Shown in pieces: positions 1 through 64,000 of a DNA stretch of 64,000 nt; the stretch's first letter is position 1; each line of letters begins with the position of its first letter. Below the pieces are notes generated by a model. The model had not been told where the DNA came from. It was given only the letters and a program-made list of their open reading frames with translations, and did not search any database. The DNA is taken from contig CAUYUJ010022542.1 in assembly GCA_963575745.1 (NCBI GenBank), positions 58,157 through 122,156 on the forward strand, in the 5' to 3' direction. A program made the translations under genes and the position numbers. This stretch comes from Prorocentrum cordatum (lineage: Eukaryota; Sar; Dinophyceae; Prorocentrales; Prorocentraceae).

Positions 1-228
1 TGGGGGGCCGTGATCTGCGAAATTGGTCCAGCGGAGTGAGGCACCGCGCGGGTCTGAGCGAGACCTCCCCGTCCCTGGGGGGCTGCGATCTGCGACACTG
101 TCGCCATTTTCGAAGCTGCTGGTGGGTCCAGCGGAGTGAGGCACCGCGCAGACCTGAGCGGGACCTCGCCGTCCCTGGGGGGCTGCGATTTGGGAATCTG
201 TCGCCACCTTCGCGGGTTGCTGGTGGGC
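1..228. repeat. tandem array, unit about 100 bp, copy 1
   Basis: Units beginning GGTCCAGCGG start at 25 and 125; the window opens inside the array. Each unit carries GGCACCGCGC, a CTGGGGGGCTGCGAT block and CTGTCGCCA. The same unit recurs at 800-1261. Open frames here exist only because the unit lacks stops in some frames. Confidence 0.85.
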
Positions 229-375
229 TCAGTTTCTTTCTCCTCCTCCGCCTTCATCATCCGTCCTCCGTATTCCTCCCTCCTCCCCTTCCTCCTTCTC
301 TTCCCCCTCCTCCTCCTCCTCCTGCCTCCTGTCTCCACTGACGTGACGAATGCGGCCGCTACGGCATACGTCTTA
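229..375. repeat. pyrimidine-rich flank, duplicated at 1262-1410
   Basis: A CTCCTCCTCCGCC-type pyrimidine block is followed by CTGACGTGACGAATGCGG and a CCGCTACGGCAT end. The same sequence follows the second 100-bp array at 1262-1410, so array plus flank was duplicated as one segment. Confidence 0.8.
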
Positions 376-699
376 CAGTTGCGAGGTCGGAGAGGTGGGC
401 AGCGCTGGGTCTTTCCAGCGCGGGAGAGGGATGGGGAGGGTCCGTTTGCTCGCGCGGCTCTTGGAACCTTGCAGTGTGCATTGTTCATGTTTTTTGTAAC
501 GGGTTCCGCGATCCTTAGTATTTGAAGCATAGGTCGGTGAATATTTTGTTGCCGGTCTGCCAGAGGACACTCTAGTTGTTATTGGCTCGGCGGACTGCCG
601 TCCAATTGTCATTGTTCCCAACCCTCCTTGGTTGGGTATTCGTTGTGAATGGAGCACTGCGGTCGCGTCTTTTTTTCCTCCTCCCGCCTCCTGCCTCTC
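376..699. other. no gene or repeat recognised
   Basis: The stretch is of mixed composition. I see no conserved protein motif or tandem structure on either strand. Confidence 0.5.
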
Positions 700-780
700 G
701 CCGCCAATCTCTCTCTCTCTCTCTGTTTCTCTCTTGCTCTCTTTCTCTCGTTCTCTCTCTCTCTCTCTCTCCCCTTCTCG
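700..780. repeat. CT/GA microsatellite
   Basis: The stretch is an imperfect run of CT dinucleotides with occasional TTT or GTT interruptions. It lies just before the second 100-bp array. Confidence 0.85.
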
Positions 781-799
781 TTGCCTGCGGTACCTGTCT

Positions 800-1410
800 A
801 GGACCCTGCCGTCCCTGGGGGGCTGCGATCTGCGAAGCTGTCGCCACTTTCGTGGGCTGCCGGTGGGTCCAGCGGAGTGAGGCACCGCGCGGATTTGGGC
901 AAGGCCTCGCCGTCCCTGGGTGGCTGCGATCTGCGAAATTGTCGCCACTTTCTTTCGAGGGCTGCTGGTGGGTCCAGCGGAGTGAGGCACCGCGCGGGTC
1001 TGAGCGAGACCTCCCCGTCCCTGGGGGGCTGCGATCTGCGACGCTGTCGCCATTTTCGAAGCTGCTGGTGGGTCCAGCGGAGCGAGGCACCGCGCAGACC
1101 TGAGCGGGACCTCCCCGTCCTTGGGGGGCTGCGATCTGCGAAGCTGTCGCCACTTTGGAGGGCTGCTGGTGGGTCCAGCGGGGTGAGGCACCGCGCAGAC
1201 CTGAGCGGGACCTCGCCGTCCCTGGGGGGCTGCGATCTGCGAAACTGTCGCCACCTTCGCGGGTTGCTGGTGGGCCCAGTTTCTTTCTCCTCCTCCGCCT
1301 TCATCATCCGTCCTCCGTATTCCTCCCTCCTCCCCGTCCTCCTTCTCTTCCCCCTCCCCCTCCGCCTCCTGCCTCCACTGACGTGACGAATGCGGCCGCT
1401 ACGGCATTTT
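800..1410. repeat. tandem array, unit about 100 bp, copy 2 plus flank
   Basis: Units starting GGTCCAGCGG lie at 866, 971, 1071 and 1172, spaced 100-105 bp. The array ends in the pyrimidine flank described for 229-375. From 1411 to 1613 there is no recognisable gene or repeat. Confidence 0.85.
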
Positions 1411-1619
1411 CGAAGGCTGCTGGCCCCCGTGCTGCGTCCGCGTGGCCTCGCCTCGCCTCGCCTCCCCCCCTCCCTCCCCCTTGATGTAGGGGCCCGACAA
1501 GCCAGCTCAGACCCCCTGGCCGCCGCCCGGAGCCTCTGCATGGAATCGTCGTCTGGGTTTCTTGCAGGCGCTGGCCGGGGACCGAGAACGGCGAGGGACC
1601 AGGAGGTTCGAGACCCAGA

Positions 1620-1817
1620 TTTAAGTCGGGCCTGTCCCCCTACAGGGGGATTTTCGACGAAAAATACAAAATACTTTTCAAAATAATTTAAAAAATAGTC
1701 CAAAAATAGTCTGGGGACTATTATCTGAGCTTTAAAAAAAAACATTTTGGACTATTTTGGGGGTATTTTTTGTTGTTCGTCGAGAATCCCCCTGTAGGGG
1801 GACAGACCCGACTTAAA
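1620..1817. mobile_element. MITE-like element with palindromic inverted ends and 6-bp target duplication
   Basis: The 198-bp element begins TTTAAGTCGGG and ends with its reverse complement. The terminal inverted repeats run about 45 bp with few mismatches. Each contains an internal palindrome made of CCCCCTACAGGGGG. The AT-rich interior has no coding potential. CCCAGA is repeated directly at 1614-1619 and 1818-1823, which fits a target-site duplication. It is non-autonomous, and no transposase is visible in the window. Superfamily is unknown. Confidence 0.8.
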
Positions 1818-1823
1818 CCCAGA

Positions 1824-2317
1824 CCTCTGGCGTCATGATCTGTTCACGACGTCGACCCCCAGAGGTCTCCACCCATTCCCCGGGACTGGCTTTTCTCTCT
1901 GAACTCGTTTGACGGCCCCGGGGCTCGGCGGGGGCCCTCGGAGGCAGAAGCCAGCATGACACATTCCGCTGGCGTGGCATCGCTCGGACGTGTGCATTTT
2001 TTCTCGGCGAGAACCATCGAGGAAAATCCTGGACCATCGAGCAAAAAACAAAAAAACACACACACACACAAACAAAAAAAAAAAAAAAACTCGCGAAACC
2101 GAAAAATGCACGGGAAATGGGCGTCCGAGCGACGGCAAGACAATGCGAGGGGGTTTGAGGATGCGAGCGGGAATGGCCGGGTGAGCACGGGGGGCAGTTG
2201 GAGAGGCGCTCTCTCGTTGGCACTATCCCAAAGGGCTCTGCTCTTTTCGGGTTCTTTTCTGCGTCGGCTTCCCAGCCTTTGTACAGAGTCGATGGAGACG
2301 CTGTTTTCCTAGGGGGG
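1824..2317. other. no gene; short A-rich and CA-rich tract
   Basis: An (AC)n run and a run of 17 A lie between 2041 and 2090. The stretch carries no protein motif on either strand. Confidence 0.5.
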
Positions 2318-2420
2318 CACATGCGAACCCTACCCCTACCTCCCACGATTTCTGAAGTGAACCCCACCCTCCCCCCTCCCCCTCAGAAATCGTGGGGGGT
2401 AGGGGTAGGGTTCGCATGTG
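2318..2420. repeat. long inverted repeat (hairpin), 38-bp arms
   Basis: Arms 2318-2355 and 2383-2420 are reverse complements apart from one or two positions, around a 27-bp pyrimidine-rich loop. The arm begins CACATGCGAACCC. Pairing continues outward through G/C runs with one extra base. Confidence 0.85.
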
Positions 2421-2549
2421 GCCCCCTCCCTTCGGAGACCCTGTGGCGTCGCGTCTGCCTTAGAGCGCGCCGCCGTGGAGCAGGGTGGCGTGTCGGAGGA
2501 AGTCCTCCACGCGCCGGGCGTGGAAGGGATGCACGCGCTGTTGGGCTTC

Positions 2550-2708
2550 AGTCGGGCCCGTCCCTCTACAGGGGAAGATTTAGAAATACGTAGTCAAAAC
2601 AATTGTCTGGGGACTGTTTTTTGAGTTATTTTTTGGCCACTTCGGATTATTTGTTTGATTTGTTTTATTTTTCGTCGAAAATCCCCCTGTAGGGGGACAC
2701 GTCCGACT
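2550..2708. mobile_element. degenerate second copy of the 1620-1817 MITE
   Basis: The left end reads AGTCGGGCCCGTCC followed by TCTACAGGGGA. The right end is close to the intact TIR: TTTCGTCGAAAATCC, the C5/G5 palindrome, then a slightly altered GTCGGA terminus. The interior is AT-rich and contains CTGGGGACT, as in the first copy. The left end is eroded and no target duplication is evident. Confidence 0.7.
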
Positions 2709-2749
2709 TGACGTTAGGCGGCGCGCGCAACGAGGCGGTCGGAGCAGAC

Positions 2750-3130
2750 ATGCATGCGAATCGCGCTGCGGTGGCAGCGGTACGAGCTGCAAGTGAAGAT
2801 CAGGACTGGGCTCTCCCGAAGTGGTTTTCCTGGCCCGATGTGCAGGCGTTCCTTGTCGCCCCCGGCTTGGAGGGGGACCCAGAGGAGGCCGCGCGCGGCA
2901 TCGCGCAGCTCATGGACCAGATCGCGCATAGGGATGCGGGGCATGAGTTCCCCTTGGTCCAGCCGTCGGAGCTCGGGGTGGAAGTGAGCCTTATGAGCCT
3001 TATAGGCTCCATGAGCCATATGAGCCTTCTTGAGCCCTATGAGCCCTATGAACCCTATGAGACCCATGAGCCCTATGAGCCGCATGAGACTTTATGGCGA
3101 AGCGCAGCGAGCTCCCAACTCTTGTGTTAA
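2750..3130 (+). CDS. hypothetical protein fragment with C-terminal YEP repeats
   Basis: The open frame runs from ATG at 2750 to TAA at 3128, 126 residues. Residues 20-75 look like real coding sequence: they are compositionally mixed, rich in G/C at the third codon position, and include KWFSWPDVQAFLVAPG and EEAARGIAQLMDQIAHRD. From about residue 85 the frame runs through a 9-bp tandem repeat (about 2990-3095) encoding EPYEPYE-type sequence, so the end may be repeat-derived. No family is recognised. It begins 42 bp after the MITE relic. It may be one exon of a larger gene or a gene fragment. Confidence 0.35.
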   Translation: MHANRAAVAAVRAASEDQDWALPKWFSWPDVQAFLVAPGLEGDPEEAARGIAQLMDQIAHRDAGHEFPLVQPSELGVEVSLMSLIGSMSHMSLLEPYEPYEPYETHEPYEPHETLWRSAASSQLLC

Positions 3131-3224
3131 CATAAATCAGAGTGAGAGGGCCGAACGGTCATCCATTGTCCCTGGGCGCGTGGTTGAAGTGGGGACCCGT
3201 TGTAAGGATTCTGCTTGTTGCGCT

Positions 3225-3280
3225 GGTGTTGGTTTGTTTGTTTGTTCGTTCGTTCGTTTGTTTGTTTTTTGTCGTCCCGC
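3225..3280. repeat. GTTT/GTTC tetranucleotide tract
   Basis: A run of GTTT and GTTC units lies directly before the GCGACCCACC array. Confidence 0.8.
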
Positions 3281-3765
3281 CCGCGGCCCACCCGCGACCC
3301 ATCCCGCGACCCGCCCCGCGACCCGCCCCGCGACCCACCCCGCGACCCACCCCGTGACCCCCCCCGACCCACCCCGCGACCCCCCCGCGACCCACCCCGC
3401 GACCCACCCCGCGATCCACCCCGCGACCCACCTGCGACCCGCACCGCGACCCACCCGCGACCCACCCCGCGACCCATCCGCGACCCACCCGCGACCCACC
3501 CGCGACCCATTTGCGACCGGCCCGCGGTCCACCCCGCGACCCACCCCGCGACCCACCCGCGACCCACCCGCGACCCAACAGCGACCCACCCGCGACCACC
3601 CCGCGACCCACCAGCGACCCACCCGCGACCCAACAGCGTCCCACCCGCGACCCACCCGCGACCCACCCGCGACCCACTCGCGACCCGCCCGCGGCCCACC
3701 CCGCGACCCATCCGGGACAATCCCGCAACCCATGTGCGACCCACCCGCGACCTACCCGCAGTGGT
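3281..3765. repeat. 12-13 bp minisatellite, CCCGCGACCCAC unit
   Basis: About 38 imperfect units of CCCGCGACCCAC with variants (CAGCGACCCA, CCCGCGGCCCA) lie here. All three forward frames are open and read as Arg-Pro-Thr-Arg-Asp repeats; these are not genes. Confidence 0.9.
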
Positions 3766-4015
3766 TTAACGAAAAAATCGGCGCCAGCGGCGGGCTCGTT
3801 GTATGCTCGAAAGGCTGCCGCCTCTGCCGCTGACTCCAGTTGAGTGACGTGTATTTGATTCGTTTGTTGTCGGGGGGCCTTTCCGAATACGGCAGGAAGG
3901 GTTCAGGTGAGACATCCAGGCCTGAGCCTCGCCCCCTGGACTCATGATTCTCTGTCGCACCTCGGACTCCTCTCTATCGAATGGCCTTCCCGCCATTATG
4001 CCTAGGTTTTAGGTA
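3766..4015. other. no gene recognised
   Basis: This is a short unique-looking stretch between two repeat families, with no protein motif. Confidence 0.4.
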
Positions 4016-4520
4016 TGAAGCCTATTGGATGTTTGTTGGGATCTCGTGGTGGACCTTTTTTGATGCCTCTTAGGGGCAGTTTTGCGGCCTCTTGGATACA
4101 GTTTTGATGCCTCTTCGGGGCAGTGTCGGAGCCTCTTGGGGTTGCTGTTGGGTCCCTTGGGGGCCTCTTGGGGTGGTATTGGGGACCTCGGGCCGTCTGG
4201 GAGCGTCGGAAAGGGAACAGGCGAGAACGCCAACATTTATCAAACAACGAAGGCAAGTCAATGATTTTTGCCTCTCAGGGTCCTCTTGTGAGGCATCTTC
4301 GAGGCTTCTTGGGGCATCGTGGAGGCCTTTTGGACCATCATGAGGCCATGTAGGGCGTCTTGGGGCATTTGTTGGGCGTCTCGGGGCGTTCTGGGGCCGT
4401 CGTGGGCCTCTTTGGGCCCTGTTGGCCCGTTTTGGGGCCCCCATTGGAAACAGTCACGCGAGAAACCGCGAGAAGCCCCAGGAGAAGATTTCGCGATGTG
4501 GGGTCTGGGTCTCTGAACGA
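4016..4520 (+). repeat. TCTTGGGGCC satellite with conserved AAAGG spacer
   Basis: Degenerate 10-13 bp units around TCTTGGGGCC, GCCTCTTGGG and GGGCCGTC occur. They are interrupted near 4200-4260 by a spacer reading GAGCGTCGGAAAGGGAACAG then GCGAGAACGCCAAC. The same array-plus-spacer arrangement recurs, in either orientation, at 6481-6800, 10940-11680, 12290-12520, 17173-17600, 25580-28680, 43476-44500 and 52571-52870. Confidence 0.8.
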
Positions 4521-4900
4521 CTCCTCAGGAATGAGGACTGAGGTTGAGAGGATAATGGCAAGGACCTGAGGGCACGCCCACTCCGTGCCCAGAGGCACGG
4601 TGGCGGATCTACATAACTATGAGAATATGATGATCATGGTTCTGACGGATCGCATCGCATTTCCGAGCTCCAACAGGGGAGCCGTTTGGGGGTATTTAAA
4701 TTTGTTTAGTGGTTGGAATCGTGGGGGGTGGCAGTGACTCGGATTAGCGGTCGGTGGATTGGGCGAGGTGGCAAATATTACCCAGGAGCAGCGATGACCC
4801 CAACCCCGAAGGGGAAAAATGGGGTTGGACAAGGAATCGCGATTGACCATCTCCTGCCCAGGAGGAAAGGGGGGAAGCTAGGAGACCCCATGCGAGAAGT
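4521..4900. other. no gene recognised
   Basis: The composition is mixed, with no tandem structure and no protein motif. Confidence 0.4.
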
Positions 4901-5570
4901 TGTCCAGGTCGGTTTCGGCGAAGCCATCATCGTTATTTCGGGCCTTGAGATGCCGCCTGCGAGGCGGTCCGGTCGGTCTCACCTGAGACATCCCTGCCAG
5001 TGCGGGCTTCGAGATGCCGCGCGAGAGATAGTCCGGCCCATTCCGCTTAGACATCTTTTCCGCTGTCCTGAGGCGGTCCAGCCCGTTTGACTGGAGACAT
5101 CCTCGCAGTTGTGGGCTTCGATGCATGCGATAGTACCATCCAGCTTCCCCACACACTCGCAACTCAGGGTCCATGGATGCCCTGACCTGTGCTGGTCCAG
5201 CCAGTTTCGCTTCACACTCCGTCACAACTGGGCTCGGATATGACCTGGCCTGAGGTCGTCCAGCCATCTTCGCCCGATGCGTCCTCGTTATTCTGGATTA
5301 GTTGATGCTCTTGCCTCATGGTATCCGATCCCGTTTCCTCGTTGTTCTGGGTTTGCAGTTGCCGTGGACTGATCGTTTCGCTTGAGATCTCTTTGCAACT
5401 CTGGGTTTATGTACTTATGTCCTCATCTCACGTGGTCCCGGTCCTTTTCGCCTGGGACATCGTCGGGATTGTGTTTTCGGGGATGCTCACACCTGAGGTG
5501 ATTCAACCAATTTCGCCCGAGATCTCCCTTTTCTGGGTTCAGAGATGTCCTGTCAATGCTGTCGCCGATG
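4901..5570 (+). repeat. 64-bp satellite, array 1
   Basis: Units of about 64 bp carry GAGACATCCTCGCA, CTCTGGGCTC, GAGATGCC, GTGACCTGAGG and TGGTCCAGCC followed by TTTCGCC. Five units are clear to 5290. More diverged units continue to about 5570. The same unit fills 47940-49245 and 50290-50770, in the same orientation. Confidence 0.8.
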
Positions 5571-5612
5571 ACCCATTCGACAATTTGTGTCACTTGTCAG
5601 ATGAACACTCGA

Positions 5613-5743
5613 GGAGACTGGAACCCTCCTTGTTGCCAGACTCGGGGAGACTGGAACCCTCCTTGTTGCCAGACTCCGGGAGACCGGAACCCTCCTTGCT
5701 GCCAGACTCGGGGAGACTGGAACCCTCCTTGTTGCCAGTGGCA
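5613..5743 (+). repeat. 33-bp tandem repeat, four units
   Basis: GGAGACTGGAACCCTCC followed by TTGTTGCCAGACTC repeats four times with a 33-bp period. It reads as RLEPSLLPDSG in one frame. It is too regular and short-lived to be a CRISPR: there are no unique spacers. Confidence 0.9.
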
Positions 5744-6480
5744 AATATGTCAATCGGGGCCACGTGTCAAACGGGCGAGGGTACTTAGCTGGGCATTGCA
5801 TGAGGCGAGTTGCCCGTCATCTGCCGATGGCATTTTGGGAGGACGTGACTTCACACGCTAGTCACCCAGAGGGGTTGAGGCATTTTCTTTGCCTTAGATG
5901 CTGTGTGGCACTTCGTCGGAGGGGAGGCCCGACGTTGCCCCATCAGCCAGAATACTGCTGCTGCACCGCGCCTTGCCTTTGCGCAAAAAATGATATCATT
6001 TCGCCTTCAAGGCCGGCGGGTTCGGAAGTCATGGTGCGTCGCGTCAAGTTCGCGGGAATGGTCAGTGATATGCCAGCACCAAGCTTGGCCAGGACTTCCA
6101 TAGGCTTTCGCCACTGGCCCCTGAGAGGCCTGGCCAACTTAGGAGCCTCGATTCCTGGCCGATCTGACTTTTGGATTTCAGTTTTGGTCCGATCCGCCGT
6201 GCGCCATTGAGATGTTTATCGGTCCAATATGAGGACTCGACTGGTGAACCTCTTGCCTTCGGCGAAAGCCATCGCAAGTAAAACGAGGACAGTGCCGCTG
6301 GTGGAAACTCGGCGGAAATCGGCGGAGGTGCAGTGGGAGACTCCATGAAAGGTCAACGCTGGCTTCCCAAGAGTTTTCGGAGGTTGCCAGCTGTCGTCCG
6401 ACCGTTTTCTCTGTCGTTTCCATGATTCGGGCTGTGGACAAACCCTGTGCCGAACTCGGTCGTCCAACTCACTGACGGTC
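5744..6480. other. no gene recognised
   Basis: Open frames in this stretch are short and on both strands, with no motif and no consistent codon bias. Confidence 0.45.
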
Positions 6481-6800
6481 AGGCTCACTTAACGTTCTCA
6501 GACGGCCCAAGAGGCCCCTAAGGTCGTCCCAGGACCGCCTCAGACGTCCCCCAGAGGGTGCCAATGGAGCCCCTGGTGGCCCGAAGACGGCCTTCGAAGC
6601 GCCCCTGAGGCGCCCGAAACGGCCCTGAGACGGACCAAGATAGCCCACAGAGCCCCCGACAGTTTCCAAGAACTCCCCCAACTGCTAGCAGTGGCGCTCA
6701 ACACTCCCCAGGCGGATTCCCCGCGGCCCACATTTGCTTCCCAGACGTCCGAAGATGCCTCGAAGAGCACTGAGGGCCCGCATGGCCAAGGAAGACTTTT
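6481..6800 (-). repeat. CCAAGA/TCTTGG satellite segment
   Basis: Degenerate units such as GGCCCAAGAGGCCCC, ACGGCC and CCCCAAG occur in the orientation opposite to 4016-4520. Confidence 0.65.
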
Positions 6801-7250
6801 AGAGAACTCCAACACCAGTGCAGGTTAAATCACGCCAGAGAGCGCTCGCCTGATGATCATCACTGTGATGGTGTCGACGATTGCAGTGATGACGATGTTG
6901 ATGAAAATGATTGTTTTGCTGCTCGTGACGGTGATGATGTTGATGCTGATTGCTATCCTTTGGGGCTCGCATCCTTCATGGTGATCCATATATGTGACCT
7001 CCACTGTACTTTTGTCTGGCCTCCGGGAGGCTTATCGCCATCACTGGCCGGGGCTCGCCCGAGTCGCTCGGGGTGGCGCCCGGGAGAAGTCCGGGGTGCC
7101 GAGGAGTTTGGAGGGTTGTATCCGCTTTTGGAGTCGTCGTGGGGCTCGCGTGGGGATCTTGGGAGGCTTGTGGAACCCTCTTCGGACGATGTCGGACGGT
7201 CACGTGCGAAGTGTTGCCTTGCTAAGATTCGCCTTCTGTTGCCGAGGGTG
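6801..7250. other. no gene; degenerate GATGATG stretch
   Basis: Positions 6850-6960 are GAT/GTTGAT-rich. The rest is weakly similar to the TCTTGGG satellite. No protein motif is visible. Confidence 0.45.
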
Positions 7251-7525
7251 GGGGGTCTTTAAAACAGCAGACAAAGAAGGCCCAGGAGGGTGGAGGTGTC
7301 AGGCTTGGTGGGTGGCGCGGTGGGGGTCCCAGCGTGTGTTTTCGAGCTGTGGAGGGTTCCTAAAACAGCACACGAAGAAGGTCCAGGAGGGTGGAGGTGT
7401 CAGCCGTGGTGGGTGGCGCGGTGGGGTTCTTGGCGCGTGCTTTCGCAGGGTGGGAGGTCCCTAAAACAGCACACAAAGAAGGTCCAGGAGGGTAGAGGTG
7501 TCAGCCGTGGTGGGTGGCGCGGTGG
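7251..7525 (-). repeat. CCTACAAAAAC-type satellite S, three units, minus orientation
   Basis: Three units of about 88-92 bp contain TAAAACAGCACACAAAGAAG, GTCCAGGAGGGT, GGAGGTGTCAG and GGTGGCGCGGTGG. Read on the minus strand they match the satellite at 37736-38940 and 41155-42345 (CACCGCGCC, CTGACACC, CCTCCTGGACC, CTTTGTGTGC). Confidence 0.75.
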
Positions 7526-7755
7526 ATGGAATCTTGTTTCATCCGCTTTTGTTTCGTCCGCTTATATTTTGTCTACTTTTGTTTCGTCCGCTTTGATTTC
7601 ATCAGCGTTTGTTTCATCCGCGTTTGTTTCGTCCGTCTGTTGTTTCATATTTCTTTTGTTCGTCCGCTTTTGTTTCGTCCGCTTTTGTTTCGCACACTTT
7701 TGTTTCGTCCGCTGTTATTTCGTCCGCTTCTGTTTCGTCCGCTCTGTTTTGCGTG
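7526..7755. repeat. 15-bp tandem repeat, TTTGTTTCGTCCGCT
   Basis: About 15 units of TTTGTTTCGTCCGCT occur with CATCAG and TATT variants. The next array (7785-8010) has a related unit on the opposite strand. Confidence 0.85.
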
Positions 7756-7784
7756 ATTCGTGTGGAGGCTGGGGGGATGGAAAC

Positions 7785-8010
7785 CGGATGAATTTAAACC
7801 AGACGCATTAAAACCGGAGGATTTCAAACGGACGAATTTAAAAAAACCGGATGATTTTAATCCGGACGCACGAAAAGCGGGTGAATCTGAACGGACGAAA
7901 TACAACCGGATTAATTTAGACCGGGCGAAGGTAAACCGGATGAATTTTAACCGGGCAAATTAAAACCGGATGAAATTAAACCGGGCGCATTAAAACCGGA
8001 TGAATTCAAA
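7785..8010. repeat. 15-bp tandem repeat, AACCGGATGAATTTA
   Basis: About 15 units of AACCGGATGAATTTA or CGGACGAATTTAAA occur. The reverse complement resembles the unit of the preceding array, so the pair forms a diverged inverted repeat. Confidence 0.85.
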
Positions 8011-8329
8011 TAGGTGCGCGCGACAAGCGTTTCAAGCAATTACCTTGTTCAAATTGTTTTCGCCTTTTTTGGTCAAGTGGTTATTGCGAGTTACCAAGTG
8101 TGACATTAGGGCACCACGAGGGGATCCATCCGCCAGGGGCCGCGGCCCTGCAGGATTCGCGTCAAGATTATGTGTGGGCGGTGTTTCAGGCGATTCGCTT
8201 TTTTGCCCTTCCGCATCTCACCCTGGGTCTACGTTTTTTTTTCCTTCGGTAGTTCTGGACCTCTGGCTTTGGACTCCGATTCTGGTTCATTGGTTCATTG
8301 GAGGAGGAGGAGGAACGAACGATCATGTG
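8011..8329. other. no gene recognised
   Basis: A unique-looking stretch ends in a short GAGGAG run near 8300. It has no protein motif. Confidence 0.4.
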
Positions 8330-8489
8330 AGGCGACGACGACGACGACGACGACCGACGACGAAGATCGGCGACGACGATCGAGGAGGAAAAAGTATCGC
8401 AGATCACTATCCCACATCTCTTTGCCTCGGTGTCTCGTTTTTGTGTCTCCTGGGAGGCCCTCGTCGCCACCGCTGGATTCTCGTTGAAA
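8330..8489 (+). repeat. GAC-rich duplicated segment, copy 1 (copy 2 at 9011-9193)
   Basis: (GAC)n is followed by GATCGGCGACGACGATCG, AAAAAGTATCGCAG, then a conserved TCCTGGGAGGCCCTCGTCG and GGATTCTCGTTGAAATTC. Copy 2 has the same order with a longer GAC run. Confidence 0.8.
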
Positions 8490-8930
8490 TTCGGGTCGGA
8501 ACGCATCCCGGGAGTGGTTCGGGGAAGAGGGAGTAGCGGTATCGGTACCTTTCCGTTTCCCCAGACCAACACGACGACGATCGACGAGGAGGGGGGCCGC
8601 CTTCGTCGTCGCCCCCCTCGTCGCTGCCGTCGCCGTGGTCGTCCCATTTCGGTCTCGTGATGTCGATCGGGAGATCGACAGTGAGAGCGATCGTGAGATC
8701 AATCATGAAATCGATTGATATTGATAGGGGCACCGATGTTGAGATCCATAGTGAGATATATGATTAACCGACACATGGATTGTGAGATCGCCCGTGGGCT
8801 GGACATTCAGAACGATATTCAAATTGCTACTGAAACCGATTGAGACATGGATTGTCTGATCGAAAGTGGGATCGATCGTGATCGCGATCGTGGCACCGAT
8901 CGTGAGATTGGTTTTTACATTGATTGTGAG
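8490..8930 (+). repeat. dispersed cassette plus 12-bp GAGATCGATCGT array, copy 1
   Basis: The first 170 bp (TTCGGGTCGGAACGCATC, GCGGTATCGGTACC, GATCGACGAGGAGG, CGTCGCTGCCGT) is closely similar to 11795-11970. It runs into a degenerate array with 12-bp period centred on GAGATCGATCGT. The same array occurs at 11955-12230, and on the other strand at 42905-43335. Confidence 0.8.
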
Positions 8931-9193
8931 GAGGACGACAACGACGAGCAGGGAGGAGGTGGAGGAGGGAGGAGGAGGACGAGGAGGAGGAGGAACGACC
9001 AGACGAACTGGTGAGGCGACGACGACGACGACGACGACCGACGACGACGACGACGACGACGAAGATTGGCGACGACGATCGGATGAGGAAAAAGTATTGC
9101 AGTCCACTATCCCACCACCCTTGCCTCGTTGTCTCCTGTTTGTGTCTCCTGGGAGGCCCTCGTCGCCACCGCTGGATTCTCGTTGAAATTCTT
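8931..9193 (+). repeat. GAG/GAC microsatellite and duplicated segment, copy 2
   Basis: A GGAGG-rich tract (8931-9000) is followed by (GAC)n and the same 3' part as 8330-8489, ending TTCTCGTTGAAATTC at 9193. Confidence 0.8.
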
Positions 9194-9220
9194 GACGCTT
9201 CGCGTCTCCCCACCAGCCCC

Positions 9221-9889
9221 CCACCAGGCAGGCGCTTTCCATTGCGACATCACGGAATAGGGTGCGCACATCGTGGCTCTGGCAGGTCGGCCCACACCGG
9301 CTTCCTGCACCGGGGCGCAGTCTGGCAGGGTCGTGCTCACCGGTCTGACGCTCCGTCTGTTGCCCACCGGCAACACACAGCCGACGGTTGGTGATAACGT
9401 ACTGCACCGCGTGACGTTCCCCCCTCGTGCCGTGGTGTCTCTACTCGCCTCACGTCTAGTCCGCTGGTACCTGGCTTGGTGATGCCAGCTTCGAGCACCT
9501 GAGGTGCTCTGTGAGTGAGGCCTTACCCCCTATCTGCTCGCCTGCGCTGCCCTTTCTCAGGCAGGCGTGCCTGGGGCGCAGCTGCCCGCTGTGCTCTGCT
9601 CTTCGCCGTCCGGTCTGCCGGTGCTGGCGCCACTGTGCGACGCCTTGCTGTCCGTTGTCGGTTGCCGCTTTTGCGGCTTAATGAGATTCATTTTGTTCTT
9701 CGCATGGTAAGATGCGTCTCCTTGAATTTAGTTCATTTTGTTCGGTGCGTGTGCAAGTGCGAGCATGCTTGCAGGTGCGGTCGGCTGTCGACAGTGACGG
9801 CTGGATTCGCAAATTATCTGGCTCTGTGCCCCAGACGACCTGATTGACCCGCCCTCTGGAACCGTCCTTTGGGCCGCAGATTAAAAAAA
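9221..9889 (+). mobile_element. candidate retroposed sequence with A9 tail
   Basis: The stretch ends in a run of nine A at 9883-9891. It is bracketed by related sequences: TCCCCACCAGCCC at 9207-9219 and TCCCCCCACCAGC at 9892-9904. This looks like a target duplication around an A-tailed insert, but no leader is seen at the 5' side and no protein motif inside. A short palindrome, GAGCACCTGAGGTGCTC, lies at about 9494-9510. Confidence 0.4.
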
Positions 9890-9905
9890 AATCCCCCCAC
9901 CAGCG

Positions 9906-9974
9906 TCCGTAGCCTTGGCTCAAGCCCCCCTGGCTCAAGCCCTCGGTTCAAGCCTGGCTCAAGCCTGGCTCAAG
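9906..9974 (+). other. DinoSL relic followed by stacked partial leaders
   Basis: The sequence at 9906-9924 begins TCCGTAGCC and ends TTGGCTCAAG. It matches the 22-nt dinoflagellate spliced leader except for three missing bases in the middle. It is followed by TGGCTCAAG at 9931, 9955 and 9966 and by GGTTCAAG near 9944. In dinoflagellates, repeated rounds of trans-splicing and reinsertion of cDNA are known to leave such stacked leader ends. Confidence 0.75.
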
Positions 9975-10064
9975 CCCGCCCCTGCTCAGGGTCGGCGCTC
10001 GGGCCCGGGTGATGGTGTCCGCGGCGGCGCGGCGGCGCTGGCAGACGCGCGCGGCCGTCCAGCG

Positions 10065-10190
10065 CCGCTTGGGCGCCGCTGGCGCCGTGGCCGCCGCGGG
10101 CGCCGCGGGCGCCGCTGGCGCCGCTGGCGCTGCCGGCGCCGCGGGCGCCGCGGGCGCCGCGGGCGCCGCTGGCGCCGCCAGACACGCCAC
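10065..10190. repeat. GGCGCCGCG/GGCGCCGCT 9-bp repeat
   Basis: About 13 units lie here. All frames are open and read as Ala/Gly or Arg-rich polypeptide. Confidence 0.85.
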
Positions 10191-10930
10191 ACACCGCCCC
10201 TGGAGGTGCAGCCAGCTTCATGTAGTTGGAGGATAAAGCCGTCCGTCGGTGGCCTTCCGCGTACTTCAGGCGGCAGCTGCCGTGCCCCCTGTGCAGCACC
10301 CTCCTGGATCCCCTTGCCTCGCTGGCGATGCTCACCACGCCTGCCTGGCTTTCTCCTCTAGTCCATCTGGCGCCGGCGCTGTGCCGTTGTTGACGGGGCC
10401 GGCCCGCGGTCGTCCGAGCCTACCACGTGCACTGACTGATGGACTTCTGGGTACTGTGACCGCGCCGGAGTGGTTTAGCCTTCTGCAGCCGCTACAGCAC
10501 CCTGGACTCATCCCCATATTCTGGCAGGTTTGCGACGTTCCTCGGCAGCTCAGCTCCCCCAGCCAGCACACGTCGTTGGGACGGCTTGGGCCTGGCGCCC
10601 CAGTGGCGACTCGCTCATCGGGGTTCGCGCCTGCCCCCACCCAGTATGACGGGCACGTCGGCCCGTGTGCACGTCATGTCGCTGAGTGGGTTATGCCTCG
10701 CGGCATGCAGCGCATTTCTCGACATTTCGTCAAGACTGCACGTGCCCGAGCTTCCCAGTATGTCCCCTGCCGTCAGCTTCCCGCGCAGCCCCGCGGCTGC
10801 TTTGTGAGTGGGCCGGCCGGCTAGCGGCGCGTCCTGTAGCTAATTAGGCTTGCCCGTCGGCCCGGACACCCTGTTCGCCGCCTGCGCTCTTCGCTCGCGG
10901 CCGCGACCAAAAACGTATCCCCACCAGCCC

Positions 10931-11680
10931 ATCCAGAATTGATTGCCAGTTTTCTTGAGGCCTCTTTGGAGGCTATCTAGAGCCATGCTCGGCTATTGGC
11001 TGTCGGGGGCTATCTTGAGCCATGTTCGGCTATCTTGGGCCATCTTGAGGCTGTTTTGAGGTTTCTTGAGCCATGCTTGGCTATCTTAGGCCATTTTGAA
11101 GGCCATCTTGGGCTATCTAGGGCTCTCTTGGAACCACCTTGGGCCAAAAAGGGCGGGGTGGAGGGTCTTTGGGAGAGGCTGGGAGGCCTCTTGGGGCCAT
11201 CTTGGGCCCCATGTATCAAAAAGAGGGGGGGGGAGAAATTTGCCCCCCCCCCCCCCCTCCCCCTTCCCCCCCCCCTCCCCTTCTGGGAGGCTCTAAAACG
11301 GCATCTTGAGGCCCTCTTGGAGCGCTCTTGGGCACCTTTTGGGCGATCTTCGGGCCTTCTTCGGCCTTCTTGGGCCGCTCTTGGGGCCCTTTTGGGCCAT
11401 CATGGTGCCATCTTGAGGCTTCCAAAGCCCATCGGAAGCGAAAAGGCGAGAATGCCAACAACATTGTTTTTCCTCAGGCTTTTGCAGGGTTTTGGCATCT
11501 TGGGGAGCGCCGTAGAGGGCTCGAAGGGCATTTCGATCCGTCTTGGGGCTGTCTAGGAGCCTCTTGGGGGTATGTCGGAGGCTATCTTGACCCATCTTGA
11601 AGTAACATGGGCCATCTTGGAGGCCATCTTGCGACTGTGAACGACTCTTGGGGCAATCTTGGGCCATCTTGGACGCTCTA
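10931..11680 (+). repeat. TCTTGGGCCAT satellite with G and C homopolymers
   Basis: Degenerate TCTTGGGCCAT and TCTTGAGGC units occur. A conserved spacer lies near 11425-11480 (CGGAAGCGAAAAGGCGAGAA). Long G and C runs lie at 11221-11285. Confidence 0.75.
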
Positions 11681-12230
11681 ACGCCTCGCGGCGCGCCCCG
11701 TCCAGGCCCAGGGGAGGGGGTAGGGGGAGGGGTTTCAGTGGAAGAGAGAAGAAACAAACGCGCTATACCACCTAAGCCCAGAGGGCTGGTGGGATTCGGG
11801 TCGGAACGCATCTCTGGAGTGGTCCGGTGCAGAGGGACTGGCGGTATCGGTACCTTCTCGTTTCCCCAGACAACGACGACCACGATCGACGAGGAGGGGA
11901 GCCGCCGCCGCTGTCGCCTCCCTCGTCGCTGCCGTTGCCGTGGTCGTTTCACTTCGGTTTCGTGATGTCGATCGGGAGATCGACTGTAAGAAATATTGTG
12001 AGATCGATCATGAAATCTATAATGAGATCGATGGGGAGACCGATGGTGAGATCCATAGTGAAGTAATTGATCGAAACATGGATTGTGAGATCACTTGTGG
12101 GCTGGACGTCAGATCGATATTCAGATCGCTACTGGCACCGATGGCGACATGTATTGTTTGATCCATGGTGGGATCGATTGTGATATCGATCGTGGCATCA
12201 ATTGTGAGATCGATTGTTATATTGATTCTT
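11681..12230 (+). repeat. dispersed cassette plus 12-bp array, copy 2
   Basis: Positions 11681-11794 are unique-looking. From 11795 the sequence repeats the 8490 cassette and then the 12-bp GAGATCGAT array, reading as DREIDxE in one frame. The array ends near 12230, followed by CATCCGCCGACCCCTT. Confidence 0.8.
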
Positions 12231-12524
12231 CAGGCTTTCGCCACATCCGCCGACCCCTTAATTTAAGTCAATGATCAGATGGTTCGAAACCGTTTGGCGG
12301 TCGTTTTGGGGTTCTTGTCGGGTTTCCTGGGAGTTCCTCGGGGCCTCAGGGGGGCATCTTTGGGGCTGTTCGGGCTACTCCTGGGCTCGTGTTCGAGCTC
12401 TCTTGGGCTTCTTTGGGCTCTTCTTGGGCTGCTTTGGCGTCCTCGTGGGCCGTCTTGGGGCCTTTTGGGCCCCCAGGGGTGTTTTTTTGGTGCCCCCAGG
12501 GGTTCCTGGGGGCGGAAAGCTAGA
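12231..12524 (+). repeat. TCTTGGGGC satellite segment
   Basis: Units such as GGGCTCTTCTTGGGCTG and CGTCTTGGGGCC continue to about 12520. No gene is visible. Confidence 0.65.
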
Positions 12525-12670
12525 TTTTACCTAACAGCGAAGACTGATAGGTTTCCAGTGGTGTCAAAAGAGAGCATCTTGACTCCCCAGGGGGGTCTGG
12601 GCGGGATCCGGACAGGATCCGAGGGAATCCGGACGGGATCCGGGGATTCCTTTTTTAGCAAACAGTAACG

Positions 12671-12801
12671 CACTTCGTGTTCTTCGAGTTCCCAGAACTC
12701 CATTCCTGGGCATGATTCTGAATGCCCGGAGCCAACTGTAGGCTACTTCGTGGTCTTCGAGTTCCCAGAACTCCATTCCTGGGCTTGATTTTGAATGCCC
12801 G
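12671..12801 (+). repeat. 73-bp tandem repeats, block 1 (interrupted by LINE)
   Basis: The unit is 73 bp (CACTTCGTGGTCTTCGAG, CCCAGAACTCCATTCC, TGGGCATGATTTTGAATGCC, CGGAGCCAACTGTAGGC). It holds a perfect 6-bp stem GGGCAT/ATGCCC. The array breaks off at 12801 inside a unit. Confidence 0.85.
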
Positions 12802-13457
12802 ACTTGAACGAGAGGGCGCGCAGTGCCGGTTTGCAGCTACACATGGGCAAGACGAAGATCTTGTCTAACGAGGCAGACCGCCGGGGAGTGTTGCGACAGA
12901 AAGACGTTGAAGTCGGAGACGGGCGGGTCGAAGTCTTAGAGTTCAACGACAGCTTGAAGTACCTAGGAAGGAAATTAACTTTCAGTGAGTACCACGATGT
13001 GGAAATCAACCACAGGATCTCGAGAGGGTGGGCTGCTTTCGGAAAGTTCAAACCCGAATTGTGTAATCGGCATTACCTCTTACATTCCAGATTGAGGCTA
13101 TTCGACGCTGTCGTGTCTTCCGCGGTGCTGTATGGGAGCGGTGCCTGGACGCCCACTGCAGCGCGAGAGCAAAAACTCAACGCAACAATGCGGAAGATGC
13201 TTCGGAAAATTGTGGGCGCGCGGCGACTGGAACATGAATCATATGTTGATTGGATTGTGAGACCTACTCAACGGGCAGAGGAGGCATACTCGAAATCGGG
13301 TTTGCCTACGTGGCTGCACGCGCAGAGCGAGAGGAAAGCCAACTTATATCGTGGGCTACAGTCATGCAGTGACCACAGATGGGGGCAGGTTGCGTTGCGA
13401 TGGGCCCCTTCTGGTTGCAGATCTATTGGAAGCCCGTTGAAACGATGGACTGACTAG
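12795..13457 (+). pseudogene. LINE reverse transcriptase, C-terminal (thumb) fragment
   Basis: The 220-codon frame is homologous in style to the end of type-1 retrotransposon polyproteins. It shows GLQLHMGKTKIL, a YLGRKLTF-like step with EINHRISRGWAAFGKFK, then RLRLFDAVVSSAVLYGSGAW and MRKMLRKIVGARR. It ends in the conserved W..L.W.P..R..G.PLKRWTD motif and a stop. The catalytic palm domain is absent, so it cannot work. The ATG at 12795 belongs to the flanking 73-bp repeat; the true reading frame would have come from further upstream. It is a different lineage from the LINEs at 18.4, 28.9 and 61.5 kb. Confidence 0.85.
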
Positions 13458-13629
13458 ATCTTGTCTGCTATTTCTTGTCTGGCGCGTGCGAGAATCATCG
13501 GGAAGCCTGGGTGTGGGAACTTTCAAGAATGGGGCGTGAGAGAATCGCCAAGAAAGTGGGAACCGCGCGCGCAGCAGCCCGCGCAGGGCGCGCTCCGGCG
13601 CATGCTGCCTCTGACTCTGACTCGGACTC
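12802..13629 (+). mobile_element. 5'-truncated LINE insertion in the 73-bp array
   Basis: Foreign sequence interrupts a 73-bp unit: the unit stops at AATGCCCG (12801) and resumes at CGGAGCCAACT (about 13629). At most 2 bp are shared at the join, so no clear target duplication remains. The inserted sequence contains the end of a reverse-transcriptase polyprotein. It closes with a short GACTCTGACTCGGACTCG repeat, a tail type seen in some LINEs. The second copy of the composite repeat lacks it. Confidence 0.75.
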
Positions 13630-13850
13630 GGAGCCAACTGTAGGCCACTTCGTGGTCTTCGAGTTCCCAGGACTCCATTCCTGGGCATGATTCTGAATGC
13701 CTGGAGCCAACTGTAGGCCACTTCGTGGTCTGCGAGCTCCCAGAACTCCATTCCTGGGCATGATTTTGAATGCCCGGAGCCAATTATGGGCCACTTAGTG
13801 TTCTTCGAGTTCCCAGAACTCCATTCCTGGGCCACATTTTGAATGTTGAT
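13629..13850 (+). repeat. 73-bp tandem repeats, block 2
   Basis: Three further units continue the array interrupted at 12801. They end GGGCCACATTTTGAATG, then the GCTGAG satellite begins. Confidence 0.85.
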
Positions 13851-13851
13851 G

Positions 13852-15095
13852 CAGGCTGAGGCTGAGGCTGATGCAGGCTGAGGCTGAGGCAGGCTGAGGC
13901 TGAGGCCGAGGCTGAAGGCAGACTGAGGCTGAGGCTGAGGCTGAGAGGCAGGCTGAGGCTGATGCTGAGGCAGGCGGATGCTGAGGCAGGCTGAGGCTGA
14001 GGCTGAGGCTGATGCAGGCTCAGGCTGAGGCAGGCTGAGGCCGAGGCCGACGGCAGACTGAGGCTGATGCTGAGGCAGGCTGAGGTTGAGGCCAAGGCAG
14101 GCTGATGATGAGGCAGGTTGAGGCTGAAGCAGGCTGAGTCTGAGGCAGGCTGAGGCTGAGTATGAGGCTGAGGCTGAGGCTGAGGCTGAGGCTGAGGCTG
14201 AGGCTGAGGCTGAGGCAGGCTGAGGCAGACGCTGAGGCAGGCTGATGCTGAGGCAGGCTGATGCAGGCTGACGCTGAGGCAGGCTGAGGCTGAGGCCGAG
14301 GCCGAAGGCAGACTGAGGCTGAGGCTGAAGCAGGCTGAGGCTGAGGCTGAAGCAGGCTGAGGCTGAGGCTGAGGCAGGCTGAGACTGAGGCTGAGGCTGA
14401 GGCTGAGGCCGACGGCAGACGCTGAGGCAGGCTGAGGCTGAGGCTGAGGCTGATGCCGCGGCCGAGGCCGAGGCTGAAGGCAGACTGAGACTGAGGCTGA
14501 AGCAGGCTGAGGCTGAGGCTGAGGCAGGCTGAGGCTGAGGCTTAAGGCAGGCTGATGCTGAGGCAGGCTGAGGCTGAGGCTGAGGCAGGCTGATGCTGAG
14601 GCAGGCTGAGGCTGAGGCTGAGGCAGGCTGAGGCTGAGGCTGAGGCAGGCTGAGGCTGATGCTGAGGCAGGCTGAGGCTGAGGCAGGCTGATGCTGAAGC
14701 AGGCCGAGGCTGAGGCAGCCTGAGGCAGTCTGAGGCTGAGGCTGAGGCCGAGGCTGAGGCTGAGGCTGAGGCTGAGGCGGGCTGAGGCAGACGCTGAGGC
14801 AGGCTGAGGCTGAGGCTGATGCAGGCTGAGGCTCTGGCCGAGGCTGAAGGTAGACTGAGGCTGAGGCCGAAGCAGGCTGAGGCAGACGCTGAAGCAGGCT
14901 GAGGCTGAGGCTGAGGCAGGCTGAGGCTGAGGCAGGCTGAGGCTGAGGCTGAGGCTGATGCAGGCTGAGGCTGAGGCAGGCTGAGGCCGAGGCTGAAGGC
15001 ATACTGATGCTGAGGCTGAAGCAGGCTGAGGCTGAGGCTGAGGCAGGCTGATGCTGAGGCTGAGGCAGGCTGATGCTGAGGCAGGCTGAGGCTGA
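13852..15095 (+). repeat. GCTGAG hexamer satellite, copy 1
   Basis: GCTGAG units occur with GCAG, GATGCTG and GCCGAG variants. The minus strand is open for nearly 600 codons and reads as a Ser/Ala/Gln/Pro repeat. It is not a gene. Confidence 0.9.
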
Positions 15096-15392
15096 GGCTG
15101 TGACTGCGACTGCCGTCGCCGCTGCGACTGTCATCGCGAATGCGACTGCGACTGAGAGAACAGCAGAATTCTACAACTGGATTTTCATATGAATTTTAAG
15201 GGGAATGCTTCCATATATGCTTCTACACATCGCTGTTAGGTTGCTTTGCCGGGATAGTTGTTACCTAACAGCGAAGACTGATAGGTTTTTAGTGGTGTCA
15301 AAAGAGAGCATCATGACTCCCCAGGGGGGTCCGGGCGGGATTCGGACGGGATCCGGGGGAATCCGGAGATTCATTTTTAGCCAACAGTAACG
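15096..15392 (+). repeat. composite-unit tail and next leader
   Basis: The tail of copy 1 (GACTGCGACTGCCGTCGCC, GAATTCTACAACTGG) ends near 15253. The leader of copy 2 begins there and matches 12525-12668. Confidence 0.75.
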
Positions 15393-15740
15393 CACTTCGT
15401 GGTCTTCGAGTTCCCAGAACTCCATTCCTGGGCATGATTTTGAATGCCCGGACCCAACTGTAGGCCACTTCGTGTTCTTCGAGTTCCCAGAACTCCATTC
15501 CTGGGCATGATTTTGAATGCCCGGAGCCAACTGTAGGCCACTTCGTGGTCTTCGAGTTCCCAGAATTCCATTCCAGGGCATGATTTTGAATGCCCGGAGC
15601 CAACTGTAGGCCACTTCGTGGTCTTCGAGTTCCCAGAACTCCATTCTTGGGCATGATTCTGAATGCCTGGAGCCAACTGTGGGCCGCTTCGTGTTCTTCG
15701 AGTTCCCAGGACTCCATTCCCGGGCCACATTTCGAATGCT
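15393..15740 (+). repeat. 73-bp tandem repeats, uninterrupted copy
   Basis: CACTTCGTG begins at 15393, 15466, 15539 and 15612 and as CGCTTCGTG at 15685: an exact 73-bp period. It ends at CGGGCCACATTTCGAATG. Confidence 0.9.
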
Positions 15741-15744
15741 ACGG

Positions 15745-17015
15745 CAGGCTGATGCTGAGGCTGGGGCAGGCTGAGGCTGAGGCAGCCTGAGGCTGAGGCC
15801 GAGGCTGAAGCAGGCTGAGGCTGAGGCTGCAGCAGGCTGAGGCTGAGGCTGAGGCAGGCTGAGGCTGAGGCTGAGGCAGGCTGATGCTGAGGCAGGCTGA
15901 GGCTGAGGCTGAGGGTGAAGCTGAGGCTGAGGCTGAGGCAGGCGGAGGCTGAGGCCGAGGCTTAAGGCAGACTGAGACTGAGGCTGAAGCAGGCTGAGGC
16001 TGAGGCTGAGGCAGGCTGAGGCTGAGGCTGAGGCAGGCTGATGCTGAGGCAGGCTGAGGCTGAGGCTGAGGCTGATGCAGGCTGAGGCTGAGGCAGGCTG
16101 AGGCTGAGGCCGAGGCTGAAGGCAGACTGAGGCTGAGGCTGAAGCAGGCTGAGGCTGAGGCTGAGGCAGGCTGAGGCTGAGGCTGAGGCAGGCTGATGCT
16201 GAGGCAGGCTGAGGCTGAGGCTGAGGCTGATGCAGGCTGAGGCTGAGGCAGGCTGAGGCTGAGGCCGAGGCTGAAGGCAGACTGAGGCTGAGGCTGAAGC
16301 AGGCTGAGGCTGAGGCTGAGGCAGGCTGAGGCTGAGGCTGAGGCAGGCTGATGCTGAGGCAGGCTGAGGCTGAGGCTGAGGCTGATGCAGGCTGAGGCTG
16401 AGGCAGGCTGAGGCTGAGGCCGAGGCTGAAGGCAGACTGAGGCTGAGGCTGAAGCAGGCTGAGGCTGAGGCTGAGGCAGGCTGAGGCTGAGGCTGAGGCA
16501 GGCTGATGCTGAGGCAGGCTGAGGCTGAGGCTGAGGCTGATGCAGGCTGAGGCTGAGGCAGGCTGAGGCTGAGGCTGAGGCTGAAGGCTGAGGCTGAGCA
16601 GGCTGAGGCTGAGGCTGAGGCTGAGGCTGAGGCTGAGGCTGAGGCTGAGGCAGGCTGAGGCTGAGGCTGAGGCTGAAGCAGGCTGAGGCTGAGGCTGAGG
16701 CAGGCTGAGGCTGAGGCTGAGGCTGAGGCTGAGGCAGGCTGAGGCTGAGGCTGAGGCAGAGGCTGAGGCAGGCTGAGGCTGAGGCCGAGGCTGAGGCAGG
16801 CTGAGGCTGAAGCAGGCTGAGGCTGAGGCTGAGGCAGGCTGAGGCTGAGGCTGAAGGCTGAGGCTGAGGCTGAGGCTGAGGCTGAGGCTGAGGCAGGCTG
16901 AGGCTGAGGCAGGCAGGCTGAGGCTGAGGCTGAGGCTGAGGCTGAGAGGCAGGCTGAGGCTGAGGCTGAGGCTGAGGCTGAGGCTGAGGCTGAGGCTGGC
17001 AGGCTGAGGCTGAGT
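15745..17015 (+). repeat. GCTGAG satellite, copy 2, with 155-bp higher-order repeat
   Basis: This has the same hexamer as 13852-15095. Between about 15960 and 16580 the array has a nearly identical higher-order unit; GAAGGCAGACTGAGG recurs at 16118, 16273 and 16428, exactly 155 bp apart. Confidence 0.9.
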
Positions 17016-17172
17016 CTGTGACTGCGACTGCCGTTGCCACTGCGACTGTCATCGCGAATGCGACTACGACTGCGAGAACAGCAGAATTCTACAACTGGAT
17101 TCTCATCTGAATCTTAAGGGGAATGCTTTCAGATATGCTCCTGCACATCTCCGTTAGGTTGCTTTGCCGGGA
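17016..17172 (+). repeat. composite-unit tail, copy 2
   Basis: It repeats 15096-15253 (TGTGACTGCGACTGCCGT, AACAGCAGAATTCTACAAC, GTTAGGTTGCTTTGCCGGGA). Confidence 0.8.
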
Positions 17173-17970
17173 TAATGGATTTTTGGTGGCCCTCTGGGGC
17201 TCTTCATGGTGCTGTCTTGGAGTCCTCTGTGGCCGTCTTGGGGGCCTCTGCGGCCGTCTTGAGGCCATCTTGGGTTTGGGCCGTCTTGGGGCCGCCCAGG
17301 GCGCCTATTGGGCGGTCTTGGGGCGGTTTTCGGGGCCTCCTGGGCCGTCTTGGAGCGCCCGCAAGCCGAAAAGACGCAAAGGCAAGACACATAGGAAAAC
17401 CACAATGGAGAATAACTAAGTTTCACTTTTCGAGGCTCTCTTGGGAGGCTTCTTGGGGATCTCTTGGGCCGTCTTGGAGTTCTCTTGGCCCTTTTGGGGC
17501 AATCTTGGGCGTCTTGGAGCGTTCGTTTGGCGTTTCGGAGCCCTCGTGGGCCGTCTTGGAGGCCTCTTAAGGCGTTCTTGGCCCGTCTTTAGGCCCTCTC
17601 GCGGCCGGAAAAGCCCCGTGGTGCGCTCGTCGTCGGCCCGGGGGGGGGGGAGGGGGGCAAATCTCTGGTTTGAGGTGTTCTGGGGGTTCTGGGGGGGATA
17701 ATCTCACATGCCTGGAGACCCACAAGGGGTCGGCGGATTTTATCCGAAAGCTTCCACGGGTCGTCCACGAAGTGGTTTCCCAGGACAAACAGGAGAACTC
17801 TGCGGAGCGTTGTGCGCATCGGGTCGTGGTCTGGCCTCATCCTCCTCCTCGCCCTATTCTGAGAATCGTTGGCTCCCTGCGCTCACCGCATCTCATACGT
17901 GGACGGGCCGGGGCCTGATCTAATTTGACCGCCTGTCGACCTCGCGTCTCTTCCGACATCTTCCGGCTGG
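17173..17970 (+). repeat. TCTTGGGGCC satellite, conserved cassette, then unique
   Basis: Satellite units run to about 17595, with an AAAAGACGCAAAGG spacer near 17360. A cassette (17595-17745) reads GGAAAAGCCCCGTGGTGCGC, poly-G, then AATCTCACATGCCTGG and CACAAGGGGTCGGCGGATT. It is found again on the minus strand at 43336-43475. From 17746 to 17970 I see no gene. Confidence 0.7.
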
Positions 17971-18360
17971 TGGGTAGGAGGAAGAGGAGGAGGAGAAGGA
18001 GGAGGAGGAGGAGGAGGCGGAGGACGAGGAGGATGAGGAGGGGGAGGGGGAGGGGGAGGAGGAGGAGGAACAGGAGGTGCAGGAGGAGCAGGCGGAGCAG
18101 GGGGAGGAGGAGGAACAGCTGGAGGAGCAGGAAGAGCAGGAGGAACAGGAGGAGGAGGATGAGGAGGAGGAGGAAACGGAGGAGGAGGAGGAGGGAAGCT
18201 CCTCTTCCTCCTTCCCCTCCTCCTTTCTCTCCTCCTCTTCCTCTTCCTTCTCCTGCTCGTCCTCTTTTCCTCCTCCCCTCCTCCCCCGCCCCCCCCTCCC
18301 CCTCCTTTTCCTTCTCCTTCTCCTCCTCCTCCTTCCTCTCCTCCTCCTTCTCATCCCTCC
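17971..18360. repeat. (GAG)n then (CTC)n inverted microsatellite pair, 5' of LINE 1
   Basis: GAG-type purine repeats at 17976-18195 switch to CTC-type pyrimidine repeats at 18196-18360. They could fold into a long hairpin. The CTC run ends exactly where the spliced leader starts. Confidence 0.9.
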
Positions 18361-18382
18361 TCCGTAGCCATTTTGGCTCAAG
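18361..18382 (+). other. DinoSL relic, exact 22-nt match
   Basis: The sequence begins TCCGTAGCC and ends ATTTTGGCTCAAG. It is identical to the conserved dinoflagellate spliced leader with T at the variable first base. The leader is normally added to mRNA by trans-splicing. Its presence in genomic DNA directly upstream of a LINE shows that a mature, leader-capped transcript was copied back into the genome. The 5' UTR then runs 18383-18482. Confidence 0.93.
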
Positions 18383-18482
18383 GGGCCTGCTCCTGAACTT
18401 CCAACCTCGCTCGAGAGATTGAGGCGTGTGTTATTGTTCGGATTGCTCGCTCCCAGAGTAGTGGCCAGGGGTTCGCGACCCC

Positions 18483-19676
18483 ATGACTAAGACCCAGTAT
18501 GTGCCATGCCGGCAATGCGGGTATCAGTGGAACTGGCGATCGAAGCAGTCGTGTTTCCAGTGCGGAGGCGGACTCCAACCCAGCCCCAAGACGGCTCAAC
18601 CACCGAAGGGGCAATGGGCCTCGCCGCCCTCGATACCTCCATCTCCGCTTCCTCCGCAGCCAGTTTGGCCTATGTTTCCGCAGCCCGACATGTTCGGCAA
18701 CCATGTGACTTCCCCTTTTGCCATGGTCCCACCCAGGCCGCCGATGCCGCCGCCTCCGCTACCTGCTGATGCGATGGGCTACGTCCAGAGGGGCAAGTTC
18801 GGCCAAGGCGGGGGGAAGATGAGGAAGAAGAATCGCAAGAAGGTGAAGAAGGACAGAGATCTGGATCCAGATGATGTGGTCATGGAGGACGCGCTCGCCG
18901 TCATCGCGCGCCGCCTCGACCCACACCTCTTCAAGGAGCTCAAGAGTAAGGTCGCACCAGTGCCCAAGCCTGTTCCCATCTTGCCCGAGACCCGTCTCAA
19001 GCAAGCAGCTGAAGCGGCACGTGCGGCCAACAAGAAGCATCAACAAACACTGCAGTGGGTCGAGAAGGCCAAGCGGCAGTGGACCGAGGCGGAGCACTAC
19101 CTGGCGGACCAGGCCACCAAGCTCGCGGAGGCCGAGGCGGAGGAGGAGCGTGTGCGTGCCAGCTTGGCACCAGCGTCCAAGGCCTCGCCGCCCGCCACGA
19201 CGGGCATCGACCTCCAGGCGCTGCTGAAGGGCGAAGACATCTCCATCAGCGAAGGCGATCTACTCGACTTGGAGGGCCAAGAAGATGATTATGAAGGCGC
19301 TGGAGAGCTCCTCGAACAATGGCGCGAGCGGAAGACCCAGCTCGGCGCCTTCATCAAGCAGCTCGTGACAGAGCATTTCAAGCCCATGGCCCAGCAGGTG
19401 CAGAAGGATATCGAGACCATCAAGGAGCAGCGCCAGCGGTTGCTCTCCCACAAGCGTAAGAAGTGCAACGACGGAGCCTCCGCGGCGGGCGCCCCTGCAG
19501 AGGAGCCCGAGGTTGCAGCTACTGGCAGCACGTCGGCAGCATCGAGTACCCAGCTGGGGCCGTCTCAGGAGGAGCTGGACAAGATCAATGCGCGCAAGGC
19601 GGAGTTGATCGCAGCTGGCAACGGCATGAGCAAGGGCGACGCTGCTGGGAGCAGCGGCGGCGACGCCTACGCTTGA
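18483..19676 (+). CDS. LINE 1 ORF1 protein (zinc ribbon, coiled coil)
   Basis: It has 397 codons from ATG, the first in frame after the leader, to TGA. Residues 9-27 form a C-x2-C-x11-C-x2-C zinc-binding pattern with aromatic residues between (C9, C12, C24, C27). Residues 30-95 are Pro-rich. Residues 105-125 are strongly basic (GKMRKKNRKKVKKD). Residues about 165-230 form an Ala/Glu/Lys-rich coiled coil (QWVEKAKRQWTEAEHYLADQ). Another charged helix lies near 275-325. In LINEs, ORF1 proteins bind the element RNA and oligomerise through coiled coils; that role is inferred here. The frame is intact and GC3-rich, so this protein could still be made. The endonuclease frame continues in the same phase after the TGA. 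Confidence 0.8.
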   Translation: MTKTQYVPCRQCGYQWNWRSKQSCFQCGGGLQPSPKTAQPPKGQWASPPSIPPSPLPPQPVWPMFPQPDMFGNHVTSPFAMVPPRPPMPPPPLPADAMGYVQRGKFGQGGGKMRKKNRKKVKKDRDLDPDDVVMEDALAVIARRLDPHLFKELKSKVAPVPKPVPILPETRLKQAAEAARAANKKHQQTLQWVEKAKRQWTEAEHYLADQATKLAEAEAEEERVRASLAPASKASPPATTGIDLQALLKGEDISISEGDLLDLEGQEDDYEGAGELLEQWRERKTQLGAFIKQLVTEHFKPMAQQVQKDIETIKEQRQRLLSHKRKKCNDGASAAGAPAEEPEVAATGSTSAASSTQLGPSQEELDKINARKAELIAAGNGMSKGDAAGSSGGDAYA

Positions 19677-20765
19677 CAAGCAGCAGCCCACCCCCCTGGG
19701 CTACACCATGAGGGGGGCGCAGGAGCTCGCTGCGACAACATCGAGCCTGTGGGCGTGGCCGAGCCCACTCCTACTTCTACGAGTACGGCCACACGCGCGA
19801 CTTCCTTGTCGCCTCCGGGGCCGCAGGTGTCTGCGAAGGTTGAGACTCCTGTCCCAACGACCCTTGGCTGCGCTCACGCTAGAGGGGTTTCCCCGACGAC
19901 GGCGCAGAGCGGGCCGAGGAGCTCTGGGGCAGGAGAATCGGCTGGAGACCCGCGGCCGCTTGTTCCTTGCCCTGCTGTTCGTCCTGGACCCCCAGATTGC
20001 AAGGCAGGTGCAGAGAAGACGCTGAAGATCTACATGCGCAACATCACCGAGTGGGGCCCCAAGGTCGTGGACCACCTCAAGAAGGACTGGCAGCGCTACG
20101 ACGTCGTGGGGCTCTGCGAACATCATTGAGGAACTGAAGATATGGACGACCTGGGCAGCGACATTGCGAAAGCTGGTTGGAGGCCAGTGTTGTCTCCAGC
20201 AATGCCCAGGGACAACATCAAGAAGGCTGGTGGAACGCTGTCGGCTGTCAAGCGAGGCCTGAATGCTCGTTCTTTCGCTCACCTTGTCGCGGATGTCTCC
20301 CAGTGCTACGGCGCCAGTGATGGCGGCAAGAAGGAGCTCGGACGCGGCCCAGTCGACTTCCACGATTTCTCGGCCATGGGTATCAGAACGTCCTGGCAAC
20401 AGATTGTTGTTGTGCAAATCTACCTTGATCATGGACTTGGAGTTAGAGGCAGAAACTTGAGAAAGTTGCGAACGATAGGAGGATTTCCATCTGCACAGGC
20501 TGCCCCGTGGATCGCATTCGGAGATTGGAATGTAGAGCCTGCCGGCCTCCACACTTGGATGGAGAAGCTGGTCGCAGTGCAAGCCCCCCCTGGGAATGTG
20601 GTTATAGCGAGCTTCGCTGGAGAAGGGAGACTTTACGATTTCGCCGTCTGCTTCAAGGACCTTGCTCCCTTCGTGAGGAGCACGCAGTCAGTCGTGGGTG
20701 GCGAGTGGAGGGCACGTGCAGGCCTGCAGATCACGCTGGGCCTGAACCCGCCTGACGCTGAGCAC
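19677..20765 (+). pseudogene. LINE 1 endonuclease (EEP family), split by an in-frame TGA
   Basis: This is an endonuclease/exonuclease/phosphatase-type domain, which nicks the target DNA to prime reverse transcription. The N-terminal strand reads KTLKIYMRNITEWGPK, then YDVVGLCEHH, and is cut by TGA at 20127-20129. The same frame resumes at once and contains QIVVVQIYLDHG, the catalytic-type AFGDWNVEP motif (GDxN) and DFAVCFKDLAPFVRSTQ near the end. The part before the domain (19677-20020) is Pro/Thr-rich. No ATG lies between the ORF1 stop and 20034, so initiation of the second ORF is unclear. It could be reached by stop-codon readthrough or reinitiation, or be dead. Confidence 0.78.
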
Positions 20766-21860
20766 CGCACTTGTGCGGTGCCTAGGCCTTTCCCTCATCC
20801 TCCCCTGCCCAAGCGCGCGCCCGACCCTTCCAGTAAGTCGAGTTTACAGAAGAGCAGATCTAAACCCACGCCTGTGCCAGATAATGTTTGCGTTTATAAG
20901 CTTCGACGAGGCGCCGAAGGAGCCTCAGGGTTTGGAGATGCCGAGGCCCCCTTCGACCCTTTGCCAGCGGTGGGTGAAGCTCCAGGGGGAGACTTTGAGT
21001 GCGGTTTTCCTGAGGTCGGCCAGGCCCCCGAAGACCCCGAACCCGAACCCCGGGAGCAGCCCCCGCTAGAAGAAGATCCCGCTCCGTCCTCCGAGCCTCC
21101 TCCTCCTCCTCCTGACACCCGTTTGCTAGGAGATGTTTGGGCACATGCCCATCCCGATAAGCGCGTGCTGAGAGAGATCGAGCGAGGAGCCCCTTCGGTG
21201 AGCCGCAGCTGTTTAGGGTATCTTGCCGACCCCGTGGCTTCTGAACAGCTGGCTGTGAAGTTCAGCATCTGGGCTTCTCGCATGGGGAACTTTTACTGCG
21301 AAGAGTGCGCTATCCCGCCAGAGGCTCAGCCAGCCTTTAAGGGGCGAGGCGTTATACAACCTATTCAGGTCAAGGCTATCAGCAGAACGTCCGCCCCGCT
21401 GCAGTCCGTGCATAACGATTGTAACTGGTGGGCTGTTTTAAGCTCTCATTTATCATTGCTCGGCAGAGTCATGAACAAATCAGGGTCTGATAAGACTGTA
21501 GACCAGCTGCACGCTAAGAGTTTATCCCTGGCCCCGCGCATTCCAGAATTAGAGCTGCCCTCCCTCGACAGGGGCGCCGCCACTTCTTGGAGACGCGCCT
21601 TGGGGGAGATCCCACGCTTGTCTGCCAGGCAGATTCTCCCCTTGGCCGATGCAGCTGACAGGAACTTTAATCGCGCTTCCAGAATTGCAACGGACCGCGC
21701 GTTAAAAGGTTTCTCAGATTGGGCAGAAAGCCCCGGCAGTTTAGGAGGCCTCCACACATTAACAAAGCTCAGGCCCCGCCAAACGAGCGAGGCCCTGGGC
21801 GAAGGAGGTCTGCCCACATGCACTTCTTTAGAATTGAGGAACGCACGTGCCAAGCCCTGA
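20766..21860 (+). pseudogene. LINE 1 linker between endonuclease and reverse transcriptase
   Basis: The frame is shared with the endonuclease and ends at TGA 21858-21860. The first third is Pro/Glu-rich (PEDPEPEPREQPP, SSEPPPPPPD). Then a zinc-like pair FYCEEC and a folded-looking segment follow, ending in ...ARQILPLADAADRNFNRAS. I recognise no enzyme. Homologous LINE polyproteins carry a variable linker here. Confidence 0.65.
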
Positions 21861-23582
21861 ATTAAAAACTGGACCAGGCAAGATAGTCGAGGCCAGCTGG
21901 AGCAGACCTCTCGAGAGGTGCGCGAGAGTGCTCTGAAGGCCCCTCCTCTTCCTCCGTTGGACCCCTCTCGTTTGGATCGCATCCTCCAGAACACTCCAGA
22001 GCGCAAGTCACGTGGTTGTATCAACATTAGTGCCCGAGATATTTCATGGCTGCCGCCATCCGCTCGGTCTGAGCTCCTGGATATTTTCCACACGATGGAG
22101 GCTTCCATCTCGTGGCCGTGGCAGATGCTGCAGGCGTGGGTTGCTCTCCTGCCTAAGGATTCTGGAGCCGACCGTAGCATAGCCAGCTTTGCATATGTGG
22201 CACGATTGCGGGAGCAGATGCGCGGATATTGCACTGACCAGTGGGCAATCGACAGGCAGCGCAAAGCCAGGTTTGATGACGCTGTCAGGGGTAGCTCTGC
22301 CGTCCAAGCTGCCCTGCGCAGGCTGGTGCTTGACGAGAGCGCCAGCGAATTTCAGGTAACCATTGTATCTGCCCTTTTGGACGTTGACAGTTTTGATGAC
22401 AGTTTAGGCCCCCTGTTGGTTTTGCAACTCGGTACAACGCACAATTACCCTTGCGTCGTGCTCGCCCGTAGTATCCAGTTGCACCTCGCCCCCAGATTTC
22501 TGCGGAGTTTGCGTTCTTTCTCGGTTGCCATCCTCCCGTGGTGGGCGTTGCTCGCTGGGTGCAGGTCGGCCCAGCATTTGGCGGCTTGTGTGCTGATGGA
22601 CCTCATGTTTGAGGTCAACTCTCGGATTCAACCAGGGCTCGAGGCACGCGCGTGGGTTGATGACGTGAATAGCAGGGCCGAAGGCACAGCCCAGCAGGTC
22701 ACATCTAGCACAGTCGAGTTTGTGCGTGAGTTTTAAGCCGGTCTTGATAACTTACGTTTGTCTCTTTCCAGCAAGTCGTGCGCCATTGCCTCATCCCCGC
22801 TCGTCGCCCAAGAAGCGGGGGCTGAGCTCGCCAAGACAGGTATCACCGTGCAGGTTTCAGGCAGTGCCCCCGATCTCGGCACCGACAGAGGCCACAATGT
22901 TAATCGTCGCCGCACCCGAGGCCTCCAGAGATGGCGTAAAGGAGTTCGGAGAGGCAACCGTATAGCTAGCCTACGTTCGCTCAAGCAACGTATTCGCCGC
23001 AAGCTTTTTAACAGGTGCTGTCCCGCAGGCCATGCACGAGTCAATTTTTTTGGGGTGGCCCCAGGTCGGCCACAGAAGTTGCGGCAGTCCGCCGCCCGTG
23101 CCGTCTGGGAGCAAAAGCAAGGCAGGTGTCTCACGACTGTGTTAGCCCTCAGGTTCGGATCCAGGGACCCTGCGGCTTTCGCCGTTATAGACATGTTGGT
23201 GGAGTGGTTCCGCTATTTGAGAATGGACGGTACCCCGATCGGCCGCCTCCAAGACGCCCGGAGGAAGATTTATAGCCGAGTCGCCACCATCCCAGCCAAT
23301 CGCAGGTGGTTCAGAATCCGTGGCCCAATGTCTGCTATCATCGCCTCCCTCCTTGCGCTTGGATGGGACACTCCTGGGCTCTTCGAGTGGCGCGACTCAT
23401 TCGATGAGCGCTGGGAGGCCCCCGTCCAAGACCTCCCCTCTCTCCGCGCGTTTCTCTCTTCTTACGACCCCTCCGACCTGCTGGCCGCCGTCCACAAGAC
23501 TGTGGAGGTCAAGCTGTGGGCAGGCGCGTCCACCCAGCACTTGGGTGGCGGGATGGAGGAGGGCGTCGAGTTGTTCAGCTGA
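21861..23582 (+). pseudogene. LINE 1 reverse transcriptase domain
   Basis: This reading frame is in phase with the linker and broken by TAA at 22734. Fingers: WVALLPKDSGADRSIASFAY. Motif A: LLDVDSFDDS (about 22376-22405). Motif B region: LLAGCRSAQHLAACVL. Motif C: ARAWVDDVNSRAEGT with both Asp intact (about 22648-22690). After the TAA the thumb continues: LSLSSKSCAIASS, TGITVQVSGSAPDLGTD, then the basic RRRTRGLQRWRKG and a long helical region to TGA at 23580. The catalytic residues are preserved, so the lesions are recent. GTG and TTG codons that could open sub-frames are not real starts in a eukaryote. Confidence 0.85.
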
Positions 23583-24520
23583 AGGCAGCAGCTCGCGAGG
23601 CTCGAGAAAGCCCAAGAGTTCCAGACCAGAGCTGCAGTTGAGTGTGCCGCAGCAGCGGGCATGTGGCCCAGACAGCGCATTGCAGAGCGTTGTGTTGTAC
23701 ATGAATTTGACCCCACGTGCCCATGGTGTGGAGGGCCCCCCGAGAGCCTCCGCCATCGTGTTTGGCAATGCCCGAGCAATGCGGACCTCCCAGAGTGCCA
23801 AGATATGCAAGATGTGGTCGGGGCAGCCGAAACTGCCCTAGACCAGAATTCAAATCTTTGTTTTTGGCTCCGAGGCATGATCCCTTCCAACCTCGCGTCC
23901 ATCCCCGCCCCCCCCCCCCCCCCCCCCCCCCCCGATGCAGTTGAGCTGCGCGACGTGACCTACCCACCCATTGAAGCTAGCGGTGTTGCGACCCTCGGTG
24001 GTGGCGAGCCCCCAGCTGAAGTGGTGGGGCGTCTGTTCGCGGGTGACGGGTCTGGGGGTGCGAATGCTAAGGGCCCAAGGCTTCGGCGATGTGCCTGGGC
24101 GTGGGTCGAGCTCAACCCGAGGTCTCTGGAAGCGGAGGTCGTGCGTCGTAGGAGCGCCCCCCTGGCTGGTCGTAGACAGACCTCCAACAGGGCTGAGCTT
24201 TGGGCTCTCTTATATTGCGTGCAACAGATTTCGGATGATTTGGCTTTTTTTGAATGACTCGGCCTACGTTGTCCGAGGCTGGTTCAAACTTCTGGCGGGC
24301 GGCATGCCCAAGTCAAACCTCGATGCGTGGTTTTCCCTGGCCAATGTCGCCGAAACCAGGGCCCGAGGGATCACCGCAATTAAGGTTGAGAGCCATGTGA
24401 GCGAAGATCGATACCGCGCACTTGGACTCCCTGAGCTGTTTCGCCTTGCGAATGCCGAGGCCGATCGGATCGCCGAGTGGGAAGCTCGGGATGTGCCAGG
24501 TATTGGCCCTGACACAACCC
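23583..24520 (+). pseudogene. LINE 1 zinc finger and RNase H domain, frameshifted
   Basis: Zinc finger: CPWCGGPPESLRHRVWQC (C-x2-C-x8-H-x4-C). RNase H: FAGDGSGG (first Asp), TSNRAELWALLY (Glu), then NDSAYVVRGWF (Asp), IKVESHVSEDR (His) and NAEADRIAEWE (last Asp). All the usual acidic residues are visible. The frame moves by one base at a run of seven T (24244-24250); one T fewer would keep the domain in frame. It returns to the original frame near 24515. RNase H degrades the RNA strand of the RNA-DNA hybrid during insertion. A 26-base C run (23908-23933) lies between the two domains. Confidence 0.82.
23908..23933 (+). repeat. 26-base C homopolymer inside LINE 1
   Basis: The run encodes poly-Pro between the zinc finger and RNase H. 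Its length keeps the frame as assembled, but homopolymer length is a likely assembly error point. Confidence 0.9.
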
Positions 24521-25130
24521 AGAGTGTTTCGCTCTCGACGCTCTCGCCGAGCAGGTCCGTCTCCGTCTTGCTGCAACTCTCATTGCCTCTGCCCCTCAGG
24601 ACAGTCGCAGTCAGAGAGAGAGGGCGAAGCCCCTCGACGGAGTTCGGAAAGCTGGCCTGAGTAAGTTAGAGAGAGCTGTGCAGTGTTCCCCACATAAGAT
24701 TGGCCTTCAGTTTTTGGAATCAAGGTTTAGTTGCAGGTTGTGCCACCAGAAGCCCTCCAAGGAGGGGGTTGTGGATTGGCTGTCGACCCCGTGCAACCCC
24801 ATTGATTCTAGTGCTGCTCCCTCCGCCTCCAGGTCCGCCCCGCTCCAGATCGGGAATCAGATCGTCCACCCGACCCACGCTACCCGTTTTTTTGAGCACG
24901 CCGACTGCTGGGCGTGCACATCATGCGGGGGCCTCGGTATGGACCGATCGATCCTGCTGTTGGCCCAGCCTTGCGGCCCCCTCTCCAAGAAGGGGGCCGA
25001 GAATCTCAGCAAGCTGGAGAGGGGCCTCATGCCAGGCGCGAGTGCGCGGGCCAAGGCTTTCAACAAGGCCAAGGCCCGCCCAGCCTGCGGCGGAGGGGCC
25101 CCTCCCCTCCCTCCTCCCCCTCCCCTCTGA
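24521..25130 (+). pseudogene. LINE 1 C-terminal zinc-binding domain
   Basis: Back in the ORF1 frame: CFALDALAEQVRLRLAATLI, GLSKLERAV, then CRLCHQKPSKEG, HATRFFEHADCWACTSCG and LSKLERGLMPG, ending TGA at 25128. Cys/His pairs suggest a treble-clef or similar zinc finger. The matching position in LINE 2 has CICQRC, so the domain is a shared feature of this clade. A nucleic-acid-binding role is inferred. The last residues are poly-Pro from the pyrimidine tract. Confidence 0.7.
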
Positions 25131-25134
25131 GCTC

Positions 25135-25575
25135 ACTGGAACCCTCGGTGCAAAATCCTTCTCATCCCTCCTCATCCCTCCTTCTCCGCATCCCTCCTCC
25201 TCTGCGTCCTTCCCCTCCTCTCTCCTCCTCCTCCTCTCCTCCTCCTCCTCTCTCCTCCTCCTCCTCCCCCCTCCTCCTCCTCCCCCTCCCCCTCCTCTCT
25301 CCCCCTCCTCTTCCTCCTCCTCCTCCTCCTCCTCCTCCTCCTCTTCCTCCTCCTCCTCCTCCTTCTCCTTCTTTCGTCGCTCGCCCCCCGCGGCCCGCCA
25401 AGTAAACCCAGCCCGCGCCCCCGCGCGCGCGCGCCGGGCTTACTCGGGGGATGAGGAGGAGGGGGGGGAGGAGGAGGGGGGGGAGGTGGAGGAGGAGGAG
25501 GAGGAGGAGGAGGAGGAGGAGGAGGAGGAGGAGGAGGAGGAGGGGGGGAAAAGGAGGGGGACACAGAGAGAAGGC
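25135..25575. repeat. (CTC)n then (GAG)n inverted microsatellite pair, 3' of LINE 1
   Basis: CTC repeats (25157-25375) and GAG repeats (25446-25575) are separated by a 70-bp GC-rich spacer. The spacer itself contains inverted pieces (AGTAA...GCCCG and CGGGCTTACT). The arrangement mirrors the GAG/CTC pair on the 5' side. Confidence 0.9.
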
Positions 25576-26650
25576 TCTGGAATATGGGTTATGGGTTATA
25601 CGCTTCTGGCATGTGTGTCGGGGTCTCGTGGCGCGCCTCTCGGGGGCCTCTGGAAGGTTTGACGCCGCCCCTCCGGGGCGAGGAGAAGGAAGAGGCCTCC
25701 AAGACAGCTCCAAGATAGCCGAAGAGGCTTCCAAGAGGGCCCTGGGCGGCCCACGAGGGCCCCAAGGCGGTGCCTGAGGCGCCCAAGACGACCCGAGAGG
25801 GCCCCAAGACGGCTCCAAGAGAGGCCCAAGAAGGGAAACACGAACCGAGAATCCGAGCTTTCTACCCCGTGAGGTTCTCGGGAAGTCCCAAGGCCCCCAA
25901 TCGGATCCAAAAGGCCCCCAAGAAATTCCTAAGAGGGCCGACGAGGTTCCAAGAAATCTCCCAAGATGGCCCCAAGAGGCACAACTCATCGTGTTAAGAT
26001 TGGGTTTTGACGGGTTTTCATGTTTTTTCTGCCTTTTGGCATCCCGATGCTCCAAGACGGCCCAAGAGGCTTCCAATCCCGCTCCAATATAAAGGAAGAG
26101 GTCTCCAAGAGACCCCCAAGACTGCCCGCGAGGGCCCCAAGACGGTGCTTGAGGCGCCCAAGACGGCCCGAGAGGGCCCCAAGAGCCCCAAGAGAGGCCC
26201 AAGAAGGGGAACGCGACCCAACAGCAGAGCCCCCCCAAAAGGCCCACAGGAGGCCGCAAGAGGCCCCCAAGTGGTCCGACGAGGACCCCAAAAGCTTCCC
26301 GAGGGCCTAAAAGGCCCCTAGGAGACGTCCAAGAGGTTTTAAAATAGCCCAAGAGAGCCCTCGATGCGCCGAAACTGCTTCCAGCAGGCCCCCGGGAGGC
26401 TTCCGGATTGTCTCAATCTGGCCGCAGGTGGCCTCAAGTCGGGCCTCCACGCAGCCAAGACGGCCACTGACGGCTTCAGATTGCAGAACCGATGCCCCCA
26501 AGGGACCCTCAGACGCCCCCCCAAGAAGCACCCAAGAGGTGCCTCCAACAGCCAGTTGACGAAGCATGCGGAACACCCCAGAAGCTCCTCAGATGCCGTC
26601 GCGCGCCTGTGCTTGATAGCGTTGTCCAAGATCGTCCAGCGCCCCCCCGG

Positions 26651-26703
26651 CCTGGGCTAGAACCTGAGCGCGCGCGAAGCGCGCGCGATGTTTCTAGCCC
26701 AGG
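26651..26703. repeat. nested hairpin with CG-repeat inner stem
   Basis: The outer stem CCTGGGCTAGAA pairs perfectly with TTCTAGCCCAGG. Inside, GCGCGCGC repeats on both sides of GAA form a second stem. Confidence 0.85.
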
Positions 26704-27051
26704 GGCCCGAAAACAGCTGCCCGACACTCCATGGGAGTACCGGGGCTCATTTCCCCTTTGTTTTTATTGGGTTTCGGCGTCCCGGGCCTCGGAGGCCGCC
26801 GCGATGGTCCCGGACATTTTCCAGATCCTCGGCGCGGGCTCCAAGACCATTCCGCAGAGGGCTCCAACAGGCTCCAGGGCAGCCCAAGAGGGCTCCAAGA
26901 CGGCTCCAGGAACGACTGCAGGGTCTCATTTTTCTTGTGTTTTCTGCAAGACGGCTCCAGGCAGACTGCATGTCTTATGAGGATGGCTTCCGCCTCTTGC
27001 CCCGATCATCCCAAACTGCCTGAACGGTTCCCCAAACCCAGCGCTTGCCCA

Positions 27052-27085
27052 AGCGCGTTCCGGACGGTCTTCGCCGGAACGCGCT
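27052..27085. repeat. hairpin, stem AGCGCGTTCCGG
   Basis: A perfect 12-bp stem surrounds a 10-base loop. The same stem sequence is used at 27147-27180. Confidence 0.9.
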
Positions 27086-27146
27086 GGAATGATCACGCGC
27101 TGCGGTTTCCCATGCCAACGTCCTCGGACGTGGGTGCCCTGCCACG

Positions 27147-27180
27147 AGCGCGTTCCGGGAAGATGCTCCCGGAACGCGCT
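27147..27180. repeat. hairpin, stem AGCGCGTTCCGGGA
   Basis: A perfect 14-bp stem surrounds a 6-base loop, 62 bp after the previous hairpin with the same core. Confidence 0.9.
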
Positions 27181-28680
27181 GAAAAGATATGGCCACATCT
27201 CGGGGACGCTCCCGACACCGCTCCCCCAGCCTTTCCGGGCAGCCTCCACAGCGCTCCAGGAGGGCCCAAGACACCCCCCAGGAGCCCCCAGAATGCGAAA
27301 GGATGGCCCAAGACGCTCCCGAGCAGCCCAAGTCAGCCTTCCGACGTCTCTCGAGGCTCCCAGGTGGCCTCCAAGAGACCCCAAGAAGTCTGATAGGTAT
27401 CACGGTACGGCCCGAAGAGGCCAAAGTCGTATATGTTCAATTGTCTTTTCAATGTTTTTGGCTTCTCGCGTTTTCGAGCTTCAACGGTCCAAGAGCGCCG
27501 AAGAGCTTCCCAAGACCGCCCCAAGACCACCCAAGATACCTTCAGGACGGCCCCAAGACGGGCCAAGAAGGCTCCAACACTCCCGAAGAGGCGCCCAGCA
27601 CAGCCCCAGACCACCCCAGAACAGGCCCAAGATGGGCCCAAGAGCGGGAGCAGGAGGCTTCCAGAGACCTCCGAGAGGCCTCCGGGACCCCCCAGAGGCC
27701 CCCAGCACACCCCCGATCCTTGAGAGGCCCCAAACAGACCCCGACGAGGCTCCAAGAACAACCCAAGAGAGCTGCGAGAGCCGTCCCGAGAGAGCCCAAA
27801 GAGGGTAACATCGTTGATTTCCAATGGTTTTTCCTATGTTTTTCGCCTTCTCACGTTTTCCCGCTTCCAGCCCTCAAAGATCGAGGAATTGGGAAAAAGG
27901 AGAGGGAATTACAAAAATTGTGTTTCATCAAAGTGGAACTCCTACTCGGGGGTCCTACATATCCCCTGACATCTGGCCGGTACCGCGCCTCCCGGCTTCA
28001 TCCGCAGAGCGAGTTTGCAGTGCGTTTAGACCTTTTTGGGACGTTTCTTTGAATTTGTCTTGGAGCGTCTTCTGGGCCTCCCCAAGAGAGCCCCACGAGC
28101 TTCCCCGAGAGGCCCCGAGAGACACAAACCCTTGATGGCCCTTTGGCTGTTCTGTGTTTATCGGCTTGTCGCAGTTTCGAGCTTCCGACATCCCAGGACG
28201 ACCCAAGGCCACCAGGACTGCCCCAAGATAACAAGCTCAGAGGGCCCAAGGCGACCCCAGAGGGCTCCAAGACGGCCCAAAAGCCGCCCAAGAATGCCCA
28301 GGAGGGCCCCAGGACGGCCACAAGAAGGGCACAGGAAGGCGAACACGAACCGACAATTCGAGCCTTCCGCCCCAACAGGGCCCAGGATCTCCAAAGAAGG
28401 CCAAAAGAGGCCCTCAAGAGGGCCCCGAGCGGCAAACAGCCACTGGTTCTTTGCGTTTTCATCGTTTTGGATGATCGCCGTTTCGAGCTCCAGGCGCTCC
28501 AATCCAAGACGGCCAAGGAGGCCCCAAAGACTCCCCAAAGACGCATCAAAAAAGGCACCCAAAAGAGCTCCAAGACGGCCCAAGAGGGCTCCACGACGGC
28601 CCAAGAGGCGCACATGACTGCCTAAGAGGGCCCCAAGACTGACCCCAAAAGGGCCTAAGTGTGGGAACGCGAACCCATCA

Positions 28681-28965
28681 TTCGAGGCTGTTGCCCCAAG
28701 ATGCCCGCAGGCTCCCTTGCCCTGTCGAGCAGCGGCCGCCGATAATGATGCGCTTCGCAATGGCGGAACTGCCAGAGGCAACGGGGTACTTACTGTAAGC
28801 ATGCCCTTCCGTCCAACCCCGTCCCTGATGGACAAACTTCCCACCGCCACTGCCATAGGTAGGATATGGAGGAGGAGGAGGAGGAAGAGGAGGAGGAGGA
28901 AGGGAAATAGGAAACCGAGGAGGAGGAGGAGGGGGAGGAGGAGGAGGAGGAGGAGGAGGAAGAGT
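28681..28965. repeat. unique stretch then (GAG)n at the 3' side of LINE 3
   Basis: No gene is seen from 28681 to 28865. GGAGGA repeats fill 28866-28965, that is (CTC)n in the sense of the minus-strand LINE 3. A TAA/ATT triplet patch follows to about 28995. Confidence 0.8.
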
Positions 28966-28995
28966 AATAATAATACTATTAGTATAATAATAATG

Positions 28996-29579
28996 CGGCA
29001 TAGAGGCGCGCCGTGTCTCTGGTTTCCGACAGGTCCGAGGCGGGGCAGGCCTGAGCAGGCCTTTGCCAAAAAGTAGAACGTAAGCACTCTAAGAGTGTAG
29101 AGGAACAGGGACAGCGGGAAACAAATATCATTCTTGCACGGCTGCCAGCCGAAGCTGGGTTTAAACCAGGAGCAAGCGAGAGGGCCTAGACAGGCCCCAG
29201 CAGGCTCAGCACAAACCCTGGGGAGCCGTCGCGCCGACGAGTCTGGGTACGACGCGCTACACGGACATAACTACCAACTGACTGTAACAGGCAGGCGGCA
29301 CGGCAACAACGCGGCGGCGGTGGCAGCACCTCAAGCCTGGAACGAGACCAAGCTCACATACACGTAGAACACGGAAAGGGGGGCGAAGAGCGGGGATAAC
29401 GCCATCGGCACATCGACCAGCTGGGTGGTGAGGGCGTCGGCATACTCGAAGGAGGCAGCACGCGTAGCGGGAGATCCTGATCCAAGTTGCACGCGGCACT
29501 CCCGCAAGAGAAAGTATCGCATGAGATCCAGTATGCACCATGGAGCGCACAAACCACTCAGTAGAGAGCCATGCCATAA
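28996..29579 (-). other. unassigned 3' part of LINE 3
   Basis: Partly open minus-strand frames lie here, but no motif is recognised. It may be diverged LINE sequence or an unrelated flank. Confidence 0.35.
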
Positions 29580-30529
29580 TCACAATTCAGACCGATGGGT
29601 AAACCCAGCATATTCAAATCGACCGAAGCGAATCGCAATCAAAACAAAATAATGCAGGTCGTCCCCATACTTCGACAAAATAGCAACGACTGGGTCAGGC
29701 ACTCGCGGGTACTTGTCCAGTAATTGTGGCTGCGGGGACCACCGACGGCACACATCGACAGGCTTCTGAAACACCATGCGAAATTCATCAGGCGCCGATG
29801 TCACGCCCATCAGCGTCCCAGCGGTAAGTAATAACTGTATGTCGCCACCAACAGCCTCAATATGGAGTACATGGGTGTACCGACGATCCTGCAGTGACTC
29901 AGCGTCAGCATATGGTAGATACGAAGGAAAAGACACTTCATCAAATCGTTCGTGCGAGCAGCATCCGTATGCACTGGTCATGCCGTCAAAAACTGCAATA
30001 TAATACTTACATTCCCTTCGAAAAAGAAACAAGCAGTAACATGCGCGGCCAGGGCCGCATTTTCACGTCGTCGATGTGCTCCGTCTGGTCTACGTTCTGG
30101 AGGCTGGGATGGATCTTCTTCTTGCCCTGGTCGTAGCACTTGGTTCTGCGGAACAGGCGCGCTTCGTCCCAGGCCCCCCCCCAGCGAAGCTTTGCAAAAC
30201 CATTCCTTGCACCGCGGGAGCAGCTCCGAATACACGTCCTTGACCAGCGCGTGATGTGAGCAACATGGGGGCACCTTTGTATATGCATCTGCAAACAGCA
30301 CGAACCGGCGGTAACCAATCCCACTAGGTGAACTCCAGCAGGGGACAGCACGTCGACGGGATGCCTTCTTTAGCGCAACTATCGCCCGCTCAAGACCACG
30401 GGCTCCTTTTTCCTGACAAATGTCTCGATCCGTGGGGCCCATGGGCAACATGGCATCACGTCGAGCCTCCAAGCCAGCAGGAATGATTGCAATAGCCCTA
30501 GGGCCACCACGCGCACCAGGAAGGGACAT
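29580..30529 (-). pseudogene. LINE 3 reverse transcriptase domain
   Basis: Minus strand. Motif A is YYIAVFDGMTSAYGC (30006-29961), then SHERFDEVSFPSYLP. Motif B is LLLTAGTLMGVTSAPDEF (29836-29780). Motif C is YGDDLHYF (29670-29646) with both Asp intact. Upstream (30529-30033) the coding moves between frames; GIGYRRFVLFAD is visible before motif A. The frame stops at 29580 after FEYAGFTHRSEL, where the rest of the thumb would be expected. The palm is well kept. Confidence 0.82.
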
Positions 30530-32049
30530 CAGATGCTTGAGCTCCTGTACGCATGGGGCATTTTTTTCTCACGGCGTTGTGCGTGTAAAGCGTGGGGCCG
30601 AAACCAGTGCCCGCCAGCCGTCTAGATAGATATTGTGCAGTGGCCAGTTGTCGCTTTCTCCACGCCACTGCCAACCCCTCAATCCAAGAAGAATGCAATT
30701 GGCGTCGCCATTTTTGCACGCGTCCTGTGAGTCGAGCAGAGCGGTCCCGAATTTGACTGTCATGGTGCAGGTGCGGGAGGCTCTGCTGACAAAGGCGACC
30801 GCTACCGTGCAAATTGATGAGCTGTCGTGCGTCTCTCCGTAGTTGCTTCATGTGTTCAACAGATAATGTTTGTGAAATGGCAAAATCTTTCATCAGTGGG
30901 GAAGGCGCTGCACATAGTTCACGGCATCCATTCTCACTCATCACGGCCTCCACATATCCAAAGCTGATAGCCTCAACACGTCGCATCTGGCGCGCAGCCT
31001 CGGCAAGAAAATCTTCACGAAATCCGAGTGTCTGAACGGCGAGGGCCTGTGAATATTTGTTCCAACAACCATCCCGTCGAGGCAGTACCAATGGTAGCAA
31101 CAGCTCCACGTGCTTTAAAAAAGGGGCGTGGTCGATCAGGTAGTTGCTGCCAGGATATAGTTGCAGCTGCAGAGCCAATCTCAGCATGGCCAGGTACTTC
31201 GTCATGCAACAGCGTAGCCCAGTGGGGCCAGCAAAATGGTAACTCCACGACACGGTGTTCTTGAGCCCATGATATGCCGGCGTCATCAACACAACCGTGT
31301 CAGGACTTATGTGGTGTCTCTGGAGTACATCACGAAACCATAACCACAGTCGTGGGAAGCTCCAGGCAACAAGGCGAGGGCCCTTCCATTCACAAGCAGC
31401 AGCACGAGCACTCGACCGAACCTTTCGATGTTGGCAAGAGTCAAGTTCAAACACACGTCCATCATAATCCATTCTGCGATGTGTCAATGGTCCGATTGCA
31501 AGGTACTCGAACGCGTCGTCAGCACCGAAGAGACCGTTGAGATCCGCATACAATAGTGGGGTGAACCGATGTGGTAACAAAGCAAGTTCAACATGCAGCC
31601 AAGCCGGTGGCATATTCACAGTCTTCTTCCGAGCACCATACGCCCTGCCACCAGCAGAGGGGGGAACATAGAGGGCAACATTCGCGACATCAACACCAGT
31701 AGTACTAAATCGACACATTCCTCCCCGTCCAAAAATAGCCGCAGGTGGAGCAGATGTTTGACGTACTCTTCCTAGACGAACGTGACGTTTGTGTATGCCA
31801 ATAGATACTCCAGCGCTGCGATGAGTGAAGGGTCCTTTGGTCCCCACCGAATGAGTGAAATGGTGCGTGTCCTGGGCGCAAGCCCAGGACGAAGAAGTGG
31901 AACTCTCCCGCATACGTGCCCCCGTCGGAGCAATGAACGATCCGCTCCTCATCGACGTCGAAATAGCTGCCGATCGTCGCGTTTGTATCAGCAAGCACGG
32001 ATTGTAACCAATGAAAGTGCTGTGCGTAGCCGCGCAGGCGAGACACCAC
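30498..32049 (-). pseudogene. LINE 3 EEP endonuclease and linker
   Basis: Minus strand. The main part reads GVSIGIHKRHVRLGRVRQTS, PPAAIFGRGGMCRFSTTGVD, VALYVPPSAGGRA, then FTPLLYADLNGLFG (the DxN-type motif), and HRRMDYDGRVFE. This is the pattern of the endonuclease in dinoflagellate LINE polyproteins. A piece in another frame just upstream (32049-31840, GTYAGEFHFFVLGLRPGHA) appears to be its N-terminal side, so a frameshift lies near 31830. The linker ends WIEGLAVAWRKRQLATAQYL, a conserved Trp/Arg-rich step before the reverse transcriptase. Confidence 0.75.
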
Positions 32050-32083
32050 GAGACCATGGCGGTGCCCAGCCCTCTTGCTCGCA

Positions 32084-33571
32084 TCAGAACTGCTGTGGGA
32101 TGTACATCATCGGAGAGTGCGTGGGGTGGGCCTTTGGTAAGTCTCCAGATTCTGAAATGGGCTGGAGGGGGAAGAGGAGGAAGAGGGGGGGGAGGAGACG
32201 GCCGCCCGGCGCCTCGCCTCCACTTCCGCGAATCTCCGCCCCGATCGCGGCGAAGAGCGCGGTCAGGTCCGCGCTGCGCTGGCCCGCCGCCGTCGCCGGC
32301 TCGGCCGCCGCGGCTGAGCGCGCGTCGCCGTCGGGGCCCCCCAAGGCGAAGGGCGCGGCGTTGGAGCTCTCCTCGAACCCGCCGTGCACGAAGCCTGTCG
32401 CCCATGGGCCTGGAGGCGGGCGGCCGCGGGGCGCGCCCGCCCTCGGCCCCGCGGGCTCCGCGTTGGCCAGGCGGCCCTCGAGCTGCGCCACGCGGTCGGC
32501 CGCCGCCTCGAGCTCGAGCTGGGCCCGACCTGCATCGGCGCCTGCGCGGGCGACCGCCGATGCCGCCGCGTGAACCCTTATATATATTATTTATTTTTAT
32601 AGTTTTGCATTTTTGTTGTTTCGCTTCAACCCCACAATGTTTTTCCTGCCGGGGCTGAGGCGGCGACAGCCTGCAGAAAGATTCCCCGCCAGAGTTAGGC
32701 AGGGATACAGGGCCACCTGCAGGGGCCCTGCAAGTGGAAAAGCTGCGCGGACCGCCAGCCCTCGACTGCGCAAGAGGACGGGCGGACATCAGCCAGGATG
32801 CTGGGCTGCGACGGCGTTGGGGCTAGGGGCCTGAGCTCGCCGCCGCGTGAACCCGCGCGCGGGCGCCCAGGAGGGGGCGTCGCAGCTCGGCCGCGGGAAC
32901 GGCGCTGTCGTCCCCAGGCCGTCCTGGTCATCCATCTCGCCGACGACGGAGTCGCCTGCATCCTGGTTATCGACCGCGCCCTCCTGGGCGAAACCGCCGC
33001 CCTGCAGGAACTGCTCGCCGCCCTTCTCCGCGAAGACCGAACGGTTGCCGCGGGCGCCGGGGCCCTCCTCGAAGAAGGTCTCGCCCACCTCGGCGCCGAA
33101 CTCGGCGACGCTGCTGCCCGGCATCTGGTTGGGGCCCTCGGGCTAGGGCCTGGCGGCGCTGTTGAGAACCGTGAACGGGACGACCCGCTCGCCCTCCTCG
33201 TGGTCCGGCTCGAACTTCTCGCCGTGGCCCTGCATCTCGCGCAGCTGCGTCTCCGCGTCCATCCCGCCGATGTCTTGCCTCGATTCCAGCCGAAGACCTT
33301 TCTGGGCATGCCGGGGCTGCCCCTTGGGCGCCATCGCAAAGGAACCGTCGCAACGGCGAGCGCGAAGAGCTACGTTTCGGCGGAGTCGATCAACTCCGCT
33401 GGGCAGCTGGCCCGCAATGGGCGTCCCAGCTCAGGCAGAACGGCCTGGGTCCGATCCCAGACCTCCCGGCTGCCGAAAAGGAAGCCGAGGCAACTGAGCA
33501 GCTCCTCGCGCTTGCAACGCGCGGCGGTCAACATGTCGGCAAGCCGCCTGATGGCGGGGTCTGCCGAGGCC
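32084..33571 (-). pseudogene. LINE 3 ORF1-like protein, interrupted and frameshifted
   Basis: Minus strand, very G/C-rich third positions. It starts at ATG 33571 (MASADPAIRRLADML...) and runs to TAG 33372-33370. A second piece from ATG 33334 (MAPKGQPRHAQKG...MDAETQLREMQG) has a TAG at 33145-33143 and continues in the same frame through an acidic region (DNQDAGDSVVGEMDDQDG) to about 32905. After a shift comes a coiled coil (ARAGADAGRAQLELEAAADR) and ATGFVHGGFEESS. A 261-bp insertion (32578-32838) cuts the coding sequence. It may instead be a host retrogene next to the LINE: the leader supports a retroposed mRNA either way. No family is recognised for the N-terminal part. Confidence 0.5.
32578..32838 (-). 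mobile_element. 261-bp retroposed insertion with 16-bp target duplication
   Basis: GCCGCCGCGTGAACCC occurs at 32562-32577 and at 32839-32854, exactly flanking the insert. On the minus strand the insert ends in an A/T-rich tail (AAAACTATAAAAATAAATAA and TATATAA) directly before the second copy of the repeat. Length, tail and duplication fit a SINE or a truncated retroposed transcript. It lies inside the GC-rich coding sequence of LINE 3. Confidence 0.8.
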
Positions 33572-33722
33572 ATGGCCCAATCGCGCCTCGCGTTCCGCTC
33601 TGCCGCAGAGCGCGATGTGCGTGCGTCGCCCACGCCCCCCCGTAGAACCGTCGCCTCAAACAGCCGGCCCCAGACGCCGCATGCCGCGCGGGGAGATGGC
33701 GCCCCAGCGGGCTCGAGGCAAG

Positions 33723-33744
33723 CTTGGGCCAAAATGGCTACGGA
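33723..33744 (-). other. DinoSL relic, one mismatch
   Basis: On the minus strand it begins TCCGTAGCC and ends ATTTTGGCCCAAG. One base differs from the canonical leader (C for T in GGCTCAAG). It is immediately preceded, in the same sense, by (CTC)n-type sequence. The first ATG after it (33678 region) opens only a very short frame; the longer GC3-rich frame starts at 33571. Confidence 0.88.
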
Positions 33745-34199
33745 GGGGGAGGAGGAGGGGGAAAGAGACGAGGAGGGGGGGGAGGAGGCGGGGGAGGAGG
33801 AGGGGGGCGAGGAAGAGGCAGAGGAAATGGCATTATTATTCAAAGCGACATCGGGAAATACGTTGGCGGGTGGGTGGGTGGGTTCGTGCCGACCAAACAA
33901 CGCGCGGCATGTTTGCGACGTTGGGTTTTTGGGGTAAAGCGCGAGAAGACGTCGAATTTTGGCAGAAGTTCGACCGAGCGCAAATCGCAGGGCCCAGCGT
34001 GACCTCGGACCTCCAAGATGAATTCGCCAAGTGCTTCGTAGCTAGCAAACCACACTTGCGGCCCATGTGAAGATTAGCGTTCGATGGCGCGCGGCGAAGC
34101 TGAAAAGCATCACGTGCCCTTGGCGGTGCCCCCCTCCAATTCGGAGGGGGTTCTGGCGCAGGGCTGAAGCTGGTTGTTGTTTGCGGCCCCATTTGAAGA
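33745..34199. repeat. GGAGG tract (33745-33830), then no gene
   Basis: The purine tract is the 5' CTC flank of LINE 3 seen from the plus strand. From 33831 to 34199 I recognise nothing. Confidence 0.65.
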
Positions 34200-35250
34200 T
34201 CTACCCCGGAAGCCGCGTGCCGAACGCTGAAGAGGGGGGGGGCGCTGGGCGCCCTAGAATTAATGAGCGGCGCGCGGCTTCGGAGCGAGTTGTCTGCAGC
34301 CCCTCGAATTTAGGAATGGACTGTGGCAAGTGCGTGGGTGACTTGCTTGCAAGCAAGATGCGCGGATCGCTCGAGAATTTGCCCGGGGGGCCCTGCGCCG
34401 ACGCCGGGGGGGGGGGGGGGGCGAAGGGGGGGCGCGCGAGGGGGGCGCTGATGGAGAGGAAATATTCATTTCAGGGGAACATGGAATAAATGCGGATTTG
34501 CGGCTCGGGCAGGGCAAGAGAGGGGGCGCGCGAGGGGGGGCGCGGCGCGATGGGGAACATTGAATTAGGGGGAACATTGCTCCGGCGCTCCGAGAATTCA
34601 AAAGGAATTATGGTTTTTATGAGCGCGTGAGCGCGCGCGCGCGTGGTCGGGGCGGCTGGGCGGCAGGGCGGGTGGGCTCTGGGGGGGGGGGGGGGGCGGC
34701 GCGCGAGGCGGTCTCTGATTTCGTTTTTTTTTCGTTTTTTCAGGGGGGGCGGGGGGGGGGCGCGAGTGGGGGGTCATTGCAGGAGAGCACATTTCGATTT
34801 AGGAAAGACATTGCACTGGGACCCCAAGAATAAAGGCGGAGTTGTTGCTCTTGGGCAGGGCGAGAGCGATGATGCGCGATAAAGGGGGCATTGTTTGACG
34901 AGGAATTTTGAATCCGGAAAAACATTGCATTGTGATTCTGAGAGATCGGAAGGATGTGTGGTCTTGGGGCGCGGGCGCGTGCGTGCGCGTGCGTTCGCGC
35001 GCGCGTTCGCGCGCGCGGCGCGGCGCGGCGCCCGCGCCGCGGCGGCGGCGGCGGCGGCTGCGCGGGGGGGCGGGGCGCGAGAGGTGGTACTGCGCGAGAG
35101 CAAATGCTGATTTAGGATAGACATTGCACCGGGATGCCGAGAATCATTGCCGAGTTGCGGCATTCGGGCAGGGCGAGAGGGAAGGCGCGCGAGGTGGAAG
35201 ATTGCATGGCGGAGTATAGAATTCGGAAAAAAACATTGCGTTGGGGCACC
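34200..35250. repeat. long tandem repeat, unit about 310 bp, with G and CG runs
   Basis: ATTTAGGA(A/T)AGACATTGCAC recurs at about 34797 and 35109. GGGCAGGGCGAGAG and AATCCGGAAAAACATTGC-like pieces recur in the same order. An earlier diverged unit starts near 34450. GC repeats near 34980-35060 are CG-alternating. Confidence 0.65.
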
Positions 35251-35829
35251 TCTGGTGCGTTAGCGGCGTCGAAAATTAGCCCCTGGCCCCTCCTCGCGGG
35301 GTCCAGGCCGGCATTTTTTGTGACCCATACTGCGCGCGGGGTGTCCCGAGAGGCGTGGGTCTGTTTTTCCCATGCGCGGCGCGTTCCTGGGGGTCGTCTC
35401 GGCAGCGCTCGCACTGTTTGGGCGAAGCTCGGGCCCTCTCCCCGAGGCTCCACGACGACCCTGGAGAGGCCCCGCAAGGGCCCCAAGACGGCTCCGAGAG
35501 AGCTCATTTCTTGGGACCCCCCACGCGACAACTTCTGGCCCGAAGCCTGCCCGCGCACCCCGCCGCGCCCCCCGCCGAGCTCACCCCACCAAATCTCAAT
35601 TTTTGGCCCCCCCCGCGCGACAATTTCTGGCCCGAAACCTACCCGCACCCCCTACCGGGCCCCCCCACCGCGCGCCGGCACCCCCACCCCACCAGAGCTC
35701 AGTTTTTGGGACCCCCCACGCGACCACTTCTGGCCCGAAACCTATCTTTACTTCTTATGATGAAACACGCCCACATCCCCACCCAGCCGGCCGATAGCAA
35801 CCCCGCCGTCCGAAATTCAAAAAACGCTA
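35251..35829 (+). repeat. unique stretch then satellite F (first block 35511-35760)
   Basis: Positions 35251-35510 show no gene. The block 35511-35760 has units with CCCCACGCGACAATTTCTGG and CCCGAAACCTACCC, the same satellite as 36540-37735. Confidence 0.7.
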
Positions 35830-36480
35830 CGAACTCAACTTTTGCTCGCCAACATGTCGTCGAGTTGCGAAAGGTGTAACAGGAACGGGACGGAGTGGAA
35901 GCGGGTGGTCGCGTCCTACCCGCCCAAAAAACAATACAAAATCAACGTTTTTCTTGACAGCGTGGATTTTCTTGTTGTCGACGCTGCGAAAAGTGCAGCA
36001 GGAATGGGGCTCGGCGCGCATCGCGCGCGGACGCCTGGCCAACCCTATGCGGGACCACCCGTCCTACCCTTCAAAAAACATAGGAACGTCGACGCTTTTC
36101 TTGCCAACATGTACTTTCTCCTCGTCGGCGCTGCGAATCGCGCAGCGGGAATGGGTCGCGGCGCGCATTGCGCGGGGACGCCTGCTCGTCAACATGGACT
36201 TTCTCGTCGTCGACGCTGCGGCCCGTCGGGTTAAAGAGCTGGGCGGGCGGCAAGTCATGATGCCTCAATCAAGTGCGGTTCGCCGCACGTCGCGCGCTGG
36301 ACAGATTATCGCCGACGAAGCAACATGAGAGGCCGGAGCGGGGCGCGGCGTGCATCGCGCGCGGTCTTGTTTCTCGCCGACGTTGCTCAATACGCGGCAG
36401 GAGTATGACGCAGCTCATGTCGCGCGCTGAACGTCTAGCCGCCCACGACATCAGGTGAGCGCCAGGCGCCGGGCGCGACG
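35830..36480 (+). repeat. about 148-bp tandem repeat
   Basis: GTCGACGCTGCGAA and GCGCATCGCGCGCGGACGCC recur with about 148-bp spacing (35984 and 36132), with a third diverged unit after 36270. Frames are open on both strands; no motif. Confidence 0.6.
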
Positions 36481-37735
36481 CACCTGCTTCTGATGTTGCG
36501 GGAGGGCGGGTGGGAGTGGACGGGGCCCTCTGGCTCGTTCGAGCTGGCTAACTTCAACAACGCCCCCCACCGCGCCCCCCGCTGCGCCCCGGCACGCCCG
36601 CCCCACCTGAGCTCAGTTTTTGGGGCCCCCCACGCGACAATTTCTGGCCCGAAACCTACCAACACACCCCGCCGCGCCCCCCACCGCGCCCCAGTATCCC
36701 CACCCCACCAGAGTTCAGTTCTTGGGACGCCCCACGCGACAATTTCTGGCCCGAAGCCTACCCACACACACACCACTGCGCCCCCCACCGCGCCCCGGCA
36801 CCCCCACCCCACCAGAGCTCAGTTCGCGGGGCCCCCCACGCGACAATTGCTGGCCCGAAACCTACCCACGCACCCCACCGCGCCCCCCACCGCCCCTGCA
36901 CCCCCACCCCACCAGAGCTCAACAGTTCTTGGGACGCAGCACAAGACAATTTCTAGCCCGAAAACTACCCACACACCCCGCCGCGCCCCCCCACGGGCCC
37001 CGGCACCCCCGCGCCACCAGAATTCAGTTCTNNNNNNNNNNNNNNNNNNNNNNNNNNNNNNNNNNNNNNNNNNNNNNNNNNNNNNNNNNNNNNNNNNNNN
37101 NNNNNNNNNNNNNNNNNNNNNNNNNNNNNNNACCGCGCCTCGGCATCCCCATCCCGCCAAAGCCCAGTTCTTGGGACCCCCCTCGCAACAATTTCTTGCC
37201 CAAAACCTACACGCGCACCCCCGCCGCGCTCCCCGCCGCGCCCCGGCACCCCCCCCACACCAAAGCTCAGTACTTGAGACGCCCCACGCGACAATTTATG
37301 GCCCGAAACCTACCCACACACCCCACCGCGTCCCTCACCGCGCCCCGGAACCCCCACCCCAACAGAGCCAGTTCTTGGGACCCCCCCCACGCGACAATTT
37401 CTGGCCCGAAACCTACCCCGCCCACGGGCCCCGGCACGCCCACCCCACCAGAGCTCAACAGTTCTTGGGGCCCCCCCCGCACGACAATTTCTGGTCCGAA
37501 ACCTACCCGCACACCCCACCGCGCCCCCCACCGCGCCCCGGCACCCCACTCCACCAGAGCTCTCTTCTTGGGACCCCCCACGCGACAATTTCTGGGCCGA
37601 AACCTACCCACGCACCCCACCGCGCCCCCCTCCGCGCCCCGGCATCCCCACCCCATACCAGAGCTCAGTTCTTGGGACCCCCCACGCGACAATTGCTGGC
37701 CCGAAACCCACCCGCACACCCCACCGCACCCCACC
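36481..37735 (+). repeat. satellite F, about 100-bp unit (RDNFWPETYP reading)
   Basis: GACAATTTCTGGCCCGAAAC recurs near 36646, 36748, 36843, 36946, 37290, 37394, 37482, 37581 and 37687. In one frame the unit reads PRDNFWPETYP. The long frame spanning it and the gap is repeat translation. Confidence 0.85.
37032..37131. other. assembly gap, 100 N
   Basis: A run of exactly 100 N lies inside satellite F. Its length is probably a placeholder. Confidence 0.98.
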
Positions 37736-38940
37736 TTACAAAAACAAGCACCGACACCTCCACCGCGCCCTCCACAAGACCTCCACCTTCCTGGACATCC
37801 TTTGTGTGCTTTTCCAGAGACCCCCCCACCCCACAAAAACAGGCGCCGGCACCCCCACGGCGCCCCCCACCATGCCCGACACACCACCACTCCTGGACCC
37901 TCATTGTGTGCTCTTTCTGGGACCCCCCCACCCTGAAGTTTTTTCAGAGCCCCCCCACCCTACAAAAACAGGCGCCGGCACCCCTAATGCGCTCCCCCAC
38001 CATGTCTGACGCACCGACATTCCTGGACCCTCTTTGTATGCTTTTTTCTTGGGCCCCCCACCCTACAAAAACAGGCGCAAGCGCCCTCACCGCGCCTCCC
38101 ACCACGTCTGACACCCCCATCCTCCTGAACTCTCGTTGTGCTTTTTCAGCGACCCCTCACCCTACAAAAACAAGCGCCGGCACACCCCACCGCGCCCCCC
38201 CACCACGTCTGACACCCCCACTCTCCTGAACCCTCATTCTGTGTTTCTTCAAGAACCCCTGATCCTACAAAAACACGCGCCGGCACTCCCAGCGCCCCCC
38301 CACCACGTCTGACAGCCCCACCCTCCTGGGACCCCCCACCCTACAAAAACAAACGCCACCACTCCCACCGCGCGCCCACCCTCCTGGACCCTCTTTGTAT
38401 GTTTTTTGGGGGGGAGGACACCCCACCCTACAAAAACAAGCGCCGGCGCCCGCACCGCGCCACCCCACAACGTCTGACACCCCCACCCTCCTGAACTCTC
38501 GTTGTGTGCTTGTCCACGGACCCCCCGCCCCACAAAAACATGCGCCGGCCCCCCACCGCGCCCCCCCACCACGTCTGACTCCTCCCCTTCCTGGACCCGC
38601 TTTGTGTGCTGTGTCCGTAAGCCCCCACGACTCCCCCCCCTTCCTGGACCCTCTTCGTGAGCTTGTTCAGGGACCCCCACCCTACAAAAACAGGCGCGGG
38701 CATTCCCACCGCGCTCCCCCACCACGCCTGACATCCCGACACCCCCACTTTCGTGGACCCTCTTTGTGTGCACTGTCAGTGAGCCCCCGTGACACCCCCA
38801 TCCTCGTGGACCTTCTTCGTGAGCTTTTTCAAAGGCCCCCGACCCTACAAAAACAGGCGCCGGCATTCCCACCGCGTTCCCCCACCACGCCTGACATCCC
38901 CAACTTCCTGAGCCCTCTTTGTGTGTTTTTTCAAGGGGGT
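37736..38940 (+). repeat. satellite S, first plus-strand block
   Basis: Units of 75-110 bp carry CCCTACAAAAACAGGCGCC, GGCACCCCCACCGCGCC, CACCACGTCTGACACCC, CCTCCTGGACCCTCTTTG and TGTGCTTTTTCAGGGACC. About 12 units occur. Confidence 0.85.
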
Positions 38941-39230
38941 TCGGGGGCGAATCGCCTCCCTGCGAAAATCATCAAATCATCCTTGCGTGGTTGTGTGTTG
39001 TTTTTCCTTTATTGCTTTACCCCCTTTTCTTTTTCCCGTTTTTCATGCTCTTTCTTTTTTTAACGGTCGCGAACCTCGCTGTGCGAATCTCTCTGGATGG
39101 CCGCGTGGTGAAGAACTCGGTTCTGCGAACCTCGCTGACTCGGGTACGTGACCACGTGGGGCGGGGGTGGGACTTCCGCCCCTCCCTTGCTGCTAGCAGC
39201 GCCTGGGGGGGAGGTGTTCTAATAGTGCCT

Positions 39231-40337
39231 TCGTAGAGCAGCACTCTACTACTCCCTGCACTTAGTGTGCTGCAATACTGTCGTAGGAATATATTCGAAT
39301 GCCGTAGTATATCAGCACTGCTGCAGTATTTTAATACTGTAGTGCTGTAGTAGTGACACCGAGCTGGTTTTAGTACGGTACTCTCGCAGTAGTACTGGAG
39401 TAGTGGTACTCTAGTGCTGGACCAGTGGTACTCTGACGCCGTGCTGAGGCAGCAGTAGAATTGCAGTAACGAAGTGGCAGCGCTACAGTAGCCCTGTAGT
39501 TGTAATGGTAGTACTCAGGTCTCGCAGTAAAGCTCATAATCTAGTACTTGCTTTAGTACTCACACCGCTGTAGTGCAATAGTAGGTCACTATTGTAGTAC
39601 CCCAGTACAGTACTAGTACCCTTCAACTGTAATGTTTTAGCGGTGGTGTTGTAGGAAAAGTGCTGTACTATTGTGGAGCCGTGCTGTACTATTGCAGTAG
39701 TGGCGCTGTAGAAGCAGTGCTCTTGTACAGTATTCGTAAAAGTACTACTCTACGATTGCTTGCAGTGCGTGTGCTACAGTATTGTAGTAGGAATACTCGA
39801 GCACTGTCGTAGTGCTCCAGTACTGCTGTGGTGTTCTGGTATTGCCGTAGTATCGCAGCACTGCTGTAGTGCTCTAGTCCTAAGATGCTGTAGTGGTTGT
39901 ATTACAAATGTCGTAGTACAGTACTCTAGCATAAGTACTGCACTCGTGACACCTTAGTAGTGTACAGTAGTCTAATACTGGCAGTAGTCATAATGGAACT
40001 CTACCATTCGAGAATTCAGTGGATTGTATTGCAATCGTAGTAGTGCTCTGGCACAGTAGTAATGGTACACTCTAATGGCGGCTGTACGGGTAATACCATA
40101 TTGTACTGCAGCAGCACTCTAGTACGGTCGCACTGTAGTAGTACTCGTAGCCGTAGTAGCCGTAGTAGTAGTAGTAGTAGTAGCAGCAGCAGTAGTAGTA
40201 GTATTGGTAGCAGTAGTAGTAGTAGTAGTAGTAGTAGTAGTCGTAGTAGTAGTCGTAGTAGTAGTGGTAGTGGTAGTAGTGGTATGGTAGTAGTAGAAGT
40301 AGTCTTAGAAGAAATAGTAGTAGTCGTAGTGGTAGTG

Positions 40338-40375
<38 letters not shown>

Positions 40376-40454
40376 CGTAGTCGTAGTCGTAGTAGTAGTA
40401 GTAGTAGTAGTAGTAGTTGTTGTTGTAGTAGTAATCGTAGTAGTCGTAGTAGTC

Positions 40455-40541
<87 letters not shown>

Positions 40542-40600
40542 CTAGTAGCACTGATAGCGTCGTAGGAGCAGTCGTGCTCCAACACTGTAGTAGTAGTACT
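39231..40600. repeat. GTA/TAG trinucleotide region
   Basis: Degenerate AGTACTGTAGTAGTG-type sequence (39231-40135) turns into long pure (TAG)n with CGTAGT variants (40140-40545). Val, Ser or Tyr/Leu homopolymer frames are artefacts. Confidence 0.9.
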
Positions 40601-41121
40601 GTCATAGTGATGTGGTGATAGTAATACCCTAGTACAGCAATAACAGGGCTGAGGCTCAGGCTAGGCTTTGGTTGAGGATTCGGCCTCCGCTTCGGCTGGG
40701 GTTCATGTTAGGTTGAGGCTGAGGCTTAGACCGAGGCTTAGGCTAGTCTTCGGCTGGGCTTAGGCAGAGGCTTACGCCAAGGCTTAGGCCGAGGTTCGGG
40801 TGAGGTTCAGGCTATGCTTAGGCTGAGGTGTGGGCTAGGCTGCGGCTTAGGCTGAGGCTGGGGCTGAGGCTGGGCTTAGGCAAGGCTTAGGTTCAGCTGA
40901 GGCTTAGGCGGAGCTGGCTCAGGCTAAGGCTCAGGCTTGGCTGGCTTAGGCTGGCTGGGGCTGAGGCTCAGTCCGCCCCACGAAAAAGTTATCGCATCGT
41001 CGCGGAAGGCGCAATGCGAGGACATGGAGGACGCGGGTGTTCAGGTATTTTGTTTGGTCGGAGGCAGCACGCGCATCAGCCAACAACTCTCCTGCACGAG
41101 CCACCATAAGCACAAACAAAA
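40601..41121. repeat. GGCTTAGGCTGA repeat, then unique
   Basis: Degenerate GGCTTAGGCTGAGG units run from about 40645 to 40965 and resemble the GCTGAG satellite at 13.9 and 15.7 kb. From 40966 to 41121 no gene is seen. Confidence 0.7.
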
Positions 41122-41154
41122 AATGAAAATCGCAGGGGGGCGATTCGCCCACTG

Positions 41155-42345
41155 ACCCTTTTCAGGGACCCCCCACCCTACAAAAACTAGCGCCGGCACC
41201 CCAACCGCGCCTCCCCACCACGTCTGACACCCCCACACTCCTGGACCCCTTTCGTGTTGTTTTTGTTCAGAGACCCCCGATCTACAAAAACAGGCGCGGG
41301 CACCCCCACCGCGACCCCCCACCACGTCTGACACCCCCACCCCACCTTAAGCGCCGACACCCCCACCGCGCCCTCCCACCGCGTGTGACACCCCCACCTT
41401 CCTGGAGACCCCCCACCCTACAAAAACTGGCGCTGGCACCCCCACCGCGCCCCCCCACCATGCCCGAGGTACCCACACTCCTGGATTTCTGGGGCCCCCC
41501 ACCCTACAGCTTTTTCAGAGCCCCCCCACCCTACAAAAACAAGCGCCAGAACCCCCACCGCACTCCCCCACCATGTCTGACACACCCACACTCCTGGACC
41601 CTCTTTGTATGTTTTTTTCTGGGACCCTCACCCTACAAGAACAGGCGCAAGCGCCCTCACCGCGCCCCCCACCACGTCTGACACCCCCATCCTCCTGAAC
41701 TCTCGTTGTGCTTTTTCAGCGACCCCTCACCCTACAAAAACAAGCGCCGGCACACCCCACCGCGCCCCCCCACCATGTCTGACACCCCCACCCTCCTGAA
41801 CCCTCTTTCTGTGTTTCTTCAAGAACCCCTGACCCTACAAAAACACGCGCCGGCACTCCCAGCGCCCCCCCACCACGTCTGACAGCCCCGCCCTCCTGGG
41901 ACCCCCCACCCTACAAAAACAAACGCCACCACTCCCACCGCGCGCCCCCACCACGTCTGACACCCCCACCCTCCTGGACCCTCTTTGTATGCTTTTTTTC
42001 TGGGGCCCCCCACCCTACAAAAACAGGCGCCGGCGCCCGCACCGCGCCACCCCACAACGTCTGACGCCCCCACCCTCCTGAGCTCTCGTTGTGTGCTTCT
42101 TCAGCGCCCCCCCACCCTACAGAAACAAGCGCTAGCACTCCCACCGCGCCCCCCCGCCACGTCTGACACCCCCACCCTCCTGGACTCTCTTTGTGTGCTT
42201 CTTCAAAGACCCCCCAACCTACAACGGCACTCCCACCGCGCACCCCCGCCACGTCTGACCCCCCCCCCGTCCTGGGACCCCCCACCCTACAAAAACTAGC
42301 GCCGGCACTCCCACCGCGCGCCCCCACCATGCTGACACCCCCACC
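41155..42345 (+). repeat. satellite S, second plus-strand block
   Basis: It has the same unit as 37736-38940. Stretches such as 41590-41990 are nearly identical in order to 38010-38410, suggesting a recent block duplication. Confidence 0.85.
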
Positions 42346-42904
42346 AGGGTCCAAGAAAACGACTGAGAACACGACCCAGGGGCACAGAAAACGAGAAGGC
42401 GAGAAAACGAGCCAAGGCCTAGAAAACGAGAAAACGAGGAAACAAACCGGGGTCCGGGAAATTGAGACCACGACACAGGGTCCGAGAAAACGAGAAACGA
42501 ACTGGGGTCAGAAAAAACACAGGGTCAGAAACCACAAAACGAACGACAACGAAAACGAACCAGGGTCAGAAAAACGAAAACGAACCAGGGTCAGAAAAAC
42601 GAAAATGGGGGGAAAAACAACGAGCGCCAACGAAACCAAACCAGGGTCAGACAAAAAACACGGGCAAGGGTCCAAGAGCACGAGACCACGGCCCAGGGGA
42701 CGAGAAAACGAGAAAACGAGGATACGAACCAAGGTCAGAGGAAACGAGACCACGACCACGGAGAAAATTAGAAAATGAGAACACGAACAAGGTCGGTCAA
42801 AAACGAAACCACGACCAAGGTCAGAGAAAACGAGACCCAGGGGCCGAGAAAACGAGAACATGAGAATACGACCAAGGGGCCGAGCTTAGAGAAAGAGAAC
42901 ACGA
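42346..42904 (+). repeat. GAAAACGAG / CCAGGGTCAG repeat
   Basis: Irregular units of GAAAACGAGAAAACGA and ACCAGGGTCAGAAAAACG occur. The frames are Lys/Arg/Glu-rich; no gene. Confidence 0.8.
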
Positions 42905-43475
42905 ACCACCTATGGGGAAATCGATCATCCGTCTAGATCGACGTCACTATCGCTCGCACTAGCGATGCGACAATCGATCTCCTCATCGCTCTGACCAGCG
43001 ATGTCCCTTTCTGTAATATTTGTATCTCTATCGATGATACTCGATCGGTATCACTATGGATCCCAGGATGGATCCCACAATCGGTCTCACTATGCATCTC
43101 GCAATCAGTCACACACCAATCTTCTCACCTCGATGGAAGAATGCTTCTCCGTATCGATCGCACCAGCGACATCACCATCGATTCCAGTACCTCTGTCAGT
43201 ATCGACCTCACAGTGGACCTGAACATCGGTGTCACCATGGATCTCCCGACCGATGTCACGATCGAGTTCGCTATCGGTGCCAGTATGGATCGCACAATGG
43301 ATGTCACGATCGATATCACGAGCGGCCGGACAATCCGCCGACCCCTTGTGGGTGTCTGGACGTGTGAGATAGTTCCCCCCCCATAACCCCCCCCAAGGGA
43401 CCCCAAACCGAAGTTTTGACCCCCCCCCCCTCGCCCGGGGCGAGCGCACCACGAAGCTTTTCCGGGCCCAGGAGG
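42905..43475 (-). repeat. 12-bp GATCGAT array and conserved cassette, minus orientation
   Basis: The degenerate 12-bp array (42905-43335) is the reverse complement of those at 8.7 and 12.0 kb. It is followed by the cassette also seen at 17595-17745 (AATCCGCCGACCCCTTGTG, CACACGTCC-like step, poly-G/C, GCGCACCACGAAGCTTTTCC). Confidence 0.75.
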
Positions 43476-44500
43476 GCCTCAAGACGGGCCTAGAAAACCC
43501 CAAGAGGCCTCCAAAACGGCCCACGAGGGCCCCGAGACGCTAAACGAGCGCTCCAAAACACCCTAGCTGGCCCAAAGATGGGCTCAGAGGCATCCAGGAC
43601 GGCCCAAGAGGTCCCCAAGAGGCCCCAAGAGGCTTCCATGATACGTCCCTAGAGGGGTCCCTAGATGCACAAATTGGCCCATTCCCTTAGTAAAACATGC
43701 GATGTTCATACATTCGCCTTCTGGGTCTTCGGATGCTCTCAGACGGCCCAAGAGGACCCCAATACCGCCCCAAGACGGCCAAAGAAGCCTCCAAGAGGGT
43801 CCCAAGATAGCCCAAGCGGGCCCCAAGACAGCCCAAGATGCGTCCAAGACGGCCCAAGGGCCCCGAAGACGGCCCCAAGAGCGCTCCAGGAGCGCTCCAA
43901 ATCGCCCCCCAGAGAGCTCAATATGGTCCCAGACGGTCCAAGAGCGATCCAAGACACCGAAGATGACCTCCAGCGGTCCAAGATGCCCCCAAGAGGCCCC
44001 AAGAGGCATCCAAGATACGTCCCAACATGGCCTCTAACCGCAAAAATTGGCCCGTTCCCCTGGTGAAACGTCGATTTTTTCACACATTCGCCTTTTGGGC
44101 TTTCCGACGCTCCCAGACGGCCCCAGAGGCCCCCAAGACCGCCCCAAGACGGTCCAAGAAACCTCCAAGAGGGCCCCAAGACAGCCCAAGAGGGGCCCAA
44201 GACGGTTCCAGAGGCGCCGAAGACGGCCCAAGAGAGCCCTGAAGACGGCCCCACGAGCGCTCCAAGAGCGTTCCAACTGGCTTCCAAGAGAGTTCCACAT
44301 GGTCCCAGACGGTCCAAGAGCGATCGAAGACACCCGAGATGGCCTCCATATGGCCCAATACGCCCCCAAGAGGCCTCCAAGGTGCGTCCCAAGAGGTTCC
44401 CTAGACGCAAAAATTTGCTCATCTCCTGCGTAAAACTCATGTATTGTTTTATGCATTCGCCGCCTGGGCTTCCCGACGCTCCAAGACGGCCCAAGAGGCC
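43476..44500 (-). repeat. CCAAGAGGCC satellite with three conserved spacers
   Basis: Units run as at 25.6-28.7 kb. Spacers lie near 43690-43740, 44060-44110 and 44415-44475, each with CATTCGCCTTTTGGGC-like and TCCGACGCTCC sequence, spaced about 365 bp. Confidence 0.8.
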
Positions 44501-46725
44501 CCGCCCTCGCGCCCTGGCCGCCCGCTTGGCGACAGAGCCGACGACTGTTGCAGACGGGCGGGCTGGATCTGCGACGCTCGCCTGGGCCGCCTCCTGCGCC
44601 GCCGCAGCGAGATCGGGGGCGGCCCCCGCGAGAAGGCGAGTGCGCTGGCTTGGGGAAGCGGCCGCCATAGCGTCGATGGCAGCTGCTCGCTTGCGACCGA
44701 AGCCTACCTCTGACCGACGTCTTGGCCGAGGCTCCCTCGTAATTCCCTTGTCGGTCTCTCGGCCCTCCTCGCTGCTGCGGTCTTTCAAATTGAGCGCTCG
44801 TGTTGCTGGAGCACGCGCCTGCGCCGGCGCCTGCCGGGCTCGCCCCGCTCGCGCTGCCCCAGCCACGCGCGCGGGAATTGCCGGGGGACGCCGCGCCCGC
44901 GAGAGCGCAGTCCTCCGCGGGCACGTCGAGCATTCGAACCCTGTCGGGGCAATGGTGCTCGAAGACTCGGCGCAATCGCCGCCCCACGTTGCCCGTGGAC
45001 GTCTTCCACACGAAAAAGAGCTCCACCGGCCGCCGGCCGCTGGCACTCTCAGGCCACTCCGCTGCACCGCGGCCCAAGCCTGCCGCGCGGTGCCCCCATC
45101 TCGACGATGCATCTCGGCGCGCTTCAAAATGCGCCGCAGCTGGGCGATGGCCTGCCGCTTAGGAAGGCCTGCCCCCCTTGCAGATGCGCATCAAACATGC
45201 CTCGGCCTCTGACGCAGACTCAGTTGCGCCCGCGTCTGTTGCAGACAAAGAAGAAGGCAAACGGGGCGCCGCACAAGCACGCGACCAATAATGATCTGGC
45301 CGATGCAGCTTCATGTTCTCCTTCGCGTTCGCCGCGATCACCTGCGCCCGTCGCTCGGCCGCGCGGGCGGTTTCCCTGGCCCGGGGCGCCGCGATCAAAT
45401 CGCCGACGCCTACAATGTGCGCGCTGTTGCGGCATGGGCACCTGGACATCTGCCGCAAAAGCTCGAGGGCGATGACAATGAAACTGCAGGGGGTGCCCAA
45501 CGTCGCCCCATCGATGAACAACGTGTTCAGCCTTGCGAGGAACGAGGCGGCCCTGGCATGGGCGGCGGCGGCGGCGGGGTCGTCGGCGCCCCCAGTTGCG
45601 GCCCGCGAGTAATGCTCCGCCGCCAAGTCCGCCGGCAAGCCGCCGAGCAGCAGACGCGAGCTGTTCTCGCCCCCGAGCCCTTCCAGGAAAGATCGGGCGC
45701 GAATGCGCCGATCCTCGCTCTCCTTGGATTCCTCTCCGAGCGCATTGAATGCGACGCTCCAACGTCGGCTTTCCCGCGCCAGGGGCCCCGCCCGACTGTT
45801 GAAACGCTGGGGGGGCCCAACCATAGTTTTGGGCGAACGCGATCTCGCCTTCCAGCTGGCGCGCCCCCGCTGCGGTGCGGAACGCGCTGGGCGCAGTCAG
45901 ACACCTGGCCAGACTTGGAGGCTGCTTGCCCGTTACCAGCTGCATGTCAGATATCGCGATATCGCTGCCCTCCTTTGTCATTGAATTGCCGAGCAGCTTC
46001 TGGGCCGAATGCGCTTCGCCCCAAGCGTGAAACGCCAGCCGCGAGAACGTGCCCGTTGCAGCCAGGGGTGCGTATTGATCCGCCCCATCGCTGCACCATG
46101 CCCGCATCTCCTCTTGCACATGCTCGTGCAGCTCCACGCCCGCCCCCCCCCCTGCCGCCTGGCCCGCGCGACGCGCGCGTTCCTCCAGCATGGGGGCCTT
46201 GCCGTCGCAATCCACGGCCCGTGGGAACTCCCGCGCCCCGATCGCCCGGTCCACGATCCAGGTCCCTTCAGGGCCCAGCTGTTCCAGCCAGCCTGCCCTG
46301 AGACCGTCGCTCGGGAGAAAGTCCAGGGTCTTTGGAATAGACCGCAGAGCGGTGCCGATCTCGGCCCGGCACGCGCGGTCGAGACCGTCCGCGCCAACCG
46401 AAAACCACACTCTCTTTGAGAATCCTCTGGGTTCTGAGTTTTTCGCATTGAGCCATTACGGACACCACCTGGCGGCGCTCTTGCGAAGACTCCAAAGCTC
46501 CGCGGTAGCCCCCGAGCCGAGGAACGCGCCCCGCCGCGCATCGAAATTTCTGATGGAACTGGACGTCTCCAAGAGTGCGCGGGCGGCGGCCACTGCGCGG
46601 CAACCGGGGCGCGGGTCGGCAACTGTTGCGGCTTGGGACGGCTGTGGCTGTTGCGCAGCTGTTGCAGCTGATATCCAAGAAGCTGTCGCGGCTGCTGCGG
46701 CCTGGAACGCCTGCGCGGGGGGGCC
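44501..46725 (-). pseudogene. broken coding sequence of unknown function, minus strand
   Basis: A GC3-rich minus-strand coding track continues from the Cys-rich segment at 47070-46726. In the same frame it passes TAG 46728 and TAA 46458, then reads VWFSVGADGLDRACRAEI, IPKTLDFLPSDGLRAGWLEQ, LGPEGTWIVDRAIGAREFP and EEMRAWCSDGADQYAPL. At about 45810, in a run of seven C, it moves to another frame (WSVAFNALGEESKESEDRR, HARAASFLARLNTLFIDGA, SFIVIALELLRQ), then TAG 45161. Beyond that WPESASGRRPVELFFVWKTS is still coding-like. I do not recognise the family and see no catalytic motif. It could be a multi-exon gene or a dead mobile element. Confidence 0.5.
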
Positions 46726-47070
46726 CTAGTGCGCGCCTCCCACTCGAACCCGCTCTTGCCGCGCCGCTTCTGCTGCCTGGCGCCCCTCGCTCTGCGCGTA
46801 GTGCACGAGGTTCTCGCGACGTCGGAAACTCCCGCCACCCTGGCCTATGGTGGATTTGCAACGAGAGCACGTGAACGCCGAGCACAACAAGCATACTGCA
46901 AATTGACCACCTGCGCAGCCCATGCAAGTTTCAGGCTTCCGGGTCACTGGGCTCGTCGCAGACAGGGTGGCGCTCCAAGACATCTTGTTAGTTGTCCAAA
47001 ACTCGCACGCGCCGCAAGTCATGACGTGCTTTGGGTAGTCGTGGCTGTTGACGTACTCCCCCAGGGCCAT
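46726..47070 (-). CDS. Cys-rich segment with four CxxC pairs (unknown protein)
   Basis: Minus strand, ATG at 47070 to TAG at 46728-46726, 114 residues; the same frame is open upstream to about 47095 (VEKFEPAS), so this may be an internal part. C19/C22, C49/C52, C60/C63 and C68/C71 form four CxxC pairs in 53 residues (CGACEFW, CMGCAGG, CLLCSAFTCSRC). This suggests two zinc sites in a cross-brace or ribbon fold. A helical basic stretch follows (EGRQAAEAARQERVR). The downstream reading frame appears to belong to the same protein. Function unknown. Confidence 0.5.
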   Translation of the reverse strand: MALGEYVNSHDYPKHVMTCGACEFWTTNKMSWSATLSATSPVTRKPETCMGCAGGQFAVCLLCSAFTCSRCKSTIGQGGGSFRRRENLVHYAQSEGRQAAEAARQERVRVGGAH

Positions 47071-47329
47071 GGACGCAGGCTCGAACTTCTCGACTGTTTT
47101 GCTCGGGCGGCCTCAGCCTTAGCCTGCGCTGTTTCGGCTACGGACGCCTCGCTGCTCGAGCCGCTGCCCTATGCGGAGCCGCGGCTGGAGCTGCTGCTGG
47201 AACCTCTGCTGGAGACATGTTTGCAACCGTCGGCCTCGGCAACTCCAGCGGCGTCGGCAACTCCGTCGGCGTAGTCGGCGTCGGCGTCGTCGGCGTCGGA
47301 CACTACTACGTCGGCTTCGGCGCCCGAGC

Positions 47330-47640
47330 TGTTGCAACCAGGGCTCGAAGGGGCCGCAGGGCTCGAGGGGGCCGCAGGGCTCGAGGGGGCCGCGCGGCTC
47401 GAAGAAGTCGCGGGGCTCGAGGAGGCCGCGCGGCTCGAGGGGGCCGCGCGGCTCGATGAAACCGCGCGGCTCGAGGGGGCCGCAAGTCTCGAGGAGGCCG
47501 CGGGGCTCGAGGGGGCCGCGCGGCTCGAAGGGGCCGCACGGCTCGAGGAAGCCGCGCGGCTCGAGGGGGCCGCACGGTTCGAGGAGGCCGCAGGGCTGAA
47601 GTGGGCCGCGCGGCTCGAAGAGGGGCGCAGGGGACGACGA
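47330..47640. repeat. 18-bp tandem repeat, GGCTCGAGGGGGCCGCGC
   Basis: GGCTCGA recurs every 18 bp (47342, 47360, 47378 and on). One frame reads GLEGAARLEEAA. About 16 units. Confidence 0.9.
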
Positions 47641-47712
47641 CATTGCCTGGTTTGAGCCATGTCGTACGGAAGATGATGGTGACGGTGATGGTGATGGTGA
47701 TGATGATGATGC

Positions 47713-47750
<38 letters not shown>

Positions 47751-47752
47751 CT

Positions 47753-47783
<31 letters not shown>

Positions 47784-47940
47784 ATGGTGATGGTGCTGGT
47801 GGTGATGGAGATGATATGTGTTGTCTCTCTAAAATAGGATGGTCACCATCATCACCATCGACAACAGCATCACCAGGAAAACCAGACTGGTTTTCCTGGA
47901 GATCCCGAGGATGTCTCAAGCGAAACGGGCCTGAGCACTT
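47641..47940. repeat. (GAT)n with (GCT)n core
   Basis: GATGATGAT runs occupy 47688-47815 with a central GCTGCTGCTGCTG patch. The short remainder has no gene. Confidence 0.85.
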
Positions 47941-49245
47941 CGCGAACAGCTTCTAGGAACCCTGAGTTGTGATCAGCCGAATCGGGCCAACGCACCTCAA
48001 GTCGGGGCATCTTGGAGCCTGGGGTTCCAAGGATATCTCAGTCGCGAGCACCTCGCGAAACGCATCTTGGAACCCAACGGTGTGAGGACGTGTTGGAAGA
48101 AATGTTCCAGAACACCTCACGTCAGGGCATCTCGGAGCTTGAACGTGACTGGATCCCCATCAACACTCGGCTGGCACGCGCCAGAGGCGGCTTTGGACTC
48201 CGTTCGCTTGGTTCCCCAGACAACTGCGCTGACTGGGATTATGTTCAGATGTGCCGCGCTGTGCTGCGAGTTATGGGCGACGATACCTTCGCCCACACTG
48301 CTACCTTCGCCGTAGACTTTCGCACGAGACATCCTCACGACTCTGAGCTCAGAGATGCTCCGACCTGAGGTGGTCTGGCCAATTTCGCCTGAGACATCCT
48401 CTCAACTCTGGGCTCGGCAACTCCATGACCTGAGGTGGTGTTGCTCGTTTCGCGTGAGACATCCTCCCACCTTTGGGTTCCGAGATGCCGTGACCTGAGT
48501 GGTCCAGCCCTTTTCTCCAAAGGCATTTTCGCCACTCTGAGCTCAGAGATGCCCTGACCTGAGGTGGTCCAGCCAATTTCGCCTGAGACATCCTCGCAAC
48601 GCTGAGCCCAACGATGCTGCGCGCGAGGTTGTCGGGCCAATTTCGCCTGAAACATCCTCGAAATTCTCGGTTTCGAGATGCTGCGCGCAGGGTGGTCTGG
48701 CCCGTTTCGCCAGAGACGTCTTCGCAACACTGCGCTCGAAGATGCCCTGATCTGACATGGTCCAGCCCGCCTCGCCTCAGACAATCTTACAACTCTGGGC
48801 CGAGAGATGCCGTGACCTGAGATGGTCCGGCCCTTTTCGCCTGGGACATATTCGATGGGGCTCCGAAGTGTCCGGACTTAAAGTGATCCAGCCAATTTTG
48901 CCTGCGAGATCCTCGCCGCTCGGAGCTCACGGATGCCGCGCAAGAGGTTGCCCAGCCAATTGCGCCTGAGACATCCTCGCAACACCAGGGCTCGAAGATG
49001 CTGCACGGGAAGTGGTCCGACCAAGTTCGCCTGAGACATCCTCGCGCCTCCTGGGACATCCTCGCGACTCTGGGCTTGGAGCCCTACAATGGTCCAGCCT
49101 GTTTTGCCTGCGGCCTTCCTCGCAACTCTGATATCCGAGGTGCCGCGTGCGAGGTGGTCTAACCGACTGCGCCAGGGGCATCTTCCCGACTCTGACCTCC
49201 GAAATGCCGTTTCACCTGACACATCTGCGAAACTCTGGCCTCCCA
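47941..49245 (+). repeat. 64-bp satellite, array 2 (largest)
   Basis: About 19 units of the 64-bp repeat first seen at 4901 lie here (GATGC steps at 48549, 48613, 48677). Individual units differ at 20-30 percent of positions by eye. No gene. Confidence 0.85.
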
Positions 49246-50010
49246 GTTGTCGCGCTGGGGGTGCTTCCTCGTCGCCATCGTCGTCGTCGTCGGCGTCGTC
49301 ATTGACATCGTACCCGTCGTCGTCGTCTCCGTTGTCGTCGTCGTCGTCGTCTCTCTTCGTCGTCGTCATCACCACCGCTGTCCTCGTCGTCGCCGCCGCC
49401 GCCGAAGCCGCCGCTGTCGCCGCCGTCGTCGCCATTGTCTTGGGCATGGTCGTCGTCGGTGTCGTCGTTGCCGGCGCCGCCAAGGCCGCCGGCGCTGTCG
49501 TCATCGTTGTCGTCGTTGACATCATCGCGGCACGCGCCGCTTTCACCCTGGTGGTCGTGACAGCCGTCGCCGCCACCGTTTGATGATGGCGTCGTTGCGT
49601 GGTCCTTCTCCTCATTTTCTGCCTCGTCCCCGCCCTCCTCGTTGCCTTCTCATTATCTTGCCCCTGCCTTTCCCCCCCGTCGCCGGACCCCACATAAGGT
49701 TCACAAAAAATCCACATAGGAAATCGACGTCGTCCACGTCGCCGCCGCAGCGGTGGTGATCGTCGTCGCTGTCGTCGTCGTCGCATCGCCATCGTGGTCG
49801 CCGCCGCCGCCGCTGCCGTCGTTGCGGTCGCCCCCGCACACGTCGTCCGCGCCACCGTCGCCGTCGACGCTGTCGCGTCGTCATCTTACTCGTCGCTGTC
49901 GCCGCGTTCGTCGTACCGTAGTCGGCATCGCCTTCACCGTCGCCGCTGCCACGGGGCGCTTCGTCGTCGCCGCCGTCGTCAACGCCGACGCCGCCAAGGA
50001 CTCTACCAAG
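49246..50010. repeat. GTC/GCC trinucleotide region
   Basis: CGTCGTCGTCGTC-type repeats with GCCGCC variants lie at 49260-49560 and 49735-49990, separated by a short mixed piece. Confidence 0.85.
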
Positions 50011-50289
50011 GGAGTTCTACAATGGCGCAGCGACAAAACCAGGGAATGCCCTTCAATGCTCTGCCTGCTCCTTGCGCGCGCTCGCCGCCCTCTTGGCGCC
50101 GCGGGAGCGCGTCGGCTGCCCCGCAGCGCGTGCGCTGGCTGCCCCCCGGCGGGAACATCATTTCGAATCCACTTGCCAACCACTCACCAGAACTGCTCGT
50201 CACAACCGTTCGTCAGGTCACAGGGGGGATGCGCAGATTCCTTCGACGCCTATAAACAAAAAGAAGCAAAAGGAAAACAACGAAGAGCT
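50011..50289. other. no gene recognised
   Basis: A GC-rich stretch with open frames on both strands; no motif or unambiguous codon bias. Confidence 0.4.
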
Positions 50290-50960
50290 CTGAGTTACAA
50301 GGATGTCTCGGGCGAGTCGAAGATCACCATAGGTCAGGACATACATGGGCCTAGAGTTGCGACGATGTCTAAGGCGAAAAATGCCCCAAGCCAAGAGTTG
50401 CGAGGATGTCTCAGGCGAAACTGACAGGACCACCAGTTTCGTGGCATCTCGGGGCTCACAGATGCCGCAAGAAAGAGTGTCCGACCTCTTTCGCATGAGA
50501 GGTCCTCGCAATTCTGAGCTCCCAGATGCCGTGACCTGAGGTCCAGCCCGTCTCGCCTAAAACACCCTCGTAACTCTGGGATCCTATGCCGTGACCTGAA
50601 ATGGTCCAACCCCTTTCGCCTGAGACATCCTCGCAACTCTGAACTCACAGATGCCGCGCGAGCGTTGGTCTGGCCCGTTCGCCGGACGCATCCTCGCAAC
50701 TCGAAGCTCTCAGATGCCGTCACCTGATTTGGTCCGGCCCGTTTCGCCTGAAACATCCTTGCAAGTCTGGCTGTGGCTGGCGCTCTGGCGAGAGTGCCAT
50801 CCCAGAAAGGGGTGTGGCCGGCGCGCAGACGACAGCACCATTCCTTCGACAGAACTGTTGCCAGCGCTCAGGCGACAGCGCACCACTCCCGATCAGGGAT
50901 GTGGCCAGCGCTCAAGCGAGAGCAACATTCCGACACAGGAGCATGGCTGGACTTCCAGGT
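50290..50960 (+). repeat. 64-bp satellite array 3, then a short 44-bp repeat
   Basis: About seven units of the 64-bp satellite run to 50770. Four related units of about 44 bp (GCCAGCGCTCAGGCGACAGC type) follow to about 50950. Confidence 0.75.
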
Positions 50961-51305
50961 GTAGGCCGCGCTGGCTGTCTTCCTCCTCCTCCTGCTGCTC
51001 CTCCTTCTAGTCCTTCTCCCCCTAGCTCTTCCCAAACCTCCCCAGTCTTACCCCGTACTCCTCCTCCTCCTCCTCCGCCTCCTCCTCCTCACCTTCTTTT
51101 GCCTCCTTGTCTCCTCTGCCCGCTTCTCCTGCGCCCTCCCCGCCCTCCCTTCCTCCTCCTTCTCCTTCTACCATTCCTTCGCCTCCTTGTCTCCTCTGCC
51201 TGCTTCCCCTCCTTCTCCTCCTCCTCCCCCTCCTGCTCCTCCTGCTCCTCCTCCTCCTCCTCCTCCTCCTCCTCCTCCTCCTCCTTCTCCTCGAAAGAGC
51301 GTCGA
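50961..51305. repeat. CTC-rich tract
   Basis: TCCTCC repeats with CTTCT interruptions; the purest part is 51230-51290. Confidence 0.85.
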
Positions 51306-52165
51306 CTCGGCTTGGGAACTGCGCGTGGCAGCCAAACTCTGAAAGTATGGGGGGGGGAGGGGGAAGGAACGGCGGGACGGAAGGGGAGAGACGGAACGAG
51401 TGGAGGACACGGAGGGGAGAGATGAGCTTTTTTCCTTCCAGTCGCGCGGGCGCGGGTCAAATTACTCGCGTCCAAAACCGCGCGTCGACGCGACAAACGC
51501 CAGCCAATTAGGCCGTGATGCGCAGAAGAGTGCATTAGAATATTGCTTGCGCAGAGCAGGTACGGAGGTAGAGGTATGGATGTATGGAGGAATGGTGGTA
51601 TGGATAAGAAGAGAGTAAGGAGGAGTGGAAGCATAAAACTCTGAACGCATGTAGGTGCATGCAGCTATGGGCGCGCGCGGGCATGGATGAAGGGCCGCAT
51701 GGATGCGTGGAGTCTGAGAGTGTGGGACTATGGATATGTGGATGTATGGTGTTACATGGTCAAGGACATCTGGAGGCATGGAACTATATATACACACAGA
51801 TATAAACATATCTGATGTAACCATATTATAACCATCGCGCGCTTCGCGAGCGCTCAAGTTCTAGCTAGGCCCGACAGGCTAACGCATGGAATATCACTTG
51901 TTGAATCGCCTTGTGCATCTAACGACCTTGTTGGAGTCCCTGCGCAAGCCTCGGAAGCATATAGAAGGGGAAATGCGGAAACCACAGAATCATCAATTTC
52001 CTTTAGGTGTTCGATGATTTGGGGCCCTCGAAGGCTTCCTGGGATATTTGTTCGATGGTGACGGGGCCTTAATGATGGTCTGATGTGCAAAAATAAACGG
52101 GGGGTCAATTTAAATTGGCCTGGCGAAGGACCCAACCAGATGCAGTTGTGAGCACCGCTGTTGTA
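51306..52165. other. no gene recognised
   Basis: GGAGAGA-rich, then ATGGATGTATGGAGG-like degenerate sequence (51560-51790), then mixed sequence. No protein motif on either strand. Confidence 0.45.
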
Positions 52166-52570
52166 GCCATCGTCTTCGGTGGAGCCCCCTTGTAGGGCCA
52201 CGAAGCGTTGTACTGTGTGGGGGAGACGCATGCGGACTACGCCACTGGAACATTTGGTGAAGCCCCCTTGTAGGGCCACGAAGCGCTGTACTGTGTGGGG
52301 GAGACGCATGCGGACTGCACAATTGAGACCTTCGGTGGAGCTCCCTATGGGGCCACGAAGCGCTGCACTGGTGGGGGAGACGCATGCGGGCTGCGCCTCT
52401 GGGACCTTCGTCGGAACTCCCTGTGGGGCCACGACGCGCTGTACTCGGTGGGTGAGACGCATGCGGGCTGCGCAATTGAGACCTTCGGTGGAGCTCTCTA
52501 TGGGGCCACGAAGCGCTGTACTGGGTGTGGCGGACGCATGCGGGCACCCCCACTGGGGCCTTTGGTGGAG
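52166..52570 (+). repeat. 77-bp tandem repeat, five units
   Basis: GAGACGCATGCGG recurs near 52223, 52301, 52377 and 52453 and in altered form near 52530. Units also share GGGCCACGAAGCGCTGTACT and ACCTTCGGTGGAGC. Confidence 0.85.
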
Positions 52571-53485
52571 GTCCATAAAACCCTCTCGGGCCGTCCTGTG
52601 CGCCTCCGGCGCCGTCTTGGGGCCCTCTTGGGCCGTTTTGGGGCCGTTTTCAAAGCCTCTGGGGCTGTCTTGCAACGGAAAATATGACCTCTGGGGCCGT
52701 TGTGGAGCGTCGGAAAATTAAAAGACGAGAACATGGAAATCCTTCAAAAACCTCTTTGGATAAGCAACAAGTTGTGCCTCCCGGGGCTCATTTGGAGGCA
52801 TCTTGGAAGTTTCTGGGGGCGTCTTGGAGGCCTCTTGGATAGTCAAGGGCTAATTCTGGCCGCCTTGGCCGTCTTGGCCGCCATTGGTCGTTCCCGCGGT
52901 CTGGAAGCGCCATGTTTGGCGATCCGCAGGCCGTATGCGGGCGATCTTACGGCGCCCCCGGCGCCCCAGCAGAACCCCCGGAACACCCCAGTCCCCCAAT
53001 GGGGACACAGGTCACGGACGGAAAACCGTAGGTTTTCGCTCGAAGAGGTTCCCAGGAGGGCTCCAGGGGACCGTATTGAAGCAATATGTTGGGCCATCTT
53101 GGAGCGCGCTGCCGCCATCTTGGCGGTTTTGGTGGCTTGTTTTGGCCGTTTCGGAATCCATCGGGGGCATCTCGGACGCCTGCCTTGGAGAGCCCTGGGG
53201 AGGCGTGAGGCAGCCCAGCGAGCCGCGGGGAGAGGGGGCGACGCATGCAGAGAAGCGCGTCCCGATGGGTGGGGGCCTGCAGGTACCCGACCAACCAGGC
53301 CTTGGCATTCTTCCATGCCCCAACGTGCACGGGACACTGTGGCGGATCGGTGGGGTGGGGGGGGGGGAAATTGAGGGGGGATGGGGCGAGGGACACAGGA
53401 TGCGTCGACACCAGAGGCGCAAAAAGGGAATTGAGGGAGTGAAATCGCTGTACTCCCAGGCGAGAGGGGCTTGGGGAGGGCTCCT
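52571..53485 (+). repeat. TCTTGGGGCC satellite, then no gene
   Basis: Satellite units with the GAGCGTCGGAAAATTAAAAG spacer near 52707 run to about 52870. From 52871 to 53485 there are weak satellite traces and no recognisable gene. Confidence 0.6.
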
Positions 53486-53726
53486 CCTCGTCCTCCTCCT
53501 CCTCCTCCTCCTCCTCCTCCTCCTCCTCCTCCTCGTCCTCCTCCTCTTCCTCTTCCTCCTCCTCTTCCTCCTCCTCCTCCTCCTCCTCGTCTCCTCCTCC
53601 CCTCCTCCTCCTCCTCCTCCTCCTCCTCCTCCTCCCCCCTCATTGTCCTCCTCCTCCTCCCCCCCCCTCCTTGTCCTCCTCCTCCTCCTCCTCCTCCTCC
53701 TCCTTCCTCCCCCGCCCTCCTCCTAG
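53486..53726 (+). repeat. (CTC)n tract ending in a splice-acceptor-like TAG
   Basis: A long CTC/TCC run ends CCTCCTCCTAG at 53726, immediately before a coding-like segment. Confidence 0.85.
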
Positions 53727-53918
53727 ACGAGGCGAGGATCCAGCTGCTTCCAGGGCAGGGCGCGCGCGCGCGCTGTGGAGGAGGCAGGGGGCGCCCAGGC
53801 CATCGTCGAGACTGCCAGCGTGTTCGACAACCTGAACGCCAACACGCAGAGCATCCTGAAGAAGGGCCAAGCCTTGAGCATGCAGTCCTGGCTCACCAGC
53901 GGTTCCGATCCTCTTTAC
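53727..53918 (+). CDS. possible internal exon of an unknown gene
   Basis: The stretch is bounded on the left by a pyrimidine tract plus AG and on the right by GTACGT. Its second half is strongly coding-like with G/C third positions: EEAGGAQAIVETASVFDNLN, then TQSILKKGQALSMQSWLTSG. The first part reads DEARIQLLPGQGARA in another frame. The two are joined across a CG dinucleotide run (53759-53772) whose length may have changed. No family is recognised. No partner exon is certain; a short piece at 54500-54584 (SSEATLKVKFVTSHLFKEG) might belong to the same gene. Confidence 0.4.
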
Positions 53919-53939
53919 GTACGTTTTGTCACACACGTA

Positions 53940-54240
53940 CTGGTGTATGGGATATATATATATATGTATACATGTGTATATATACATATAGACGACACAC
54001 ACACATAATATATATAGATATATAGATATATATATGTGTGTGTATATAAACATATAGAGAGAGAAAAAAGAAACAATCAAGAGAGAGAGGGAGAGAGAGA
54101 CATAAAGACAGCGATAGCGACAGGGACAGAGACAGAGAAGGCGACGGAGGGAAGGAGGGAGATGCGGAGAGGGAGAGGGAGAGATGGCGAGGGAGAAGGA
54201 GAGGGGGCAAGAGGGAGAGGGGGGTAGGCCAAGCAAGGGG
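53940..54240. repeat. TA/CA and GA dinucleotide tracts
   Basis: TATATA and ACACAC runs (53945-54050) are followed by GAGAGA-rich sequence (54055-54235). Confidence 0.85.
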
Positions 54241-55640
54241 AGGCATGAAGGGAGATGGTCCAAGCATGGTGCGGGGACTGGGTGGGGGAGAGGTTGTGAA
54301 TGGAAGTGCGCTCCTCTGGCAGGCTAGCGTCACACTCATCGCTGCACTTGCACGAGGGTCGTACTCGTCGACTCTCTGCCATGCTGCTCGTGTCGTTTCT
54401 GCACGTTCCTCCTCGGCCCCCTGCTGCTGCTCATCATCATCGCTCTCCCTCGCGCGTTCGACTGGAGTTCAAGCCGCAGTGGAATCGGTCGCGCAAGCTG
54501 CGCCCCTCAGGCGTGTCTTCGGAGGCCACCCTGAAGGTCAAATTCGTCACGAGCCACTTGTTCAAGGAGGGCCTGTTGACATGATTGTTGGAGAGGGTCC
54601 TTGGCGCCGACCTTGAATGTAAACCCATGCTATGAATACAGAGGGATCCTGAGACATGGGAGATGGGATCACCCTGCTTGTTCAAAGCACAGGAGGGAGT
54701 GGTTCAGCAACCGTTGACTGTGCAGCCGGACAGCATGACAGGTAGCACCCTGTATTTCGTCATCATTCGAGTTCGGGGTGAAAGGTTGTAGCAATATTGA
54801 AGGAACTGCAACGTGCAGGGCGCCCTGGGTTTCCTGGGCGTCGGTGCCTTTCGGAGCGCGCGCCCGAACCTCCAAGAAACTTCCGGGCATTCGCGGTACT
54901 TGGCTTTTTTTTTCCACCCCACCCAGGGACAAATGGGCACAGTGTTTGCCCCGAAGATTGCGTGTTCGATCGGTTTGGGCTTCCTGGTGCCAGATTGCTA
55001 TACGCAAGCGATCTAGAAACCGCTCGGCCAGGGTACCCTGGTTTTCTTCGTTTGCAGCCGAAGTGCAAGAACCCCAACCCTGGACCAATGAACCTCGGCG
55101 GATTTCAGGGTTGGCTTTCTTGCGGAGGGCTTTCTTGTGGATACTGTTCCACTGTACTGAGTTGGTCGAGTGCTGCTATCCACTGCCGCCTGCGCCCTGC
55201 TGCTCTCCCCTCACCTCATTACACTCCCTCTCCCTTCTCGCCTTCCCCTCTCCCACTTCCCTCTCCCCTCCCCTTGTCGGGCTTTCGCGTGCCATCCTGT
55301 TCCCTTCGCGCCCCTCCCCGTGCCCATCCCATCTCTCTTCCCTCTGCACCCGCGCAATTCCCAATCATGTTCCCCTCCCGTCCTCTTGTGCGTAGGCACC
55401 CGTAGCGTCAGCTTTCTCTCCCTTCCTCCACCCCTGCCCACTGAGCCCGGCCATTCACTGCAGCGCACTTTCGGTACCTCCTCTCCTCCCACCCCTCCCG
55501 CCCTTCCCTCTCCCCATGCTGCCCTCTTCCTCCCCTCCTCTTCATCTTACCTCCCCTCCACCCCCGCCTCCTCCCCATTCATCCACTCTCCTGTTGTGAA
55601 GGACTTACGGCTGGTGCCGCCAACCCTGAAGACGACGACG
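54241..55640. other. no confident gene; CT-rich from 55190
   Basis: Mixed sequence. A short coding-like piece lies at 54500-54584. The part 55190-55600 is pyrimidine-rich without clear period. Confidence 0.4.
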
Positions 55641-56019
55641 TGGACGACCAGGATGAGGAGAAGGAGAAGGAGGAGGAGGAGGAGTAGCAGGAGGGGGGGA
55701 GAGGAGGGCAATAGGAGGTAGGAGGAGGAGAAGGAGCAGGAGGAGGGGGGGCAGGAGGAGGTCATGATGATCATGATGATGATCATGATGATGATGATCA
55801 TGATGATGATCATGATGATGACCATGATGATCATGATGACCATGATGATGATCATACTGATCATACTGATGATACTGATGATCATGATGATCATATTGAT
55901 CAAGATCATGATGCTGATTATGATGTTGCTGATGATGATATTGACGCTGATTATGATGATGATGCTTATTATGACGATGATGATGATGGTGGTGATGATG
56001 ATGATGCTCATGCTGATGC

Positions 56020-56111
<92 letters not shown>

Positions 56112-56112
56112 C

Positions 56113-56160
<48 letters not shown>

Positions 56161-56225
56161 GCAGGAGGAGGAGGAGGAGGAGGAGGAGGAGGAGGAGGAG
56201 GAGGACGAGGAGGAGGAGGACGCCG
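55641..56225. repeat. GAG, (GAT)n and GAG microsatellites
   Basis: GGAGGA (55655-55760) leads into GATCATGATGATG and pure (GAT)n (55761-56160), then (GAG)n (56161-56220). Confidence 0.9.
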
Positions 56226-56834
56226 ATGACGCCGAGGAGAGGGAGGAGGTGAAGGAAGAGGAGGATGGCATCCTGACCGAGGACCTGCCCCGGGACCACC
56301 CTCGGGGACCCCCCGGCCCCCCCCCGCCGGCCGGGAAGGGATCAAAAGTATGGGGCTTCCAATCGATTCAATGACAACGTTGTTCGATTTCGTTGTAGCT
56401 AGCGCGCGTCCAGACGACAGTCCAGGGTAACAGGGCGGACTGGCGCCAGCGAGGTTTCCACGTGGGCTGACGCGCTTGCATAGCTCAAGGACGAGAAGGA
56501 AACGGTGACGACGACGACGACGACGATCACGAACGGAAGAACGTATTCCACACGCTGACAGGGTCGGCGGATTTCCTCTCAGTCCTTTCTAATTCCTTGC
56601 TCCATGCTCCCCTGATTCGCCCCGTATCCTCCCACTTCCTCTGCATTTCCTCTCCCCCTTATGGTCCTTTCTCATCTTTGTGTTTCCTTCCGTCCTGTCC
56701 TCTCCCCCGTCCCTCTCCCCCATGGGGGATGGGGAAGGATGGAAGGAGGCATAAAAGATAGGAGGGTGCTCCCTGCCCTCTCCCCCCCTCCCCATATCCT
56801 CTCCCCCACTGGTCCCTTCTCATCTGTATGAGTC
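56226..56834. other. no gene recognised
   Basis: Contains a short (GAC)n at 56509-56528 and the GGGTCGGCGGATT piece also found next to other arrays. No protein motif. Confidence 0.45.
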
Positions 56835-57045
56835 CTTCCATCCTGTCCTTCTCCTCCTCCTCCTCCGCCTCCTCTTCCTCCTCCTTCTCCTCCTCCTCCT
56901 CCTCCGCCTCCTCCTCCTCCTCCTCCTCCTCCTCCTCCTCCTCCCCCTCCTCTCCTCCTCCCTCCTCCTCCGCCTACTCCTCCTCCTCCTCCTCCTCCTC
57001 CTCCTCCCCCTCCTCCCCCTCCTCCCCCTCCTCCCCCCACTCTGC
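56835..57045. repeat. (CTC)n tract
   Basis: CTC repeats with CCG and CTT interruptions. A GAG tract follows 135 bp later (57185-57335), giving another inverted CTC/GAG pair. Confidence 0.85.
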
Positions 57046-57471
57046 CCCGTCCCTTCCCATCCCTGGTCTCGCCCCTCCCGCCTTGAGAGGACCGCGCCAT
57101 GCAGAAGTGCGGCACGGTCTTCAGCGACTGCAGCCTGGTGCAGGCGTCCCACCGGGGGACGTCGGCAGCTTCCCACGGGGGGGAAAAGAGGAGGAAGAAG
57201 ATGAAGAGGAGGAGGAAGAAGAGGAAGAAGAGTTGGAGGAGGAGGAAGAGGAAGAGGAGGAAGAAGAAGATGGTGGAACGGAGAGGGAGAGCGAACAGGA
57301 GGATGAGGGAAGGAGGAGGCGGAGGCCGAGGAGCAATACAAAGGGGCGGTCGCGTGCAAGCGGGCGCGCCGGCTTTCCGCTGCTAGGCGAGAGAGAGAGA
57401 GAGAGAGTTTGAGAGAGAGGGAGAGAGTCAGAGAGTGAGTGAGATAAGCAACATTCTCCACCAGAGTTCCC
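57046..57471. repeat. spacer, (GAG)n and (GA)n
   Basis: The spacer holds a short coding-like piece from ATG 57099 (MQKCGTVFSDCSLVQASHRG), too short to assign. GAG and GA repeats fill 57185-57440. Confidence 0.6.
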
Positions 57472-57493
57472 TCCGTAGCCATTTTGGCGCAAG
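57472..57493 (+). other. DinoSL relic, one mismatch
   Basis: The sequence begins TCCGTAGCC and ends ATTTTGGCGCAAG; one base differs from the canonical leader (G for T). It marks the 5' end of a retroposed transcript whose body follows on the plus strand. Confidence 0.85.
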
Positions 57494-57627
57494 TCATCCG
57501 GAGCCAGCCCTGCGTTTGCGCTGGCCTGGCACCACAGGGCGCGTGTTGCGAATATCTGAATCCTGTCACGTGTTTGAGCTGCGTGTTCGCACTGCTCGGT
57601 CAGGAGGGGAAAAAACACACAGACACA

Positions 57628-57735
57628 ATGAATCGTCGATCCCCAGGAAAATATAGGAAAATATTGGAAGTGGGGGGGAAGACGAAAACCCAGGAAGTAT
57701 GGGAAATTATGGGGAATCCTTTTATTTGTGTGTAG
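57628..57735 (+). CDS. short frame after the third DinoSL relic
   Basis: The frame runs from an ATG 134 bp after the leader to TAG; 35 residues beginning MNRRSPGKYRKILEVGG. No family is recognised and codon use is A-rich, unlike the GC3-rich coding elsewhere. It may be chance. Confidence 0.2.
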   Translation: MNRRSPGKYRKILEVGGKTKTQEVWEIMGNPFICV

Positions 57736-57759
57736 TTATTTGTGTGTCCCAGGGCCCCT

Positions 57760-58398
57760 TCAACAGTTCACATAAACGGCATCCCCGTTGTCATTGCCAG
57801 CGCAGTTACTCTGGCTAGCCGCCGACGCAATAAAGTCGCACTGTCCGGCCTCAGCATCGCAGGCTTCGGGATATCCTCTCTGGTGGGCGTTCGTACGACA
57901 GTCTGCACAGCCACAACTTGCAAGCTGCTGGCGGTTTCTGGCCCATTCCTGTCGTGTGCTTCGGCGCCTGCGCTCGGGTCCGAACTCGGAGAGTTCGGTG
58001 AGTTGCACTTACACGTGCACACATCTGGTGCAAAGTGACATCAATGACATCCAGAAATTGGATGTCACGAGTACAGCCGGAAGATCAAGTTGCATTCAAA
58101 TCCATCACGAGACCCAGGATCAACAACATAATGCTACGCCAAGGTTGAAGATGGGGACGTTGCAGAACTCACCTTGACGTCGAAACGTGAAGACAGCTTT
58201 GCTTCTGCACTTCTGACAGCGTTTGGCGTCGTCTTCGTCAGCATGACCTCTTGTGTCCGACTTTGTGGTATCCAGCATGTGAGACTCCGACGCCCTCCGC
58301 AATAATGAGACGATGCCAGCCGTGAGACTCTCATGGTGACACGGTGGGGTTGCACCTGGAAACGGCGTAGGGAGCTGAGACCACAGCCCTACCATCAA
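57760..58398 (-). CDS. possible exons of a Cys-rich protein, minus strand
   Basis: Minus strand. The segment 58398-58160 reads CHHESLTAGIVSLLRRASES and DDAKRCQKCRSKAVFTFRRQ, then meets GTGAGT, a donor-like site. The segment 57965-57760 reads SCGCADCRTNAHQRGYPEAC, CDFIASAASQSNC and ends NC-stop, with seven Cys in about 50 residues. The acceptor between them is not located. A 9-bp palindrome (TGACATCCA/TGGATGTCA) lies at 58044-58066. Low confidence; no family recognised. Confidence 0.25.
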
Positions 58399-58428
58399 AC
58401 CTGCACGTTGAGGACATGCTGAGACTCA

Positions 58429-58643
58429 GTGGGCCCTGGAAACGACAGGGCCGTTTTTTTACCGGTTCCGTTTTGCCGTTTTTTTGCCGGTTTCGACGCC
58501 GTTTTTGTACCCGTTCCGTCGCCGTTTTTTGACCGGTTCTGGCTCCGGTTCCAATCCTGGAGCAGTTTTTTTGCCGTTTCCATTTTCAAGGGACATTTTT
58601 GGGGAAACGGTGAAAAAAAGGCCCTGCCGTTTCCGGGGCCCAC
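58429..58643. mobile_element. foldback element with 24-bp inverted ends
   Basis: The arms at 58429-58452 (GTGGGCCCTGGAAACGACAG...) and 58620-58643 are inverted copies with two mismatches. The interior is a degenerate CCGTTTTTTTGCCGG repeat. No target duplication is evident. Confidence 0.55.
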
Positions 58644-58860
58644 AAAGTGTTGAGACAGTTGTTCATCAATCGAATTACGCATCTGATTGTTCACTGCAGA
58701 GATGAGTTCGGCAAGCAAAAATATGCTACCAGAGTTCCACACAGAAGGATGCCACAGCGGGGCCGAAGGTGGGGCCACTGGGCGCGCTCGGGGCCTGTCA
58801 AGGGCCTCAAATGGCACTCAGGCGGGGCCTCCCGGGAGGAGCGGGACGGGCGCGAAACTT
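58644..58860. other. no gene recognised
   Basis: Short unique stretch leading into the next array; no motif. Confidence 0.4.
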
Positions 58861-59920
58861 TGTGAATAGTATGGTACGGTGCTCCGAACCCCCTTCCTCG
58901 CTCAGGCGGGGCCTCCCTGGAGGTGCGGGGGGGGGCGCGAAACCTTCAAAGTTGTATGTTTCTCCGGTGCCCTCCTCGCTCTGGCGGGGCCTCCTTGGAG
59001 GTGTGAGAGGGGCACGAAACGTTGTAACTAGTATGGTTCTCCGGTGCCCTCCTCGCTCAGGCCTCCAGGTGCGGGGGGGGCGCGAAACCTTCTAAGTTGT
59101 ATGTTTCTCCGGTGCCCTCCTCGCTCTGGGAGGGCCTCCTTGGAGGTGCGAGAGGGGCACGAAACGTTGTAAATAGTATGGTTATCCGAGACCCTCCTCG
59201 CTCAGGCGGGGCCTCCCTGGAGGTGCGGGGGGGGCGCGAAACCTTCTAAGTTGTATGTTTCTCAGGTGCCCTCCTCGCTCTGGCGGGGCCTCCTTGGAGG
59301 TGTGAGAGGGGCACGAAACGTTGTAAATAGTATGGTTCTCCGAGACCCTCCTCGCTCAGGCGGGGCCTCCCTGGAGGTGCGGGGGGGGGCGCGAAACCTT
59401 CTAAGTTGTATATTTCTCCGGTGCCCTCCTCGCTCTGGCGGGGCCTCCTTGGAGGTGTGAGGGGGGCACGAAACGTTGTAAATAGTATGGTTCTCCGAGA
59501 CCCTCCTCGCTCAGGCGGGGCCTCCCTGGAGGTGCGGGGGGGGCGCGAAACCTTGGTTCTCGGGTACCCTCCTCGCTCTGGCGGGGCCTCCCTGGAGGGG
59601 TGGGAGTGACACGAAACCTTGTAAGTAGTATGGTTCTCTGATTTCCTCCTCGCTCTTGCGGGGCCTCCCTGGAGGGGTGGGCGAGGCACGACACCTTGTA
59701 AACAGCATGGCTCTCCGATACTCTCCTCGCTTTGGCGGGGCCTCCTTGGAGGAGTGGGAGGGGTGCGAAACCTTGTAAAAAATGTATGGTTCTCTGATGC
59801 CCCCCTCGCTCTGGCGGGGCCTCCCTGGAGGGTGGGAGAAGCACGAAACTTTGTAAATAGTATGGCTATCCGGTGCCCTCCTCGCTCAGGCGGAAGGGTG
59901 GGAGGGGAGCGAAACTTTGT
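58861..59920 (+). repeat. 77-bp tandem repeat with CCTCC/GGAGG palindrome
   Basis: TCCTCGCTC recurs at 58895, 58973, 59050, 59118 and 59195 and onward, about 14 units. Each unit includes GGCGGGGCCTCCCTGGAGG and a GCGAAACCTTGTAA step followed by a TAGTATGGTTCTC step. Confidence 0.9.
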
Positions 59921-59924
59921 GCAT

Positions 59925-60345
59925 TATTTGCAAGAGCTTCACGGATTGAGGGCGGGTGGTTTTCAAAATGTTGCTCTCGCCTCAGCGCCGCGCACATTCA
60001 TTTTAAATAAATGCAAGAGCTTCACGGATTGAGAGCAGGTGGTTTTCAAAATGTGGTTCTCGTTTCAGCACCGCGCACATTCGTTGTAAATATTTGCAAA
60101 AGTTTCACGGATTGAGGGCGGGTGGCTTTCAAAATGTGGTTCTCGCTTCAGCACCGCGCGCATTCGTTTTAAAGATTTGCAAGAGCTTCGCGGATTGAGG
60201 GCGGGTGGTTTTCAAAATGTGGTTCTCGCTTTAGCGCCGCGCACACTCGTTTTTAACATTTACCAGAATTTCACGGATTGAGGGCGGGTCGTTTTCAAAA
60301 TGTGGATCTCGCTCTAGCGCCGCGCACATTCTTGCTTAAGCGTTG
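59925..60345 (+). repeat. 83-bp tandem repeat, five units
   Basis: CGGATTGAG recurs at 59942, 60025, 60108, 60191 and 60274: an exact 83-bp period. Units carry GGGCGGGTGGTTTTCAAAAT and CGCGCACATTCG. Confidence 0.95.
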
Positions 60346-60645
60346 CAAGAATTATGCGGATTCCCATGCTCAGCGCACCAGAAAGTGTTTTTTTGGAAGG
60401 GTTCAGGATTATGCGGTCGCAACAGTTATGTTGATTCGCTGTGTCGAGGTCCCAAAACTGGCGTTCTGGCACGATTCTGGATTGTCAGGGCGCAGCAGTC
60501 AGGTTGATACGTGGCGATGAAATCCCGAGAACAATGTTTTGGCACGCTTCAGGATCTTCAAGCCCTTGTCTTCCAGCGAGGCAGTTCCCCCAATGGAAAT
60601 GAATCGTGTAGGGGCCCTCACTGTTGATGATTCTTGGGTTTCCAC
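60346..60645. other. no gene recognised
   Basis: Unique-looking sequence between the 83-bp array and the CTC tract; no motif. Confidence 0.4.
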
Positions 60646-61451
60646 TGGTCCTCCTCCTCATCCTCATCCTCCTCCTCCTCCTCTCCCTCCCCCTCCTCCT
60701 CCTCCTCCTCCTCCTCGTCCTCCTCGTCCTCCTCCTCGTCCTCCTCCTCGTCCTCCTCCTCCTCCCACTCCTCTTCCTCCTCCTCCTCCTCCGCCTCCTC
60801 CTCCTCCTCCTCCTCCACCTCCCCTCCTCCTCCTCCTCCTCCCCCTCCCCCTCCCCCACCCCCTTTCCTCCTCCTCCTCCTCCTCCTCCCTCCTCCTCCT
60901 CCTCCTCCTCCTCCCTCGTCCTCCTCCTCGTCCTCCCCTCCTCCTCCCACTCTTCCTCCTCCTCCTCCCCCTCGCTCCTCCGCCTCCTCCTCCTCCTCGT
61001 CCCTCCTCCTCCCTCTCTTCTCCCCCCTCCTTCCCCTCCCCCTCCTCCTCCGCCCCCCTCCTCCTCCCTCCTCCTCCTCCTCCTCCTCCTCTCCTCCTCC
61101 TGCTCCTCCTCCTCCTCCTCCTTTTTCCGCCCCCTCCTCCTCCTTGTCCTCCTCCTCCTCCTTCCTCCTCCTCCTCCTCCTTCTCCTCCTCCTCCTCATC
61201 CTTTTCCTCTTCCTCTTCTTCCTCCACCTCCTCCTCCTCTCCTCCTCCTCCTCCTCCTCCTCCTCCTTCCTCCTCCCCTCCTCCTCCTCCTCCTCCACCC
61301 CTCCTCCTCCTCCACCTCCTCCTCCTCCTCTCTCCACCTCCTCCTCCTCCTCCTCCTCCTCCTCCTCCTCCGCCTCCTCCTCCTCCTCCTCCTCCTCCTC
61401 CTCCTCCTCCTCCTCCTCCTCCTCCTCCTCCTCCTCCTCCTCCTCCTCCTT
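60646..61451 (+). repeat. long (CTC)n tract, 5' flank of LINE 2
   Basis: About 800 bp of CTC/TCC with scattered CCC, GTC and TTC changes. It ends at the first non-repeat bases of LINE 2 (GCCAACGAGG, 61453). Its open frames on all phases are artefacts. Confidence 0.95.
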
Positions 61452-62162
61452 GCCAACGAGGAGGCGGCGACGGTCTTGCTCGATCCTTACAAGTATTACG
61501 AAACGATCGACCTCCGTGAGCTCCTTTTTCGTTGTCGCCAACTCCAGTTCCCACTCGGAGTTGCGTTGCTGGCTGTTTCCATGTACCTTCAGGCCAGATG
61601 GTTTCGGCTGGCTGGTTTCGTGGACGGCCCTTATTGGGCTGGGCGGGGAATCGTGGCGGGGTGCAGTTTCGCTACCAGCCTGATCTGGGTTTACGCTCTC
61701 ATTGCCCTAGATAAGTTGTCGTTCCCTGCCCAGGTCCATTTCAAACTTTCTATTGACCATTCTGGTCTTTCGGCCACGGGCTCTAAGGAGTACATTCTCA
61801 TTCATCTTCCGCCAGCTGTCGTTGCGCTTCACGATGCTTTGGAGGTTGGAGTGGGAGCTAAGGCTTCGGACGACCCTGGCAAACGCTCCTTAGTTTGCTC
61901 GTCGCTGGATCTGGGCAGAGCGCTCGGCCGACGGCTGGGCGGCCTGGCCGGCCCTCTCGTGAGCAGTGCAGCCAACTTAGGTGTTGACGACTGCGCCGGC
62001 AGGTCGAGGAGGAGGAAGGGGAGGTCTAGCAAGGCCAAGGCCCGGGAACACACATCGAAAGGTTTTTGTGGCAGGTTTTCGAGTCTTCGCCCGACCATTG
62101 TAGACCGCGTTGCGCGGAAGGTTTTTGCTTCCGGCTGGAGTGGGATTCGGGGGCCCGTCTGA
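61452..62162 (+). pseudogene. LINE 2 reverse transcriptase (partial)
   Basis: Motif A is VLLDPYKYYETIDL. Then FPLGVALLAVSMYLQARWF, motif B GRGIVAGCSFATSLIWVYAL, and a motif C region VHFKLSIDHSGLSATGS. There the usual second catalytic Asp is His, which would disable the enzyme. Thumb: SSAANLGVDDCAGRSRRRKG, ending VARKVFASGWSG and TGA at 62160. The region normally present between thumb and zinc finger is missing, so a deletion probably accompanies the frame change here. Confidence 0.8.
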
Positions 62163-63445
62163 ACTTTTCTAAGCGTGCTTGTGCGGATGGCATCCTTCAT
62201 CTTCTGAATTCTGTGCGGTTCACTCTGGTCCAGAAGGGGTGCATTCGTGCTTTGTTTTGCGATGCCGTCTACACTCGCATGCGAGCCGTAAGTCTAGGCT
62301 ATAAGATCAACAACTTGTGCGAGTTGTGCCTCGCCGCGCCCGACACTTTCAGGCATCGTCTGTGGGAGTGCGAGGCGGTCGAGGAACTTCGTGCTGATCT
62401 TGTCAAGCCTGAAGTCCGCAGACTTGCTGCTGTTGCTGATGATGCACTAGCTCGCTACGGGGTATTCCCGCATCCTGGAGATGATGTTCCTGGGCCTGTT
62501 TCGTTTGGGGGCGTCGTGGTGAAGTGGGTTGGAGAAGCCGGAGATCTCAATACCGACGTCCAGGGTGATATTTTCGCCGACGGATTCTGCACGAAACGTG
62601 TCATATCGGAGCTGAACCGCGCTGGCTGGGACTTCAGTGTTTGGTGTCGTGCCACAGATCTCGAGAAACTCAGGGTTCGGGGGCCAATCTGGGCTCATTG
62701 TCCCCAGACGCCCCAGGCGGCCGAGTTTTTTGCATACAGCGTCGCTTGTCAGTGGTCAAATGGCCCTAGCGAGCTGGTCCTGGATTGCCAGAGTTGCATT
62801 GATTTCCACGCTTTGCCATTTGACGCCCAGTGCTCTCCCAAGCGTACATATTCGGGGGTTGCCCACTTTCGTAGGCCTTTTGCAGACCAGTGCTCTGTCA
62901 GTAAAGTGAGGGCTCACCAGGACCTCAGCTCGTGCGAAGATGACTGGGCGCGTTATTGCTGCGAAGGTAACTGCGCCGTCGACGCCTCGGCCAAGCTCGC
63001 GGTGGCCTCGCACCCCTCTCCGGATCCAAAGGATGCGGAGACGATCGATCAGGACATTTCGGTTGCGAAGGCTGTCGGCGTTTTGGCGGCCAACCTGTTG
63101 TCGTCCTGGCCTCGCCTTGTTATGGGTCCGGGTGTGGAGCGCACGCCAGATCCGCCCAAACCTGTTTCTACTCCTCAGCGCCCGCCCCATGAGTGGTGTT
63201 GGGTAGGCTCTTTTTGGCAGTACTGCGAGTGTTTGCGCGGGCGTCGAGGCAAGCCAAGTTCACCCCCTGTGGGTGGAACCTGCCCCCAGTCCTTACGAGT
63301 GCAGCCTGAGGCTTTGCGAGCCCTCGGCCACCGCTGTATTGTAATCGACTGTTCCGACGGGTCTTTCTTGTGCATATGCCAAAGATGCAGCTATATGACC
63401 TCTGGCGCTCGGCTTGCCAACCTTGGCAAGAAGATTGAGCCTTAG
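62163..63445 (+). pseudogene. LINE 2 zinc finger and RNase H
   Basis: The frame is open from before 62163 to TAG 63443. Zinc finger: CELCLAAPDTFRHRLWEC. RNase H: GDIFADGFCTK (Asp), TPQAAEFFAYSVACQW (Glu), SELVLDCQSCIDF (Asp), VSKVRAHQDLSSCEDDWARY (His) and GNCAVDASAKLAVASH (Asp). The domain is complete and all catalytic positions are present. The C-terminal zinc finger begins GHRCIVIDCSDG and CICQRC. This is the best-preserved enzyme domain in the window. Confidence 0.85.
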
Positions 63446-63850
63446 AAGGTCGCTACGCACATGAGCCCGTGGTCCAAACTCCAACGCGGGCTCCAGCCTT
63501 CGGACAAGAAGCGTGGGGTTACAATTGACGTGGACACTGTATGCCCGATTTATGCGCTTCAGGCGCATGCTGTTGCGCCCCCCCCTGTGCCAAGGTGCCA
63601 GGTGGAACTTGGGGGCCAGTGCTCTGGGGGGCGCCTTCGTGCTCGTCTGGGGGTGGAGGGTGGCCGTCGGTTGCACAGTGCACACAGCTTTGCTGGACCC
63701 AGCGAGGGAGAGCCAGAGTGCCAGGTCGAGCCTGAGGACCAGGCCCAAGTGGAGATCCGCAGGCTAGATGATGAAGAGGAGGATGCTGCTCTCTTTCTCG
63801 CGGCCTCCGTCGGTTCGGCGGCGCCTGCTGCGAGCCATGGTTCAGAATAG
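63446..63850 (+). pseudogene. LINE 2 polyprotein end, after in-frame TAG
   Basis: It is in frame with the preceding part. WSKLQRGLQPSDKKRGV parallels LSKLERGLMPG at the end of LINE 1, which shows that the TAG at 63443 interrupts the domain. The last 90 residues are acidic and Ala-rich, ending TAG at 63848. Confidence 0.65.
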
Positions 63851-64000
63851 GCTCTGACCCAATGCTCTCAGCTTATTAGTTGTTGATGCCATTTCTTTCC
63901 CCTGGGGTGGATTCGCCCGCCCCCCAGGGTGTATGTGGGCATTTGGTAGCCGGTTGATGGCAAAAACAAATCCTCCTCCTCCTCCTCCTCCTCCTCCTCC
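63851..64000 (+). other. LINE 2 3' UTR with hairpin, then (CTC)n
   Basis: CCCTGGGG (63900-63907) pairs with CCCCAGGG (63922-63929) around a 14-base loop. In several LINEs a 3' hairpin followed by a short repeat is what the reverse transcriptase recognises; here that is inferred. (CTC)n starts at 63971 and runs off the window. Confidence 0.7.

Follow-up and report, generated by a model that had tools for sequence, protein, structure and literature searches.

The window, the whole 64,000-nt stretch of Prorocentrum cordatum DNA that was analysed, contains the order (GAG)n, (CTC)n, spliced leader (DinoSL), LINE body, (CTC)n, (GAG)n reported by the first-pass annotation, with the arrays mapped from 17976 to 25561 (Table 1). 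The element itself extends from 18361 to 25155 and comprises a leader and a LINE-like stretch of 6.8 kb. Its leader (18361-18382, + strand) adjoins the 3' side of a CTC run and, measured against the DinoSL consensus in the excerpted text of PMC6050394, consists of the preceding T and 21 of 21 specified bases (18362-18382) with no mismatch, hence the annotated exact leader directly after a CTC run is borne out. Three sites with at most three mismatches to the leader were found in the whole 64-kb window, against 0.00 expected from 100 shuffles. The leader at 18361-18382 is directly followed by GGGCCTG and not by a GT donor, a sequence unlike that expected of an SL RNA gene. No relic leader was found in the 250 nt 3' of this leader, nor after the other two leaders of the window (33743 and 57473). 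A 16-base leader pattern occurred at 17 loci in viral contigs, 16 of which do not go on as the leader. The 64-kb window yielded no tRNA or Rfam matches, and a direct-repeat search of 17900-25700 returned 12 families (the CTC/GAG arrays, an 18-mer and short chance-like repeats), with no LTR pair among them.

Table 1. Features of the leader-headed element, of its CTC/GAG surroundings and of the other leader-headed or LINE-like units in the window.
Feature	Position	Strand	Remarks
(GAG)n array	17976-18194	.	outer part of mosaic target
(CTC)n run	18199-18363	+	sense strand, upstream of leader
18-nt direct repeat, 5' copy	18345-18362	+	putative target-site duplication
DinoSL	18361-18382	+	TCCGTAGCCATTTTGGCTCAAG, exact consensus match
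Putative 5' UTR	18383-18482	+	100 nt from leader to first ATG
Single long reading frame	18483-24254	+	1924 codons, five internal stops
N-terminal part	18483-19673	+	CxxC finger at 18507, helical region
Endonuclease (EEP-like) part	20004-20771	+	GLCEHH and GDWN motifs
RT-like motifs A, B, C and LGTD	22374-22886	+	LLDVDSFDD (A), GCRS (B), WVDDV (C); by eye, no profile match
CxxC-RHR-C finger	23718-23771	+	spacing as at 62318 in other LINE piece
RNase H-like motifs	24036-24470	+	DGSGG, NRAELWAL, NDS, KVESH; frame change near 24250
Element 3' end	25131-25155	+	...GGTGCAAAA
18-nt direct repeat, 3' copy	25156-25173	+	
(CTC)n run	25167-25369	+	downstream of element
(GAG)n array	25449-25561	.	outer part of mosaic target
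LINE-like piece	28961-32153	-	G+C 54.5%; CTC borders taken as ends; by eye, RT-like (YGDD) and endonuclease-like motifs
Second leader-headed unit	32198-33744	-	leader 33743-33723, 1 mismatch, directly after CTC tract; G+C 70.9%
Third leader-headed unit	57472-58727	+	leader with 1 mismatch, outside CTC; 11-nt candidate repeat 57460-57470 / 58728-58738
5'-truncated LINE piece	61450-63970	+	between CTC runs; zf-RVT E=0.033

The long frame of the element is interrupted by TGA at 19674, 20127, 21858 and 23580 and by TAA at 22734, the other two frames over the same stretch having 44 and 80 stops; it is closed by TGA at 24255, and the RNase H-like motifs carry on in another frame. In P0001, a protein of Prorocentrum cordatum, counterparts of both the N-terminal and the endonuclease part belong to a single chain: the endonuclease part is 69% identical to it over 212 columns and the N-terminal residues from 18900 on match it at 45% over 281 columns, while 18383-18899 is left uncovered. 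About 8000 word-sharing candidates were scored for each of two further queries, and among them no homologue was found of the N-terminal part or of the protein encoded at 30498-32789. P0001 matches the Exo_endo_phos profile below threshold (E=0.018), and no RT or RNase H profile match was obtained in Pfam, NCBIfam, PHROGs or PDB sequences; three proteins and one alignment were also run against viral contigs, with no result. The mean pLDDT of the structure models (37.3 for P0001, 35.9 for the 62066-63445 product) is too poor for fold comparison. The order of the motifs (finger, EEP, RT, finger, RNase H), together with weak profile matches, tentatively suggests a LINE-like domain arrangement. The copy runs end to end, yet it is broken; the annotated full length stands inasmuch as the copy spans both ends with a repeat of 18 nt, and fails inasmuch as five internal stops and a frame change disrupt it.

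This perfect direct repeat, TCCTTCTCATCCCTCCTC, lies at 18345-18362 and 25156-25173. The 3' copy begins right after the 3' end of the element, whose A end is of four bases only (AAAA), and the 5' copy takes in the first two bases of the leader, TC; the leader, which forms the very start of the insertion, begins where the repeat stops. The 64-kb window contains two exact copies of the 18-mer and no more; among 84 same-strand pairs of CTC runs, this repeat is the sole long aperiodic match. When the 141 end positions of the 5' CTC run were compared with the opening 40 nt of the 3' run, a match of at least 16 nt was obtained for a single one, 18360, which immediately precedes the leader, and for none of 3056 other CTC positions did the 16-mer recur within the 58 nt that open the 3' flank. 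Of 300000 randomly drawn pairs of CTC positions, 1495 had an 18-mer in common, those inspected being periodic stretches. The repeat thus stands out from the CTC background, in a window where CTC-type runs are frequent (20 on the + strand and 13 on the - strand by script segmentation), and reads as a target-site duplication (TSD). Because it is found at both ends, the leader and the LINE-like sequence are most likely one insertion. The mirrored CTC/GAG tracts are real; they are the split target and not element sequence, as an insertion into the CTC stretch of a mosaic GAG-CTC-GAG target leaves such flanks. We conclude that the element most likely records one retrotransposition event, in which reverse transcription of a putatively trans-spliced LINE-like RNA reached the 5' end and the copy entered a CTC tract. 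The earlier proposal that a leader-capped transcript was inserted whole into such a tract fits the sequence, with the 18-nt repeat at both ends; this reading is drawn from one copy with both ends (n=1). A uniform 5' end for the family and perhaps a benefit to translation, as also proposed earlier, would be further effects of leader use.

The window has other leaders and LINE-like pieces. The leader at 33743 probably heads a unit separate from the LINE-like piece at 28961-32153, since the G+C content drops from 70.9% to 54.5% near 32150, and 33743 to 28961 was accordingly rejected as a further leader-capped LINE. The longest flank match among 74 positions, of 17 nt, ends on this leader, but matches of 14-15 nt occur at other positions, and the 3' copy of the 17-nt match (28944-28928) falls inside the 3' CTC run; the match was rejected as a duplication around 33743-28961. 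Likewise, a match between the CTC pieces of 33743-28961 (32/38 nt) is ordinary, four arrays reaching 32, and other run pairs do as well as the 10-nt repeat around 33745/32197; the 3' end of the 33743-headed unit, taken from this chance-level repeat, is a guess. The 11-nt repeat at 57460-57470 stops 1 nt before the T of the leader at 57473 and was discarded as proof of insertion of the third unit, being equalled at 11 of 400 control positions. Sense CTC lies upstream in three of the four LINE-like pieces of the window, the ends of two of these three being set by the CTC borders; the fourth, a fragment at 12795 whose ORF start was taken as its end, has no CTC upstream of the ORF. The 5' sides of two of six retrocopies (57473 and 12795) are outside CTC. 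The 3' end of the 61450-63970 piece is GGCAAAAACAAA joined to TCC, and the 3' junctions of the three LINE-like pieces are AAAA/TCC, CAAA/TCC and CTC/TTCC. As the 3' ends of two LINE-like pieces besides the 18361-25155 element are joined to a sense CTC run, the LINE machinery probably favours CTC/GAG tracts, and the insertion of the unit headed by the 33743 leader may be its work too.

We propose that a source LINE was transcribed and that DinoSL was placed on the 5' end of its RNA by host trans-splicing, so that the RNA would start with the leader followed by GGGCCTG... or by CCATTTTGGCTCAAG and GGGCCTG.... The predicted endonuclease of the element would nick the GAG strand at 5'-GAGAAGGA^GGAGG in the rebuilt empty site, predicted as ...CTCCTTCTCATCCCTCCTC/ATCCCTCC..., and the A-ended RNA would be copied from the nicked primer (target-primed reverse transcription). 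A second nick 18 nt away would generate the duplication, which overlaps the leader by 2 nt (TC), and the copy would have decayed after insertion.

The leader could instead be an encoded mimic, the 22 nt being fixed in the 5' UTR of the LINE family itself with no need for trans-splicing. Host-gene cycling leaves relics truncated after nt 7, according to the excerpted text of PMC3229502, whereas the element has a single leader with no relic in the next 250 nt; furthermore, a dinoflagellate RNA virus assembly carries the leader, for which mimicry is speculated in the excerpt of PMC10235124. We deem a mimic improbable: the element begins at the first base of the leader, as spliced RNA would, an encoded leader would need a transcription start at exactly this base, and host units within the 64-kb window carry the leader too. 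Still less probable is an endonuclease-independent capture, in which microhomology repair of a break within the CTC repeat took up the cDNA of a leader-capped LINE. CTC/GAG repeats may break easily and the 5' junction overlaps by 2 nt; however, the duplication at both ends is perfect, as is typical of staggered nicking, and the element encodes an endonuclease-like part. That the CTC tracts arose only after insertion, by growth from the ends of the element, is scarcely credible, for although microsatellites can be seeded by LINE tails (PMC2887409, excerpt), CTC is also ahead of the 5' end and the same aperiodic 18-mer is in both flanks. Just as remote is the case that the first-pass annotation had named against its own claim, a leader heading an unrelated retrogene that happens to precede a LINE: it is the likely state at 33743-28961, but here the 18-nt repeat encloses leader and LINE together, the frame runs from near the leader into the endonuclease, and both parts are in the one P0001 chain.

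EEP-type LINEs share with the 18361 element the motif order, the TSD and, as far as four bases (AAAA) go, an A-ended 3' end, and a 5'-truncated relative is present in the window; unlike them, the element has a host spliced leader as its 5' end, and its domains are too diverged for the Pfam RT and RNase H models. Slamovits and Keeling are said to have described the DinoSL-tagged retrogenes of dinoflagellates in 2008 as recycled cDNAs. In the excerpted texts of PMC3229502 and PMC6050394, such retrogenes are leader-capped RNAs copied back into the genome with the leader at the 5' end, as in our element, where the leader likewise marks the 5' end; here, by contrast, the copied RNA is the LINE itself, with both ends and a clear 18-nt duplication. 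Transposon RNA with a host leader is common to our element and, as far as the excerpts go, to Schistosoma mansoni (SL-bearing transposable elements, six genomic cases, chimeric assembly not excluded by the authors; PMC5832876) and Hydra (SL-bearing TE transcripts, RNA data; PMC12220107), whereas genomic ends and a TSD are visible for the 18361 element. The trypanosomatid LINEs L1Tc/ingi with Pr77 also inhabit a host that trans-splices its mRNAs; the excerpt of PMC8190864 gives them their own promoter and an unspliced RNA, while the RNA copied here appears trans-spliced. Insertion in a simple repeat recalls the microsatellite-targeting LINEs, which have restriction-like endonucleases in the excerpt of PMC4640811; the endonuclease of our element looks EEP-type, and its CTC specificity is only suggested.

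A more far-reaching reading, which we consider rather unlikely, is a promoter-free LINE cycle: with sense CTC insertion, a new copy would find a pyrimidine tract already in place immediately ahead of its leader, the leader AGs (CCGTAG^, CTCAAG^) would serve as acceptor, and read-through host transcription and trans-splicing would re-cap the element in each generation at the same base, the same machinery making the leader-tagged retrogenes of dinoflagellates. Among the literature matches listed, in the parts of their texts covered, none describes a LINE cycle linking target choice to re-expression.

Many leader-tagged gene copies exist in dinoflagellate genomes, and the excerpts of PMC6050394 and PMC12014239 leave the responsible retroelement open, the former calling it unknown and favouring LTR elements, the latter invoking retrotransposons in general. 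A LINE-like copy with a leader, an A end and a clean TSD provides direct evidence, at the level of sequence, that a leader-capped RNA can be carried through to its final base by LINE-type machinery, and the insertion at 18361 would point to LINE-like elements as makers of the leader-tagged gene copies. A sense CTC tract with a duplication ending on the leader is a signature for genome-wide tests of retrogenes, and, if the CTC preference holds, target choice would be linked to re-expression.

The first-pass annotation had claimed the order GAG, CTC, leader, coding body, CTC and GAG with an exact spliced leader (DinoSL). The order is borne out by the sequence and the array listing, and the leader pattern search of the window located DinoSL, preceded by a T, without mismatch (0.00 sites in shuffled sequence), together with two further sites with one mismatch each. 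The LINE has a single leader, and a search of the 250 nt after it found no relic leader.

Features of the window, with pyrimidine content of the 40 nt upstream of six retrocopy 5' sides
Feature	Position (strand)	Observation
LINE, leader	18362-18382 (plus)	exact DinoSL; 5' side at 18361 pyrimidine-rich
LINE, 18-nt repeat	18345-18362; 25156-25173	perfect, direct
LINE, single frame	18483-24254 (plus)	1924 codons; closed by TGA at 24255
LINE, internal stops	19674, 20127, 21858, 23580; 22734 (plus)	TGA; TAA (22734)
Leader unit 33743	33743-33723 (minus)	one mismatch; pyrimidine-rich
Leader unit 57473	57473-57493 (plus)	one mismatch; 47.5% pyrimidine
LINE-like piece	near 32153	pyrimidine-rich
5'-truncated LINE	61450	pyrimidine-rich
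LINE-like fragment	12795	62.5% pyrimidine, measured from ORF start, maybe not the real border
261-nt segment	32578-32838 (AT-rich end on minus)	between perfect 16-nt repeats 32562-32577 and 32839-32854
AGGCTG-type tandem arrays	13853-15100; 15746-17018	each >1.2 kb; both adjoin copies of a 73-nt repeat
ORF	36493-38229	run of X in translation: stretch reading N, either a gap or masked

A perfect direct repeat, TCCTTCTCATCCCTCCTC, brackets the LINE; the last two bases of its 5' copy are the first two of the leader, and its 3' copy starts directly after ...GGTGCAAAA. As CTC abounds on either side, the repeat was tested against chance. When all 141 end positions of the 5' CTC run were compared with the initial 40 nt of the 3' run, 1 gave a match of at least 16 nt, namely the last base before the leader. 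Of 3056 other CTC positions, 0 had a 16-mer that recurs within the initial 58 nt of the 3' flank, and the window as a whole contains exactly two copies of the 18-mer. Matches of at least 12 nt numbered two among 84 same-strand CTC run pairs, one being the repeat of the LINE; the other, of 29 nt (61448/63999), is pure CTC repeat and was set aside as uninformative. Against a target-site duplication, random CTC position pairs had a common 18-mer in 1495 of 300000 draws, which is put down to perfect CTC stretches; unlike these, the 18-mer of the LINE is aperiodic. On these grounds the repeat is read as a target-site duplication, which puts the insertion at 18361/18363 to 25155. An insertion into the CTC portion of a GAG-CTC-GAG mosaic accounts for the GAG/CTC mirror; joined without the LINE, the flanks form a single CTC run holding one copy of the 18-mer. 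In the window, sense CTC-type runs cover 4.0% of the plus strand and 1.8% of the minus strand.

The long frame of the LINE holds five internal stops, and the two remaining frames of the region hold 44 and 80. RNase H-like motifs resume in a different frame from about 24253, hence we infer a frameshift there. The long frame with its stop (18483-24257) runs for ~5.7 kb without inferred frameshift despite the five stops, 4/5 of which are TGA; the state of the frame suggests decay via base substitution rather than indels. On the plus strand, we take the motifs to be, in this order, a CxxC finger, an EEP endonuclease (GLCEHH, GDWN), reverse transcriptase A (LLDVDSFDD), B (GCRS) and C (WVDDV), a CxxC-RHR-C finger and an RNase H-like part (DGSGG, NRAELWAL, NDS, KVESH). 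Profile support is slim: the reverse transcriptase and RNase H parts had no match in Pfam, NCBIfam, PHROGs or PDB sequences; a related LINE piece (62066-63445) gave E=0.033 with the zf-RVT profile.

The sole homologue found, with scoring confined to the 7998 candidates that had the most words in common, is P0001, a partial P. cordatum protein, which carries in one chain matches to the N-terminal (45% identity over 281 columns) and endonuclease parts (69% over 212 columns) and gave E=0.018 with the Exo_endo_phos profile, below the cut-off. Its match starts at 18900; for 18383-18899, outside it, the only ties to the LINE are the continuous frame and the 18-nt repeat. DinoSL and P0001 together point to a dinoflagellate as the presumptive host. 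Claims on the LINE family draw on this 64-kb window.

Elsewhere, the leader pattern was present at two loci of genome_contigs and on a single viral contig, with no LINE beside these three in the stretches inspected, and viral-contig scans gave no relative. IMGVR_UViG_3300045993_001077, AT-rich and from a viral collection, has two exact DinoSL (2746-2766 and 2893-2913, minus). The sequence after the second is less AT-rich and may come from a host, so that a large DNA virus may here carry a retrocopy of dinoflagellate origin. CAJXDJ010000191.1, binned as a Dehalococcoidia bacterium, has at its contig end (1-52) a (TCA)n run and directly thereafter an exact DinoSL; either a leader lies beside a further kind of trinucleotide repeat, or the contig is chimeric. 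The exact DinoSL of JAKUNN010000063.1 (4334-4354, minus) is followed by GT amid apparent ribosomal RNA sequence, which makes it a probable SL RNA gene; the contig would then be dinoflagellate DNA binned as bacterial.

Among the retrocopies of the window, four of six 5' sides have 92.5-100% pyrimidine upstream (Table), those at 32153 and 61450 not being independent cases because their starts were placed at the CTC border. The 3' junctions (slash) of three LINE-like pieces, AAAA/TCC, CAAA/TCC and CTC/TTCC, would fit a GAG strand whose 3' end, ...GGA, served as primer. The G+C content of leader unit 33743 is 70.9% and that of the LINE-like piece behind it 54.5%, so the two are probably separate insertions. 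A 17-nt flank match ending on the 33743 leader is the longest among 74 positions, but matches reach 14-15 nt elsewhere in the same CTC run, so a single 4.8-kb insertion is no more than possible. Within this leader unit, the 261-nt segment is likely a small non-autonomous insertion. Leader unit 57473 (57472-58738), outside CTC, is bracketed by a candidate 11-nt repeat, which 11 of the 400 positions used as controls equalled.

That dinoflagellates carry leader-tagged retrogenes is well known. PMC6050394 calls the retroelement behind them unknown and leans towards LTR elements. Symbiodiniaceae LINEs are described as old, diverged remnants (PMC8045281), and LINE action is suggested for endogenous RNA-virus copies, with a leader no more than 500 bp away in 6/26 (PMC10235124). 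Also described are six leader-bearing transposons in Schistosoma, chimera not excluded (PMC5832876), leader-bearing transposons in Hydra RNA, at about 30% of TE reads (PMC12220107), and trypanosomatid LINEs with unspliced RNA made from Pr77 (PMC8190864). A leader-capped LINE with target-site duplication was not reported among the matches listed from the open-licence literature.

Most likely, going beyond the sequence facts to general LINE biology, a LINE RNA capped with the leader would be the starting molecule, the GAG strand of the target would be nicked, and target-primed copying would run from the A end up to the first base of the leader, the insertion leaving the 18-nt duplication. Published host-gene cycling leaves a relic leader truncated at the AG that follows nt 7 (PMC3229502). 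None was found here in the 250 nt after the leader, so the single leader would be the first of its lineage, the product of an acceptor at its last AG, or an encoded leader. For Amphidinium the acceptor is given as an AG without simple surrounding consensus (PMC2488372). In our boldest reading, the CTC tract and the AGs of the leader may form a putative acceptor for the next round of splicing.
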